Source: Acholoe squamosa | Lineage: Eukaryota > Annelida > Polychaeta > Phyllodocida > Polynoidae | NCBI GenBank assembly: GCA_949317995.1 | Contig: OX439051.1 | Coordinates: 45,697,250-45,761,249 of the forward strand | Direction: 5' to 3' | DNA: 64,000 nt | In this document: in pieces, positions 1 through 64,000 of the stretch | Numbering within the stretch: position 1 is the first letter of the stretch | Layout: each line of letters starts with the position of its first letter | Notes under the pieces: model-generated | Databases searched by the model: none | Seen by the model: only the letters and a program-made list of their open reading frames with translations | What the model was told of the DNA's origin: nothing | Program-made: the position numbers and the translations under genes

Positions 1-80
1 AAAGGGGGGGCGGAAAATATTTTCAGGGGTCAAAACGAAAACCCACCAACCCCCCCTGTTGTTAAAAAATGAACACTCCC
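1..80. mobile_element. Right end of a PIF/Harbinger-like TIR element, cut by the window edge
   Basis: The last bases (TTAAAAAATGAACACTCCC) match the inverted terminal repeat of the full element at 4208-7609. The G/C homopolymer block and the 'gaaaatattttcaggggtcaaaac' type subterminal sequence just inside the end also match. The end falls at 80 and is followed by TTA (81-83), which fits the 3-bp TWA target duplication of PIF/Harbinger elements. The rest of the element lies upstream of the window. Confidence 0.6.
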
Positions 81-396
81 TTATATCAATGACACTCCTG
101 GTAAAAAAAGTTTTGTGAATTTATAATACAGGACCCCTGGCTACTAGGTCATCCTAGTTTGAGCTAGATATGTATGTAGGGTTATGACTGTTTAAGTGCT
201 GCGCCTGTGCCCTAGAGCAGGACATACTATCATTTCAGAGAAGTTTTCATGTAGTTGAATAGCAGCCGATATTAGTGGCCACTTTTTATTTTCACATATT
301 AGGGGCTGATTATACTGACCAGTAGTGGGTCGCTCCTGACAATTATCCTAGTCATAGGGGTTTTGAGTTACAGTATTATGTTGTGCAGTGTCCCCC

Positions 397-800
397 AGAT
401 GTTAGCCTTATGAGGTACACATATTTACACAGAGTGTCCTTATGAGGTACACACAGTGTGTCCTTATGAGGTACACACACAGTTGCATTGTGTCTTTATG
501 AGGTACACACACACAGTTACCCAATGAGTCCTTATGGGGTACTCTGATGTTAGCCTTGTGAGGTACACAGACACATTTACCCAATGAGTCCTTATGAGGT
601 ACTCTGATGTTAGCCTTGTGAGGTACACAGACACAGTTACACAGTGGGTCCTTATAGGGTGTTCTGATGTTAGCCTTGTGAGGGAAACACAGATACAGTT
701 ACACTGTATCTTCCAATGAGGTACACACACACAGTTACACACAGAGTCCTTTTGAGGTACATACACACAGTTTCACAGTGTGTCCTGACAAGGTACTTTG
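397..800. repeat. 60-bp minisatellite built on a CCTTATGAGGTAC core
   Basis: Units beginning 'ctctgatgttagccttgtga' recur about every 60 bp (near 542, 602, 662). Shorter 29-30 bp half units (ccttatgaggtacacacaca) lie on both sides. An ORF can be read through the array on the minus strand, but it only translates the repeat and is not a gene. Confidence 0.9.
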
Positions 801-930
801 AAAGTACCTTATGAGGTATCTGAAAAGTACCTCATAAGGCCAACCTCATAAGGTGCTTCTCTCCCCGTAAATGGAGGTACTTCATAAGGGTACTTCACGA
901 GGAATTTTACCTCACAAGGACCAATTGTGT
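801..930. repeat. Orientation switch of the minisatellite, with a 12-bp hairpin
   Basis: The core CCTTATGAGGTA (807-818) meets its exact reverse complement TACCTCATAAGG (828-839) across a 9-bp loop. After this point the remaining degenerate units (841-920) read as the reverse complement of the preceding array. The array therefore inverts here. A short GT run (928-943) follows. Confidence 0.8.
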
Positions 931-999
931 GTGTGTTTGTGTGTAAAAAAAAGGGTTCACCAGACAAGAGTTTGGTAGTATTTTAGCCAAGCAGGCGTC

Positions 1000-1506
1000 A
1001 TGTCTAACCCTCCTTTTGAATTTTATATGCGCCCCCATTTACAGTTGAGCACAACATACGGTAAACCTTCTGTAATTACTCCAGGCAATAATGTATCTAG
1101 TGTGTTATGCGGATGTGTAGAAAACCTTTTCTGGGAAGCAATTCCTGTAGACAACATTCAATATTTTAGAGGAGCTGAACCGGACACTGTTGACCACTGT
1201 TTAACCATCTACAAGTCCTTTACTGTGGCTTTTTGGGATGTTTTTGTCATTTGCATTGACTTCTGTAAACATAACAATGTTACATTACAGACAAAGGGTT
1301 GGTGTATTGGAGTATACCAATTACACACTAAAGAGTCATGCCCACGGCATTATACCAGGTACACACTAGTCAGCGTGCAAAAATTTGCAGCATACCTTCA
1401 GGAACTGAGAATTTACCCCAGAGTGGGTGTATTATGCCATTGTAAAAGTAATGTGAAACCATATGTTTCACCTGTCTACAATGCACCTTGGAACATTCAG
1501 CTTTAA
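1000..1506 (+). CDS. Hypothetical 168-residue protein
   Basis: I do not recognise this protein. The frame opens with a true ATG and closes with TAA at 1504-1506. Its composition looks protein-like: evenly spread aromatic residues, nine cysteines, several His, and no low-complexity stretch. No signal peptide is evident; a hydrophobic stretch near residues 74-88 (FTVAFWDVFVICIDF) could be a buried helix. An AATAAA lies about 177 bp downstream at 1683-1688. No neighbour suggests a role. It could be a single-exon gene, one exon of a larger gene, or a remnant of an old mobile element or virus. Length alone in AT-rich DNA is only moderate evidence that it is real. Confidence 0.35.
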   Translation: MSNPPFEFYMRPHLQLSTTYGKPSVITPGNNVSSVLCGCVENLFWEAIPVDNIQYFRGAEPDTVDHCLTIYKSFTVAFWDVFVICIDFCKHNNVTLQTKGWCIGVYQLHTKESCPRHYTRYTLVSVQKFAAYLQELRIYPRVGVLCHCKSNVKPYVSPVYNAPWNIQL

Positions 1507-1689
1507 ACTTGGTTGGGGTAAAAAGTCATTTTTCATTCAAGCTAAATTTCAAGGAAGGCTACCTTTCAGGGCTTTTAGCATCAGTGAAAAACAATTCCGC
1601 CTACTTTCTGGCTCAGGCATTGTTTGAACCTGCTATTGCAAACATAGCTAGAATCAGTGGCATGTGATATTTTAATACCTGGAATAAAA

Positions 1690-2082
1690 GCTTAAAGTCG
1701 ATGCATTGGACGAGAGCAAAATCACTGACCGCAAACACCTCTTTCTGTTGCATATATACAAAACCTGCTAATGGTAAAAGCACATTCGTATGTCGAGGTT
1801 TTCTGTAAAATTAAAAAAGAAATACAAGTGAAAAAAAACCTGCGTTGTGTTGTGTTGAGTTAATTACACATTTCATTTCTTAATGTCAAGGTTAAATTGC
1901 ATCGAACAAAAGCATTGAAGTCATGCAATGAACATCAATATCATGTCTCCCCAAAAATTACATGGGTATTACACAAGAAATTAGATCATGTACAAAGTAT
2001 CCAACAAGCAATAAGCGCTGAAAAAAACTAGGTTATACTTTCCCCTACCCTAAAAGTTACATAGATATTACACATCACTTCC
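1690..2082. other. AT-rich host sequence, nothing supported
   Basis: I see no coding region, RNA gene or repeat that I can support here. There are short A-rich runs and a small TTGTGTTGTGTTG tract near 1846. Confidence 0.5.
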
Positions 2083-2335
2083 TAACCGCAAGGGGGCTCC
2101 ACTAAACCTAGCCATAAGTAGTTCCAATAACATCCACTAGGTGTCAGGCATAAAGTCGTCACTAAATTTTTTTAACCACAAGGGGGCTCCACTAGACCCA
2201 GCTATGAGCAGTTCCAATAATATCCACTAGGTGTCAGGGTGCCACTAGATTTTCTTTTTTTTAACCACAAGGGGGCTCCACTTGGCTTAGCTAAAAGCAG
2301 TTTCAATAATATCCGCTAGGTGTCAGGTCAAAATG
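2083..2335. repeat. Three tandem copies of an 88-bp unit
   Basis: Copies start near 2083, 2171 and 2261. Each begins TAACC(G/A)CAAGGGGGCTCCAC and ends around CCACTAGGTGTCAGG. Mismatches are scattered, so the array is not very recent. Downstream (2438-2580) is a looser duplication around TTTCAAATTTCCCGCCT. Confidence 0.85.
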
Positions 2336-2366
2336 GTGTTGTCAAGGTCAAGGTCACATCATTGTT

Positions 2367-2409
2367 CCATGACAACAACACATTTGTTTATGTTTTGTTG
2401 TTGTCATGG
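2367..2409. repeat. 14-bp perfect inverted repeat
   Basis: CCATGACAACAACA (2367-2380) pairs exactly with TGTTGTTGTCATGG (2396-2409) across a 15-bp loop. The function is unknown. Confidence 0.75.
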
Positions 2410-2642
2410 CAACCATCTCTCATGCCTTCAATTCCAAAATTTCAAATTTCCCGCCTAGACCATCTCTAAGCAAATCAGAGCTCAAGAAACTAGGTCATGA
2501 CATCACTTCCGGTCTCTCAACCAATCAAACCTCAAGATTTCAAATTTCCCGCCTTCAAAACTAGGTCACTTCCAGTTCTTAAGTAGGTCAAATCGATTTC
2601 AGTAGCTGTTCCTATGCGTTGACTTTGCCCCTATATACTACT

Positions 2643-2689
2643 GACAGAGGTGAGGGGGGACTTGGGCAAAGTCCCCCCTCACCTCTGTC
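2643..2689. repeat. 21-bp perfect hairpin with a 5-bp loop
   Basis: Bases 2643-2663 are the exact reverse complement of 2669-2689. The loop is GGGCA. The stem is purine-rich on one strand (GAGGTGAGGGGGG). No coding frame or U-tract is associated. It may be a foldback remnant or a structured transcript. Confidence 0.85.
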
Positions 2690-4207
2690 ACCAATGGCCA
2701 GATGGCTATGCATAGGTATAGAGCTGCCAGAGGGCAGCATCAGTCCTAGAGTGTCACACCCTCTCCTTAGTATATAGATAACAACTATGCAGACTCAACT
2801 TGGTAACTAGTACACGCCCATGATCTATACATACTTACCTACGATTTGAGGGGTCATGCATATTTTTGACCCGAAGATTTACATAAGAGACACAAACAAT
2901 ATATGCAGGAAGGGTCGACTTATGGAGAATCTACCCTATAGGCAATGCCTTTAACATGGGGTATTTATTACTCTAATCCCTGCAATGAAGTTTATTTTTC
3001 ATGTTTACACATCTCAATTTATAAGCTGTGTTCATGTGAAATATAACTTTAATAACTTAAACACCAACATACACCATTGGCTGACACAGTTTATCATTAG
3101 GCCATCTAAATCGTCATTTGAGATTTCGCTTAAGAGAATTTTCTGAGAGTACTGTACTAAAACATGAACAAAAGTAGTCAAGTTTGATATCATATGAAAG
3201 CTTGTGATCCAGGGAATGCAGCTGACTACCAAGGATAGACATTGTCACACGTTTAAAATGTCAATGATAACTTAATATCATAATACATTTTTCATGACCG
3301 GCCCACAATGCATAAATATCAGGTCCTAATGAATGACTTGGGCAAAAAATTATAAGAAACAAGTTTTTTCAGTGACTTTATTAAACGATAATAGACCATT
3401 GAACCCTTTTGACCTCCAGGTATGCATGGTAGACCTTTGCAGAACAGATGACATTTCATTGATTGAACACAGTCAACAAAACAGTCAATATATTGATCTT
3501 CCAAGAAATTACCCCCATCATGTAGATAGCTACAGGTGTTGGGAGTAATGAATTCATGAACCTGCATCCAATATGCTGCATGACATGTTATTGTCCATCC
3601 AAGCAAGACCTTACACGACCCAGCCCTTACATGACTATCTCCCCCTTTGGGAAAAGTGAAATAAAAATTGTGTTGAAGGTAACTCAGTCTTTCCTATAGA
3701 AAGTAGGACTGACCCTGGTATATCTTTTTTGACTTTTTGATTATTTCTTTTTAAAATAAATTACTGGCTATTTTGAGGTCAACTGATCTAGACTTCCAAT
3801 AGTACCTTCCAAAATTGTATCATTGTTGGCATAGTTTCCAAGTCAGTTGGAGGCTCATTTTTGATATGTATGAGATTGTTTAGTACAGAGCCTTTGTGTG
3901 ATAAGAATTATCAAGTGAAAAGCAGAGCTGATAACCCTTATCACAAGGTATGAGTCCGGCCGGTCAATGGTGCAGAGCTCTGAAGTGTAGATATGATTGT
4001 GGTGACTAGTAGACAGATTGTTCATATTTTGACTAAAGCTTACTGCTTACTTGATGTAGTACTGATTTCTTCTTATGGTCATGGAATCGAACAAGGTACA
4101 AGGCAGCTTACTTCGGCAAGCTACTGCACTGCAAACACATGAAAGTCTCAGATTAGTCAGCACTGACGACTGAAGTTGCTCAACAATCATGACGATTACA
4201 GATTTAA
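2690..4207. other. Host intergenic sequence, nothing supported
   Basis: The short frames in this AT-rich stretch (for example at 3319-3606 on the minus strand) have no recognisable domains and overlap one another on opposite strands. I assign no gene. Confidence 0.5.
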
Positions 4208-5156
4208 GGGAGTGTTCATTTTTTAACAACAGGGGGGGGGGGTTGGTGGGTTTTCGTTTTGACCCCTGAAAATATTTTCCGCCCCCCCTTTGAGAGGTGC
4301 CAAAATATTTTTGGCCCCCCCCCTCAGGAGGGGTCAAAATATTTCGCGCCCCCCCCCCAACATCGAGTTGTGTTGCACCACATTGTACAGCATCATATCA
4401 CACTCAATTGTATTGTTTCACTGAAGTATAAGGTAAAAGTATCACTTCCCAGAGTTATTATCATCTATTAATTATTTTTCTATTGGAATGCAAGAAATTG
4501 AAAAGGTGGTTCCACTTCTCAAGACCAATTTCATCAGTAGCTGCAGTGCGAGTCACACACTACTTAGCCTTATGTCTTTTGTTTGGAAAAAGCAGCCAGG
4601 ACAAGCTAAGTATAGGGTGGTCTGGAGGCATCACCACCCCAGTCAGTTTTATAAATCTAGAGCCTAAATTTATGCATTCTGGTGGTTTTTGAGGTTTCCC
4701 TATACCCTCTGTTTAAAATTCTACAAAATGTTAAAATGGGATCTCATTGCATGGATCTGGATGAATCACAAGATTGATTTCTGTGGTCTTAGGTTAAAGC
4801 AAGCAAGCAAACCGTATTTGAGGGATCTTTTAAGTCTGAATCAACTTGCTGCAGACACACATGGGCCTTTATGACTCTTAACTATAGGGAATGGGCTCTT
4901 TTAGCACAGCCTTTGGAAATTTTGTTTGGGGGAGGGGGATAACCAAAGCAATCCAAACAGGCAAATCAAAAGCTTTACCATTTACATGGGTTGGGGGTTT
5001 GGGTTTCTGAGCAAATGGCCAGGCCAACTCTAAGTATTCGCATACTGCTTTCCAAGAAAAATGTTTAAAACTCTTGGGCATGTTTTTTTTATTGTTAGTG
5101 TGATTAATGTGTGATAGAGAGTAAGAATCAGAAGGGGGTCTGGGGCTATGTCCTTC

Positions 5157-5790
5157 AAGAAAATTTTGAATATTGAGAAGTCAAATGGTGCATTTTGGTG
5201 ACATACGACTAAATGGTGCAGGGGGGGAACATCCCACCTGACCCCAAGGTTTTATTACCCCTGCATCATATACACTGCTTTTGGCTCAGGGAGCCTAGGG
5301 GTATATGGAGATGTCCCCCACAAAAAAAATTGAATATCGAGAAGTCAAATGGTGGAATTTGGTGATGTATGACTGGATGGTGCAGGGGGGCACACATGCC
5401 ACCTGACCCCAAGGTTTTACTACCCCTACACTGTTTTTGGCTCAGGGAGCCTTAGGGTATATGGAGATGTCCCCAAGGAAGATTTTGAATATCGAGAAGT
5501 CAAATGGTGCATTTTGTTGAGGTATGACTGGATGACCCAACTGGTATGTCCCCCAGGAAAGTTTTGAATATTGAGAAGTCAAATGGTGTATTTTGGTGAT
5601 GTATGACTGGATGGTGCAGGGGGGCATACATCCCACCTGACCCCAAGGTTTTACTACCCCTGCATCATCAATACACTGTTTTTGGCTCAGGGAGCTTAAG
5701 GGTATATGGAGATGTCCCCCAGGAAAATTTTGAATATTGAGAAGTCAAATGGTGCATTTTGTTAAGGTATGACTGGATGACCCGTCTGGA
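5157..5790. repeat. Degenerate tandem repeat inside the TIR element, period near 165 bp
   Basis: The phrase TTTTGAATATTGAGAAGTCA (or a close variant) recurs near 5164, 5329, 5484, 5564 and 5730. It is followed by ATGGTGCATTTTGGTGA-like sequence and, in most copies, by a G-run and CCACCTGACCCCAAGG. Spacings are mostly 155-166 bp, with one short copy of about 80 bp. Confidence 0.75.
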
Positions 5791-6163
5791 TGGGTCGGGT
5801 TTATCCCGGTCGAGTCCATTTCGTATGGTTCTGTATGGTGTGGTTCTGTTCAGTCTGGATCCATCTGATTCTGTCCGGTCTGGTCTGGGTCCCATTGAAG
5901 TCTTGACTGGGTCTGTTGTGGTAGGTTCAGTCCAGATCCATTTGGTCCAAGTCCATTTGGTCCGGGTCTTTCCAGTCCAGGTCGGTTTAGTTTGGGTCTT
6001 TCAGGGTGGATCCATCCAGGGTGAGTCTGGGGGCAATCCAGGTAGATCTGTCTGGTCCGGGTCAGTCCGGTCTGGGTGAGTTTGTCCAGGTGGATCTGTC
6101 CAGGGGCAGTCTGGGTGGGTACAGGTCAGGCCATCCAGGTCAGGCCATCCAGGTCAGGTCAGG
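5791..6163. repeat. GT-rich degenerate short repeat (GGTCTGGGTCC-like)
   Basis: This is a low-complexity tract of irregular 10-15 bp units around GGTC(T/C)GGGTC and CCATTTGGTCC. It can be read as an open frame (5759-6079, plus strand), but only because of its composition. Confidence 0.7.
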
Positions 6164-6787
6164 TATGTCTTGCTAGGCCCACTCCAGATGAGGGGAGAGA
6201 TTTGGGGAAAGGTTAGGGGAAGGGGAGATGGGAGGAAAGGCTAGGGAGAGAGAGAGAACACTGAGCACGTGATCTGACCATGACATATGCAAATTCCGAA
6301 TGTGAAAAAAAATCGAGGTATTAAAAGTAAGGACTCTTGATTTGCCATTGATAGGTTAAAATGGGAGGGGGGTCTGGGGGTATCTAGCCCAGGAAAATTT
6401 TGAATATTGAGACGTCAATTTGTGCATTTTGGTGCTTTTTGAGGGTGGCTGATGCCCTTGTACCCAAAGACCCCACCATATGTCTTGCTAGGCCCACTCC
6501 AGATGAGGGGAGAGATTTGGGGAAAGGTTAGGGGAAGAGGAGATGGGAGGAAAGGCTAGGGAGAGAGAGAACAGACCATGACATATATGCAAATTCCGAA
6601 TGCGAAAAAAATCGAGGCATTAAAAGTAAAGACTCTTCTTTGATTTGCCATTGATAGGTTAAAATGAGGGGGGTCTGGGGGTATCTCGCCCAGGACAATT
6701 TTGAATATTGAGACATCAATTGGTGCATTTTGGTGTTTTTTCAGGGTGGCTGATGCCCTTGTATCCAAATCTTTCTAAGACCCCACC
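6164..6787. repeat. Two-copy direct repeat of about 315 bp
   Basis: The unit starting TATGTCTTGCTAGGCCCACT occurs at 6164 and again at 6479. Both copies run through the GATGAGGGGAGAGATTTGGG tract to a TTTTGAATATTGAGAC phrase related to the 165-bp repeat. Small indels separate the copies. Confidence 0.8.
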
Positions 6788-7612
6788 ATATATATAAAAT
6801 GGTAAAATGATATCTCATGGGATCTGGACAAAGATTGACCCTGACAGATCTTAGAATAATGGAGAAAACTGAAAAAATGAGGAGTTTGCATGCATGTATG
6901 CACGAGCCATCTGTGACAGGCGTCACACATACCACAGAGCTCTCATGTTCTAATGGAGCCAAAGAGTGAGACCTTTCCCTGAAGCTTGGAATTTTCTAGA
7001 TTTCCGAGATGCATTGAAATAAATGAAGTTCCAGGGGGTTTGGGTATGCCCCCAAGAAAATTTGGAGAAATATGGAGGTTCATTTGTTGATTTTTAGAGC
7101 ATTTTGGTACATCAACTGAGGATGGATGCTCAAGGTCACTATATAAGTTTATACTGAAATTACAAAGTCTAAAATGCGTGAGAAACAGTGAGAGAGTGAG
7201 ACAACCCCCAAATGTGTGAGAATCACGCCAGATGTGTGAGATTCACGACAGATGCTTGAGTGTTGAGAGCTCTGCATACACTCTTGTTGGAATTATGATT
7301 CCCCTGAAAAATTTTGAAATTTTAGAAAGAAAATGGTGCATTCTGATGCATTGTAAAAATATCAGTATAAACTTTCTCCTTCTGCAAGTAATATATTGAG
7401 AAATTGTCCCCACTACTTATCAATTTGGGTATTTACGGCAAGTCGTGTCAATTTGTGCCTCATCGAGAAGGGTCTTAAAAATTTTACGCCCCCCCCTCAA
7501 GAGCAGTCAAAATATTTTTCGCCCCCCCCCCTCAGGAGGGGTCAAAAAGTTTTATACCCCCCCTCAAACTCACCAGCCCCCCCCCTGTTGTTAAAAAATG
7601 AACACTCCCTAA

Positions 7613-10600
7613 GGTGTTTACACATCCCCATACAAAGATCTACTGATCTCTTGAATTTTCACTGAGCTGAAGGCACTGCCACGGCTTAAACTATTCCTCA
7701 ACCTGTGTTAATAAACGAACAATTCATGTGGTATATAGCTAGGCTTCCACACTAATACAGTATGTGTATAACATTGACACAAGTGGGTTAGCATCCATAT
7801 CACTTGTTAAAGAGGTGAACAGGGAGGAAGGTGCTGTGACATTAATATTACTAAGGTGAGTTCTCCCATCCACCACCATCTGTATACATGTACTACCTTA
7901 TATTTGAATAGTAATTTGTTGTATGAACTATTGCACCTTTGCCCAGAACTGTAAAATCTAGAATCCCCTTTATAAGCCACATCCTGGGTTTTGTTGATCT
8001 CAGTCAATTGGTTGCTGATTTGAAATTGACATTGATCAGCAATTATCAGGGCGCACTTACCAGGTAAGATTTTAAGAGGGCCAATGTTTCGCCCTAAAAA
8101 AAGTAACTTTTGTTTTGATAACATGAGACAATACAAGATGTTTAGTATTATAAGGACCCAATGAATTTTAATGTTTTAATATAATGAGTACTTCAACTAT
8201 ATGAGACGGTAATCAGAGCGAAGCACAGTGCTTCTCGAAATCCTTATAATCATAGTATCTCCAAATGTGTCTAATGTTTTCCAATGAACTTATGGTGTGC
8301 CTTATTCACAGTGTATACCTTACATATAATTAATCAGATTAAATCTAACTTACAGCTGTATCCCAGAAACATCACAATGATTTCCCTAATATCTATGCAG
8401 AGTGTCTTACCGTTATAACATACATAACCATGCACTAGCAGCTTAGTGTTCTATACTGCAGCTCATTATGTAGTCACTGGTATTGCACTTAATTCCTCTA
8501 GTTGCCACTACTATTTGGGGGTGTTCTGTCGTAGAAACTATTGAAACAAGGTGCAGTGTGCATACCATGAGTCCAACCCAGAAATCAGAAAGTATACTGG
8601 TCAAGGGTTGGCTTAACATTTGCCCATTAACTCTAGAAAGAAGACAATCTCCGATCTCTGGTGACAATCCTTTAAATTCTGTACAAATTATGCATATTTC
8701 TATATAATGGGCCAGATTTCTAGGCATGTAGGCTACAAACCTTCCTGAGGAGGCTTCAAAAATGAAACTCAGAATAACATTTAATGAGCTTATTACATTG
8801 AAAGAGCAACATCTTGGCTCCATGGCACCACCATGTATGTACACACTAATCTCTATCGGTTCCACCTCTATAGCTGTGTGACTATGATTCGTCATTTCGT
8901 GTGTCCATCTGACAGTTTTAATCAATGATGTAGGTTTATTACCTATATGTACATCACAGAAACTCATAATTTGGTTTCCCCACCGATTCAGTATACATGC
9001 TGGTTTGATAATATAAAAAATTATCATCAACATCAAAAAGTAATGATCATTTGACTGCAATGAACCACCAACTTGGCACAGCACTGGCTTTAAAAATGGA
9101 CCCTAAAATGCAGATTAAATGGTTGGATGGACACTTTTTTGCTCATTAGAGGGTGTGCAACACCCTTTAGGCAGAATACTGGTACAAATGCTATCTAAGA
9201 TTGTTCTAGGGATGAGTACACTTGATTTGAAACATAAAAGATGCATTTAGATGCATAACTTTGAGATTTGGAAAAACTGTCCTTCCAAAAGTAATTTACA
9301 AACTGTCCATCCGGCAGTTAAAAGTATATACAAATTCACTCTTGGGTATAGAAGGAAGACTTCTGCCTACAGCAAAATAATTTTTGCACGAACTTAACCA
9401 CCGTAGTGCCCATCAATTTTAAGCAGTATAAGGATAATGTATTGAATGTCTTAGTTTATTATATATGGAAGGGATTTATTTTTACTATCGGATGGACATT
9501 TGAGTGTGATTTTCCACTGAATATTGCATTGACAAAAACTTATCCTCTATAACACTGCAAAATCTTCAGAAACATCAACTCGAATAATTATATCAATGGG
9601 AAAAATCTATATTGGAGGTTCTGAAACCCCTCTGGGATATATGGTGTGTCTGTAAAGAATTTGACTTTTGGTAGAATTTGTCTTTTTTTTAACCTTTTTT
9701 CAACATTGGAGGCCCACAAGTCCAAATATTTTGGTCAGATAGGCCTATACAAAAAAAAACCACGGTGTTCTCTTTCCATTTAGTTTTTATTCTATAGATG
9801 CATATCATAAGCATACAAAAGTGTGAAAAATTCCAAATGTACTTGCCCAGAAATCCCTATATTTTGCTCCACATCCCGTGCATGTTTTCATTAATTCCTG
9901 CCCTTTCTATGTGAAGACTGCAGGTTAATTCAAAACATCCTAAATCAGTACCCGAGCGATGGTAGGAATTTCTTGCCCTATTGATGTTAAGTGGTAGGCT
10001 GAGCCCTGCTTACGCTATCACAAACAAAACACACTGTGCACAGTGGTAAGATAGCCAAAATAAATCGATAGCTGTGGAAACACTCCTTTTCTCAAAAGTA
10101 CATACACAAGCGTTGCCCTTCCCTATATGACACAAGGGGTGGACTATCAAGGTCTGACCGTATTAACAAAAATAGCCTTACCATGGTGAATAGTTTAGAA
10201 TAAAAGGTTCAAAGGTACAAACCCACCTAGATGGGCCCAAAATCAACATATCAAATCAACCCCCAAACCATTCATTTACCCTTTTATTTACCTAGACTCT
10301 TAGTCAAGCCATAATTTCATGAAATTAAAATAAAAAATTGTAACAAGAACTGTGGTGATCTCTTTTTTTTTTATTTGTTCATAGAGAGCCTCTTCCTGGT
10401 TTTTATAAGTGAGGGCCAGCAGAAATAAAGGTTTGACTATTGCATTGTTGTATTTAAATGTTCTATGGAAATGTGATAATATTCAAATATGCACCATGAC
10501 AAGGTGGCAATGTTTCTTTAAACCCTGCATAGATGTATAGTGCCCCCCCCCCACCCACCAAGAGAGAGAGAAGGAATGCATTAGGTAACAGCGCACCTAA

Positions 10601-11021
10601 CACATGGGTAGCATTAAGAGCCCTCAAGGACCCTCAGCAAACGTCCTCCCTACCACATACTGCCTTCACTTTTGAGAAGAGGAGTGTTCCCAACAGGTCC
10701 TGATGTACTTAGGGGAAACCACTATCGATTTCTTTCGCTACCACCACTGGTGGTGGTAAGGCTGGAAAATCAATAGTAAATAATCCACAGGACTTGCTAT
10801 GCGTGACTGGGGTACCACCAGTAAAATAGATAGGGAAGGAAGACTAGGTCTTATAAAATCCACAGGATTTGCCTACACTACCATCGCTGGGGTACTGATG
10901 GTAGAAAGTTCTGAATTAACCTCCTGACCTTTATAGTATAGTTTGCACCAGTTTCATATATCAATCTCAATCAATATAAAAAAAAATCAAGTAATTAACT
11001 AATTAATTCAAAATCTTATAG
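7613..11021. other. AT-rich host intergenic DNA, no supported gene
   Basis: I searched both strands for recognisable proteins and found none. The longest frame (8443-9084, minus) has no known motif and an odd composition. A C-run followed by (GA)n sits near 10540-10571. If the downstream epimerase gene has a 5' intron, this interval would hold it: AG dinucleotides at 11020-11021 and 11043-11044 are possible acceptors. Confidence 0.4.
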
Positions 11022-11064
11022 GCTTATGCATCTTGATCCTTCAGAAATATTAAGCTGCAGGAGA

Positions 11065-11928
11065 ATGGAGGTGGAATATGAACGTTGGAATGGAGTTGGA
11101 GACGTCCTAGATGTTATCGATAACAGAGATGGTTGCTATGATGCCTTCTTTGCCGATCAGGAACAGAAGCGACGTCTGGTGCTGGAATCCCAAGCTAATG
11201 GCCTCATGGAGATCCAATCTCCACCAGAGGGTTCTTCCTACAGCTACAAGCTTGTCTTCCATGATGGACTAGGTGAATGTGGTCCAGTACCTCTTTGTGG
11301 TAATGGTTCACGCTGCACCGCCGCTTACGCTTGCAAATATGGCATTGTGCCACCTAGAAAGATGACCTACTTTGAGTTCCTGGCCGGCGATGGAGGACAT
11401 TGGGCTTCCATTGTCAAGGACGAAGTGCACACTGGAAAATATGATTCCACCATTTCAATGGCAGATATCAAAGAGGCCAAATGTGTGGAAGGAAACAAGG
11501 ATGAGTGGTATGCCAACTCAGGAACAGCCCACTTTGTGAAATTTGTTGAAAAGGGGACTCTGGAATCCCTCGATATCATGAAGGAAGGCGCTCACTTGGC
11601 AAAAGAGAAAAACTACCTCGGTGAAGGGCTGCTGGTGATAATCAACTTTGTTGAGGAGAGAGAAGATGGTATCCATGCTCGTTGCTATGACACAGGTCTC
11701 GGTGGAGTAGAAATTCTGGCTTGCGGAACAGCATCCATGGTCATTGCTGTGGCACATGCGGCAAGAAATGGGGAGCCTGATGGTAAAAGAAGAAAGCCTG
11801 TCCAGTGGGTAAATGATGCTGTTCATGTTGGGTATACTAAACATGGTGATGTTTTCCAAGACAACAGCCTTCGTTCACTTGTATTCATGGAAGTGAGGGG
11901 TACATTTAACCCTTCAATCGGCGCATGA
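11065..11928 (+). CDS. Diaminopimelate-epimerase-fold protein (DapF-like), full length
   Basis: A 287-residue intronless frame. In the DapF family two cysteines act as base and acid to invert an alpha-carbon without a cofactor. Here the first Cys lies in CGNGSRC (Cys78) and the second in LACGTAS (Cys220). Their spacing is close to that in bacterial DapF (274 residues in E. coli). The N-terminal strand EYERWNGVGDVLDVID aligns with the family start, so I chose ATG 11065; an in-frame ATG at 11026 would add 13 residues. Several substrate-site positions differ from bacterial DapF: the family GxGN is GVGD, the GNPH segment is SGTAH, and the Glu-Arg before the second Cys loop is Asp-Thr. It may therefore racemise something other than diaminopimelate. 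No lysine or cell-wall pathway neighbours are present. Animals lack this pathway, so horizontal gain is possible. Fold confidence is high; substrate is unknown. Confidence 0.85.
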   Translation: MEVEYERWNGVGDVLDVIDNRDGCYDAFFADQEQKRRLVLESQANGLMEIQSPPEGSSYSYKLVFHDGLGECGPVPLCGNGSRCTAAYACKYGIVPPRKMTYFEFLAGDGGHWASIVKDEVHTGKYDSTISMADIKEAKCVEGNKDEWYANSGTAHFVKFVEKGTLESLDIMKEGAHLAKEKNYLGEGLLVIINFVEEREDGIHARCYDTGLGGVEILACGTASMVIAVAHAARNGEPDGKRRKPVQWVNDAVHVGYTKHGDVFQDNSLRSLVFMEVRGTFNPSIGA

Positions 11929-12072
11929 TGCATCATAATGCATAATAGCAATTAGTCGTTATGATAATATGGCCAAACCAAGATTGTACATTAGATGTAA
12001 GTCATCCTGATAATCAAAAGTTCTAACACTCATGGCCGTGACACTCCCATAAGCGTAATAGACTAAAGGGGT

Positions 12073-12190
12073 GCATCCACTGCCGTCAGATGGACCATCC
12101 GTCGGTTTCATCTGTCTTATTTATCATTGATTTCTATGGAGCAAAAAGCGGATGAAGGGAGACAGATGGTCCATCCGTCACAGTGGAAGC
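12073..12190. repeat. Foldback, imperfect inverted repeat of about 44 bp arms
   Basis: The left arm (GC-TCCACTG...GATGGACCATCCGTC...) reappears inverted at the right as ...GACAGATGGTCCATCCGTC...CAGTGGAAGC, with a few mismatches and a short AT-rich centre. It looks like a small foldback or MITE. I could not define a target duplication. Confidence 0.6.
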
Positions 12191-12433
12191 AGCATGACGT
12201 GGTCAGGTGACCAAGTCACGGCAGGCGTTTTTATGACGCATTTCTTTGTTACCATGTGGAGCAGCCAATAAGCATACATTGTTTTGTGGCAGGGATATGG
12301 CCTTGTTTACAATTTTTTAAGCAAGGTTTTATGCAACTTTTGCTTTCCTCGCCATCTTATAATATTCCCATCTAAAATTATTCACAGTTTTCTAATGTTC
12401 ATTGTCAGAACCGCGTTTAACAACTGCTCCCAT

Positions 12434-12488
12434 AGAGAAGGCCTGGGACCAAGTCACAATGTCAAGGACTTGGTCCCAGGCCTTCTCT
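12434..12488. repeat. 22-bp perfect inverted repeat (foldback)
   Basis: Bases 12434-12455 (starting AGAGAAGGCCTGGGACC) are the exact reverse complement of 12467-12488, with an 11-bp loop. A weaker outer match (GTTTAACAACTGCTCC against GGAGCCGTGGTTAAA) extends the structure to about 12414-12506, which suggests a foldback element of about 95 bp. Confidence 0.8.
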
Positions 12489-12666
12489 ACAGGAGCCGTG
12501 GTTAAATGCATAGACATACACCATTTTAGTATTTCAAGAGAAGAGGTTTGGACAGAGTCCAACATTGAGTCTAACAATAGTGACCTTCATTAAAAAGAAT
12601 GTTTCCATACTTAAGTAGCAAATGTCACTTGAAATTAATGGCTAAAACTTATATTGCTTGGAAATT

Positions 12667-12714
12667 ATAATCATGTTCAGACTCAAGGTATACCTTGAAT
12701 CTGAACATGATTAT
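12667..12714. repeat. 48-bp loopless palindrome
   Basis: The symmetry axis lies between 12690 and 12691 (GGTA|TACC). The 24-bp arms differ at one base pair (ACTCAAGG against CCTTGAAT). Confidence 0.85.
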
Positions 12715-13067
12715 GAAACAGCTAGTAAGCCCTTAGTATACACCTGCTAGTAAGCAATGCGTAAACTGCCCTTCATAACCAGTTCTTCTGCAGCCCTACA
12801 GTTGCAGCTGCTAGTAAACACTGCTCTACACCCTTTACCAGCTACTCCAAATACAGTCCTTCTTCAATCATGCAAAGCAACAGTTAGTAAGCCCTTACTA
12901 CGCGCCTGCTATTAAGCACTGTAAAAGCTACCCTTAGTAGCCAGTGCTAAGTGGTGCTGCTGCATTACAAACTGAATCAGTTTCATTGTCATTCCTATGC
13001 AAGAGCTTCTATTAGCATTCAATTTAACCTACTTTATAACAAGCCTACATAGGCATAGTACAAGATG
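12715..13067. repeat. Degenerate CTAGTAAGC-containing repeat, the target of element A
   Basis: A pair of related segments (near 12719 and 12890) share AG(C/T)TAGTAAGCCCTTA and C(G/A)CCTGCTA(G/T)TAAGCA, about 171 bp apart. Related words (AACTAGTAACCACTGC, TAATAAACACTGC) occur on the far side of element A near 50567-50605. This suggests the original target was a CTAG-rich repeat. Confidence 0.5.
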
Positions 13068-13071
13068 CTAG

Positions 13072-13433
13072 TGTAAGGGGACCTGGGGGGTTCGGGTCTT
13101 ACGATTCGGAAAGAAAGAGTAAGACGGTGTTTCAAGTGTATGCCAATGGATAGAGTTCATTGAGATGTACACTCACGGCTATCCGGTAGTTGTTTAAGAG
13201 GATAGCTAGCAGTTATTAAAGATGGTCTACATACTTGGAGGCCAGAAGGGCCTCTGACGTAGCGGCTGAGCCCTGGGCTTTATATAAGGACCCAGGTGTT
13301 CGTCGTCAGATGTCCCCACAGACCCGGATCGGTGCTGCCACCTATCCGGAACCTGAGGAACGTCCAACCACTCGACTCACCCGCCACGTCAGACAGTACC
13401 CAACACTATGGTTATACAATAAGTACCTCTACA
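13072..13433 (-). repeat. Element A 3' LTR, with polypurine tract at 13434-13443
   Basis: 362 bp. Compared with the 5' LTR it lacks 13 bp near its end (around 13081). It carries the TATA-like TTATATAAAG read on the minus strand. The adjacent minus-strand sequence GGGGGAGTGG is the polypurine tract that primes plus-strand DNA synthesis. The same tract type precedes the 3' LTRs of B and C. Confidence 0.9.
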
Positions 13434-13443
13434 CCACTCCCCC

Positions 13444-14951
13444 AGACATTTAGGAAGGAGTTATAGTTATATAATTATTACAGGGATAACATTTCTATAT
13501 GTCTAAACCCTTAGTAATAGAGGTACAACCATAGATATAACGTTAACACCATGTTAAGTATGTTTCGAATGTCAATTTTACAAATTTGATAGTGTATATA
13601 GTTACAGAATAACAAACCGGATGTTGTAATATGATACGAATTGGTTGAATGAGTAACAGTTATGTGTAGCGGAACTGTCAATTAACCTTTTATACCATGT
13701 AGTAACAATCTATGTTTAGGGTATAAGTATTAGGATAAGTACCATAATTCGTATACACGTGATAATAACAGTTATATGTAACGGAACTGTCAAATATCGA
13801 ATAAATCACATGATAACATCCATATGTGTTTGTAATTAATAATATTATAAATGATCAGATAGTCTTGAGAAAGACTTTTAAAGTAACCACACTATCTAAT
13901 GACATTTTATATATTATGACCAAATGAATCCGTTAAGGATTTCATGAGTTATTAGGTATAGAACCGTTATCAATTATACACTTGAAAAAGAAAAAAGTAC
14001 GGTGGAGTAATGTATATGACAATATATGTGATACCACCATGTACTAGTAATCTTTATAGCACCAGATGAATATATTTATAATACAATATGCCTCGCAGGA
14101 CAATAATATGAATAATCTGGTGAGGTCTATCGGATCTTTTTTTTTTTTAAATAGATATGAACATCAGAGATCCGTATGAATAGAAATGCATATACCCGTA
14201 TCAAAATATGCAGTAATTTATCACCACAGTGTGACTATAGACATACAAATGATATTAGAAAAATAGTTATATGACATAATATACATAATAAAATGATAAA
14301 TGCTGCTGGAGTCCCGCGCTGCAGTCTATCGGATGCTGGAAGGTAGGTATGGTGGTCAGCTAACCACGGGATGGACGTGCTAGAGTCTTTTTATATAATA
14401 TGTGAACACGGTAGATGAATTTGGGGCAGCTACCCACAATCCTCTAGAAGTGCTATTGTTCATAAGTATATCCGAATGGTGTAGAATAATAGTAGAGTAA
14501 TAGTCCGGTTTTGTCAACAAGTAGAAACGTAATCCATTTAAGTGTAGTTGACATAAGTAAAAAGTCCAATGTAGGTTGGTCCGGAAGTAGTAGTAGTATG
14601 TAGTTTTAATCCATTCGAGAGTAGAGGTAGCACAGAATCATATAGTCCATCCTTATATAGTGGTCAGCAACAGGTAACAACAGGAATCAGGAATCAGCAT
14701 CCGGGTACGTATAGCAGCATCAAGTCTACTATCGGATTTGTTATAAGTTATGAATCCGAATAGACCTTTCAGGATATAATAGTGGTATATGTCCTGAATA
14801 TACACAAATAGCTGGTTATAAATGGAACCCGGAACACAAATAGCAGGTGTTCATCATTCTAATAAGAGACATTCGCAGTAGTATAGTTCCGCAAAGACTA
14901 AATCTGGTTATTAAAAATAATAAGTATGTAGAGAAATAACCCGTAGCATGC
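13444..14951 (-). other. Element A long 3' untranslated region
   Basis: AT-rich, with no supported frame. A direct repeat of about 30 bp (AACAGTTAT(G/A)TGTA(G/A)CGGAACTGTCAA) occurs near 13657 and 13767. A run of T lies near 14140. B and C also have noncoding DNA between ORF3 and the 3' LTR, but theirs is shorter (about 0.6-0.75 kb). Confidence 0.6.
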
Positions 14952-17405
14952 TTAGGTGGACTTCTTAGCATGCTTCTTCTTAAGAAGATCTAGAGCCGAT
15001 TCGGGAGTGCCGTCCCACTCGTCGATATCGGCTCCGAATACCCTCATAAACTTAGTGTTTAAGTTGGTATTCCGGGTAATCTCCTCTTTAACACGCTTCT
15101 CCAGAACGTGTACGTCCATAGCTGCCTGTTCTTTGGCAGCTAAGGCTTCATTCTCCTGGGCCTTTACATCGTCCCGAATGAGAGTCTCGAGGCGCTGTTT
15201 TTCGGCATCCGCTACCTCCTTCATACATAACAGGGTATCGTTAAGGAGACCCTGATGGAATTCAGTCGCTTTCTCACGGACATATTTCTCCCAGTGGGTG
15301 TAGATGGCCTTCTGGACATCCGCTTCCCCCTGGCGAGACTTCTCGAACCAAATTTCTGCATTACCAGCTTTGATGGTAATGGCATCTTTTGGTTTCGCAG
15401 GTGGTGCAACAACCTTGGGGGGTGTCGACACTTCCGGATGTAGGGCTTCCGGACACTCCTGCTGTTGGAAGACAGTAGGTGGGGGGTGCAGAGTTTTGTT
15501 TCAGTCCCATTTGCATGTACAGTTGTACCTGCTCCTGGGTGAAATTGACGGGTAGAGCGGCTGCGGCAGATGCGGATCCGGCGGCAGCAGGTGCTGAGGT
15601 CTTCTTGGGGACAAGTCGACCACCCTTTCCAATGACCAAGGTCTGGCTCTCGGGTCCAGGTCCCTGGTTCATGGACGGAAAGTTACGGGTGTTAACTTTC
15701 CCCGGCTTAGATACAGCACCTGCGTATCCTGCAGATTCGTGCCTCTTGAAGACGGGAGTACCCTGAACCTGCTCATGTGGGTGGCGTGCCGGAGGAGACC
15801 TGGAGCGGTCATCTACCCTGGCTTTAGCAGCTGTGGTGGTCTGACCAATACCGTTACCACCACGGTTCTGGTCTCTTCTGCTCCTCTCACGAGCCCTTTT
15901 CCCCTCCTTACCGGATTCCTTGCATTTCTGCCAGAGGGACTCGTGCATGTCAAGTTTCCCTTTTCCAGGAGTCAGGACAATCTTAGTGCAGAGTTTCGAA
16001 TCCTTGGTCTTCGGAACCTCGCAGAGGACTTGGTCCCCTGGTCGGATCTTCGACCAAGCATCTTCGCTCAGGCTATCAAACTCCTTCATGAGTTCCTGAT
16101 GGAGCCCGAGAGACGCATCCAATCTTCGTCATCTGACTCGTTGTTTTTATTTACAGAGTCCGGGCAGGTGTACAGGGTAGAGCCGTCCTTGTTTACTCCG
16201 TAGGCGCAGTCGGAGAAACACGTCGGAATCCGGGTTTTAAATCCGGATTTGGCGTTAGCCCATCGTTCTGCCCCGGTTTGAGTTGATGGAGTGGCCTTCT
16301 CATCATACTCAACCGAGGACTCATGCACGGATTCCTCGTCCGAGGAAACAACCTCCATGGCAGTACTACCAGTGGCTGAGGTGCTAGCTTTCGGTTCGGC
16401 TCTAGCAGAATCCGGAAGATTCTTGAGCTTCCGCGCAGCGGACCTCCTGTTCTTGCTCACCTTCCAGTCCTTCGGGTCCTTGGTTCCGGACTCACTGGAG
16501 GTTGATGCTTCTACCGTGGTTGACTCGGTAGTACTGCCGGTGGCTGTAACAGAACCGGCTGCGCCTCTTGTGGCAAGCTTCAGGTCGGGGATAGGAGGTG
16601 CGGGTACTTCCGCTTCCCTCTTAGCCTTTTCCAAAGCCTCCTGTTCAGCAGTCATACGACGGACGAGAACCGTCCGAAGGGCTGCACCTCTGTTCATGCC
16701 GGTTAGTGACTTGTTCTGCATGTCTACTAACTCCTCCTCGGTTATGTAATAACCGTCGTCCCACTGTTCGAAATTGCCAGCGGCTTCGCGGAACTCCCTC
16801 ATGGTCCGGTACCGGGGTCGGGTAGCGTAAGCTCCTAGCAGGAAGGCTCTGTTGGCCTTGTACACCACCTGTCAAAAGGCAATGTCCACCATGAGTCCCC
16901 GTTGGAACCACGGCCAGTCTCGGAGCCATTCCGGTGGCGTCCTATCCAGCTGATCGGGGGCCATAACGCCTTCGATCGCCATTCTCACCTTCGGGTCCAT
17001 CTTGTGGGGAGTACCATCTGGATTCACTACCTGTGCCTGTAGCTCCGGATGGACGTACAGGTACCGGCCGTCATACTCTGCGGGGAACGGGTCAGCCACT
17101 GTTGGCTTCCACTGGTCCTTCGGGCTGTCGACTTGTGTAGTCTCGGACCCAGTTGCTGCTGCTTCAGGATTCGCAGCGTCTCCAGCTCCTTCAGTCGGAA
17201 GTGGTGACAACATCTTCTCTGGCTCATTCAACGAGAATGAAGCCAGCTTCTGCTCGAACGAGCGATTGGCGGGTTCCTCCACGTCCATCATCTCGCTCTC
17301 TTCCTGTGTCACAGGTGACAAAGCTTCCGGAAAAGCTTCTGCGGACGGAGTCAGCTTATCCGGGTCGCCGGATAGCATGGCTGCAGCTACAGATTCCTCA
17401 GCCAT
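14952..17405 (-). pseudogene. Element A ORF3 (third gene downstream of pol), broken
   Basis: It starts at ATG 17405 in a good context and opens MAEESVAAA, as in element D. The N-terminal segment contains PPEWLRDWPWFQRGL. An in-frame TGA at about 16870-16872 falls where D has an Arg codon, and about 33 residues present in D are missing just after it. Next come an acidic, Ser-rich region and the shared Cys module CFSDCAY...YTCP...VNK...ESDDEDWM (near 16110-16210). The frame then shifts to 16122-15361, which holds a basic region and NFPSMNQGPGPESQTL, and shifts back at 15431-14952, which holds a coiled coil ending FMRVFGADIDEW. There is no signal peptide or membrane segment, so this is not an env. 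The product is probably nuclear or RNA-binding (inference). Large plus-strand frames opposite are antisense shadows. Confidence 0.8.
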
Positions 17406-17913
17406 GACTGGGGAATCAACACGGGAGTCAAATACTCCTTTTTCCGGCTTTTACGGCGCCGGGGCCAACACAAACGGAGTCTGCCTGCTGAGAGACAGAC
17501 TCTGAGGGCCCACAAAGGGTTGCTAGACGGTAGAATTTAAGGAGAGAGGGGTGACCCAACTGTCCCAAACGCTACCGAAAAACAATATGGCGACAGGCCA
17601 GCTTTCGTGACGTCATTTCCCCGCGGGTCCGCGGGGTCACGAGAGGTCAGCCGAGACTGGACGCGGTGACGTCATGCGGAAACGCACGTGCTACAAGCGG
17701 AACATCAACAATCTGATTGTTTTTAGGTAATTATCGCTCACGCCGATGACTCGTCTGAGGATTTAAGTGGAGATTATGGAAAGCTTAAGCAAATCCACCG
17801 GATTATCCGTCCACTACCCATTGGTACATCATGCGGCGGCGACAAATAAGCCTTTCGGGTCAGTTGTCATCCGTTCCTCTAAATGTAAACATTACACTCG
17901 TTGTGTATACAGG
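17406..17913 (-). promoter_or_regulatory. Element A internal promoter candidate ahead of ORF3
   Basis: This GC-rich gap between the pol stop and the ORF3 ATG contains two full CRE palindromes TGACGTCA (17608-17615, 17667-17674), CACGTG (17685-17690) and a YY1-type AATATGGCGAC (17584-17594). The same set in the same order is kept in element D at 60335-60440. No such cluster is needed by an LTR-driven genomic RNA, so I infer a separate start for an ORF3 mRNA. Confidence 0.6.
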
Positions 17914-18332
17914 TTAGGTCACTGCAGTCCTCTGGGCAATTCGAATTCGAGGGCTGCGGGGAACGTATATCCCCTTCTTGGATAGTTCTTTATCGGACCT
18001 GACAGTCTGAAGAGCCTTTTCTGGGTGTTTCTTGGCCTTCGAAACACCTTTCCTCTTCTTTTTGTCTTCACCTGCCGAGACTTTTTTAACTCCCCCACGC
18101 TTAATCGGTGTTGGCGTGGGTGGTACTGATTCGGAACACTTCTTAGGCCTACCCCGGCCCCGCTTCACTGTAGTGTTCTTTACCTGGTCTATTATACGAT
18201 TCTGGTTCCGGATCTTTTCTAATCCTTCACCATACATTTCTGTGGAGGTCTCCCTCCCACACCACTTCCTCAGTCTAGCCACATTTGACTTATAGAGTCG
18301 ACCAAGGTCTGATTTGATAATTACGGTACAAT
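17914..18332 (-). pseudogene. Element A pol C-terminal tail (integrase tail), severed by B
   Basis: This is the 3' end of element A pol; the break point is the CAAT duplication at 18329-18332. It encodes the end of the integrase C-terminal domain (SNVARLRKW-like), an AT-hook VKRGRGRPKK, a Lys-rich linker, and a final SPRIRIAQRTAVT before the stop at 17914. The matching upstream part lies at 30733-32394 across element B. Confidence 0.85.
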
Positions 18333-18695
18333 TGTAATGGTTCGTATCGACTTATATGTTGGGTGGCTCGTTGGCTCGCTTATCACTAGAGATACCAACA
18401 CAACACGAGTAGTTCGGGTTGGGCAAAGCCCAGGATACCCCTACCTCTCGGGTAGGACTTTATTTAATGTTTCAATAGATTATACTGAGCGTCTTGACTG
18501 GACCACGTCCAGTCCCCTTCTGCCGCTCGTCCGGCTTCTTAGTAGAAGCTGGACGCGAGGCATGGTGCTGCCCCCTCTTGTACCAACGGGGTATCGCAAA
18601 GCGACACCTAGCTGGCATAGAAGGAACAAGCACCACACGAACACGTCTCTCGGATGAACGGCACTAATATATATACAACGATGCCGGCCCCTACA
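18333..18695 (-). repeat. Element B 3' LTR, polypurine tract at 18696-18706
   Basis: 363 bp. On the minus strand it starts TGTAGGGGCCGGCATCG and ends CCATTACA. The minus strand contains AATAAA (complement of TTTATT near 18449-18455), a candidate poly(A) signal. The flanking tract reads AGTGGGGGTGG on the minus strand. Confidence 0.93.
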
Positions 18696-18706
18696 CCACC
18701 CCCACT

Positions 18707-19464
18707 AGACTATACCTAGGGTTGGGCATATTTAATAAATACCTATTGTTGACTTTATACAATAATAAATTATACACGAATAGGTAAGTCTATACATAAG
18801 TGTTCGTATAGAATATAGAACATTAAGGGGCATTATAAATAATATGTACATGATGAGGCATCGTCGCATATAACCCGAAGTAACTAATAATAACAATTAG
18901 GAAGTGGTGCCTTATGCACCATCGACCTAGGGTAGTAGATGGTAACAATGTTACAGTGTTATTATAGTATTAGAGACGCGATAAAAGGTTGTAGATGTGT
19001 AGTGAAATGGTATTAACAATATTTTACAGTAGTAACTAACCGACCCGAGGTGGGGTAAATAACCCGAGAAAAATTTTGTTTGGTTTAATTACAAGAATAT
19101 AAATATTATATAAAAATAGCTTTACACAAAATATTAATACTGATAATAATAGACGTCCTACCAGGGTAGCAGGATCGCCCTTACAAAACACCGGACTTCC
19201 GGCGAATCTGGAACGACTGGTTTCTGCAGCTCCACCCGGCGACATGTATGTGGTGGCAAGCCACGTTGCTGTTATGTTGTGCCCTGTTGAAGGTGGGAAG
19301 ATGGAGCCCCGGTTAGGTGTAGTAATCCTTTTTGTGTTTCGGGTTAGCGTCCATCTTCACTGCAGGTTCCGTCCCAGATCAGCGAGTCCAGTGTAAGGAT
19401 AAGTACCTCTGGCATGATAAATGCCTTTACCCTCGGGTACAAAAAGACACCATCAGATGGACAC
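18707..19464 (-). other. Element B 3' untranslated region
   Basis: About 760 bp between the ORF3 stop and the polypurine tract, AT-rich in its element-distal part. No supported frame. Confidence 0.6.
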
Positions 19465-22400
19465 TTAAAGATCTTCCGGATCCGTGTCCATCTTCTCAGC
19501 CGACTCCGCTGAGGCAGACGGAGCCGAGCTGCTGCAACTGCTCACAGAGAGCAGCGTGGAACAAGCTGCTGCCGGCTGGCGCCGGCAGGATTGGATTGCC
19601 TCCTCGACATTCTTCCTTTCCTGCACCTGAATTTTCTCTTCCTCCCTCTTCTGGACCTCGTAGACCAGGTTGAAGGTGGCTTCAGTCATCACACGCCAGT
19701 AGTCGACTGACTTCTGGCGATGCAATGCCTGCCATTCCGCCATCAGGTCATTCTGGATCTGAGCCGTTTGGACATCGCGGTGGTCAACAAACGTGTTCGG
19801 ATCCTGAAGACCTGACAGAGTACCTGAGATTAGTTCCATAACGGGCACCCGAGGGGCCGTTGGTGGAACTATAACTGGTGGGGGCGCGGCGGCCTCCACA
19901 GTGGCAGGCGGAGCGCCTGCTGGAGGGACAGACGGGCCCTCAACCGTGATACCTCCTCGGCCTCGGCCACCGCCCGGGGGAGCTCGGGTGGACTCCATTC
20001 CACCACGGCCTCTACCCCGGGGTTCAGACCGGCCCAAGGGGGTTAGGACCTGAGATTCGGGTCCCGCTGGTCCCATGGAAGGGAACTTCGCCGCGTACTC
20101 ACTGTACGTGGGGCGCTTGCCGGAAGATCCCTCACCAGCCCACCAAGATGTATACCCGGATTGGGGAGCGAAGAGCTCGCCCCCATCATCCTGGCTGCCA
20201 GAGGCTTCGCCCGGGGGTTGCTCCGCGGGTGCAGGTGTTGTGGATGTGGCCGGGGTGGCCGCCTGGCTAACCGCCCTACGGGTTTGGTTGCTGGGCATAT
20301 CCAGAGCCGAGACCTGTTGTCCCGACTCGCGACGATCAGCTGGGTTGGCTGGTCTAGGCTGGTCCTTATTACCCGAAGGGCTTACGGACCGGTCTGCGCG
20401 GGTCCTTTTGGAAGCACTGGTAGCTGTGGCTGTGCCTCCGTTAGGACCCTTCGAGCGGGCTTTGATCTTCTCCCGCTTGTCATCTCCCCTCCACTTCTTC
20501 ACCTTCAGGTGCACCTCGCTGGGCATCCCGAACTTGGTGGAGGAGAAGTTGATCTGGAAGAAGGCCAACAAGTTGCCACTCTTCCACGAGCAGAATCCGG
20601 TCTCGAATGCCTGCTCCTTGATGTCTTTGACACTCAACGAGGCCCAGTTAGCTAGGAGCACTTGAGGGCCCGTTTCCTCGTCTTTTCCAGGCCGGTACCA
20701 TGGGCTTTCTGCAGATGCAGAGCCATGTCCCGGCGCGGTTAGTGGAGAACGAGCCGTCACATAGTTTGCTCGGACGGTCTCCGAGCACACACATCATCAG
20801 GGGCTTGTGGTGCATATGGTGCTCCACTATGTGTCGAGCGAAGCGGGGCTTCGTCTCAAACACCTTCTCTCCTGTGAGAGCCAGCTGACACGATTCGAAT
20901 GGGCACCTCCGGCGGTTGCCGGATGGCCCCCATTGGGTCATCGCCCATTGGACTTTCGTCCGGGCCTCATAGCTGTAAATCGACCCCAATTTGGATTTGA
21001 GCTGGTCAATCCAAATGAGGTAGAATTTACCCACTGGCGTATCCGAGGGGCCGGACTTCATCCACTCCTCGTCGTCGCTATCACCGTGCTTATTGACAGC
21101 GCCCGGACACATGTAGTGGACTGTGTCGTAAGCACAGTCCGTGAAGCAGCGGGGAGTCCGTTCTTTGAACCCCTCGGCTGCATTCTTCCACATCCATTTC
21201 TGATTGTCATCCTTAGGGACATCCGTGGTCATCTCTTCCCACGTTGTCACGGACTCCAAATCAGATCTGGCTGACTCGGGCAGCTCTGGGTCGCTCTCGC
21301 TTCCCTCACTGTCCGTGTAAATGCCTTCTCCTCTACGGCTGGCTCGGCTGGTGGTAGTAGTACCAGACGAAGCCTTGGTAGAGGACTTGGCGCTTGATCC
21401 GCTGGTGCTGGCAGTGGAAGCTGCAGTAACCGAGGTGGCTACTGTGGTTGCTGGTGTCTTGGAGGCGGGCGTCTTCGGGTCGCCCTAACCGCTCGACTTG
21501 GTGGGGGGCGTGGGCTCCGCCGGAGACGCTTTCGCTCCATTTTTCTTCTTCCGGCGCACGACCTTGGGTGGCTGCGCCGGCACCTCGGGACTAGAATCCG
21601 ACTGTCGTGGATCCTTGTCCTTTGAACGAGGGCTTCTCCTACTACTGACCGGGGAGTCGGAGTCGGAGGAAGCCTTCGCCTTACTTTGGGCCTGCTGTTT
21701 TCGGTGGGCCCGACGAGCTGCGGTGAGCTGCTTCTGCTGTTTGGCGAGCTCGGCTCGCTTGGCCTCAACAGCAGCCTGCTGACGCGAGATGTCCTCCTCC
21801 GAGATCTCGCCAGGCGCCTCCGGTATGTCGGCACCCGGTTCCTTCTCGGATGTGGACCTCTCGATGGCGATCCTTAGGTCTTCAACCTCCAGGTCACTCT
21901 CGGTGAGAGGACCCTTTGGTGCAGGCTTGTGGGTCAATCGCTTGACCCGGTCGGTTTCCACCGAGGAAAGAGTGACTGTAGAGTCTGTATCCATGTCGGA
22001 CTCAGACTCTCTTAACTCCGCGGCCTTCCGGGTGATGCCTTCGGAGATCAGTACTGCTCGGGCCAAGCTCTCGTTGACCGCCATCTTCTCCGACAACTTT
22101 TTATAGTTCCGGAGCCAAGAGACTGGCATACTGTCAGCCAACTCGTCGCTGCACGAGTCCATAACCAGAGTCTGGAAGTCGTCTGGTATGGCCTCGGGCA
22201 CGCCTGGTTTCACCGCCAGCGGTCCGTATCCGAACATGGAGGCGTGCAAGGGGGATATAAGTCCCCCAGGAGGTGTACACGACACCGGCCTCGTCATCGA
22301 CGTGAGCCATACGCTCGATGCGAGTCTTGTATCCCGGAGGATACATAGGGATGTCCAGGACATCAATCCTATCACCCAAAGCTGCCGCCTTAGACGCGGG

Positions 22401-22595
22401 CTCCGGGCGCGGTGGTGGTGGAGGTGGCATCCTCTCCCGGTCGGTGGCCTCGGCCATCGCAGAGAGCGTCAGGGCTGCCTCCTCAGTTGAAGAGTCCATA
22501 GACTCCTCGACCCGAGACGGGACCTTCGGGTCCTCGCCTTGCTCCAACAGAACGTTGGCTGTCTGACGCGCGGCGTCAATCGTCCCCTGTGCCAT
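19465..22595 (-). pseudogene. Element B ORF3, broken by frameshifts and a stop
   Basis: It starts at ATG 22595 in a strong context (GCCATGG) and encodes MAQGTIDAA. In order: an N-terminal region with a Pro run; a frame change near 22260; a segment with MPVSWLRNYKK that resembles PPEWLRDW of A and D; and a long Glu/Arg/Ser coiled-coil region. A TAG near 21485-21487 breaks the frame. Then come the Cys module CFTDCAY...YMCPGAVNKHGDSDDEEWM (about 21050-21160) and a C2H2-like finger RCPFESC...RFARHIVEHH (about 20810-20900). A second frame change (20650-20790) leads to FPSMGPAGPESQVL, an Arg/Gly-rich RGRGRG patch, and an acidic C-terminus ending at 19465. Total about 1,040 residues. It looks nuclear or nucleic-acid binding, not an envelope. 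Confidence 0.78.
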
Positions 22596-23019
22596 GGCAC
22601 TGAGGGCGACTTCCAATTTCGAATTGGCAAATGTGTTGGACTTCTCCCGAAGGATTCGTCCAACAAAGGTTTCTAGTTAGGGCAAGCTAACACAACAGCT
22701 AGAGGCTGTCTACCGCCAACACTAACCAGAGCGAAAACGGGTGGCGTCTTACCACCACGAGTCCGCTCTAGTTATGAACAATATGACGTCAGACCTCTCG
22801 TCTCGCGAGATCCCGCAAAGGCTATCCGGTGACCTAGTTCTGCGCTTTCCCGCCGCACCCGCGGCGCCACCTAGGGAGCTTCAAAGCGAATGTACCGGTT
22901 AATCCGTCCGCCGCTCACGGGATACAGCTACCCGGGGGGGCGCGTTCGGCATCTCCAGCCGTGGAACGTATGTTAACCGCCTACGGCGGACAACACGCAG
23001 CAGCTCGTTGTGTACTGAG
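22596..23019 (-). promoter_or_regulatory. Element B internal promoter candidate ahead of ORF3
   Basis: The pol-ORF3 gap is CpG-rich and contains TGACGTCA (22784-22791) and the palindrome TCTCGCGAGA (22801-22810), a known metazoan CpG-island promoter motif. The CRE sits in CAATATGACGTCAG, which aligns with the YY1-type site CAATATGGCGACAG at the equivalent place in A. No clear TATA box is seen. Confidence 0.55.
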
Positions 23020-26000
23020 TTAGGTTACAGCAGACCTCAACCGGGGACTGCGTCTAACGCCTTCGGTTAGCCTCTTATTCTTCCCGGCTTTACGTACGGC
23101 CTTTTCTGGGTTCCGCTTAGCCACAGCGGGACCTTTCCCATACGTAATGCCTTCACTCAGCGAGACATTTTTCCTTTTCTTACGATTAGGTCGTTTCCTG
23201 GCCTTCGTCTTCTTTTTCACTATTACCTCGTCTTCCAGCATTTTTCTCGGCCGGCCTCTAGGGCGCTTCATCGGTACTACCACGCTAGGTCCGCTAGGGA
23301 CAGACTCAGGTGGTTGGTAACCGAACTCCCTCTCCGCCTCTTTGCGTCCCTTCCAGGGCCGAAGTTTTCCGACATTTGTCTTCCATTTCCTACCAGTTAG
23401 GCAGTCCTCCATCATCACCGTAGACTCGGAGATGATGCGAATAATTTTAAATGGACCTTCCCAGGGCGTTACGAGCTTCAGCCATTCTAGCGGCTCGTAG
23501 TACCTTAGTACTTTGTCCACAACATTAAAACGAATTCGTTTGGCATTGGTGTCATAACCCACCTTTTGCCACTTCGCACTCTTCAGCAGCTCTTTCCGAA
23601 CGGCCTCGTATGCCTGTTTGAACCTATCCCTTAGCGACTCCACAAACAACACGGTGCAGGGCGCCTCCGGGTCTATCCCAACCACTCCATACACTAAGTC
23701 GGCGGGCATTATGATGTCCTCGCCGAACACTAGCATGTTTGGAGTGCAATTAGTAGATGAATGGACAGTGTTGTTGTAGGCATGTACTACAAACTCACAC
23801 TGTTCATCCCAGTCGTCCTGGTGGGTATTGACCAGGGGCTTTAGCACTTGTATCAGGGTTCTGTTGAACCGCTCTACTTGCCCATCCGACTGTGGTCGGT
23901 ATGGGTTCGTTCGGGTCTTGCAAATGGCTAGGTAATGGCACATTTCCTGCCATAGCTCTGACTCAAACTCTCTTCCATGGTCGCTGTGCATCATAAGGGG
24001 AACACCCAAATGCAGCACCCAGCCTTTCACAAACGCTTCCGCGCATGTGGCGGCTTTGTGATTAGGAAGAGGGAACACCCGGGTATACTTGGTGTAATAG
24101 TCGGTTACGACCATCATGCAAGTATTGTCCCGGGGCGTCGTCTTGATCCCACTGATGATGTCTATCGCCACGCGAGCGAACCTGACACCAAACAATTCCT
24201 GGGATAAGGGTTGCTTTCCCCGGCCGGGTCCCGGCTTGTTTTTACAACAATCCGGGCAAGTGGCGATCCACCGGAGCAGGTCGCCTCTCATTCCAGGCTA
24301 GTAGTAACGCCTTTGTAGGCGCTCTATTGACCTCTTCTTACCGAAATGGCCGCTCGTTTGGTGACCATGGCAATAATACATGATGTCCCTCCTCATCGGG
24401 GCAGGGATCACTATTTGCAACAGCCTACCGTTGGTGGGAGTTGTCTTCCACCTACATAGTATGCTGTCTCGGATCTCTAGCTCAGTCCATTGGGCTAGCA
24501 ATCGCCTCGCTTCCCTATCTTCTAGGGATACTAGCGGCCTTGCCGGTTTAATACCTGACTGTAGGTATTCCATTATGCGCGCGGTGGTGGGATCCGACTG
24601 TTGGAACTTCTTGATGGTCTCCGGGGACCAATCAAGATAGCTACATACAGCCTCCTCCCAGGGGATACGGGAGGTGGTATAATTAAATACCAACCCGGCT
24701 ACCACAGCATTGTGGGCCCCGCAGTCTTCACAAGTGGCATTTTGGCACCTTCGGACAGGTCGCCTCGACAAGGCATCCGCATTGATATGTTTAGCACCGG
24801 GTCGGTGCTCTATTTGTTTATGCTCCAATCCAAACTCGGATAGATGAGCTAACCATCGTCCAATCATCCCCTCGGCGTCCTTAAAGTTAAGGAGCCACCT
24901 AAGAGACGAATGGTCGGTTCTTAAAGTGAAGTCACTTCCCCAGAGGAAATGCTTAAACTTCTTCGTATACACCACTACCGCGAGGAGTTCCCACTTGGTG
25001 GTACAATAATTACGCTGGGTCTTGCTTAGCGTGTTGCTAGCGAATGCTATTGGGACTTCGACTCCCTCCTGGACCTGAGAGAGAGCTGCCCCTATTGCAT
25101 CATTACTCGCATCTGTGTCTAAGATGAAATGTCCCTTGGGAGTGGGATATTTCAACACGGGTGTGTTTCTAAACAAATCTTTTATTTTATTAAAAGATTC
25201 TTCTTGCTCGCTGGTCCATGGGAATGGGTCCCGTGCCCTACCCGGGGTCCAGTGAGCTAAGCACTGCATGGGAAAGCTGACACGAGAATAATTCGGTATG
25301 AAATCACGGTAATAGGAACAAAATCCTAGAAATGATCTCACCTCCTTAGCACTCGTGGGTCTTTCCCAATTCTCTACAGCTTCTAATTTCTCCGGATCTG
25401 CGCTCACCCCGTTGGGGGTGATGATCCTTCCCAAGTATGTAATTGTTTTCTTAAACAGGTTACATTTCTTGGGTTTGAGTTTTAGACCGTTTGATAGTAT
25501 CCGGTCGAGTACCAATTGCCAATTTGCATGGCATTCCCTAAACGACTTGCCGAACACGACAACATCGTCCAAGTAGACCAAACATTTCTTCCACAAGAGA
25601 TCACTCAACAAGGATTCCATCATGGCCTCGAATGTAGCGGGGGCATTACACAATCCAAAGGGTAAGACATTATACTCGAATAACCCCATATGACTGGAGA
25701 ACGCTGTTTTCTCCATGTCATCGGGGTGCATCGGTATCTGCCAATACCCAGATTGTAAGTCCAAGGTACAGAACCATTGGTTCCCACCCAAGCTATCTAA
25801 CGTCTCATCTATCCTTGGTAAAGGATATGAGTTCTTCTTTGTCATACCGTTCAGTTTTCGGTAGTCGACACAAAAGCGGATTGTACCGTCTTTCTTAGTG
25901 GTCATACAAACAGGGCTGGACCAGGGACTCGAGCTCGGCACGATGACCCCTAGGTCCAACTGTTTTTGTATTTCCTGTTCGCAAATTAACTTCTTCTTGA

Positions 26001-27264
26001 GAGGAAGTCTACGATACGGGATTTTAAAAGGTTTCTCGTTGCCCACATCTATGGTGTGCAACACCTTGTCGGATCTACCCACCGGTCCTCCTTCCCTACC
26101 AAAAGCACTCTCGTACTTTTGTAGGAGTTTCGCTAGGCAATCCTTATCCTCCGTATTCTGTAAATCTGATTGGTCAATCAGCTTTTGGAATTCTTCATCC
26201 AATGGATGCTTACTAACGGGGTTTAGTGGTTTATTGAACCTAGCTTCGGCGACGTGTTCAACCGAACTCATCCTACCCACACTGTCGCCTCGCTTCAAGT
26301 AGACCACTGAACCACTTCGGTTAGTCATGGGTAATACAGTCCAAGCTGCATTAGCCACTAATGTATCCACTGAGTCCAACCCGATACTCGACAAGTACAC
26401 CGTGTCGGGTTCATAGACTCCAGTTTCATTCCTTTGGGCCATTGATCCGCCACAAAGGACATCGCAAGTGGTACCCGGTGGGATCTTCACCGTGTGTATC
26501 ACTGATGCAACCGAAGACACTTGTCTCAATACGCATTGGACATGCAAGCCATACGGGTTCCGTATACTCATCATACCATCCCTCGGGTCCAAGATGGCCC
26601 CATATAAGCTTGCAAAATCCAGTCCGAGGATTCCGTCATCACTAACCTCTGCTATAGTTGGCGAAAGAACAAATTCTTTGCCTCCTATATGGATAGGCAT
26701 AAACGTCCTACCAAAAGTACGCATACTGCTTCCGTCGGCTGTGCAAGCATTTACCCCCGTTTTGAGGTTCTCATGGCTGCCGGCCACCGAGTCGAAGAAT
26801 CTTTTGGACACACAGGAGTGGCTGGCTCCAGTATCCACCAAGAATTCACCTACCCGGCCTTCCACAGATATGGGTACATACCACCGTCTCCCCCCTAAAG
26901 GAGAGGGGTTACTGGTAAACTGGTGAAAGTCTCCCAAATCACCAAGATTCAATCCGAGTCCTCTCAAAAATTCCAGACATGGATGACTTGGGGGAAAGCG
27001 TGTCCCACACACTCGGATCAACTCTTTGATCCATCCTTCCTCTCCCCCAGTGCGGCCACTCGCCTCCATATGTTCACTCCCATACACATAAGCACTAGGG
27101 TCCCTGGCCCCGGCCAAGGTGCAGGGGTGCGCACCCACAGCCACCCGGCCTCCAGGTGAATTTGATTCGAAATCTTCCACCGGGTCACCCCCGGTAGCAT
27201 TTTGGCATTCGTTCCTCCCCGGGGTTATACCCAATGCCGTGGATACAACCCCCACTAGTTTTCC
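23020..27264 (-). pseudogene. Element B pol: protease, RT, RNase H, integrase; one nonsense codon
   Basis: Aspartic protease DTGASHSC (about residue 170), RT with FCVDYRKLNG and the catalytic YLDD, RNase H with DTDASND and LRTDHSSLRWLL, and an integrase with HHCC zinc knot, D,D35E core (IDIISG, HSDHGREFE, QVERFNRTL) and WEGPF C-terminal module. The tail carries the AT-hook PRGRPRK and ends VRRSPRLRSAVT. It is about 1,410 residues in one frame except for a TAG at 24298-24300, which replaces the Trp of the YYWPGM motif. Translation probably enters by a -1 shift at GGAAAAC (27258-27264), overlapping the gag stop at 27255-27257. Confidence 0.93.
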
Positions 27265-30200
27265 ACATCAGTGGAATCCGTAGCGTTCTCCCTTCCTTCG
27301 CCGTTGTCTTCGGCTTCATAGAAGGCAGCCATTACCGGCTTAGCAGCGGTACATTCGGAGGAGTAGTGTCCCATGTGCTGGCACCTGAAACACTTAACCG
27401 TTCGGCGATCCACTCTGGGTCTTTGCCGACTGGTTTGGAGGGCATCTGTAATTTTCTTACACATATCCTCCATAAGTTTGGTCATGTCCGGAGACTGACC
27501 CTTCGCTTTATCAGTGCTTACAAGAGGCTTGGCTGCCTTCTCACCAACTTTCGGGTCACTCTTGACCTCGGATGATGGTCTAGAATCCCTTGGCTTATTA
27601 AACGCCTTCCTCGGAATATACTTCCTACCTGAAGCATTTTTCCTTACCTGCATCGAACAGAAGGTGCCATCCTCCTGTTCGATTTCAATCAGTTAAAAGT
27701 CGTCCAAGGTACTATTTACCTCAGACTGCTGGACTACTGATGCTAGGGGAGCCGAGCCGCTGGCATTCCGTATGTCCCCGGCTAACATCGTTCGCTTCTT
27801 CACGGCCATATCTATACCATTAAATATGCCGTGTAATGTTATGCCTTCTTTCCAGGCATCTCTCGCAGCAATCTGCTCGTCTCGGTCTCTCAAACCCTTA
27901 ACGAATTGTATAATCAAATCGTCCATATACCAGTCCTGGTTTTCAGTACCGGGTCTGGCCTTGCTTAGCAGGGCATGGAGTTCCATACCGTATGCTCTGA
28001 AAGCTTCATTAGGCTTTTGCGTGCGATTTTTAAAGCGGACCATCGGATCCTCCTTGACCATGTTACATAACAGTCCACTAGCAGATTCCACTAACTGCTC
28101 GAAACTCCCTACGAGACCGTACCAGGTCCGCCATTGCTCTACAGCCATGGGACCCGGCCCGCCTTTCAAGCATCTCACTAGATGCGGCTTGGCCTAGTAT
28201 GGGGTCCACCCATTACAATTCATCACATCGATGAAATCTTCAAACCACTCTTTCCATGGTCGAGTACCGTCATATTCCTTAGGAATCACGGCTACCCTTC
28301 GGGCGGAATTATGAGCATACATCAATCTGGTGCATTGCTGTTTGCTCCACTCAATCGCCTTGGTTTCGTTCAAGGTTCGATTGCCCCCTATTCCACTGAA
28401 GCTTGTGTTGCCCGGTGGAGGTGGTGGTGGTGGCTGGGTATACGTCCACTGTGAACCACTGTGATTCGTATAGCCCCCACCACCCTGTTTAGGGCCGGTA
28501 CCCGAGGTACTATTGCTACCTGTAGTACCCGTAGCACCGCCCCCCCCCCTTGTGCACCTTGGTGGCCGCCCTCGGATGGTTGGTTCCCCGTTGGTTGACT
28601 ACCATCGTTTGATGGAGTTTGTTGGCTGCTGTCATTACCAGCTCCCAACCCAACACTTTCAGTCTGATCCACATGTATGTGGAAACCACTAGTCTCCGCG
28701 CTACTGTTGGAAGCATCCCGGGGTGCATAGTCCGGGTTTAAGTTGTGGACTATGGGGACTTCACTTATCCAGACTCTACTAGTTCGGCCGTGCTTATCCT
28801 GGGTTCTGATATAGACTCCCCCTTGATCTACATTCCACGTCGCATTGTCATTGACAAAAGGATTGTATTGCGGATGCTTAGGTGTAGAACAGGAGACTGG
28901 GTCACCCTGTTTAACAAACGTCGAGTTCGGGTTTGCGTCCTTACTCGCAGGAGGAGCATTCGCCTGCTCTTGCTCATGTAAATAACTCTCCATAGCAGAC
29001 TTATTTATTGTGAGGGTAGCTACATCCGTAGTCAGGTTTCGCTGTTCCTCCCTTAGCTGTGCGTTTTCTGATAAGATCTCGGATCAAATCTTCTCATTCT
29101 CCGCAACAGCTCGGTTTCGCTCCTCTTGAGCGGCCAATGCCTCTCGCTTAAAAGTATCCTTCAGTAGACGGTACTTTTCACCTTTCTCCTTCTGAGACCG
29201 CTGATACTCATTGGTCTCTCTCCTGATCTCGGATTGTTCCGAGACCAACTTGGCCTCTGTCTCTGCCTTTCGGAGTTGAAGTTTCTTTAACTTCTCCTCC
29301 ATGGCATGCAACTCGGATTGTAGTTTGTTTACATCCCGGGCCTTAGCAACCTCCTCGGCTCTAGCCTTTTCGATTGCTCTGAGTTTATTGGCTTCTTCGA
29401 GTTCCAACTCAGCCAATCTTTTCTCTTTTTCACGTTCGTCTTTCTCCTTTCGCTCCAAACGATGGGCTACGGAAGTTAGACGATATTTTAGGTCGGATTC
29501 TTTTAGAATCGCCTCCTGTTCAACGGATCGTAATTTGCCGATCCGAGATTTAGTTTCCTCTTCTATTTTCAATTGGGCTGCCATGAATTGTTCATGTTGC
29601 CTCTTAGCCTGTAATTCTACCTGCTCTTTGGCTTTCAAATAGGCCGAGGTAGTTTTATACCCGGGGCCCATCCGACGTCCGTATACCGACTTGCGGCTGC
29701 CTCCAGGGTTGAACATGGAGTCAGACAAGCCTTCGTCCAAAGATAGGCCTAGGAAATGCTTTTCCGAGTTTCTCGGTTCGGCATCCCGAGGCTTAGTCTT
29801 CGGGTTTGCTTTCGGGACCAATGGGTCCTTTATAGCTTTACCATCGTCGCTATCATGGTCCGACGATGTCATTAATGGGGCTACTCCGTTTATCCCCTCT
29901 GGTACCGCTCCCGGGGGGGTCGCGGTACGCTGCATAGGGCTTTGTGCCATTGGGGTACCCAAGCTGCTAGCCGAGCCTGCTGGTGCAATTGGACCCAGCT
30001 GGCGTCTGCTAGTTATGACTTGGGACCAATCGCTCAAGTCCAACGTTGGGGGTCTTAATACCCCCTTAAACAATCCTGTATCTGGTGCCGCCGTTTGAGG
30101 TGTACCCGGATACAATCTTACGATGCCACTTCCATCAGTGGTGGCACCGTCCATCAGACCGGGTGTCGAGAAAACAGTCCGGACACCCTCTGAATTGTAC

Positions 30201-30349
30201 ATTTGTTGTTGACCGGGCTTCCAGTCTAACAACAGATGCTGGGATGTAAAGTCATCCTCTTCGAATCCCTCTAGCCCAGGGCTGGGGGGATCCGCTTCGG
30301 GTTTCCCGAGGCTTTCGGCCAATGTGGCCGCGCTCCACCCCCGAACCAA
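27255..30349 (-). pseudogene. Element B gag, broken
   Basis: The frame opens next to the primer site without an ATG (first codon here TTG; the first Met is about 50 codons in). N-terminal part: Ser/Pro-rich, then LSDSMFNPGGS, then about 200 residues of charged coiled coil ending at a TGA near 29084. It resumes in the same frame (28993-28388) with YNPFVNDNA...GGVY, a motif shared with A, D and E. A frame change occurs around a C-run and GGT repeats (28420-28560). The capsid-like region (28300-27693) has a TAG near 28194 and a TAA near 27695. The CCHC knuckle CFRCQHMGHYSSEC follows (27653-27255). Gag ends DVEN at the GGAAAAC-TAG junction. Confidence 0.85.
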
Positions 30350-30352
30350 CTG

Positions 30353-30364
30353 GTCACGGCACCA
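30353..30364 (-). other. Element B primer binding site, tRNA-His
   Basis: On the minus strand TGGTGCCGTGAC lies one base inside the 5' LTR. It is complementary to the 3' end of animal tRNA-His including CCA. Confidence 0.85.
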
Positions 30365-30365
30365 G

Positions 30366-30728
30366 TGTAATGGTTCGTATCGACTTATATGTTGGGTGGC
30401 TCGTTGGCTCGCTTATCACTAGAGATACCAACACAACACGAGTAGTTCGGGTTGGGCAAAGCCCCGGATACCCCTACCTCTCGGGTAGGACTTTATTTAA
30501 TGTTTCAATAGATTATACTGAGCGTCTTGACTGGACCACGTCCAGTCCCCTTCTGCCGCTCGTCCGGCTTCTTAGTAGAAGCTGGACGCGAGGCATGGTG
30601 CTGCCCCCTCTTGTACCAACGGGGTATCGCAAAGCGACACCTAGCTGGCATAGAAGGAACAAGCACCACACGAACACGTCTCTCGGATGAACGGCACTAA
30701 TATATATACAACGATGCCGGCCCCTACA
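30366..30728 (-). repeat. Element B 5' LTR
   Basis: 363 bp. I see one difference from the 3' LTR, in the CAAAGCCC(C/A)GGAT word. It ends against the CAAT duplication. Confidence 0.95.
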
Positions 30729-30732
30729 CAAT

Positions 30733-32394
30733 CACTAATAACTTGTGTTACAGTAAAAGGACCGTCCCAATTAGATGCTAATTTTATGTGTCTAAGTGGT
30801 TCATGTAGTCTTAGAACTCTGTCTCCGGATTGGAATTTCCGATGTTTTAGATCAGTATCATATCCAACCTTCTGCCATTTGGCACTTTTCTTAAGATCAA
30901 TTCGGACAGACTCGTATGCTTTTCTGAACCTGTCTCTTAAGCATTCGACAAAAACTACATGACAAGGTAGTTCTGGGTCCATTCCTACAACTCCAAATAC
31001 TAAGTCTGCAGGCATTATTAGGTCCTCTCCGAAAACTAGTAGATTCGGAGTACAGTTAGTACTTGAATGTACCGTACTGTTATAAGCATGTGTCACAAAA
31101 TGACATTGCTCGTCCCAATCGTCCATGTGTTCATTAACAAGTGACTTCAGGACCTGGATAAGGGTTCTGTTGAACCTTTCCACCAATCTGTCGCTTTGAG
31201 GCCTATACGGATTGGTTCTAGTCTTGCAAATAGCTAAGTATTCGCACATCCCTTGCCAGAGATTTGATTCGAATTCTCTGCCTTGGTCACTGTGTAACAT
31301 TAATGGTACACCGAAACTTAGTACCCAACCTTTCACAAAGGCTTCGGCACAAGTAACTGCTTTGTGGTCCGGTAGTGGAAATACTTTAGTGTATTTCGTA
31401 TAATAATCACACACTACCATCATACAGGTATTCTCATTAGCGGTTGTATTCAATCCACTAATGATATCCACCCCGATTCTTGCGAACCTAACTCCGAAAA
31501 GTTCTTGGGATAGTGGTAGCTTGCCCATCCCGGGTCCGGGTTTGTTCTTACAACAATCCGGACAAGTAGTTACCCATCTTTGCAAGTCTCTTGACATGCC
31601 AGGCCAATAGTATTTCTTGGAAAGTCGTGCTAATGAGCGCTTCCTTCCGAAATAACCACTGGTCCGGTGCCCATGACAGAAATACATAATGTCATGTCTC
31701 ATTGCATGTGGTATCACCACTTGCATGATTTTCTCACCATTATTACATGGCTTCCAACGGTACAACACGCCTTTCCGGACTTCAAGCTCGGTCCATTGAG
31801 CAAGAAACCTTCTCATTTCTCGATTTTCCAGAGAGACTTCTGGTCTAACTGGACGTATACCCTTCGGTACTAATTGCAGTAGCTGCGCAGTTATCGAGTC
31901 AGCTTTGTGGAAACGTTGTATGTGATCCATAGACCAATCCAGTATACTGGCAACTAGGGATTCGAATGGTCTTCGAATCCCTGCTAACACTGCCTTATGA
32001 GCTCCACAATCAGTACAATCCGGATTATCACATTTCCGAATTGGTATTCGAGATAAAGCATCAGCATTTAAATGCTTAACTCCGGGTCTATGCTGAATTT
32101 GGTGATGTTCAAGCCCATATTCGGATAAATGGGCTAGCCATCGGCCTAACATTCCTTCAGCATCTCGGAAGTTCAGTAGCCATCTTAAAGAGGAGTGATC
32201 CGTACGTAAAGTAAAGTTCGTTCCCCATAAAAAATGTTTGAACTTCTTGGTATATACGACTACTGCTAACAACTCTCTTTTGGTTGTGCAGTAATTGCGC
32301 TGAGTTTTACTAAGTGTATTGCTGGCAAAGGCAATAGGTACTTCTCTCCCATTTTGGACTTGCGAGAGAGCTGCACCAATGCTATCATTACTAG
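30733..32394 (-). pseudogene. Element A pol middle part: RNase H to integrase
   Basis: This resumes element A pol after element C (break in DTDAS of RNase H) and runs to element B. It contains the rest of RNase H (SKTQRNYCTTKRELLAVVVY, LRTDHSSLRWLL), the integrase zinc knot and D,D35E core, and part of the C-terminal module (NWDGPFTVTQVISD), where B begins. Two changes look damaging against D and B: the His of GHFG in the HHCC knot is Tyr (SGYFG), and RPQSDG is RPQSDR just before the catalytic Glu. Confidence 0.9.
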
Positions 32395-32862
32395 TGTGGT
32401 GGTCCCGCGTCGTCTTCGAGGTACCTTCGTGGTCCTCGTGGGCGGCGTCGAGAGCACCTCTATTACCCGACGCCTGGGGGCGCTGGAGTCCAGCGCCACG
32501 TCACCACTTGGTCACGTGGCCCTCGACTCCGGTGTATATAAGGCCGTTGTACGGCCTTCCTCAGGGTCAGTCCAGCCCCGACTGACCATCGTGAGCGATG
32601 GTTGGCGGCTGCCCGGCTACCATATTCTAGTACTCCTCTGTGCTGCTGCACAGAGGAGGCGTATGTGGAATATCAACTGTAGACACTAGAAGGCCTGGTG
32701 TCGAACCTGATTTAAAGTTCAAACTCTGCCACCTGTAACTGTGATCGAGAACGGCTGATGCCTATGTGTTATTAGACAATAAAGTTTTAACTGGAACCTG
32801 AATAGTTGTTCTTCGTTGTTTATCGAAAGATTCGATTGAACATCGAGGGGTAGAACACTACA
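32395..32862 (+). repeat. Element C 5' LTR
   Basis: 468 bp, TGTGGTGG...ACACTACA. U3 has TCACGTGG (E-box CACGTG at 32513-32518). The TATA box is TATATAAG at 32535-32542. AATAAA is at 32778-32783. Confidence 0.95.
32540..32658 (+). other. Run of hairpins in the R region of element C
   Basis: Stems follow one another just after the TATA box: AAGGCCGT/ACGGCCTT (32540-32558), GGTCAGTC/GACTGACC (32565-32587), ACCATCG/CGATGGT (32585-32602) and CTCCTCTGTGC/GCACAGAGGAG (32633-32658). The second and third share a few bases and would be alternatives. The 3' LTR has the same set. Confidence 0.6.
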
Positions 32863-32863
32863 C

Positions 32864-32875
32864 TGGTGCCGTGAC
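32864..32875 (+). other. Element C primer binding site, tRNA-His
   Basis: TGGTGCCGTGAC, one base after the 5' LTR, identical to the sites in A, B and D. Confidence 0.85.
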
Positions 32876-33072
32876 CAGTTGTTAACTTTAGTCCGCATAG
32901 GTACTGCGACATGCAGGGTCACTTGGACGAAGGTGATGACCCCAATCACCAACATCAAGTGACTACAGGCCCGTTAGTGGATAGAAATGATCCACTAATC
33001 GGTGGTGGTTTGAACCACACCCTGATATTAGGTCCATCGTCTGACCCGTTGGGCCTGTATCAAAGGAGCTGA

Positions 33073-35679
33073 CTACTCAATTGGCGAGTATCGACTCAAC
33101 TCTCTCCGGCGGCTGAGAACTTCTTGAGGACACAGAGTTTGTCCTATGTAGAAAAATCAGCCTCGCCCGTGGGAACTCCGATGGGCCTTGGCAGTTGGTC
33201 CTTCGAGGGTCCCTCGCCCGTGTCGATACAAGGAAGTATTGACAGTGGCAGGGGACTCAACGAGGAGTTGCTGCAAGAGCAGCAACGCCAACTGCGGCAG
33301 GTTCACCAGCAGTTGGATGCTCTCGCGAGTAACACCACGAAAGCTCAGGAGAAGAGTACAGAAATAGAGCTGAAATTGGAACAGCTTAGGCAGCAAGCGT
33401 TAGAGGCTTTGAACAAGACTCAGATCGCAAATAGAGAACTTACTGATCTTCAGGAGAAGGTCAAGCAGCTCTCTAGCGAAAAGGAGTCCTTGCTTGCAAC
33501 GAAGTCGGAGATCGAGCGTAGTCGGTTGACAGCAATGGATTGTCAATCCCTAAAAGCGAAGATCGATCGCCTTGCTACTAGCCGCCAAGAATGTGTCGAG
33601 AGAGCTCGAAACGATTTTCGGGATGCCCAACACGAGCAGACGTCTCTTAAACATAAGTTGAAACTACAAGAAGTAGAAAAGACTATGTTGGAGGAGCAAC
33701 TGCAAGAGTTGCGGCATGAGTTGAACCAACAATAAGCCGAGCATACTGAAGAAGTAGCTGAGCACCTAACGGCTTATGAAAAGCAGGTGAAACAGCTACG
33801 TCAGGAACGGGAGTCGGTACTCTGTCAGATGCAAGCTGACGAGGATGCTCGAGCCAGGGACGAGGCAGAAATGCGTCGTCGCTGTGAGGAACGAATCGAA
33901 CACGCAAACAAAATGGCGGAATATCAGGTTCTAATGGAACAAAAAGCGAGGCATGAGGCCGAGCTTAATTCCTTGAAGTCTGAATCCCTAGTAGCCCAAT
34001 CACTGAAAGATCAGAAGGATTCGGATACTCTGGGAGCCATGCGTGGAGAAATCGATGAGCTCCGACGAGAGATATTGTCTCGCAGAAAGGCTGATGAAGC
34101 CAGGGTGAATAAAGAAGTTCATGATGAACTCGCACTCGAAGAACGTCTGAAGGAGCAGACGGAATCGAAATTGCGTACCGCTAGACTTCGAGATAAGCAA
34201 CAAAGTAGTGAATGCAGCACTACTAGAGTTGCTACTCAAGAGGATCTAGTCGAAAACCCTGACTACGGAGAGTGGCTTGATCGTGCCATGAAGGAGGTCA
34301 AGCAGCTCTTTGCCATCAGCGAGCAACGAGATCTCTCGAAGCCCGAACATACCCGCCTGGAATTCCTAGTGTCGGAATTAAGACAGGCGGAACGTTCAAA
34401 ACAGCAGGCTGAGATAGATAGAATGGTGGGGGCAATTGACGACATCTCGAAAGTTGATTCGAGGTCGCGTCGGACCCTACCTGTTCCTTCGATGCCACGC
34501 ACCGATGGTCTAAGTGGAGTGATCGGACAGTTCTCGACCCCTACCACGACCCAACAACATGTTGATCCGCCCAAATATAGGGATATCAGATTCGAGGCTT
34601 CGCGCCTGAGTGACGCCGATTCTGGTAATCCCTGGGGGATGAATCATAGTCGTGCAGACACGACTATGAGAAACATGGGGATGGACCATCAAATACCTAG
34701 AAGAGGTACAACATTCGCTCTTGATCAGGTCAGGAGATCAAGCAGAATGTTTGAAAATACCTCTATCGGGCATGAACCAGCCCGAACTAGGTCAGTCGAG
34801 TGCCCTCCATTTACATGGAAGGACGATTGGCTCCGTTGGTACCACGGATTCAATCACGTCCGTCGAGTAAATGTATGGACCTCGAGTATGGCATTAGCTC
34901 AACTCCTCATGTTACTCCAGAATGGCCCTGCAGCTGATACTGTGTTGCTATGGGAGGAGCATGGAGATGGGACTTTGGAGGGACTGGTCGACATGGTAAC
35001 GGAAGCCATGACTTCTAGCCTTCAAGATCCCATTGTTACAATGGAGAAGAGACGCCAAGGCAAGAACGAAAGCATTAGAGCCTATGGCTTTGCTTTGAGA
35101 CGTCTTGCCGGCGATGCCTATCCAGGTGTGGACTTCTCGGTTGAATGGCTCATAACCAAAGTCAACCAGTTGTTCATAGGAGGATTGTATGACGTTGATT
35201 TACAACAAGACGTTCTTCGGGAGTGGCGCACTTACATGTCCCTCAAGGATCTCATGGACTTGGCAGACGAGTTGTTGCGGAAACGACAACTCCTGCCGAA
35301 GTTGGTGAATCCTACCTCGACAAATGCATTGTCGGCGCTGGCCGACGCCGCTTTGGTCGAGGAGGGACAGGGGGAAGTGTCCTCATACTCGAAGCCCGGG
35401 GCGGGGAGTAAGACTAAGAAAAGTCAGAAATCCGCTGGTAAATCGAAAACACCAAACAAGGCCTCCAAACCCAGGGTACAGGAACAGACCTTCTCGCTGA
35501 GTCAATTGAAGAATTTACTCAGGGTTATCGAGGGAGGGGATGTCCCTGGTACTAGCTCGGAGAAGCCGAGTACCCCTCCGTCCGACGCCAAGTGTTGGAA
35601 CTGCAAGAAGCAGGGGCATTTCGCACGAACTTGCCCCGAGCCGATTAAAGGTCTACCACCTGACGCGACGGAAAACTGA
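33073..35679 (+). pseudogene. Element C gag, one internal stop
   Basis: The frame is open from 33073 with no ATG until 33181 (MGLGSWSFEG). A long Gln/Glu/Lys coiled coil of several hundred residues is interrupted by TAA at 33733-33735 within a Gln run (a Gln codon is the likely ancestor) and continues in the same frame. A capsid-like domain follows (FTWKDDWLRWYHGFNHV to about LRKRQLLPK). Next comes a basic linker and one CCHC knuckle CWNCKKQGHFARTC near 35594. It ends ATEN at GGAAAAC-TGA (stop 35677-35679). Confidence 0.85.
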
Positions 35680-38600
35680 GGCGGGCGGCTCGACGTGGCA
35701 ATCGAGCTGCCCGACCATCGAAAAGCCAAAAGCACCTCTGGCACTCCTGATCAGACGACAGTAGATTCGAGGGAACTAGGTAAGGTCCCGGTAGGGCCGT
35801 CCCAGCCCTTTACCACAGCGGCACCGGTTGATCACCGGTCGGGTTCCGAAGATGTCGGTGTAGAAAAAGCCTCAATGGCCAAGGAACAGGGCGCTGGCAG
35901 CCCGAACTCCGAGGTCGAGGGTTCGACTGGATCGAAAGTGAAAGTCGACGCCGGGAGAGAAGCCCTGATGCGGCAGCTGGCCAGAGTCTGCGCAACAGAG
36001 CTTCCCTCAGATGATCCCTGTCTCTCTTTTTTGAAGAAGAGAGGGATCGATCTGAGTACTAACGTAGGGTTGAGAATGCTAGCAGGAACCGCCCCCTTGT
36101 CGGGGAAACGATGGTACCTGTCTGCAGAGATTCGAGGGCGTTCTCTAGACTTCCTGATAGATACTGGTGCCAGCCACACCATTGTCTCTCGGGAACTCGC
36201 GAAAACGTTAGTAGTGCCGTCAGATAATCTCTACGAGGGAATAACGGCGTGCACTGCGTCTGGAGCCGAAATGCGGACCTATGGTCGATTGGTTCTACCT
36301 CTTAAGGTCGCATCGACCCACTATGTGTTTAGCCCAATAGTGGCCGATGTGGCTGACGATGGCATTCTGGGGCTCGACTTCGCGGCATTATACGTTATGA
36401 TCCTGAACCCAAGAACGGGTCAATTGGTCATGACCGAGCCGGTAGAAGAGCACCATCAGTGTAAACTGAAGAGAGTGTCATCGATAGCCTCAGTAGCACA
36501 GACCACTAGGATACCTGCCAGACATCGGTGCGATGTCTTGGTAAAATCCGACGGTCTGGAAAGAGACCGACAGGGCATAGTCGAACCCGACCTGAAGACT
36601 CTGAGAAGTTTTGGGTTGGTTGGTGAGGCTGCCCTTGTCAGCAATGTCCGTCAAACAGTGTTTCCCGTCTGTAATCCACTGAATCGAGACATTGTCCTGG
36701 AGAAAGGCCAGGTGGTCGGTACTGTACAGTACGCTGACAGAAACGGTGAATTCTCTTCACCGGAGGTAGGATCTGTGATCATGCGTCTCGAGCAAGAAGC
36801 TGCAGACATCGAGACGGCGGAAATCGCGAGCACCCGCACGGGGGAGCTCCCTACCTGGCTGTTAGACATGTATGGCGACACCCACCTGACCCAGCCAGAA
36901 GAAAGACTGAAACTGTCTGCCTTACTACGTAAGCATGTGGATGTCTTTAAATCCCCAGATGAACCGTTAGGGCGCACCGATCGATGTCTGCATAACATCG
37001 ACACGGGTGACGCACAACCTATCCGAGTCCCTTATAGAAGGATTCCGCTCAGCAAGAAAGCTGCGGCGGATGAACAACTTAAGGAGATGTTGGATACGGG
37101 TGTGGTTAGGCCAAGTACTAGTCCCTGGTCCAGTCCCGTCCAGATGGTGACGAAGAAGGATGGGACCATGAGATTCTGCGTCAATTATCGATGTCTGAAT
37201 GGAGTGACTAAGAAAAATGCTTACCCCCTCCCGCGCATCGACGAATCCTTGGATGCCCTAGGAGGAAACAAGTGGTTTAGTTGTCCGATCTCCAATCTGG
37301 ATATTGGCAGATCGGGATGAATCCCGACGACGTCGAGAAAACCGCTTTTTCCTACCAGAGGGGGCTCTACGAGTTCGATCGAATGGCGTTTGGTTTGTGT
37401 AACGCCCCCACCACATTCGAGCGAATGATGGAGGAGATGTTGAGAGGTTTGCTAGGTAAAAGTTGCCTGGTTTACCTCGATGATATCATCGTCTTCGGCA
37501 AAACGACGGATGAAGCGATGGCGAATCTGGCAGAAGTCTTCAACAGGATTCGGGCATGGGGACTGAAGTTGAAACCTAAAAAGTGTCAACTTTTTAGGAC
37601 TTCAGTCGAGTACCTCAGCCGAATCGTGTCTGAACATGGTATAGAAGCCAACCCGGGGAAAATTAGCGATGTAATGACTTGGGCTAGGCCCACTACAGTG
37701 AAGGAAATTCGATCCTTCATTGGTTTTTGTTCCTACTACCGAGAGTTCATCCCGGGGTTCGCGGAACTCGTAAGCCCTTTACAGGACTTAGTGATCCAAA
37801 AACCTAAAGGTAGTAGAGGTCGTTACGAGGCATTCGCGTGGACGGAAAGAGCCGAACATGCCTTTGTCGAGTTAAAACGAAGTTTCAGGGAGACACCTGT
37901 GCTTCGATTCCCCACACCCGACGGTTGTTTTATCTTGGACACTGACGCTAGTAATACCGTGATCGGGGCTGTTCTATCCCAAGTGCAGGATGGAGCAGAG
38001 GTCCCGATCTCGTTTGCTAGCCACACTCTAAGTAAAACACAACGAAACTACTGCACCACCAAAAGGGAACTGCTGGCGGTTGTCGTGTACACCAGGAAGT
38101 TTAGGCACTACCTCTATGGTGGTAACTTCACTATCCGCACCGATCATTCGTCTTTGAAATGGCTCCTGAATTTCAAAGAGGCTGAAGGAATGATGGGTAG
38201 GTGGCTGGCCCACCTTTCGGAGTTCGGTCTCGAAAACTCTAAGATCGAACATCGAAGTGGGGCCAAGCATCTAAACGCCGATGGTCTTTGTCGTATCCCT
38301 GTGCGGCTATGCCAGAGGTCGGATTGCACAGACTGTGGCAGTCATAATGCTGTTTTGGCAGCTGTAGGTGGTTTAGTAGACAGCCGGGTGGGTGTTGCAT
38401 TTTGGTCTCTCGATGAACTCATTGATGCTCAGAAAGCGGACGCCGACATCAAACGAGTTGCGGAATGGCTAGTTAAGGGGGCTAAACCCACTAGGCCTGA
38501 TGTATCAATCGAGAGCGCCGAGGTACGGAAATTAGTAGGGCAATGGCCTCTATTAACCTTCCGTGAAGGCTTGTTGTGTCGCTGGAAAGTCGAGGCGGGT

Positions 38601-40370
38601 CGAGCTAGACGCACGATTCAAGTAGTTGTACCACGCCAACTGAGGGGCGAGGTACTCTCCTTTTGCCACGGACACCGAACAGCGGCACATTTTGGTCGTA
38701 AACGAACGCTCGAAAAAGTGAAAAGGAGGTATTACTGGCCCGGAATGGGAAAGGACATAGGTCGTTGGGTTCGGCATTGTCCAACCTGTTGCCTGGTAAA
38801 GCCCGGCGAGGGCATGGGTAAGTCTCCTCTGCACCAAGAGTTGTTCGGGGTGAGATTCGGGAGGATAGCTATGGATATCATCTCGGGATTTGCACCCACA
38901 CCAAACAAGAATACTTGCATGTTAGTAATCCAGGATTACTTTACCAAGTATGTACGCGCTATTCCCCTACCAAATCACACGGCAGAGACCTGTGCAGAGG
39001 CCTTCGTGGACGAATGGGTTTTGACCTTTGGAGTCCCGTTGCTTCTGCATTCCGACCAAGGTCGAGAATTTGAGTCTCGACTCTTCTCTGAGATGTGTGA
39101 ATATTTGACGATTGTAAAACAGAGAACCAATCCATACAGACCACAGAGCGATGGTCAGGTGGAAAGGTTCAATAGAACATTGATTCAGAGTCTGACTATG
39201 TTGGTAGACAAACATATGGACAACTGGGATGAACAGGCTAAATATGTGGTGTCCGCATATAACAGCTCTGAACACAGTTCTACTGGATGCAGTCCAAATA
39301 TGATGGTATTCGGGGAAGAAATTCTCATGCCAGCGGATGTGATTTTCGGCTCAATCGAGAACCCACTCGAAGTCCCTTGTTCCTTCACTTTCGTGGAACA
39401 ACTTCGTGATCGATTGAGAGAGAGTTACAGCATGGTAAGAGAAAACCTAGGTAAATCTGCGGAACGCCAGAAGGTCGGGTATGACTATGGGCTAAAGCAG
39501 AGAAGATACTCAGTTGGGGAACAGGTGGTGAGGTACCACACCCCCCAAGCAGCTATGAAGCTTGCCCCCAACTGGGATGGGCCGTTCGTAGTAGATTCTG
39601 TCCTCTCTGAGTCGACATTATTACTTCGATCATCCCGCGGACGGTTGCAAAAGAGCAATGTCGATAGAGTGCGCCGGTGGTTGGGCGTAGAGCTATCACA
39701 GACTGTCGAGTTGTTGCAACCACGACTTGATGATGATTCACCTTCTCGTAAGGCTACGAAAAGGGCTAAGTCTGTTTCTGGACAGGTCGAAATAGAGATC
39801 GAAAGGTCGCGGCCGGAAGTTCAGTCTAAAAAACAAACTACGCAGGGTCGTCGAAAACGACAGCAAAAGGCTCGAAAACTGAGCGAGGTGGAGGTGTTGG
39901 ATGCCAGTAAACCATCAAAGCGGTGCCGTGGTCGACCGGCCCGTCGAGATAAGTCGAAAGCATCTAAACAGCCTTTGAAGGGATGTCGGAAGCCCGACCC
40001 CCCCTCGAAGGTGCGAACGACTGAACAAACTTCACATCGAAACGTCTCGATTGAAGTCAGGGATCAGTCACTCCAGTCCGGACCTATGACTCGAGCGAGG
40101 CTTAAGCGCCAAGGCTCATCAAAGGAACGGTCAGCGAGTGTCGAGGATGAAAGGAAATCCAGAGCAAACACTCTGGCTCCTACATCCACACCGTCACAAG
40201 TGATGGGAGGCAGACGCCGACGGAAACGGGTTAATAGCCCGGTCGGGCCGGCCACATCAAAGGGCGGCGGGCTAGGAGGGGGTGATAGTAACCCGCCCCG
40301 AGGCTCAACACTCGTTCCTATAGTAAAGGTTAGAATCAGGAAAAGTCCTAGATTAAACCCTACTCAGTAA
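35680..40370 (+). pseudogene. Element C pol: protease, RT, RNase H, integrase; two frame changes
   Basis: Protease DTGASHT near 36163, RT with [10 protein letters not shown] and YLDD (near 37470), RNase H DTDASNT and RTDHSSLKWLL, integrase HHCC knot and D,D35E core (MDIISG, HSDQGREFE, QVERFNRTL), NWDGPF C-terminal module. The tail is a long basic region with CRGRPARR (AT-hook like), ending IRKSPRLNPTQ. The protease and front of RT sit in the gag frame, while everything after about 37290 is in the -1 frame. A -1 entry at GGAAAAC (35670-35676), one indel before about 35750 and a one-base loss near 37290 (in the WF...LQSGYW motif) explain this. Confidence 0.92.
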
Positions 40371-41318
40371 TCGATGATTCGCACAATACTAAGCAGCAGC
40401 TTTACTGACCTGTGTTTTTAACGAGGCTTTAAAATAACAGGTGCCGTTCTTGGGTAAATCTGTCTGTGGACGTGAAGCCGACGGTGAATAAAAAATTACA
40501 CAACGAGAAGTCATACGATTGCCTCTTAGTTTGAGACAACCTGATGCTAGAAGCATGGAAGTATGGGGCCTCCGACTTTTATTCTGACTGTGAGGATGGG
40601 TTCCCAGCATAGGCTGGTGGATTCTGCCCGAAGGGTAGATCCATATTGGAACCATTTTTTTTAATCCCGGTAGTCTGATGAAGGGGGGGGTGCCCAAATT
40701 ATCCATGTTAATAGTGTTGGAACCCATAGACCGCATAGGAAATAACGGCATATGCAAACATTGCGACTGGAGAACCAGAGCGTGACGGTGAGGGGAGAGT
40801 GAGTCGTTCTATTTTTTGAGCATTACCTTATTTGGTCATGGCGTGATGCGCTCTGGACCAATAGGGTTCGCCCTCCTCGGTCACGTAGGCCCTTCCTCCA
40901 ATCAGAGGCGTACGCCACAGGGATAAAAGGCCGCGCCGCACACCTCGGAGGTCACATCTGCGGCCCTTCTCGTGAGAGTCGGACGCAGATTAGCTGGACT
41001 AAGCCTAGCTTACTCCAGCTGGTATACTCCGGCCCGGGGACTTCCTACCTGAGCGTAGGAGGTCTCCCCTGCCTAAGTGTCGAGGGACACGACCTGCGTG
41101 AGCGCAGGTTCGTGTTCTCTCGAGGCTCCAGTCTTCGGTCCCTCGAGCCGCCTGAGTGCGGTTCGAGGTACATCGAAGGCACCTTCGAGGCTTCGACCCG
41201 CCAGAGTGCGGATCTAGATACCTCGAAGATTCTCTTCGACGTCTCGTCCCGTCTGAGTACGGTTCGAGACCCGGAGTCTTCTCTCTCTCTGGTGGAACCC
41301 AGCAGTTCAGGAAGAACC
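40371..41318 (+). promoter_or_regulatory. Element C internal promoter and leader ahead of ORF3
   Basis: The 950-bp gap carries two CCAAT boxes (40858-40862 and 40898-40902; the second is CCAATCAG) and a TATA box ATAAAAGG (40923-40930), in the usual order and spacing for an RNA polymerase II promoter. The presumed leader (about 40955-41318) has a degenerate 45-60 bp repeat around GCC(T/A)GAGTGCGG(T/A)TC. The ATG at 41319 in GAACCATGG follows. I see nothing recognisable at 40379-40800. Confidence 0.65.
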
Positions 41319-44300
41319 ATGGGGTCCTCATCCGACGAGCAGTCAGGGTACAGCTCTTCAGCGAGCCACAAGTCGCAGAAGAAGAAGAAGAAGAAGTCCA
41401 AGAGGACCAGACCCGAGCAAGAGCTCGAGTCTACCTCGGCTAAAAGTGCTGCCCTTCTGAAGCAGATCGAGGAAGCACAGAAAGCCTTGGCCGAGTCCCA
41501 GGAGCGGGAGAAGGAGCTCCGCCGGAAGGCGAAAGAGGCTTCTAAGCAGCAGAAGCGCGACTTGAAAGTCGCAGCTGCTGCCGCCTCGAGGGACTCCTCC
41601 CCCGACGAGATGGAGGTCAACGAGCCGTCGACACCTGCTCCATCGAAAAGTGCTACCCCTTCAGGTTCTAAGGGCAAGAAGCCCACTGAATCGAAGGCAT
41701 CCAAGGGTACCTTGAAAGACTTCAAGATCCCTAAGGTGCCCAAGAAGGAAGGTAGCAAGAAGGAATCCGCAGCCAAGAAGGCTCCAGCCCGGGAAAGGAG
41801 TAGCGAGTCTACTGCACCACCGGAACCTGGAACCGAGCCGTCGGAGGTCGATGCCGTGGAGAGCACTGTATCCTCACCCCCAGACACGGCTAAGGCTGTC
41901 GACGAGTGGAAGCGGCTGTCAGCGATCACTGCCAAACGACGTACTGAGTACGTCGATGACAGGCCACTGACCAACCTTCAGGACTACCGCAAGAATGGTC
42001 AAGTGGTACTCCCTAGTCTCGTCGGGAAGGATGGTAGTGACGACGAGGAATGGTATTCCGACGATAGTCATGCCATTGACTGGTATACCCAGTCAACAAA
42101 AAACGTTGCAAAACGTTTCAGAACGTTTCCCTATGGCTCCTTATCATGGCAAAACGTTTTAAAACATTAAAAACGGTTTTTTGACGTTAAATGACGTTTT
42201 TTTGTTGAGTGGGATGTCTCGATGATCGAGAATATCACGAATGCCTCAGACTCGTCGGGGGTGTCGCTGCCCGAGCGACAGCGGATTGGATTCGCATGGC
42301 GCATCTTCAATCCGGGGCAGCAGTGTGCTTTCGAGAACTGCACACCTAAGGGGTTCCCCCCTCGCGTATATGCGACAGACGGCAGGTATGCTCGACACTT
42401 GGTTGAAGAGCATCGAGCCATCCGTCCGCAGTTCGGTTGTGTTAAGGTGGAAAAGACCATTCCATGTTATCAGGACCCTGATAACCCGACCTCTCCTCCT
42501 TTCGTGACTTCACGAAGGGGCTTGATGGCGCGTCATCTCAAGTCGTACAAGCAGCCCCATAAGTACAACGCCGAGGGTGCTATCCAACTAGTGGAGACAC
42601 TGGTTGGAAAGTGTGAACGGAATGAAAAGACAGGCGCGCCGACTAGACACTGGATGCGGATGGCCCCCGCACCCCCGTCTATGAAGCGCCTGTATATCAG
42701 ACCGGAACTGATGCCCGCTTTCTACGGTGCCTACCCAGAGTTCAGGGTAGAGCAACGGAAGAAGCGGGAGGCCAGTCGTCCTCGGGACCCAGGACCGACA
42801 GCTTCTACGAGTGGGAACAAGAGGCCCCACTCTACAGAAGCTGGGAAGTCTGCCGGTTCGACTGAACCTAAGAAGCCTAAGCCGCAGGCTGCTCCCTCGA
42901 AGCCCGAAAAGGCATCGAAAGCCGCCCCGTCCCCGGCTACTAAAAAGTCGAAGACTGCTTCGACCGGTTCAGCCAAACCAAGCACCAGTGGTGCTAAAAC
43001 TGGAGGCAAGACGGTGGAATCCCGGAGTGGTCGTGATCGGCAACCCAAGGTGACCACCAACTCGTCTCCCCCTGTCAAACCCCCTGCGGCGGCGGAGGAC
43101 AGCACCCCAGCTGCCACGCCGCGTGTTCACGTGGGAGGCGCGACACTGACCTCGGCAGCAGAAGCTAGCTTCTCCAACGTCGTGACAGGCGCCGACGCCG
43201 CAACAGCAACCTTGCGTTGGGAGTTGGCACAGCCTGCCTACGGCGATGGCGTCGAACGTGGGGTCCCGAAGACGTTCGTGGAACGTTGTAAGGGACTTCT
43301 ACAGATGACGGGCAGCCCTGCTATCGACAAGTTCGGTGAGGCATTTCGTGAGGAAGCGAGTGCCTACTTGTTCGGCCTGTTTGATAGAACAAACATGGCC
43401 ATCCGTAACGAGCTCCTTCCGGCTCTTAGGGATGAGGCGCGCCAGACCGTTCAGATGGAGATGGACTCTCGTCTGACCGATGTCCAAACGCATCTCAATA
43501 ACTTTGAGTCACAGGCCCAATATGATATTACCAAGAGGGATAGTATCATAGAAGGTTGGGAGGAAATCGACCGCGAATTCTTCAGAGTCTTCGGGGTCCA
43601 ACTCTCGGAATGGATGAAGGACAAGCACCATGGCGTCCGAACCCTGAAGCCCGTTCGAACAGAGCCCTCTCGCGAAGCGCAGAGGTACCTCGTCGAGGGT
43701 GGAGTGGTCCCTGACGTCAGGACGCTGGCGGCTCAGACGAATCCGTTGAGAGAATTGTCTCCAAAGATGGACAGTCTGAGCTCGGCTATGACGATGTTGG
43801 GCCGAGAGCAGGTGGTGCAGGACAAGCCTGACACCCCGGGTAGGTCTCTCGGTGCCTCCGTCTACCCACCAGCAGCCCCGTCTTCCTCCTCAGTTCCCTT
43901 GATAACCCTCTCGGGAACCACCGAGCCTACACCGCCACCGGTCCAGAGAGTGGTGTCACCGAGGATCCATCCGGATCTTCATGGCATCACACCTCTGGCC
44001 CCGGCGAATGTAGCCGTCTGCCCGGACCTGTCGGCTTCCGCCCAAGCAGTAGAACCTGCCGAGGCGGAACAGTCGATGGATATAGACGGGGACGTCGATG
44101 TCGTCGATCATTCTCCAACGCCTCCCCCTGACCAGGGAGACAAGGACGACCGTGAAGGTCAGGAGAGCGACGACGACGACGGAAGCGACTCAGCAGACTC
44201 GGCCGTTCTCCACTCAGATGCTGAGGGGGACTCCCGGGATGCACCCGAGACCTCTAACGAGGCTTGGAGTACGACAATGGACCGTGAGGCCCCATTGCCG

Positions 44301-44417
44301 GAGTCGCCGACGTTTTCGCGCCAGCTAGCCGCCAGCGCTTCACATGAGGAGGAGCGCACTGACGGAGAGCAGGCTGAAATCGACGCCGCTACAGGGTCCA
44401 TCTCGGAGGATCAGTAG
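41319..44417 (+). pseudogene. Element C ORF3, interrupted by a 126-bp insertion
   Basis: This is one frame of about 1,030 residues, split only by the insertion at 42088-42213; both halves are in the same frame. N-terminal part: Ser-rich, Lys run, coiled coil, Pro/Ser/Lys-rich region, then GSDDEEWYSDD (near 42030-42065), matching the SDDEEW module of A and B. C-terminal part: C2H2-like finger CAFENC...RYARHLVEEH (42330-42415), a second Cys/His patch, a basic linker, a globular-looking region around 43140-43660 ending EFFRVFGVQLSEW (as in A), then a Ser/Pro/Asp-rich acidic tail. No signal peptide or membrane span. Role unknown; a nuclear nucleic-acid-binding accessory protein is my inference. 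Confidence 0.82.
42088..42213. mobile_element. 126-bp MITE-like insertion in element C ORF3
   Basis: The ends CCCAGTCAACAAAAAACGT and ACGTTTTTTTGTTGAGTGGG form imperfect terminal inverted repeats. The inside is full of AACGTT/AAACG words in both directions. It is AT-rich against its GC-rich host gene. I could not identify a target duplication, so the family is open. Confidence 0.7.
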
Positions 44418-45001
44418 TATGATACTACTGCTCCTCCTCTTTAGCCTGGATCGCTGACATCGAACAGAGTCTCGATGTCAGCACGGAACCCCTGGGAACT
44501 CGTTCCCGGACGACGGTGTACCCTCCACGAGTGGGGGTACCTTTCCTGTCCCCGGACCTCCCTGCGAAGCTGTGTGGATCCGACGCCACCCTGGTCTTAG
44601 GGCCCGGTGGTGCGACACATCCTCGGCCTCGCGGTCGAAGGACCATCATAGTAGTACTGTACACTATCGATGGGCTTCCTACGCTGGAAGGAGCTTCTCA
44701 ACGAGACAGGGAGGAAACGACACGACCCCGGTTGCCATACCCGGTCGTGCCTCCCTCGGATCGACCAGGAGCAGGTCGTGAAGCAGTGTTTCGACACTGG
44801 TCTCCTACGTTGGATGGAGCAACGCCTTATAATTTAACTGTGATAATAATTTTTTTTCTACAGTACAGTAGAAACTATATTTCTATATATTCCTCTACTG
44901 TTTCTGTCGACTATGTCGACAGATCCAGTAGTTCATATTATTATCTAATTGTTTAGACTGATCCGGGGTCTCTGAATTTTCAGAGACCTCGTTTCAGTCT
45001 A
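44418..45001 (+). other. Element C 3' untranslated region
   Basis: No supported frame. Two small hairpins occur near its end: CTGTCGAC/GTCGACAG (around 44904-44924) and GGTCTCTG/CAGAGACC (around 44967-44988). The polypurine tract GTGGGGGGTGG is at 45002-45012. Confidence 0.6.
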
Positions 45002-45012
45002 GTGGGGGGTGG

Positions 45013-45472
45013 TGTGGTGGTCCCGCGTTGTCTTCGAGGTACCTTCGTGGTCCTCGTGGGCGGCGTCGAGAGCACCTCTATTACCCGACGCCTGGGGGCG
45101 CTGGAGTCCAGCGCCACGTCACCACTTGGTCACGTGGCCCTCGACTCCGGTGTATATAAGGCCGTTGTACGGCCTTCCTCAGGGTCAGTCCAGCCCCGAC
45201 TGACCATCGTGAGCGATGGTTGGCGGCTGCCCGGCTACCATATTCTAGTACTCCTCTGTGCTGCTGCACAGAGGAGGCGTATGTGGAATATCAACTGTAG
45301 ACACTAGAAGGTCTAGTGTCGAACCTGATTTAGAGTTCAAACTCTGCCACCTGTAACTGTGATCGAGAACGGCTGATGCCTATGTGTTATTAGACAATAA
45401 AGTTTTAACTGGAACCTGAATAGTTGTTCTTCGTTGTTTATCGAAAGATTCGATTGAACATCGAACACTACA
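45013..45472 (+). repeat. Element C 3' LTR
   Basis: 460 bp. It matches the 5' LTR apart from about four substitutions and the absence of an 8-bp block near the end. It abuts the CTAG duplication. Confidence 0.95.
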
Positions 45473-47603
45473 CTAGCATCCGTATCCAGTATAAAATGAT
45501 CCGTTTCATTCGGATATTGTAATACTGGAGTACTTGTGAACAGGTCTTTTAGCTTTGGAAAAGCAGATTCCTGTTCATGGGTCCAAGGAAATTTTTCTTT
45601 GGTACTTCCTGGAGTCCAGTTAGCTATAACTTGTAATGGGTAACTGACTCTAGAATAATTCGGAATAAATTCCCTATAATAGGAACAGAATCCTAAAAAG
45701 GACCTCACTTCTTTGGGTGTTTTAGGCCTATTCCAATTCGTTACTGACTCGATTTTATCGTGATCAGCTTTTATTCCTTCATCACTAATGATGCGGCCCA
45801 AATAATTTATGGACTTTCTGAACATGTGACATTTCTTAGGTTTCAATTTGAGACCATTAGAAATAATACGTTCTAATACCATTTTGAGGTTATTTGAACA
45901 CTCTTCCAATGTTTTTCCGAAGACTATAACATCGTCAAGGTATACAAGACATCTTTTCCACAATAAGTCACTTAGAATAGTTTCCATCATTGCTTCAAAT
46001 GTTGCTGGTGTATTGCACAAACCAAACGGCATTATGTTATATTGGAATAGTCCAATATGACTTGAAAATGCTGTCTTTTCCATATCCGATGGATTCATTC
46101 CCACTTGCCAATATCCTGATTGCAAGTCTAGGGTACAAAACCAACTGTTTCCTCCTAAGGAGTCAATGGTTTCGTCTATTCTCGGTAATGGATACAAATT
46201 CTTTTTCGTTACTCCATTTAGCTTCCTGTAGTCTATGCAAAAGCGGATAGTACCGTCTTTTTTTGTTACCATACACACAGGACTACTCCATGGACTATTG
46301 GAAGGGACTATTACATCCTGTTCCAACATCTTGTTTATTTCCTCTTCAGCTACTCTCTTTTTCGCTAAAGGTAACCGCCTATACGGTATCTTAAAGGGTT
46401 CCGCATCTCCAGTATCTATTTTGTGTACTACCTTATTTGTCGTACCTAGTTTTTCACCGGGTTTGGCAAAGGCAGTCTTATACTGATAGAGCATATCATT
46501 TCTTTCCGGTGTTCCGGATCTTCTAATGAAGTTTCTTCATATAACTTGAGTAAGTCGTCCGAAATTTCATCATTTCCTGTTACCTTCTGTAAGTTTAACT
46601 TACTATCTGTTACAGTTTCCGAACGGGTCACGTTACCAAAAACTTGTCCCTTTTTCAGGTAGATAGTAGTGTTTCCAGTATTGGAGACAGGTACTACTGA
46701 CCAGGATGCATTTGCTACTATGGTGTCCACAGATATTAATCCGATGCTTGACAAAGTAGCTACATCCGGTTCTACCACTGCAGGCTTATTGCGCATTGCA
46801 GGGTCACTTCTTACAAGCACATCACAGGCTACTCCCGAAGGGATCCGCACAGTGTGTGCTACACTAGCCATACTGCTCACTTGTCTCAGTACACACCTAA
46901 CCTTTACAGGATACGGGTATTTCACACTCAACACTCCTGATTGGGGCTCTAACACCACTCCATACAGGGATGCGAAATCCAACCCGAGTATCCCCTCATC
47001 TGCTATATCCGCAACGGTGGCGCTCATGACATAGTCATGTATTCCATCCAATTGCAGCTTCACACAAGTTCTTCCATATGTTTGCAAGGTACTGCCATCG
47101 GCCGTTTGAGCACTTCCTCCCGATTTGAGAGTATCGTGTTCATCCGGTATAAGATCATAGAACTTCTTGGAGATACAGGAGTGGCTAGCACCCGTATCAA
47201 TAAGAAATTCGGCAGATCTTCTGTTAACAGTGAGGCAAACATACCACCGCCTTCCGTTTAGAACAGAGGGCGTGTCCGTGACGATCGGAACGTCATTGTT
47301 CACACCAGGAGTCGATCCACATCCTTTCAAGTATTCCAGACAAGGATGACCCGGGGGCAGGTGGGCACTACCAACCCTGGCTAATTCATAGCCGCCTACC
47401 TCGTTACTGATATCGGGTTTCCCCTGTGCTCCTTGGGCACCTGTTATATCAGCTTCCCTAACCTTCCGGGTGTCTACAACAACCTCGGTGTTAGGCGAGT
47501 TTGCTACTACATGCGAACTATCATCACGGATGGTGATATCATGGCAAGATTTGTCACTGGGATCCCCTTCTTTGCCCATCGGGGGACCCCTCCTCAGTTT
47601 TCC
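45473..47603 (-). pseudogene. Element A pol 5' part: protease and RT, frameshifted
   Basis: Entry is by a -1 shift at GGAAAAC (47597-47603) at the gag stop. The protease has [12 protein letters not shown] small deletion near 46490-46500 changes frame between the protease and RT parts. RT is otherwise complete: [27 protein letters not shown], and the connection to RNase H, which stops at ILDTDAS where element C begins. The remaining pol is at 30733-32394 and 17914-18332. Confidence 0.9.
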
Positions 47604-49545
47604 TCTGTACTTATTCCAGAGACACCTTCCTGTCTATGAGGGACAGGTTTCTCAGCCATACATTCCGGAGCATAATGCCCCAGCTTCTGGCATCTGAAGC
47701 ATCTCCTTTGAGATTTATCAACCCTCGGTCTCTTCAAAGCTTCTGTTAATCCGGCTATTAATGTTTCCATCATATTAGTCGGAGCAACAGCGGCTGCCAC
47801 GGTTGGCTTGGCCGTAGAGGTCGCATTACCAGATTGGGTTGATCCGGAAGCTGTTTTACTAGCAACGGATCCTCCCCTCCCTCTCGTATGTACCTTCCTG
47901 TACCGTTTCTGTCGGTAATACTTTCCAGATACCTGGACTGATCCAATATATTCTCCATTTTCATTGAGACATATTCGTCTTCCTGATCAGCCTCCTGTGA
48001 GTCAACCGGGGCTAATTGAGAATTTTCATATACCGGAGCAGGTGAACCTCCATATTGCAATGGAGCTGCTCTTACCGGGTTAGGTCCTAGACCTACCAAT
48101 CTCTTCTTCATATCATGTCCATCAATTGATATGAATAGGTCACTGAAGGAAGTGTCATCCTTCCAAGAATCCCAAACTACTTGTTTGTGATCCGGATCCC
48201 GCAATCCATTGTAGAATTGTATAAACAATTCCTGTAGATAGCAATCGTCGTCATGAGCCCAGTTTGGATGTGCTTTCAATAGCAAGTCCTGTAGCTCCAA
48301 ACCAAAGACTTTGTGAGATTCTTTAGGTGTCTGTGTTCTTTTCTTAAAGCTCACCCATGGATCCTCTCTAACGATTGACCCGAATAGGTACGCGGCACAT
48401 TCGACCAGTTGATCGTAGGTACCGTATATTCCATATGCTGCTCTCCATTGGTTGAGGGCTACTTTTCCACCTTTATTCAACCAACAGATCAAATAAGGCA
48501 GAGCTTCTTCTTTTGTCCAACCACTACAGTTGACTTCGTCGACAAAAGCTTGATACCTATCCTTCCAAGGATCATTAGAATCATATGGAGGGGGTATCCG
48601 TGCCTGTCTACGTACCGGATTATTACATCCGCGTAGTCTGCTTCTCGCATGCTCCAGTTCATGACTTCCATGCCGTCTGCTCCCTTTCAGTAGCAGTCAA
48701 TGCCAAGGTTTTGAATACATTGGCGTCTATCAAAGATGGTTTGCATCCCTGCAGGCATGGAAGTTCTCCTATTTGGCTTCCTGCCATCTCCTCCCGATCC
48801 TGATATCCAGCAAAGTAGCTGCTGGTGTAGGTGCATTATTTATTGGTCCTTTAATAATAGTTCCCTGTGGGCAATTAATATTTTGGACAATCTTTCCGCT
48901 AGCTGCGGTATCATCCGGTTTCTTATAGATTCTGGATACTACATTCTTATCAGCCCCATCGTCAACGAATGGGTTGTATCTAGTTGGAGTTGCATCTTTG
49001 GATGTTTTCGCCAACATTGTAGACACCACAGTTGGATCTATACTACCTATAGTCAATTGGGCGGCTTCCACATATTTGTCTAGGGTTATTGCAGTAGTCT
49101 GCAATTCCTGAAGCTCATTTGTGAGTTTCTGTCTATCCTCCTCTAATATTGGTAGCCCGGGTCTGGGTAATCTGTAAGGTAGTTCTCCAAATGTTACCCT
49201 TTTTGGCATCGGTGCCGGATGTTCTGGGTTAGTACTACCACCAACTTCGAACATCGAATTACTTAATTCGTCAACAATTGGTTGTTGACTTATCAAATTA
49301 CTCTGCCTCTGTATAGACTGTTCGCGTTGTACAGAGTCTGGTAGATTCTCCTCACTATCATTATAGTGAGGTTCGGGATCTCTCCAAGATGCAGATTCTG
49401 CATCTCGGGAGTTCGAATGGGTTTGGATCACTAATGATCCATTGCCATTCTCCTGGGCAACTAGTTGCCCTGCTGGGTTAGCTTCCGCGAGGCTATCTAA
49501 CCCATGTACTAGCCGTTCGGACGTTATAACGTCTGGGCTATACAC
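47594..49545 (-). pseudogene. Element A gag with two internal deletions
   Basis: The frame starts beside the primer site at GTG (VYSPDVITSERLVHGLD), without an early ATG. It keeps LSNSMFEVGGS and YNPFVDDGADKNV. Compared with D it has lost most of the coiled coil (about 480 bp, join at LPIL/EEDRQKL near 49135) and the Gly/Asn-rich region (join near 48785). The capsid-like part (about 48560-47950) is intact in one frame. The CCHC knuckle CFRCQKLGHYAPEC lies in a different frame (47800-47594). It ends STEEN at GGAAAAC-TGA. Confidence 0.85.
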
Positions 49546-49556
49546 CAGAAATCCTG

Positions 49557-49568
49557 GTCACGGCACCA
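49557..49568 (-). other. Element A primer binding site, tRNA-His
   Basis: TGGTGCCGTGAC on the minus strand, next to the 5' LTR. A near-perfect palindrome (core GACGTTATAACGTC, 49520-49533) follows in the leader, as in D. Confidence 0.85.
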
Positions 49569-49569
49569 G

Positions 49570-49944
49570 TGTAAGGGTTCGAGTCTTACGGACCTGGGGG
49601 GTTCGGGTCTTACGATTCGGAAAGAAAGAGTAAGACGGTGTTTCAAGTGTATGCCAACGGATAGAGTTTATTAAGATGTACACTCACGGCTATCCGGTAG
49701 TTGTTTAAGAGGATAGCTAGCAGTTATTAAAGAAGGTCTACATACTTGGAGGCCAGAAGGGCCTCTGACGTAGCGGCTGAGCCCTGGGCTTTATATAATG
49801 ACCCAGGTGTTTGTCGTCAGATGTCCCCACAGACCCGGATCGGTGCTGCCACCTATCCGGAACCTGAGGAACGTCCGACGACTCGACTCACCCGCCACGT
49901 CAGACGGTACCCAACACTATGGTTATACAATAAGTACCTCTACA
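49570..49944 (-). repeat. Element A 5' LTR
   Basis: 375 bp, TGTAGAGGTAC...CTTACA on the minus strand, with CTAG outside it at 49945-49948. Confidence 0.93.
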
Positions 49945-49948
49945 CTAG

Positions 49949-50654
49949 CATTACTGAAGCATGATCCCAATAATTTCAGAAACTGACAAATGAAGTGGTG
50001 TTCACCTGGATATCACTTTTCACCATATGCAAGTTCCCATTATTCAATAACTTAATCTGAGGTATTATGGGGTAGTATCAGAACACTCAAAATCTTGACA
50101 AATGTTAGTAACCCCTTGAAAAGGTTTATCTATTCCATTTGTGACAAGAATACATAATATTTCAAGGGAGCATCAGTGCATTGTGGCATCTTTGCGATGA
50201 TATCCTATACCCACATATATTGGTTAATCAGTTGACTGTAAGATGTGTCCAGTATGTTATGTACATTGTATGTCAACCACTGACCTGCATAGCTAAGGCA
50301 TCTTTCACAATCCTATGTGTAGGTGCAGCAGGGTGTGACCAGGAGGTTTGAACTACGAGGTGTGAGGAGTGTACAGTAGCAAAGCAGGTGTTGCGACACT
50401 TCATTTACCATTTTATGAAACTATTGGAAATTGTTCTGAAGTTTTCTCATCATCTTGTGCTGTATTTAAGTAAGATCACAGGGATATTTTTCTTTTTGTT
50501 TTAAGACAATTTGGAATGAATTTCAATACATGATTATGACCTTTTATAGACAGGTCACCTTGCAGCAACTAGTAACCACTGCTATGTTCCACTTAATAAA
50601 CACTGCAAATTAAGCCCTTGAGAAACATCTCATAAACTGTAGATCGTGATATAG
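49949..50654. other. Host spacer between elements A and E, nothing supported
   Basis: AT-rich DNA continuous with the left flank of A across the CTAG target. It holds a few CTAGTAA(C/G)C-type words near 50567. No gene seen. Confidence 0.6.
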
Positions 50655-50985
50655 TGTGAGTGTCTTCCTCGAGAGGGCGTTTCGAGCGGTGCGCCCATCA
50701 CCGGTAGTCACTAGAGGTCCTTACGACCCCTGGTCGCTGCGGGGTGGTGGCAGCACTGTTCGCCTCACTCCAGCTCCTACCTGGGGCTGGGGAAGGCAAT
50801 AGTCTGGCTCTGCCTGTCAACGGAGTCGGACCACTTCTCATCGAGCTTAATATTTCATTAAGCGACCTATATCGAGGTAGATGTAAACCATACACCGAAA
50901 TAAACACGTGCCAGTTGCACTAACCCGAGATCTCTTGTCTGGTTTTCACTTCGAACCATTCAAGTTATACATTCGAACCACTACA
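50655..50985 (+). repeat. Element E 5' LTR and primer site (50987-50998)
   Basis: TG...CA ends; the flank on the left is ATAG. The primer site TGGTGCCATGAC differs from the tRNA-His complement at one base. AATAAA is present (near 50899-50904). Confidence 0.82.
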
Positions 50986-51038
50986 CTGGTGCCATGACCA
51001 GTTCTTGGTGTTAGTGCGCGGCCCTGGAGGCTGAACAT

Positions 51039-52627
51039 GTGCACGATGGATCCCGAGAAAGAAGTTTGAGTACCTCGGGATCCACAACGAATGACACTGT
51101 TCATACCAACGACACAAGCCGAATCCAAATGAAAGGGTACACCTCAATAAGCGGACCAAAAGTAGAGAGGGTATTTCGAAACCTCAGGTCTGAAGAGATG
51201 CCCGCTCCAGTCATGAATTCTACATATAGAATAAGTACAGATTCCACAGAACAATTGACACCAATTACGATGATGACTGTAGACGCTCAACGAACAGCTT
51301 CGGCCCGGGCAGAAACCCAAACTGCTGATCCCCGACGATCCTTAGATGCCCTGAATGTTTCAGTATTCGACATAGGAGGCTCGAGAAACGTTAAGGAGTC
51401 AGCAGGAGATTACTTGCGTGAGCAAGCCAAGTTAAGAGATGATGCTATAAATAGAGTCCGATTGCACCAGGGCTTACCGAGAGTAGAAGACTCTGAGCGA
51501 AAGGTCTTGAGACTCAGGAATCTGGAAAAACAATGCGACCAGTACGAAGCTGATCAACAACGACTGATGAACAACATCGAGGAACTAGAAGAAAGAACTG
51601 GAGTAAAGGAACAATTAAATCGAGATCTCGAACGTCAAATGTATGTCATTCAAAAGAAACTCGAACTCGCTAAATCAGAGTGGGAAAATGAGAAACTTAA
51701 ACAAGAAGTTGACTTAAAAGAACAGGAAGCTACTTCCACCATTCAAAACATTGAATTGAGAGAAGAGGCTGACCAAATAAAAGCCAAAATGGAACAATAT
51801 AAATACGAGGCAAACAAGCTTTTAGAGGTTCGAGATCAATGCATCTTGAAAAATGAGGATATAATGGAATCCATGAAAGATAGCAACCAAGATCTATTTT
51901 TGAAACAGCAAGAACTGTGCCTCGAAATTGCCAATCTGACAAAAAGGAAAACTGCCCTCGATACATATGTGTCAGGAATAGAGAATAATACCCTAACTGA
52001 CAAGACATGTCTTGAGGAACAAGATAAATCTTTCGAAACCGACACAAGTGTATTAGTAACACAAATGGATCTACTTTACTACCAAGAAATGTCTAATAAG
52101 GACATACCCTCTGATGCGACTTTTATAAAAGGAAATACACCTTTAGTAACCTCGATGCCAGCAGAAGCTTTGAAGAAGCCAGACCGATACGACCCATTTG
52201 TAGATGAGAATGCTGAGGCACATGTCTGGAATGATGGTGTTTACGACCCCACACATAAAACCAGCCGAGATGAGTCTGAAAAACGCAAAATAAGATTCAG
52301 CTTGGCCGGTGATTTGCTAGGTAAAGAGGATGACAGCCACAACGAACCCAATCACACCCAGTATGGGAAAGATGGACACTTCGAGTTGTCATATGATGAC
52401 GACTCAGTAAACGAGCCCGAACCCTTAGGCACGGGAAGCCAAGGCGCGACAGGAGGCAGCGCATCCGGTGCCACCCGAAGGCCGACACCCCCCCTGCAAG
52501 GGGCTAGTGGTGACACAGGGGGAACTTCAAGGCGTAGATCCCGAAGCAGCGTGCTAGAGGATATGTTAAATCAATCCGCTAACACCTCGAACACCGCACA
52601 TAGTGAAGAGACCATCAGAGAATGGAG
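51039..52627 (+). pseudogene. Element E gag, truncated by element D
   Basis: The frame is open from the leader (GTG at 51039) with the first in-frame ATG at 51129 (MKGYTSISG). It contains LNVSVFDIGGSRN, a long Glu/Lys/Gln coiled coil (about 51410-51990), and YDPFVDENAEAHVWNDGVY. These correspond to SMFxxGGS and YxPFV motifs of A, B and D. A Gly/Ser/Arg-rich stretch follows. No capsid or CCHC part is left, because D interrupts the frame after SEETIREW. Confidence 0.85.
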
Positions 52628-53004
52628 TGTAGAGGTACACATTATTAAACCATAGGAGTTGGGTACCGTCTGACGTGGCGGGTGAGTCGAGTCGTCGGAC
52701 GTTCCTCAGGTTCCGGATAGGTGGCAGCACCGATCCGGGTCTGTGGGGACATCTGACGACAAACACCTGGGTCCGTATATAAAGCCCAGGGCTCAGACGC
52801 TACGTCAGAGGCCCTTCTGGCCTCCACACCATGTAAACCATTGTCCTTTAATATTAGCTGCCTCTTTGACATCATCCGGCAGCCGTGAGTGTGCGTTAAG
52901 TAATAAAACTAACCGTTGGCATACACTTGGAATACTGTCTTACTCTTTCTTTCCGAACCGTAAGACCCGAACCCCCCAGGTCCGTAAGGCCACAAACCCT
53001 TACA
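52628..53004 (+). repeat. Element D 5' LTR
   Basis: 377 bp. TATA box TATATAAA near 52775, AATAAA near 52901, CRE-like TGACGTGG and TACGTCA words. The ends and last 80 bp match A well. The middle (about 52830-52915) differs, so D and A are distinct subfamilies. Confidence 0.9.
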
Positions 53005-53005
53005 C

Positions 53006-53017
53006 TGGTGCCGTGAC
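53006..53017 (+). other. Element D primer site (tRNA-His) and adjacent palindrome
   Basis: TGGTGCCGTGAC, followed at 53041-53056 by the perfect 16-bp palindrome GGACGTTATAACGTCC, kept in A except at its edge. Confidence 0.85.
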
Positions 53018-53029
53018 CAGTTAATTCTG

Positions 53030-55919
53030 GTGTATAGCCCGGACGTTATAACGTCCGAACGGCTGGTACATGGGTTAGACACCCTCAGGGAAGCTAACCC
53101 AGCAGGGCAATCAATTGCCCAAGAAAATGGAAATGGATCATTAATGCTCCAAGCCCATTCGAACTCGCAAGATGCGGAATCAGCATCTTGGAGGGATCCG
53201 GGACCCCACTATAATGATAGTGAGGAGAATCTGCCAGACTCTGTACGACGCGAACAGTCTATACAGAGACATAGTAACTTAATAGGCCAACAATCACTTG
53301 TTGACGAATTAAGTAATTCGATGTTCGAAGTTGGTGGTAGTACTAACCCAGAACATCCGGCACCAATGCCAAAAAGGGTAACATTCGGAGAACTACCTTA
53401 TAGATTACCCAGGCCCGAATTACCAATATTAGATTACAGCGCTATAGATGGCGACTTAACCTATGCGGTACCGGAAGGTGAGGAATTCAAACGACCGGAT
53501 GTCCTGTTGTTGAATGAAACTTATGTAACTTTGAACGAGAATTTAAATACCTTGGTCAAAGCTAAGGATGAAGTATTCCATGAAAAACTTCAGTTAGAAG
53601 AAGACCTAACTGGCATGCGAAAGGAATTCGAAGCCAGAAGGAGTGAGTACATGAAGGAACTCGAGAATGAAGAATTAAAACTTCAATCAATGAGAGAATC
53701 ATTCAACAAAGAATATGATAATAGGCACATTCGTATCCAAACATACATAGATACGAATGACCAATTAAACCTTGATAAGGCAAAATTCGAATCCGAAATT
53801 CGCCATTATCAGGACGAGTTGGATAAATTGAAACTTCAGTGTAGTAAACAAGCTGAAGACAATGAAACCATCCGGGTAGGCATTATAGCTTACAACAAAC
53901 AACTGCAGGAGGATAGACAGAAACTCACAAATGAGCTTCAGGAATTGCAGACTACTGCAATAACTCTAGATAAATATGTAGAAGCCGCCCAGTTAACTAT
54001 AGGTAATATAGATCCAGCTGTGGTATCTACAATGTTGGGAAAGACATCCAAAGATGCAACCCCAATTAGATACAGCCCATTCGTTGATGATGGGGCTGAC
54101 AAGAATGTAGTATCCGGAATCTACAAGAAACCGGATAATACCGCAGTAAATGGAACCGCACCTAAACCAGCACTCCGATGCTGGATACGATAGGTCCGGC
54201 ACCACCCATACCAGATTTGAGTCACAAAATTAAAGCGACTCACGATGGTGCTACTGGGACTAATAATAATACACCCGTGGCACAACCAAGAGCACCCGGA
54301 CCAATGAGGCATATGTTGACACCACCTTCATATTTCCCCCAACCTGGCCACAGTACACCAGCAGGACCAAGATTACCGAATCCACCTCCGGGTTCTGGTA
54401 ATGGTCCTACTGATGGACGTTTTCCAAGACCAAACCCGCCACAAAACAATACTAATGGTGGTACGTTTCAACCAAGAACATCTTCCTATGGATATAGTTA
54501 TAATCCATCAGGAAGTGGTAATTATCAAAATGGTAATAGCTATAACCAGGGATGGAATCAAAATAATTCTTACCCTAGATATGCGTCTTCTGGAAACACC
54601 GGTTACAATGGTGGATGCCCTGGCGGTTCATCCGGAAGCTATAATAATAATGGTCCACCAGGAGGAAACCCTCCAGGCGGCCCAGGAGGATCCGGATCCG
54701 GAGGATCAGGATCAGGAGGAGATGGCAGGAAGCCAAATAGGAGAACTTCTATGCCTGCAGGGATGCAAACCATCTTTGATAGGAGCCAATGTATCCAAAA
54801 CCTTGGCATTGACTGCTACCGAAAGGGAGCAGACGGCATGGAAGTCATGAACTGGAGCATGCGAGAAGCAGATAGACTACGCGGATGTAATAATCCGGCA
54901 CGTAGGCAGGCACGGATACCCCCTCCATATGATTCTAATGATCCATGAAAAGACAGGTATCAAGCTTTTGTCGATGAAGTCAATTGTAGTGGCTGGACAA
55001 AAGAAGAAGCTCTGCCTTATTTAATCTGTTGGTTAAATAAAGGCGGAAAAGTAGCTCTCAACCAATGGAGAGCAGCTTACGGATTATACGGTACCTATGA
55101 TCAATTGGTAGAATGTGCCGCGTACCTATTTGGATCAATCGTTAGAGAAGATCCGTGGGTAAGTTTCAAGAAGAGAACACAAAAACCTAAAGAATCACAC
55201 AAAGTCTTTGGTTTGGAGCTACAGGACTTGCTTTCGAAAGCACGTCCAAATTGGGCTCATGACGATGATTGTTATCTACAAGAATTGTTTATACAATTCT
55301 ACAGTGGATTGCGAGATCCGGATCACAAGCAAGTGGTCTGGGACTCTTGGAAAGATGACACTTCCTTCAGTGACCTGTTCATAGCAATCGATGGACATGA
55401 CATGAAGAAACGTTTGGTAGGTCTTGGACCTAGTCCAGTAAGAGCAGCTCCATTCCAATACGGAGGTACACCTGCTCCGGTATATGATACTTCCCAGTTA
55501 GCTCCGGTTGAATCGAATGAAGTTGATGAGGAATTGAATATGTCTCCGATGAAAATGGAGAGTATATTGGTTCAGTCCAGGTAGCTGGAAAGTATTACCG
55601 ACAAAAGCGGTATAGGAAAGTACATTCGAGAGGGAGAGGAGGATCTGTTGCTGGTAAAACAGCTTCCGGATCAACTCAACATGGCAGTGTAGCCTCTACG
55701 GCGAACTCAACTGTAGCAGCCACTGTTGCTCCGACTAACATGATGGAAACATTAATAGCCGGATTAACAGAAGCTCTAAGGAGACCAAGAGTTGACAAAT
55801 CTCAAAGGAGATGTTTCAGATGCCAGAAACTGGGGCATTTTGCTCCCGAATGTATGGCTGAGAAGCCTGTCCCGCGTAAACAGGAGGGTGTCTCTGGGAT
55901 AAGTACAGAGGAAAACTAG
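53030..55919 (+). pseudogene. Element D gag, with frameshifts and stops
   Basis: It opens at GTG with VYSPDVITSERLVHGLD. Then: LSNSMFEVGGS (about 53310), a coiled coil of about 170 residues, and YSPFVDDGADKNV (about 54070). After a frame change near 54150-54180 comes a Gly/Asn/Tyr/Pro-rich region (54240-54730), then a capsid-like domain (54950-55470). TGA at 54946-54948 replaces a Trp codon still present in A; TAG at 55582-55584 replaces a Tyr codon. The basic region and CCHC knuckle CFRCQKLGHFAPEC lie in the next frame (from about 55530). Gag ends STEEN at GGAAAAC (55910-55916) and TAG. Confidence 0.85.
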
Positions 55920-58900
55920 AAAGGGATCTCCCGAGGGGCAAAGAAGGGGATCCCAGTGACAAATCTTGCCATGATATCACCATCCGTGATGATAATTCGC
56001 ATGTAGTAACAAGATCGCCTAACACCGAGGTGGTTGTAGACACCCGGAAGGTTAGGGAAGCTGATATAACAGGTGCCACGGGAGCACAGGGGAAACCCAA
56101 TATCAGTAACGAGGCAGGCGGCTATGAATTAGCCAAGGTCTGTGGTGCCCACCTGCCCCCGGGTCATCCTTGTCTGGAATTCCTGAAAGGATGTGGATCG
56201 ACTCCTGGTGTGAAAAATGACGTTCCGATCGTCACGGACATGCCCTCTGTTTTAAACGGAAGGCGGTGGTATGTTTGCCTCACTGTTAACAGAAGATCTG
56301 CCGAATTCCTTGTGGATACGGGAGCTAGCCACTCTTGTATCTCCAGGGGGTTCTACGATCTTATACCGGATGAACATGATACTCTCAAATCGGGAGGAAG
56401 TGCTCAGACGGCCGACGGCAGTACCTTGCAAATGTATGGTAGAACTTGTGTGAAACTACAGTTGGATGGTATACATGACTATGTCATGACTATGTCATGA
56501 GCGCGGATATAGCAGATGAGGGGATACTTGGGTTGGATTTCGCATCCCTGTATGGTGCTGTGTTGGAACCTCAAACAGGAGTGTTGAGTGTGAGATACCC
56601 GTATCCCGTAAAGGTTAGATGTGTACTGAGACAAGTGAGCAGTATGGCTAGTGTGGCACACACTGTGCCAATCCCTCCGGGAGTAGCCTGTGATGTGCTT
56701 GTAAGAAGTGATCCTGCAATGCGTAATAAACCTGCAGTGATAGAACCGGATGTAGTTACTTTGTCAAGTATCGGATTAAATTCTGTAGACACGATAGTAG
56801 CGAATGCATCCTGGTCGGTAGTACCTGTCTCCAATACTGGAAACACTACTATCTACTTGAAAAAGGGACAAGTTTTTGGAAACGTGACCCTTTCGGAAAC
56901 TGTAACGGATAGTAAGCTAAGCTTACAAAAGGTAACAGGGGATGATGAAATTTCGGAAGACTTACTTAAGTTGTATGAAGAAACTTCATTAGAAGATCCG
57001 GAACACCGGAAAGAGTTCTATGATATGCTCTGTCAGTATAATACTGCCTTTGCCAAACCTGGTGAAAAACTAGGTACGACAAATAAAGTATTACATAAAA
57101 TAGATACTGGAGATGCTGAACCCTTTAAGATACCGTATAGACGGTTACCTTTAGCGAAAAAGAGAGTAGCTGAAGATGAGATAAACAAGATGTTGGAACA
57201 GGATGTAATAGTCCCTTCCAATAGTCCATGGAGTAGTCCTGTGTGTATGGTAACAAAGAAAGACGGTACTATCCGCTTTTGCAAAGACTACAGGAAGTTG
57301 AATGGAATAACGAAAAAGAATTCGTATCCATTACCGAGAATAGATGAAACCATTGACTCTTTAGGAGGAAACAGCTGGTTTTGTACCCTAGACTTGCAAT
57401 CAGGTTATTGGCAAGTGGGAATGAACCCTTCAGATATGGAGAAAACTGCATTTTCGAGTCATATCGGATTATTCTAATATAATGTAATGCCGTTTGGATT
57501 GTGCAATGCACCTGCAACATTTGAAGCAATGATGGAAACAATTCTAAGTGATTTATTGTGGAAAAGATGTCTTGTATATCTTGACGATGTCATAGTCTTC
57601 GGAAAAACATTCGAAGAGTGTTCTAATAACCTAAAAATGGTACTAGAACGTATTATTTCTAATGGTCTCAAGTTGAAACCTAAGAAATGCCACATGTTTA
57701 GAAAGTCCATAAACTATTTGGGCCGCATCATTAGTGATGAAGGAATAAAGGCTGATCCGGAAAAAATCGAATCAGTTACGAATTGGAATAGACCTAAAAC
57801 ACCCAAAGAAGTGAGGTCCTTTTTAGGATTCTGTTCCTATTACAGGGAATTTATTCCGAATTATTCTAGAGTCAGTTATCCATTACAAGCAATAGCTAAC
57901 TGGACTCCAGGAAGTACCAAGGAAAAATTTCCTTGGACGCATGAACAGGAAACCGCTTTTCAAAAGCTAAAAGACCTGTTCACGAGTACTCCTGTATTGC
58001 AATATCCGAATGAAACGGATCATTTCATACTGGATACTGATGCTAGTAATGATAGCATTGGTGCAGCTCTCTCGCAAGTCCAAAATGGGAGAGAAGTACC
58101 GATTGCCTTTGCCAGCAATACACTGAGCAAGACTCAGCGCAATTACTGCACAACCAAAAGAGAGTTGTTAGCAGTAGTCGTATATACCAAGAAGTTCAAA
58201 CATTTTCTATGGGGAACGAACTTTACTTTACGTACGGATCACTCCTCTTTAAGGTGGCTACTGAACTTCCGAGATGCTGAAGGAATGTTAGGCCGATGGC
58301 TAGCCCATTTATCCGAATATGGGCTTGAACATCAACAGATTCAGCATAGACCCGGAGTTAAGCATTTAAATGCTGATGCTTTGTCTCGAATACCAATTCG
58401 GAAATGTGATAATCCGGATTGTACTGATTGTGGAGCTCATAGGGCAGTGTTAGCAGGGATTCGAAGACCATTCGCACCCCTAGTTGCCAGTATACTGGAT
58501 TGGTCTATGGATCACATACGACATTTCCAGGAAGCTGACTCGATAACTGCGCAGCTACTGCAATTAGTACCAAAGGGTATACGTCCAGTTAGACCGGAGG
58601 TCTCTCTGGAAAATCGAGAAATGAGAAGGTTTCTTGCTCAATGGACCGAGCTTGAAGTCCGGAAAGGCGTGTTATACCGTTGGAAGCCATGTAATAATGG
58701 TGAGAAAATCATGCAAGTGGTGATACCACATGCTATGAGACATGACATTATGTACTTCTGTCATGGGCATCGGACCAGTGGTCATTTCGGAAGGAAACGC
58801 TCGTTAGCACGACTTTCCAAGAAATACTATTGGCCTGGCATGACACGGGACTTGCAAAGATGGGTAATCACCTGTCCGGATTGTTGTAAAAATAAACCCG

Positions 58901-60111
58901 GACCCGGGATGGGCAAACTTCCCCTATCCCAAGAACTTTTCGGAGTTAGATTCGCAAGAATCGGGGTAGATATTATTAGTGGATTTAATACAACTGCTAA
59001 TGATAATACCTGTATGATGGTAGTGTGTGATTATTATACGAAATACACTAAAGTATTTCCACTACCGGACCACAAAGCAATTACTTGTGCCGAAGCCTTT
59101 GTAAAAGGTTGGGTACTAAGTTTCGGTGTACCATTAATGTTACACAGTGACCAAGGCAGAGAATTCGAATCAAATCTCTGGCAGGGTATGTGCGAATACT
59201 TAGCTATTTGCAAGACTAGAACCAACCCGTATAGGCCACAAAGTGACGGATTGGTAGAAAGGTTCAATAGAACCCTCATCCAAGTTCTAAAGTCACTAGT
59301 TAATGAACATATGGATGACTGGGATGAGCAATGTCATTTCGTGACACATGCTTATAACAGTACGGTACATTCAAGTACAAATTGTACTCCGAACCTTTTA
59401 GTATTCGTAGAGGATTTGATAATGCCTGCTGACCTAGTTTTTGGAGTCATAGGGATGGACCCTGAACTACCCTGCCATGTAGTTTTTGTGGAATGTTTGA
59501 GAGACAGATTTAAAAAAGCATATGAGTCTGTCCGAATTGATTTTGAGAAAAGCACCAAATGGCAGAAAGTAGGATACGATACCGATCTAAAGCATCGGAA
59601 ATTCCAATCCGGAGACAGAGTTCTCAGATTACATGAACCACTTAGACACATAAAATTAGCGTCTAATTGGGATGGTCCCTTTACTATAACACAAGTTATC
59701 AGTGATTGTACCGTAATTATCAAATCTGACCTTGGTCGACTTTATAAGTCAAATGTGGCTAGATTAAGGAAATGGTCTGGGAGGGAGACCTCCACAGAAA
59801 TGTATGGTGAAGGTTCCGGAAAGATCCTGAACCAGAATCGCATAATAGACCAGGTAAAGAACACTACAGTGAAGCGTGGTCGTGGTAGACCCAAAAAGTG
59901 TTCCGAATCAGTGACACCCACGCCAACACCGATTAAGCGTGGGGGAGTTAAAAAAGTCTCGGCAGGTGAAGACAAAAAGAGGAGTGTTTCTAAGGCTAAG
60001 AAGCACCTAGAGAAAGCTCTTCAGACTGTCAGGTCCGATAAAGAACTATCCGAGAAGGGGAGATACGTTCGCCGCAGCCCCCGAATTGCCCAGAGGACTG
60101 CAGTGACCTAA
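55911..60111 (+). pseudogene. Element D pol: protease, RT, RNase H, integrase; nearly intact
   Basis: The -1 frame is open from the GGAAAAC site. The protease has FLVDTGASHSC. An 11-bp tandem duplication (56478-56500) plus loss of about 9 bp shifts frame just before the ADIADEGILGLDF flap region. RT, RNase H and integrase then follow in one frame to 60111, except for TAA at 57475-57477 (a Gln codon in A). YLDD, DTDASND, RTDHSS, HHCC knot, DIISG/HSDQGREFE/LVERFNRTL and NWDGPFTITQVISD are all present. The tail has VKRGRGRPKK (AT-hook) and ends RRSPRIAQRTAVT. Confidence 0.93.
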
Positions 60112-60619
60112 CCTGTATACACAACGAGTGTAATGTTTACATTTAGAGGAACGGATGACAACTGACCCGAAAGGCTTATTTGTCGCCGCCGCATGATGTA
60201 CCAATGGGTAGTGGACGGATAATCCGGTGGATTTGCTTAAGCTTTCCATAATCTCCACTTAAATCCCCAGACGAGTCATCGGTGTGAGCGATAATTACCT
60301 AAAAACAATCAGTTTGTTGATGTACCGCCTGTAGCACGTGCGTTTCCGCATGACGTCACAGTGTCCAGTCTCGGCTGACCTCTCGTGACCCCGCGCGCAA
60401 TGGGGAAATGACGTCACGAATGCTGGCCTGTCGCCATATTGTTTTTCGGTAACGTCCAAGACGGTCGAGCTCGCTCCCTTCTTGGATTTTACCGGCTAGC
60501 AAACTCCTCGCTGCTCCTCCAGAGTCTGTCTCCTGGTAGACAGACTCCGTTTGTGTCGGCCCCGGCGCCGTAAAAGCCGGAAAAAGGAGTAGTTTACTCC
60601 CGTGGGCGATTCCCCAGTC
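60112..60619 (+). promoter_or_regulatory. Element D internal promoter candidate ahead of ORF3
   Basis: 508 bp, the same length as the gap in A. CACGTG 60335-60340, CRE palindromes TGACGTCA 60351-60358 and 60409-60416, and the YY1-type site (GTCGCCATATT, 60430-60440). These sites persist while surrounding bases have changed between A and D. Confidence 0.6.
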
Positions 60620-61876
60620 ATGGCTGAGGAATCCGTAGCTGCAGCCAAGCTATCCGGTGACCCAGATAAGCTGACTCCGTCCGCAGAAGCTTTTCCGGAA
60701 GCTTTGTCGCCTGTTACACAGGAAGAGAGCGAGATGATGGACGTGGAGGAATCCACGGATCGCTCGTTCGAGGAGAAACTGGCTTCATTTTCACTAAATG
60801 AGCCGGAGCGACTGCGAGTGCCAAACCCGCAGCGACAGAGTCCGAGACCACACAAGTCGACGGCTCGAAGGACCAGTGGAAGCCAGCAGTGGCTGACCCG
60901 TTCCCAGTAGAGTACGATGGTCGCTACCTGTATGTCCACCCGGAACTGCAGGCACAAGTGACCTACGCAGACGGGACACCAGTCAGGTTGGACCCGAAAT
61001 TTAGGATAGCTGTCGAGGGCGTTATGGTTCCCGATCAGCTGACAAGGACGCCTCCCGAGTGGCTTCGAGACTGGCCGTGGTTCCAACGGGGACTTATGGT
61101 AGACGCTGACTTCCGCGAGACAGTGTATGAAGCCAACCGAGCCTTCGAGCTCAGAGCGTACCCGAAGCCTGACAAGTCCCTGTGGAACGTCAAGGCAACG
61201 AACATTAACTGGGTAGGCTGCGTCTCGGACTCCGAGGGGCAGACTTACCCACGCCCTTGTGCTACCCGGCCCCAGTACCGGACCACAAAGGAGTATCGGG
61301 AGGCCGCTGCTAACTTCGAGCAGTGGGATGAAGGTATTTATATAACCGAGCAAGAATTAGTGGACGTCCAGAACAGTTCACTAATCGGTTTGGACCGAGG
61401 TGCAGCCCTTCGGACGGTTCTCGTCCGCCGAATGACTGCCGAACGGGAGGCTCAGGAAGAGGCTAAGAGGGCCGCGGAAGCACCCGCACCTCCTATCCCC
61501 GACCTGAAACTTGCCACCAGGAGTTCAGCCAGTGCTACACCAGCCACCGGCAGTACTACCACTCAGGTAGAAGCCTCGACCTCCAGCGCATCCGGAACCC
61601 AGGAACCGGAGGAAGACTGGAAGGTCAGCAAGAACCGAAGGTCCGCTGCTCGGAAACTTAAGAATCTCCCGGATTCTGCTAAGGCCGAGCCGAAAACCAG
61701 CACTTCAACCACTGGTAGTACTGCCATGGAGGTTGAATCGTCTGACGAGGAGTCTGTGCACGAGTCCTCGGTTGAGTATGATGAGAAGGCCACTCCATCA
61801 ACTCAAACCGAGGCCGAACGCTGGGCTAACGCCAAATCCGGATTCAAAACCCGGATTCCGACGTGCTTCTCTGACT
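60620..61876 (+). pseudogene. Element D ORF3, frameshifted and truncated by the duplication
   Basis: ATG at 60620 (MAEESVAAAKL). Near-identical to A through SFSLNEPE, then a frame change near 60810-60900. The second frame contains PPEWLRDWPWFQRGLMV, a segment absent from A (about residues KPDKSLWNVKATN... with several Cys), ITEQELVDVQN, and the Ser/Thr-rich acidic region. The Cys module begins (RIPTCFSD) and is cut at 61876, where gag sequence resumes. The final 70 residues of the open frame after that are out-of-frame gag. Confidence 0.8.
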
Positions 61877-64000
61877 CAAGAAGAGAACACAAAAACCTAA
61901 AGAATCACACAAAGTCTTTGGTTTGGAGCTACAGGACTTGCTTTCGAAAGCACGTCCAAATTGGGCTCATGACGATGATTGTTATCTACAAGAATTGTTT
62001 ATACAATTCTACAGTGGATTGCGAGATCCGGATCACAAGCAAGTGGTCTGGGACTCTTGGAAAGATGACACTTCCTTCAGTGACCTGTTCATAGCAATCG
62101 ATGGACATGACATGAAGAAACGTTTGGTAGGTCTTGGACCTAGTCCAGTAAGAGCAGCTCCATTCCAATACGGAGGTACACCTGCTCCGGTATATGATAC
62201 TTCCCAGTTAGCTCCGGTTGAATCGAATGAAGTTGATGAGGAATTGAATATGTCTCCGATGAAAACGGAGAGTATATTGGTTCAGTCCAGGTAGCTGGAA
62301 AGTATTACCGACAAAAGCGGTATAGGAAAGTACATTCGAGAGGGAGAGGAGGATCTGTTGCTGGTAAAACAGCTTCCGGATCAACTCAACATGGCAGTGT
62401 AGCCTCTACGGCGAACTCAACTGTAGCAGCCACTGTTGCTCCGACTAACATGATGGAAACATTAATAGCCGGATTAACAGAAGCTCTAAGGAGAACAAGA
62501 GTTGACAAATCTCAAAGGAGATGTTTCAGATGCCAGAAACTGGGGCATTTTGCTCCCGAATGTATGGCTGAGAAGCCTGTCCCGCGTAAACAGGAGGGTG
62601 TCTCTGGGATAAGTACAGAGGAAAACTAGAAAGGGATCTCCCGAGGGGCAAAGAAGGGGATCCCAGTGACAAATCTTGCCATGATATCACCATCCGTGAT
62701 GATAATTCGCATGTAGTAACAAGATCGCCTAACACCGAGGTGGTTGTAGACACCCGGAAGGTTAGGGAAGCTGATATAACAGGTGCCACGGGAGCACAGG
62801 GGAAACCCAATATCAGTAACGAGGCAGGCGGCTATGAATTAGCCAAGGTCTGTGGTGCCCACCTGCCCCCGGGTCATCCTTGTCTGGAATTCCTGAAAGG
62901 ATGTGGATCGACTCCTGGTGTGAAAAATGACGTTCCGATCGTCACGGACATGCCCTCTGTTTTAAACGGAAGGCGGTGGTATGTTTGCCTCACTGTTAAC
63001 AGAAGATCTGCCGAATTCCTTGTGGATACGGGAGCTAGCCACTCTTGTATCTCCAGGGGGTTCTACGATCTTATACCGGATGAACATGATACTCTCAAAT
63101 CGGGAGGAAGTGCTCAGACGGCCGACGGCAGTACCTTGCAAATGTATGGTAGAACTTGTGTGAAACTACAGTTGGATGGTATACATGACTATGTCATGAC
63201 TATGTCATGAGCGCGGATATAGCAGATGAGGGGATACTTGGGTTGGATTTCGCATCCCTGTATGGTGCTGTGTTGGAACCTCAAACAGGAGTGTTGAGTG
63301 TGAGATACCCGTATCCCGTAAAGGTTAGATGTGTACTGAGACAAGTGAGCAGTATGGCTAGTGTGGCACACACTGTGCCAATCCCTCCGGGAGTAGCCTG
63401 TGATGTGCTTGTAAGAAGTGATCCTGCAATGCGTAATAAACCTGCAGTGATAGAACCGGATGTAGTTACTTTGTCAAGTATCGGATTAAATTCTGTAGAC
63501 ACGATAGTAGCGAATGCATCCTGGTCGGTAGTACCTGTCTCCAATACTGGAAACACTACTATCTACTTGAAAAAGGGACAAGTTTTTGGAAACGTGACCC
63601 TTTCGGAAACTGTAACGGATAGTAAGCTAAGCTTACAAAAGGTAACAGGGGATGATGAAATTTCGGAAGACTTACTTAAGTTGTATGAAGAAACTTCATT
63701 AGAAGATCCGGAACACCGGAAAGAGTTCTATGATATGCTCTGTCAGTATAATACTGCCTTTGCCAAACCTGGTGAAAAACTAGGTACGACAAATAAAGTA
63801 TTACATAAAATAGATACTGGAGATGCTGAACCCTTTAAGATACCGTATAGACGGTTACCTTTAGCGAAAAAGAGAGTAGCTGAAGATGAGATAAACAAGA
63901 TGTTGGAACAGGATGTAATAGTCCCTTCCAATAGTCCATGGAGTAGTCCTGTGTGTATGGTAACAAAGAAAGACGGTACTATCCGCTTTTGCAAAGACTA
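61877..64000 (+). repeat. Second copy of D gag-pol sequence (tandem duplication, offset 6,710 bp)
   Basis: Bases 61877-64000 repeat 55167-57290 with only about two differences noticed (in GATGAAAA(T/C)GGAG and AGGAGA(C/A)CAAG). It includes the capsid remnant with the same TAG, the CCHC knuckle, the GGAAAAC junction, the protease with the same 11-bp duplication, and the start of RT. Only one base of microhomology is seen at the junction. Confidence 0.9.

What the first reader, a model, noticed from the sequence alone, without database searches (positions are those of the whole stretch)
14952..22595. A third large gene (ORF3) shared by three families of Gypsy-type elements, not an envelope
A, B, C and D all have a coding region of roughly 800-1,040 residues between pol and the 3' LTR. 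It lacks a signal peptide and membrane span. It is diverged between families yet keeps the same ordered features: an N-terminal xPxxWLR(D/N) block, a Cys module with SDDE(E/D)W, a C2H2-like finger (clear in B and C), FPSM-GPESQ-L (A, B), and FRVFG-EW (A, C). Conservation across diverged elements implies selection on an accessory function. I know of no named Gypsy accessory gene with this layout.
Basis: partly seen in the sequence, partly recalled or inferred. Interest (0 to 1): 0.88.

Follow-up and report, generated by a model that had tools for sequence, protein, structure and literature searches.

The report
Zinc-finger accessory gene in Gypsy elements
Three families of Gypsy-type jumping genes in this large genome carry, besides the usual two genes, a large third gene that selection has kept, that does not look like an envelope, and that resembles a nuclear regulatory protein with two zinc fingers and perhaps its own promoter.

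Summary
The third gene is real. The window holds nested Gypsy elements A, B, C and D; D is a second copy of the B family, so there are three families. [quoted passage not shown] All four window copies are broken, but 43 of 45 C-family places scored elsewhere in this genome have no stop (frames of about 1,010 residues). Eleven full or partial relatives came from unnamed metagenome contigs; a profile of eight finds A, C and part of B far above shuffles. The conserved core is SDDE-x-W followed by two C2H2-like fingers; many members end in F-x-R-V-x-G...W. Selection is clear: dN/dS 0.17-0.23 between B and D; shared variants within C 0.09 (second sample 0.17). I found no Pfam relative above cut-off, no PDB-sequence relative and no membrane-like stretch. 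The pol-ORF3 spacer is partly very conserved and promoter-like; in C it shares two motifs with the LTR. Best reading: a nuclear regulator of the element's own expression; RNA export, as by CERV of Cer1, is the main rival.

The parts
18323..30729 (-). Element A; LTRs 18323-18696 and 30356-30729 (98.9% alike), inserted in B with ATTG on both sides
   Evidence: self-BLAST, LTR edges read, PBS at 30350-30364
13079..49945 (-). Element B, LTRs 13079-13434 and 49590-49945 (97.5%), interrupted by A and C
32394..45464 (+). Element C, LTRs 32394-32846 and 45012-45464 (99.1%), inserted in B with CTAG on both sides
52626..61876 (+). Element D, same family as B; broken at 61876 by a 99.9% copy of its gag region (55166-57290)
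19468..22676 (-). ORF3 of A in four open pieces: 22676-22137 (ATG at 22595), 22468-21488, 21484-20651, 20793-19468
   Evidence: profile match of 21484-20651; ATG
20759..21085 (-). A ORF3 core: SDDEEW, finger 1 (C-x4-C...H-x4-H) and the Cys pair of finger 2; its His end lies in another frame
14955..17450 (-). ORF3 of B in four open pieces: 17450-16875 (ATG at 17405), 16871-16089, 16128-15364, 15500-14955; finger stretch missing in this copy
   Evidence: other B copies carry the fingers
41319..44414 (+). ORF3 of C; 129-bp insertion 42085-42213 holds the stops; otherwise 96% identical to another C copy (L019)
42324..42560 (+). C ORF3 finger pair
60593..61876 (+). ORF3 of D, open pieces 60593-60907 (ATG at 60620) and 60802 to the break at 61876
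22596..23019 (-). pol-ORF3 spacer of A with GACGGATTAACCGG (22895-22908) and TGACGTCA (22784-22791)
17406..17913 (-). pol-ORF3 spacer of B with GACGGATAATCCGG (17798-17811) and TGACGTCA (17608-17615, 17667-17674)
60112..60619 (+). pol-ORF3 spacer of D; 98-100% identical to B over its first 170 nt, 71-96% after that; GACGGATAATCCGG (60214-60227), TGACGTCA (60351-60358, 60409-60416)
40371..41318 (+). pol-ORF3 spacer of C; CCAAT boxes 40856-40866 and 40897-40907, GGTCACGTAG 40879-40888, TATA-like ATAAAAGGCCG 40923-40933 (the last two motifs also in the C LTRs)

Best explanation
ORF3 is an accessory gene of this Gypsy lineage. It encodes a nuclear, nucleic-acid-binding regulatory protein. Two C2H2-like fingers behind an SDDE-x-W motif bind nucleic acid of the element itself, a C-terminal helical stretch ending in F-x-R-V-x-G-x-x-L-x-x-W lets the protein self-associate, and basic clusters take it to the nucleus. 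It is probably made from its own promoter in the pol-ORF3 spacer and acts early on the element's own expression, most likely as a transcriptional regulator of the LTR and the internal promoter. Shown: conservation, finger ligands, selection, stop-free C copies, no membrane-like stretch, conserved promoter-like spacer. Inferred: nuclear location, binding target, own transcript, helical self-association, timing, and the direction of its effect.
For: Eleven outside relatives (P0001-P0011). The eight finger ligands are invariant in P0001-P0008. Finger 1 is found in 14 of 14 sequences and finger 2 in 13 of 14 (A misses it in frame), with patterns written from the alignment; P0013, a near copy of P0012, was left out. 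SDDE-x-W and the fingers are invariant or nearly so across types. F...G...W is nearly invariant in 11 sequences, not in the set of 15 with more partial proteins. A two-part basic cluster is found in 11 of 14 (loose pattern, no control). 43 of 45 C-family places scored have no stop in the matched parts (best 47 scored of 9366 first-look candidates); 27 of 28 read locally are open for at least 987 residues. dN/dS B-D is 0.21, 0.17 and 0.23 for three ORF3 pieces, pol 0.06-0.10, integrase end 0.15. Within C, shared variants are 50 synonymous and 15 non-synonymous, ratio 0.09 (28 copies); a second set of 12 copies gives 0.17. First 170 nt of the spacer 98-100% alike in B and D although pol dS is about 0.27. 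TGACGTCA: 5 of 6 sites in the window lie in the A, B and D spacers (0.72 expected in the whole window). C spacer and C LTRs are the only places in the window with GGTCACGTRG and with ATAWAAGGCCG (0.18 and 0.06 expected), in the same order at different spacing. An acidic tail (15-25 of the last 60 residues) is seen in 5 of 8 C-type sequences.
Against: No expression, localisation or binding data. Three of 8 C-type sequences and the short type P0008-P0011 lack a markedly acidic tail. B and D count as one family, so the CRE sites are seen in two lineages only; no TATA box was shown in the A, B or D spacers. The later part of the B-D spacer falls to 71-96% identity. A CAG lies 2-8 nt before the ATG in all three families, so a spliced mRNA, as for CERV, is possible; CAG is common and this was not tested against chance. 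The C copies for the selection tests were chosen by protein score, which favours low non-synonymous counts. In B-D, changes made after insertion are included.
Confidence: 0.45

Rival explanations
1. ORF3 is a nuclear exporter of unspliced genomic RNA, working like CERV of Cer1 or Rev: it binds the RNA in the nucleus through its fingers, multimerises, and couples it to export.
For: CERV sits at the same place in a Gypsy-type element, is nuclear, has a Cys finger and predicted multimerising domains, and is needed for RNA export (PMC10309623, abstract, sections 9 and 15, passages). ORF3 has the same kind of parts. Part of the pol-ORF3 spacer is strongly conserved. A CAG stands close before the ATG in all three families.
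Against: The spacer is not unusually structured as RNA: D z 0.06, A -0.51, B -3.1, first two thirds of C -0.5 and -1.4, against a mean of -3.4 for 42 stretches elsewhere in the elements; only C 41000-41310 (-8.3) stands out. Outside relatives and B-family ORF3 match no gag frame of the window, whereas CERV shares its first exons with gag. No spliced mRNA shown. The CERV sequence itself was not compared.
Confidence: 0.25
2. ORF3 counters host silencing, for example small-RNA or chromatin silencing of the element in the germ line.
For: Faster evolution than pol (dN/dS 0.17-0.23 against 0.06-0.10; A-B core 31-32% against 69% for A-D pol) fits an interface with host factors. The C family is abundant with many stop-free copies.
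Against: Fast evolution also fits a regulator that follows changing LTRs.
Confidence: 0.12
3. ORF3 is a particle or integration accessory (extra nucleocapsid or targeting protein).
For: Finger pair and C-terminal conserved stretch would suit nucleic-acid packing or tethering.
Against: Every family already has a CCHC knuckle in gag. A promoter-like spacer and basic clusters point to separate nuclear expression.
Confidence: 0.1
4. ORF3 is a decayed or unusual envelope.
For: [quoted passage not shown]
Against: No 19-residue stretch above 1.32 on the Kyte-Doolittle scale and no hydrophobic start; no Pfam env match; conserved finger ligands.
Confidence: 0.03
5. The open frames are chance or shadow frames in GC-rich, repeat-rich DNA.
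For: Antisense frames of several hundred codons exist; window copies are broken.
Against: dN/dS, outside relatives, shuffles and stop-free genome copies.
Confidence: 0.01

Closest known systems
CERV of Cer1 (C. elegans Gypsy-type element); PMC10309623 (abstract, sections 9 and 15, passages)
   Same: Large non-env ORF between pol and 3' LTR; fast-evolving; Cys finger; basic cluster; predicted multimerising part
   Different: CERV is spliced and shares its N-terminus with gag, 517 aa, C4-type Cys loop and a G-protein-like domain, reported without obvious homology outside nematodes. ORF3 is about 536-1,024 aa, one open frame, two C2H2-like fingers, no gag similarity, possible own promoter
Grande accessory gene (maize), nuclear protein from its own promoter (title in the reference list of PMC8220671; described in PMC11963269 background)
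   Different: PMC11963269 lists Grande among elements with antisense ORFs; plant lineage; sequence not compared here
Retand / TRP28 antisense ORFs of plant Gypsy elements; PMC11963269 (abstract, background)
   Same: Long pol-3'LTR region with a conserved, possibly DNA-binding protein
   Different: Antisense; TRP28 domain, plants. ORF3 is sense and matches no Pfam family above cut-off
Bdelloid rotifer ORF3s (env, GDSL, DEDDy, coiled-coil, TM); PMC5408684 (passages)
   Same: Third ORFs of animal LTR elements, several not env
   Different: Those are enzymes, fusogens or TM/coiled-coil proteins; 'zinc' does not occur in the main text
env-F of insect errantiviruses; PMC12992720 (passages)
   Same: Third ORF after pol in Metaviridae
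   Different: env-F has a furin site, fusion peptide and membrane span; ORF3 shows no membrane-like stretch
Foamy-virus Tas with internal promoter (recalled; related papers seen only as search listings)
   Same: Idea of an early nuclear regulator made from an internal promoter that shares control with the LTR
   Different: No sequence relation tested; Tas lies after env in Retroviridae (recalled)

Membership tests
Retroviral or errantiviral envelope | Membrane span | tested here: not met
   Kyte-Doolittle 19-residue maximum 1.32 in 18 sequences and 1.03 in 10 more, some of them the same pieces counted from the ATG
Retroviral or errantiviral envelope | Signal peptide | tested here: inconclusive
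   Starts from the ATG of A, B, C and D are not hydrophobic (best 12-mer 0.87 at most); no dedicated predictor
Retroviral or errantiviral envelope | Match to an env family model | tested here: not met
   Pfam only: no env match for 10 window pieces or the relatives
CERV of Cer1 | Sequence similarity to CERV | not tested
   CERV sequence was not at hand
CERV of Cer1 | N-terminal part shared with gag | tested here: not met
   11 outside relatives and two B-family proteins match only ORF3 frames of the window at E <= 0.01, no gag frame; spliced first exons cannot be seen this way
CERV of Cer1 | Needed for nuclear export of genomic RNA | not testable with these tools
   needs cells
Retand/Grande-type antisense accessory ORF | Antisense to gag-pol | tested here: not met
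   ORF3 is on the gag-pol strand in A-D; selection was measured on the sense frame
Classical C2H2 zinc finger (Pfam) | Score above the Pfam cut-off | tested here: not met
   No zf-C2H2 match for 10 window pieces, P0001, P0002-P0008 or 15 members of A5
Classical C2H2 zinc finger (Pfam) | Two Cys and two His ligands per finger | tested here: met
   Ligands conserved, spacings unusual: C-x4-C...H-x4-H and C-x(8-10)-C...H...H; zinc binding itself not tested
Gypsy (Metaviridae) accessory gene | Encoded between pol and 3' LTR in several families, kept by selection | tested here: met
   (pol end upstream of ORF3 in 27 of 28 C copies)

The most novel reading that the evidence does not exclude
A lineage of Gypsy elements is a 'complex' retroelement: it carries an early regulatory gene with its own LTR-like internal promoter, whose zinc-finger product acts on both promoters, a switch worked out independently of the regulatory genes of complex retroviruses and kept across strongly diverged families.
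Probability: 0.3. Interest if true: 0.8.

Novelty: new variant of a known kind. Interest (0 to 1): 0.62.

Why it matters
Accessory genes with a known job are rare in Gypsy elements, and third ORFs are often called env-like by position alone. Here is a large protein family with a defined finger core, clear selection and, in the same genome, an abundant family with many stop-free copies, so its role can be tested directly. If it is a regulator with its own promoter, retroviral-style control of gene expression evolved in Metaviridae too.

Tried and rejected
RNA-structure role for the pol-ORF3 spacer: B alone looked structured (z -3.47; -3.09), but D, nearly identical, gave z 0.06 and the element background was -3.4 over 42 stretches. 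Dropped. One exception left unexplained: C 41000-41310, z -8.3.

Many ORF3 families in the genome: the P0010 search gave 81 places with very different frame lengths, but all 12 fetched loci carry C-family fingers. I make no claim of many families.

Intact B-family ORF3: of eight B-family stretches scanned, one (L011) has a 904-residue frame from the N-terminal block to FMRVFG but lacks a stretch that the window's B has, and one (L015) has a 902-residue frame that leaves the last motif in another frame. So stop-free full ORF3 is shown for C only.

Fingers as a replacement for the gag knuckle: A, B, C and D have a CCHC knuckle.

First within-C selection run was wrong, because two copies slipped by a codon and gave pi near 10%; rerun. 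The F...W pattern was badly written and missed most members; I rely on alignments A2 and A4.

Collections without a relative: viral contigs with P0001, A1 and the A pol; genome contigs with P0001.
Full report
What is there. The window is a nest of Gypsy elements. B (minus strand) has LTRs at 13079-13434 and 49590-49945 and is interrupted by A (minus; LTRs 98.9% alike) and C (plus; LTRs 99.1% alike). D (plus) starts at 52626. B and D are the same family (pol 96% aa over 515 residues); A-D pol identity is 69% and C-D 59%, so three families are represented. All share the primer site TGGTGCCGTGACCAG; by recall it fits the 3' end of tRNA-His. The host genome is held without a name: 1.48 Gb in 63 contigs. 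That it is an animal is an inference.

ORF3 in the window. It is broken in each copy but its parts are clear. The C copy carries a 129-bp insertion that brings the stops. The B copy lacks the finger stretch that other B copies have. D is cut at 61876. Of eight B-family stretches scanned, one has a 904-residue frame from the N-terminal block to the last motif, though without a stretch that the window's B has, and one a 902-residue frame that misses the last motif. The long stop-free frames shown here are therefore those of the C family.

Relatives. The C piece found one protein (P0001, E 7e-80) and the core of P0001 seven more. The shorter type P0008 found three more. None has a Pfam domain above cut-off; P0008 has sub-threshold matches to coiled-coil families such as ATG16 (E 0.0009). 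The best PDB sequence match had E 0.17. In P0001-P0008 SDDE-x-W, IDWYV and the ligands C298, C303, H322, H327, C336, C345, H368 and H377 (P0001 numbering) are invariant. With the B type and the A and C pieces added, the finger-1 ligands and the first Cys of finger 2 stay invariant, and SDDE-x-W, the finger-2 His and the late F...G...W are nearly so. In a set of 15 both Cys of finger 2 are invariant, while the late motif drops out of the list because several members end before it. A profile of the eight outside proteins finds A (58.9 bits), B (29.2) and C (452 and 127) against best-of-300-shuffle scores of 5.4, 6.2, 4.7 and 1.1. Two other B pieces gave weak (10.7 against 7.9) or no (-2.8) support. 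The A-B core aligns at 31-32%, A-C and B-C at 27-28%, so A and B are closer to each other than to C.

Selection and activity. B-D dN/dS is 0.21 (0.06-0.55), 0.17 (0.08-0.34) and 0.23 (0.15-0.39) for three ORF3 pieces; pol pieces give 0.06-0.10 and the integrase end 0.15. In the genome, the search with P0001 scored the best 47 places of 9366 first-look candidates. Two belong to a decayed relative; 45 are C-family ORF3, and 43 of these show no stop in the matched parts. In 28 of them, variants shared by at least two copies are 50 synonymous and 15 non-synonymous (0.09 per site), and singletons 65.5 and 66.5 (0.32). Because these copies were picked by protein score, I repeated it on 12 copies found with another query: 0.17 for shared and 0.31 for private variants; those too were picked by protein score. 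The gene is therefore kept in the active lineage and evolves faster than pol.

Own promoter or splicing. Part of the pol-ORF3 spacer is conserved beyond expectation. B and D are 98-100% identical over the first 170 nt although synonymous sites of pol differ by about 0.27; later blocks range from 71% to 96%. In C, spacer diversity is 0.001-0.024 per 60-nt block against 0.0275 at synonymous sites of ORF3. A and B/D share GACGGATNANCCGG, exact only at these three places in the window. Five of the six TGACGTCA sites in 64 kb lie in these spacers; as B and D are one family, that is two lineages. Among nine distinct B-family copies read, eight keep at least one site (L002, L005 and L006 were not read). 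In C, two CCAAT boxes, GGTCACGTAG and ATAAAAGGCCG precede the ATG; the CCAAT boxes and the TATA-like motif, 392-458 nt before the ATG in L019, are kept in 26, 28 and 27 of 28 copies. GGTCACGTRG and ATAWAAGGCCG occur elsewhere in the window only in the two C LTRs. This suggests an LTR-like internal promoter. But a CAG lies 2-8 nt before the ATG in all three families, so splicing is not excluded. A special RNA structure of the spacer is not supported, except for C 41000-41310.

Mechanism. The ordered parts (finger pair, C-terminal conserved stretch, basic clusters, and an acidic tail in 5 of 8 C-type sequences) are those of a nuclear nucleic-acid-binding protein. Two published analogues frame the choice: CERV of Cer1, a non-env ORF at the same place that is needed for nuclear export of genomic RNA (PMC10309623; abstract, sections 9 and 15, passages), and the nuclear Grande protein with its own promoter (PMC11963269 abstract and background; title in the reference list of PMC8220671). 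Because the C spacer resembles its LTR promoter and most spacer RNA is not specially folded, I put a transcriptional regulator (0.45) before an RNA exporter (0.25).

Novelty. Nine paper searches showed, in their listings and the passages I opened, third ORFs of other kinds but none with this layout. That covers an open-access library only; Repbase and Dfam were not available. I rate it a new variant of a known kind: a new protein family in the known class of LTR-element accessory genes.

Noticed in passing
61876-64000 and 55166-57290: A 2125-bp 99.9% identical direct repeat: after D's ORF3 breaks, D's gag region starts again and runs to the window end. Rearranged second copy or assembly effect.
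   Followed up: partly
50987-52655: A fifth primer site (one mismatch, TGGTGCCATGACCAG) followed by a 538-residue frame, perhaps gag-like, just before D; probably a remnant of another element.
   Followed up: no
11026-11928 (+): A 300-residue uninterrupted frame with a sub-threshold match to diaminopimelate epimerase (E 3.8e-7); unusual if the host is an animal, possible horizontal transfer.
   Followed up: no
23020-24291, 57487-60111, 37281-40370: The pol C-termini of A, B/D and C all carry GRPRK/GRPKK/GRPAR stretches like AT hooks in a long basic tail.
   Followed up: no
41000-41310 (+): The leader before C ORF3 looks built of repeated hairpin-like units of about 50 nt; folding z -8.3 against a background of -3.4.
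   Followed up: no
42085-42213 (+): A 129-bp insertion in the window's C ORF3, absent from copy L019; length divisible by three but with stops. Source not traced.
   Followed up: partly
L017 and L018 (own genome C7, C12): A second, decayed C-type family that is closer to the metagenome protein P0001 (43%) than the C family is (38%).
   Followed up: no
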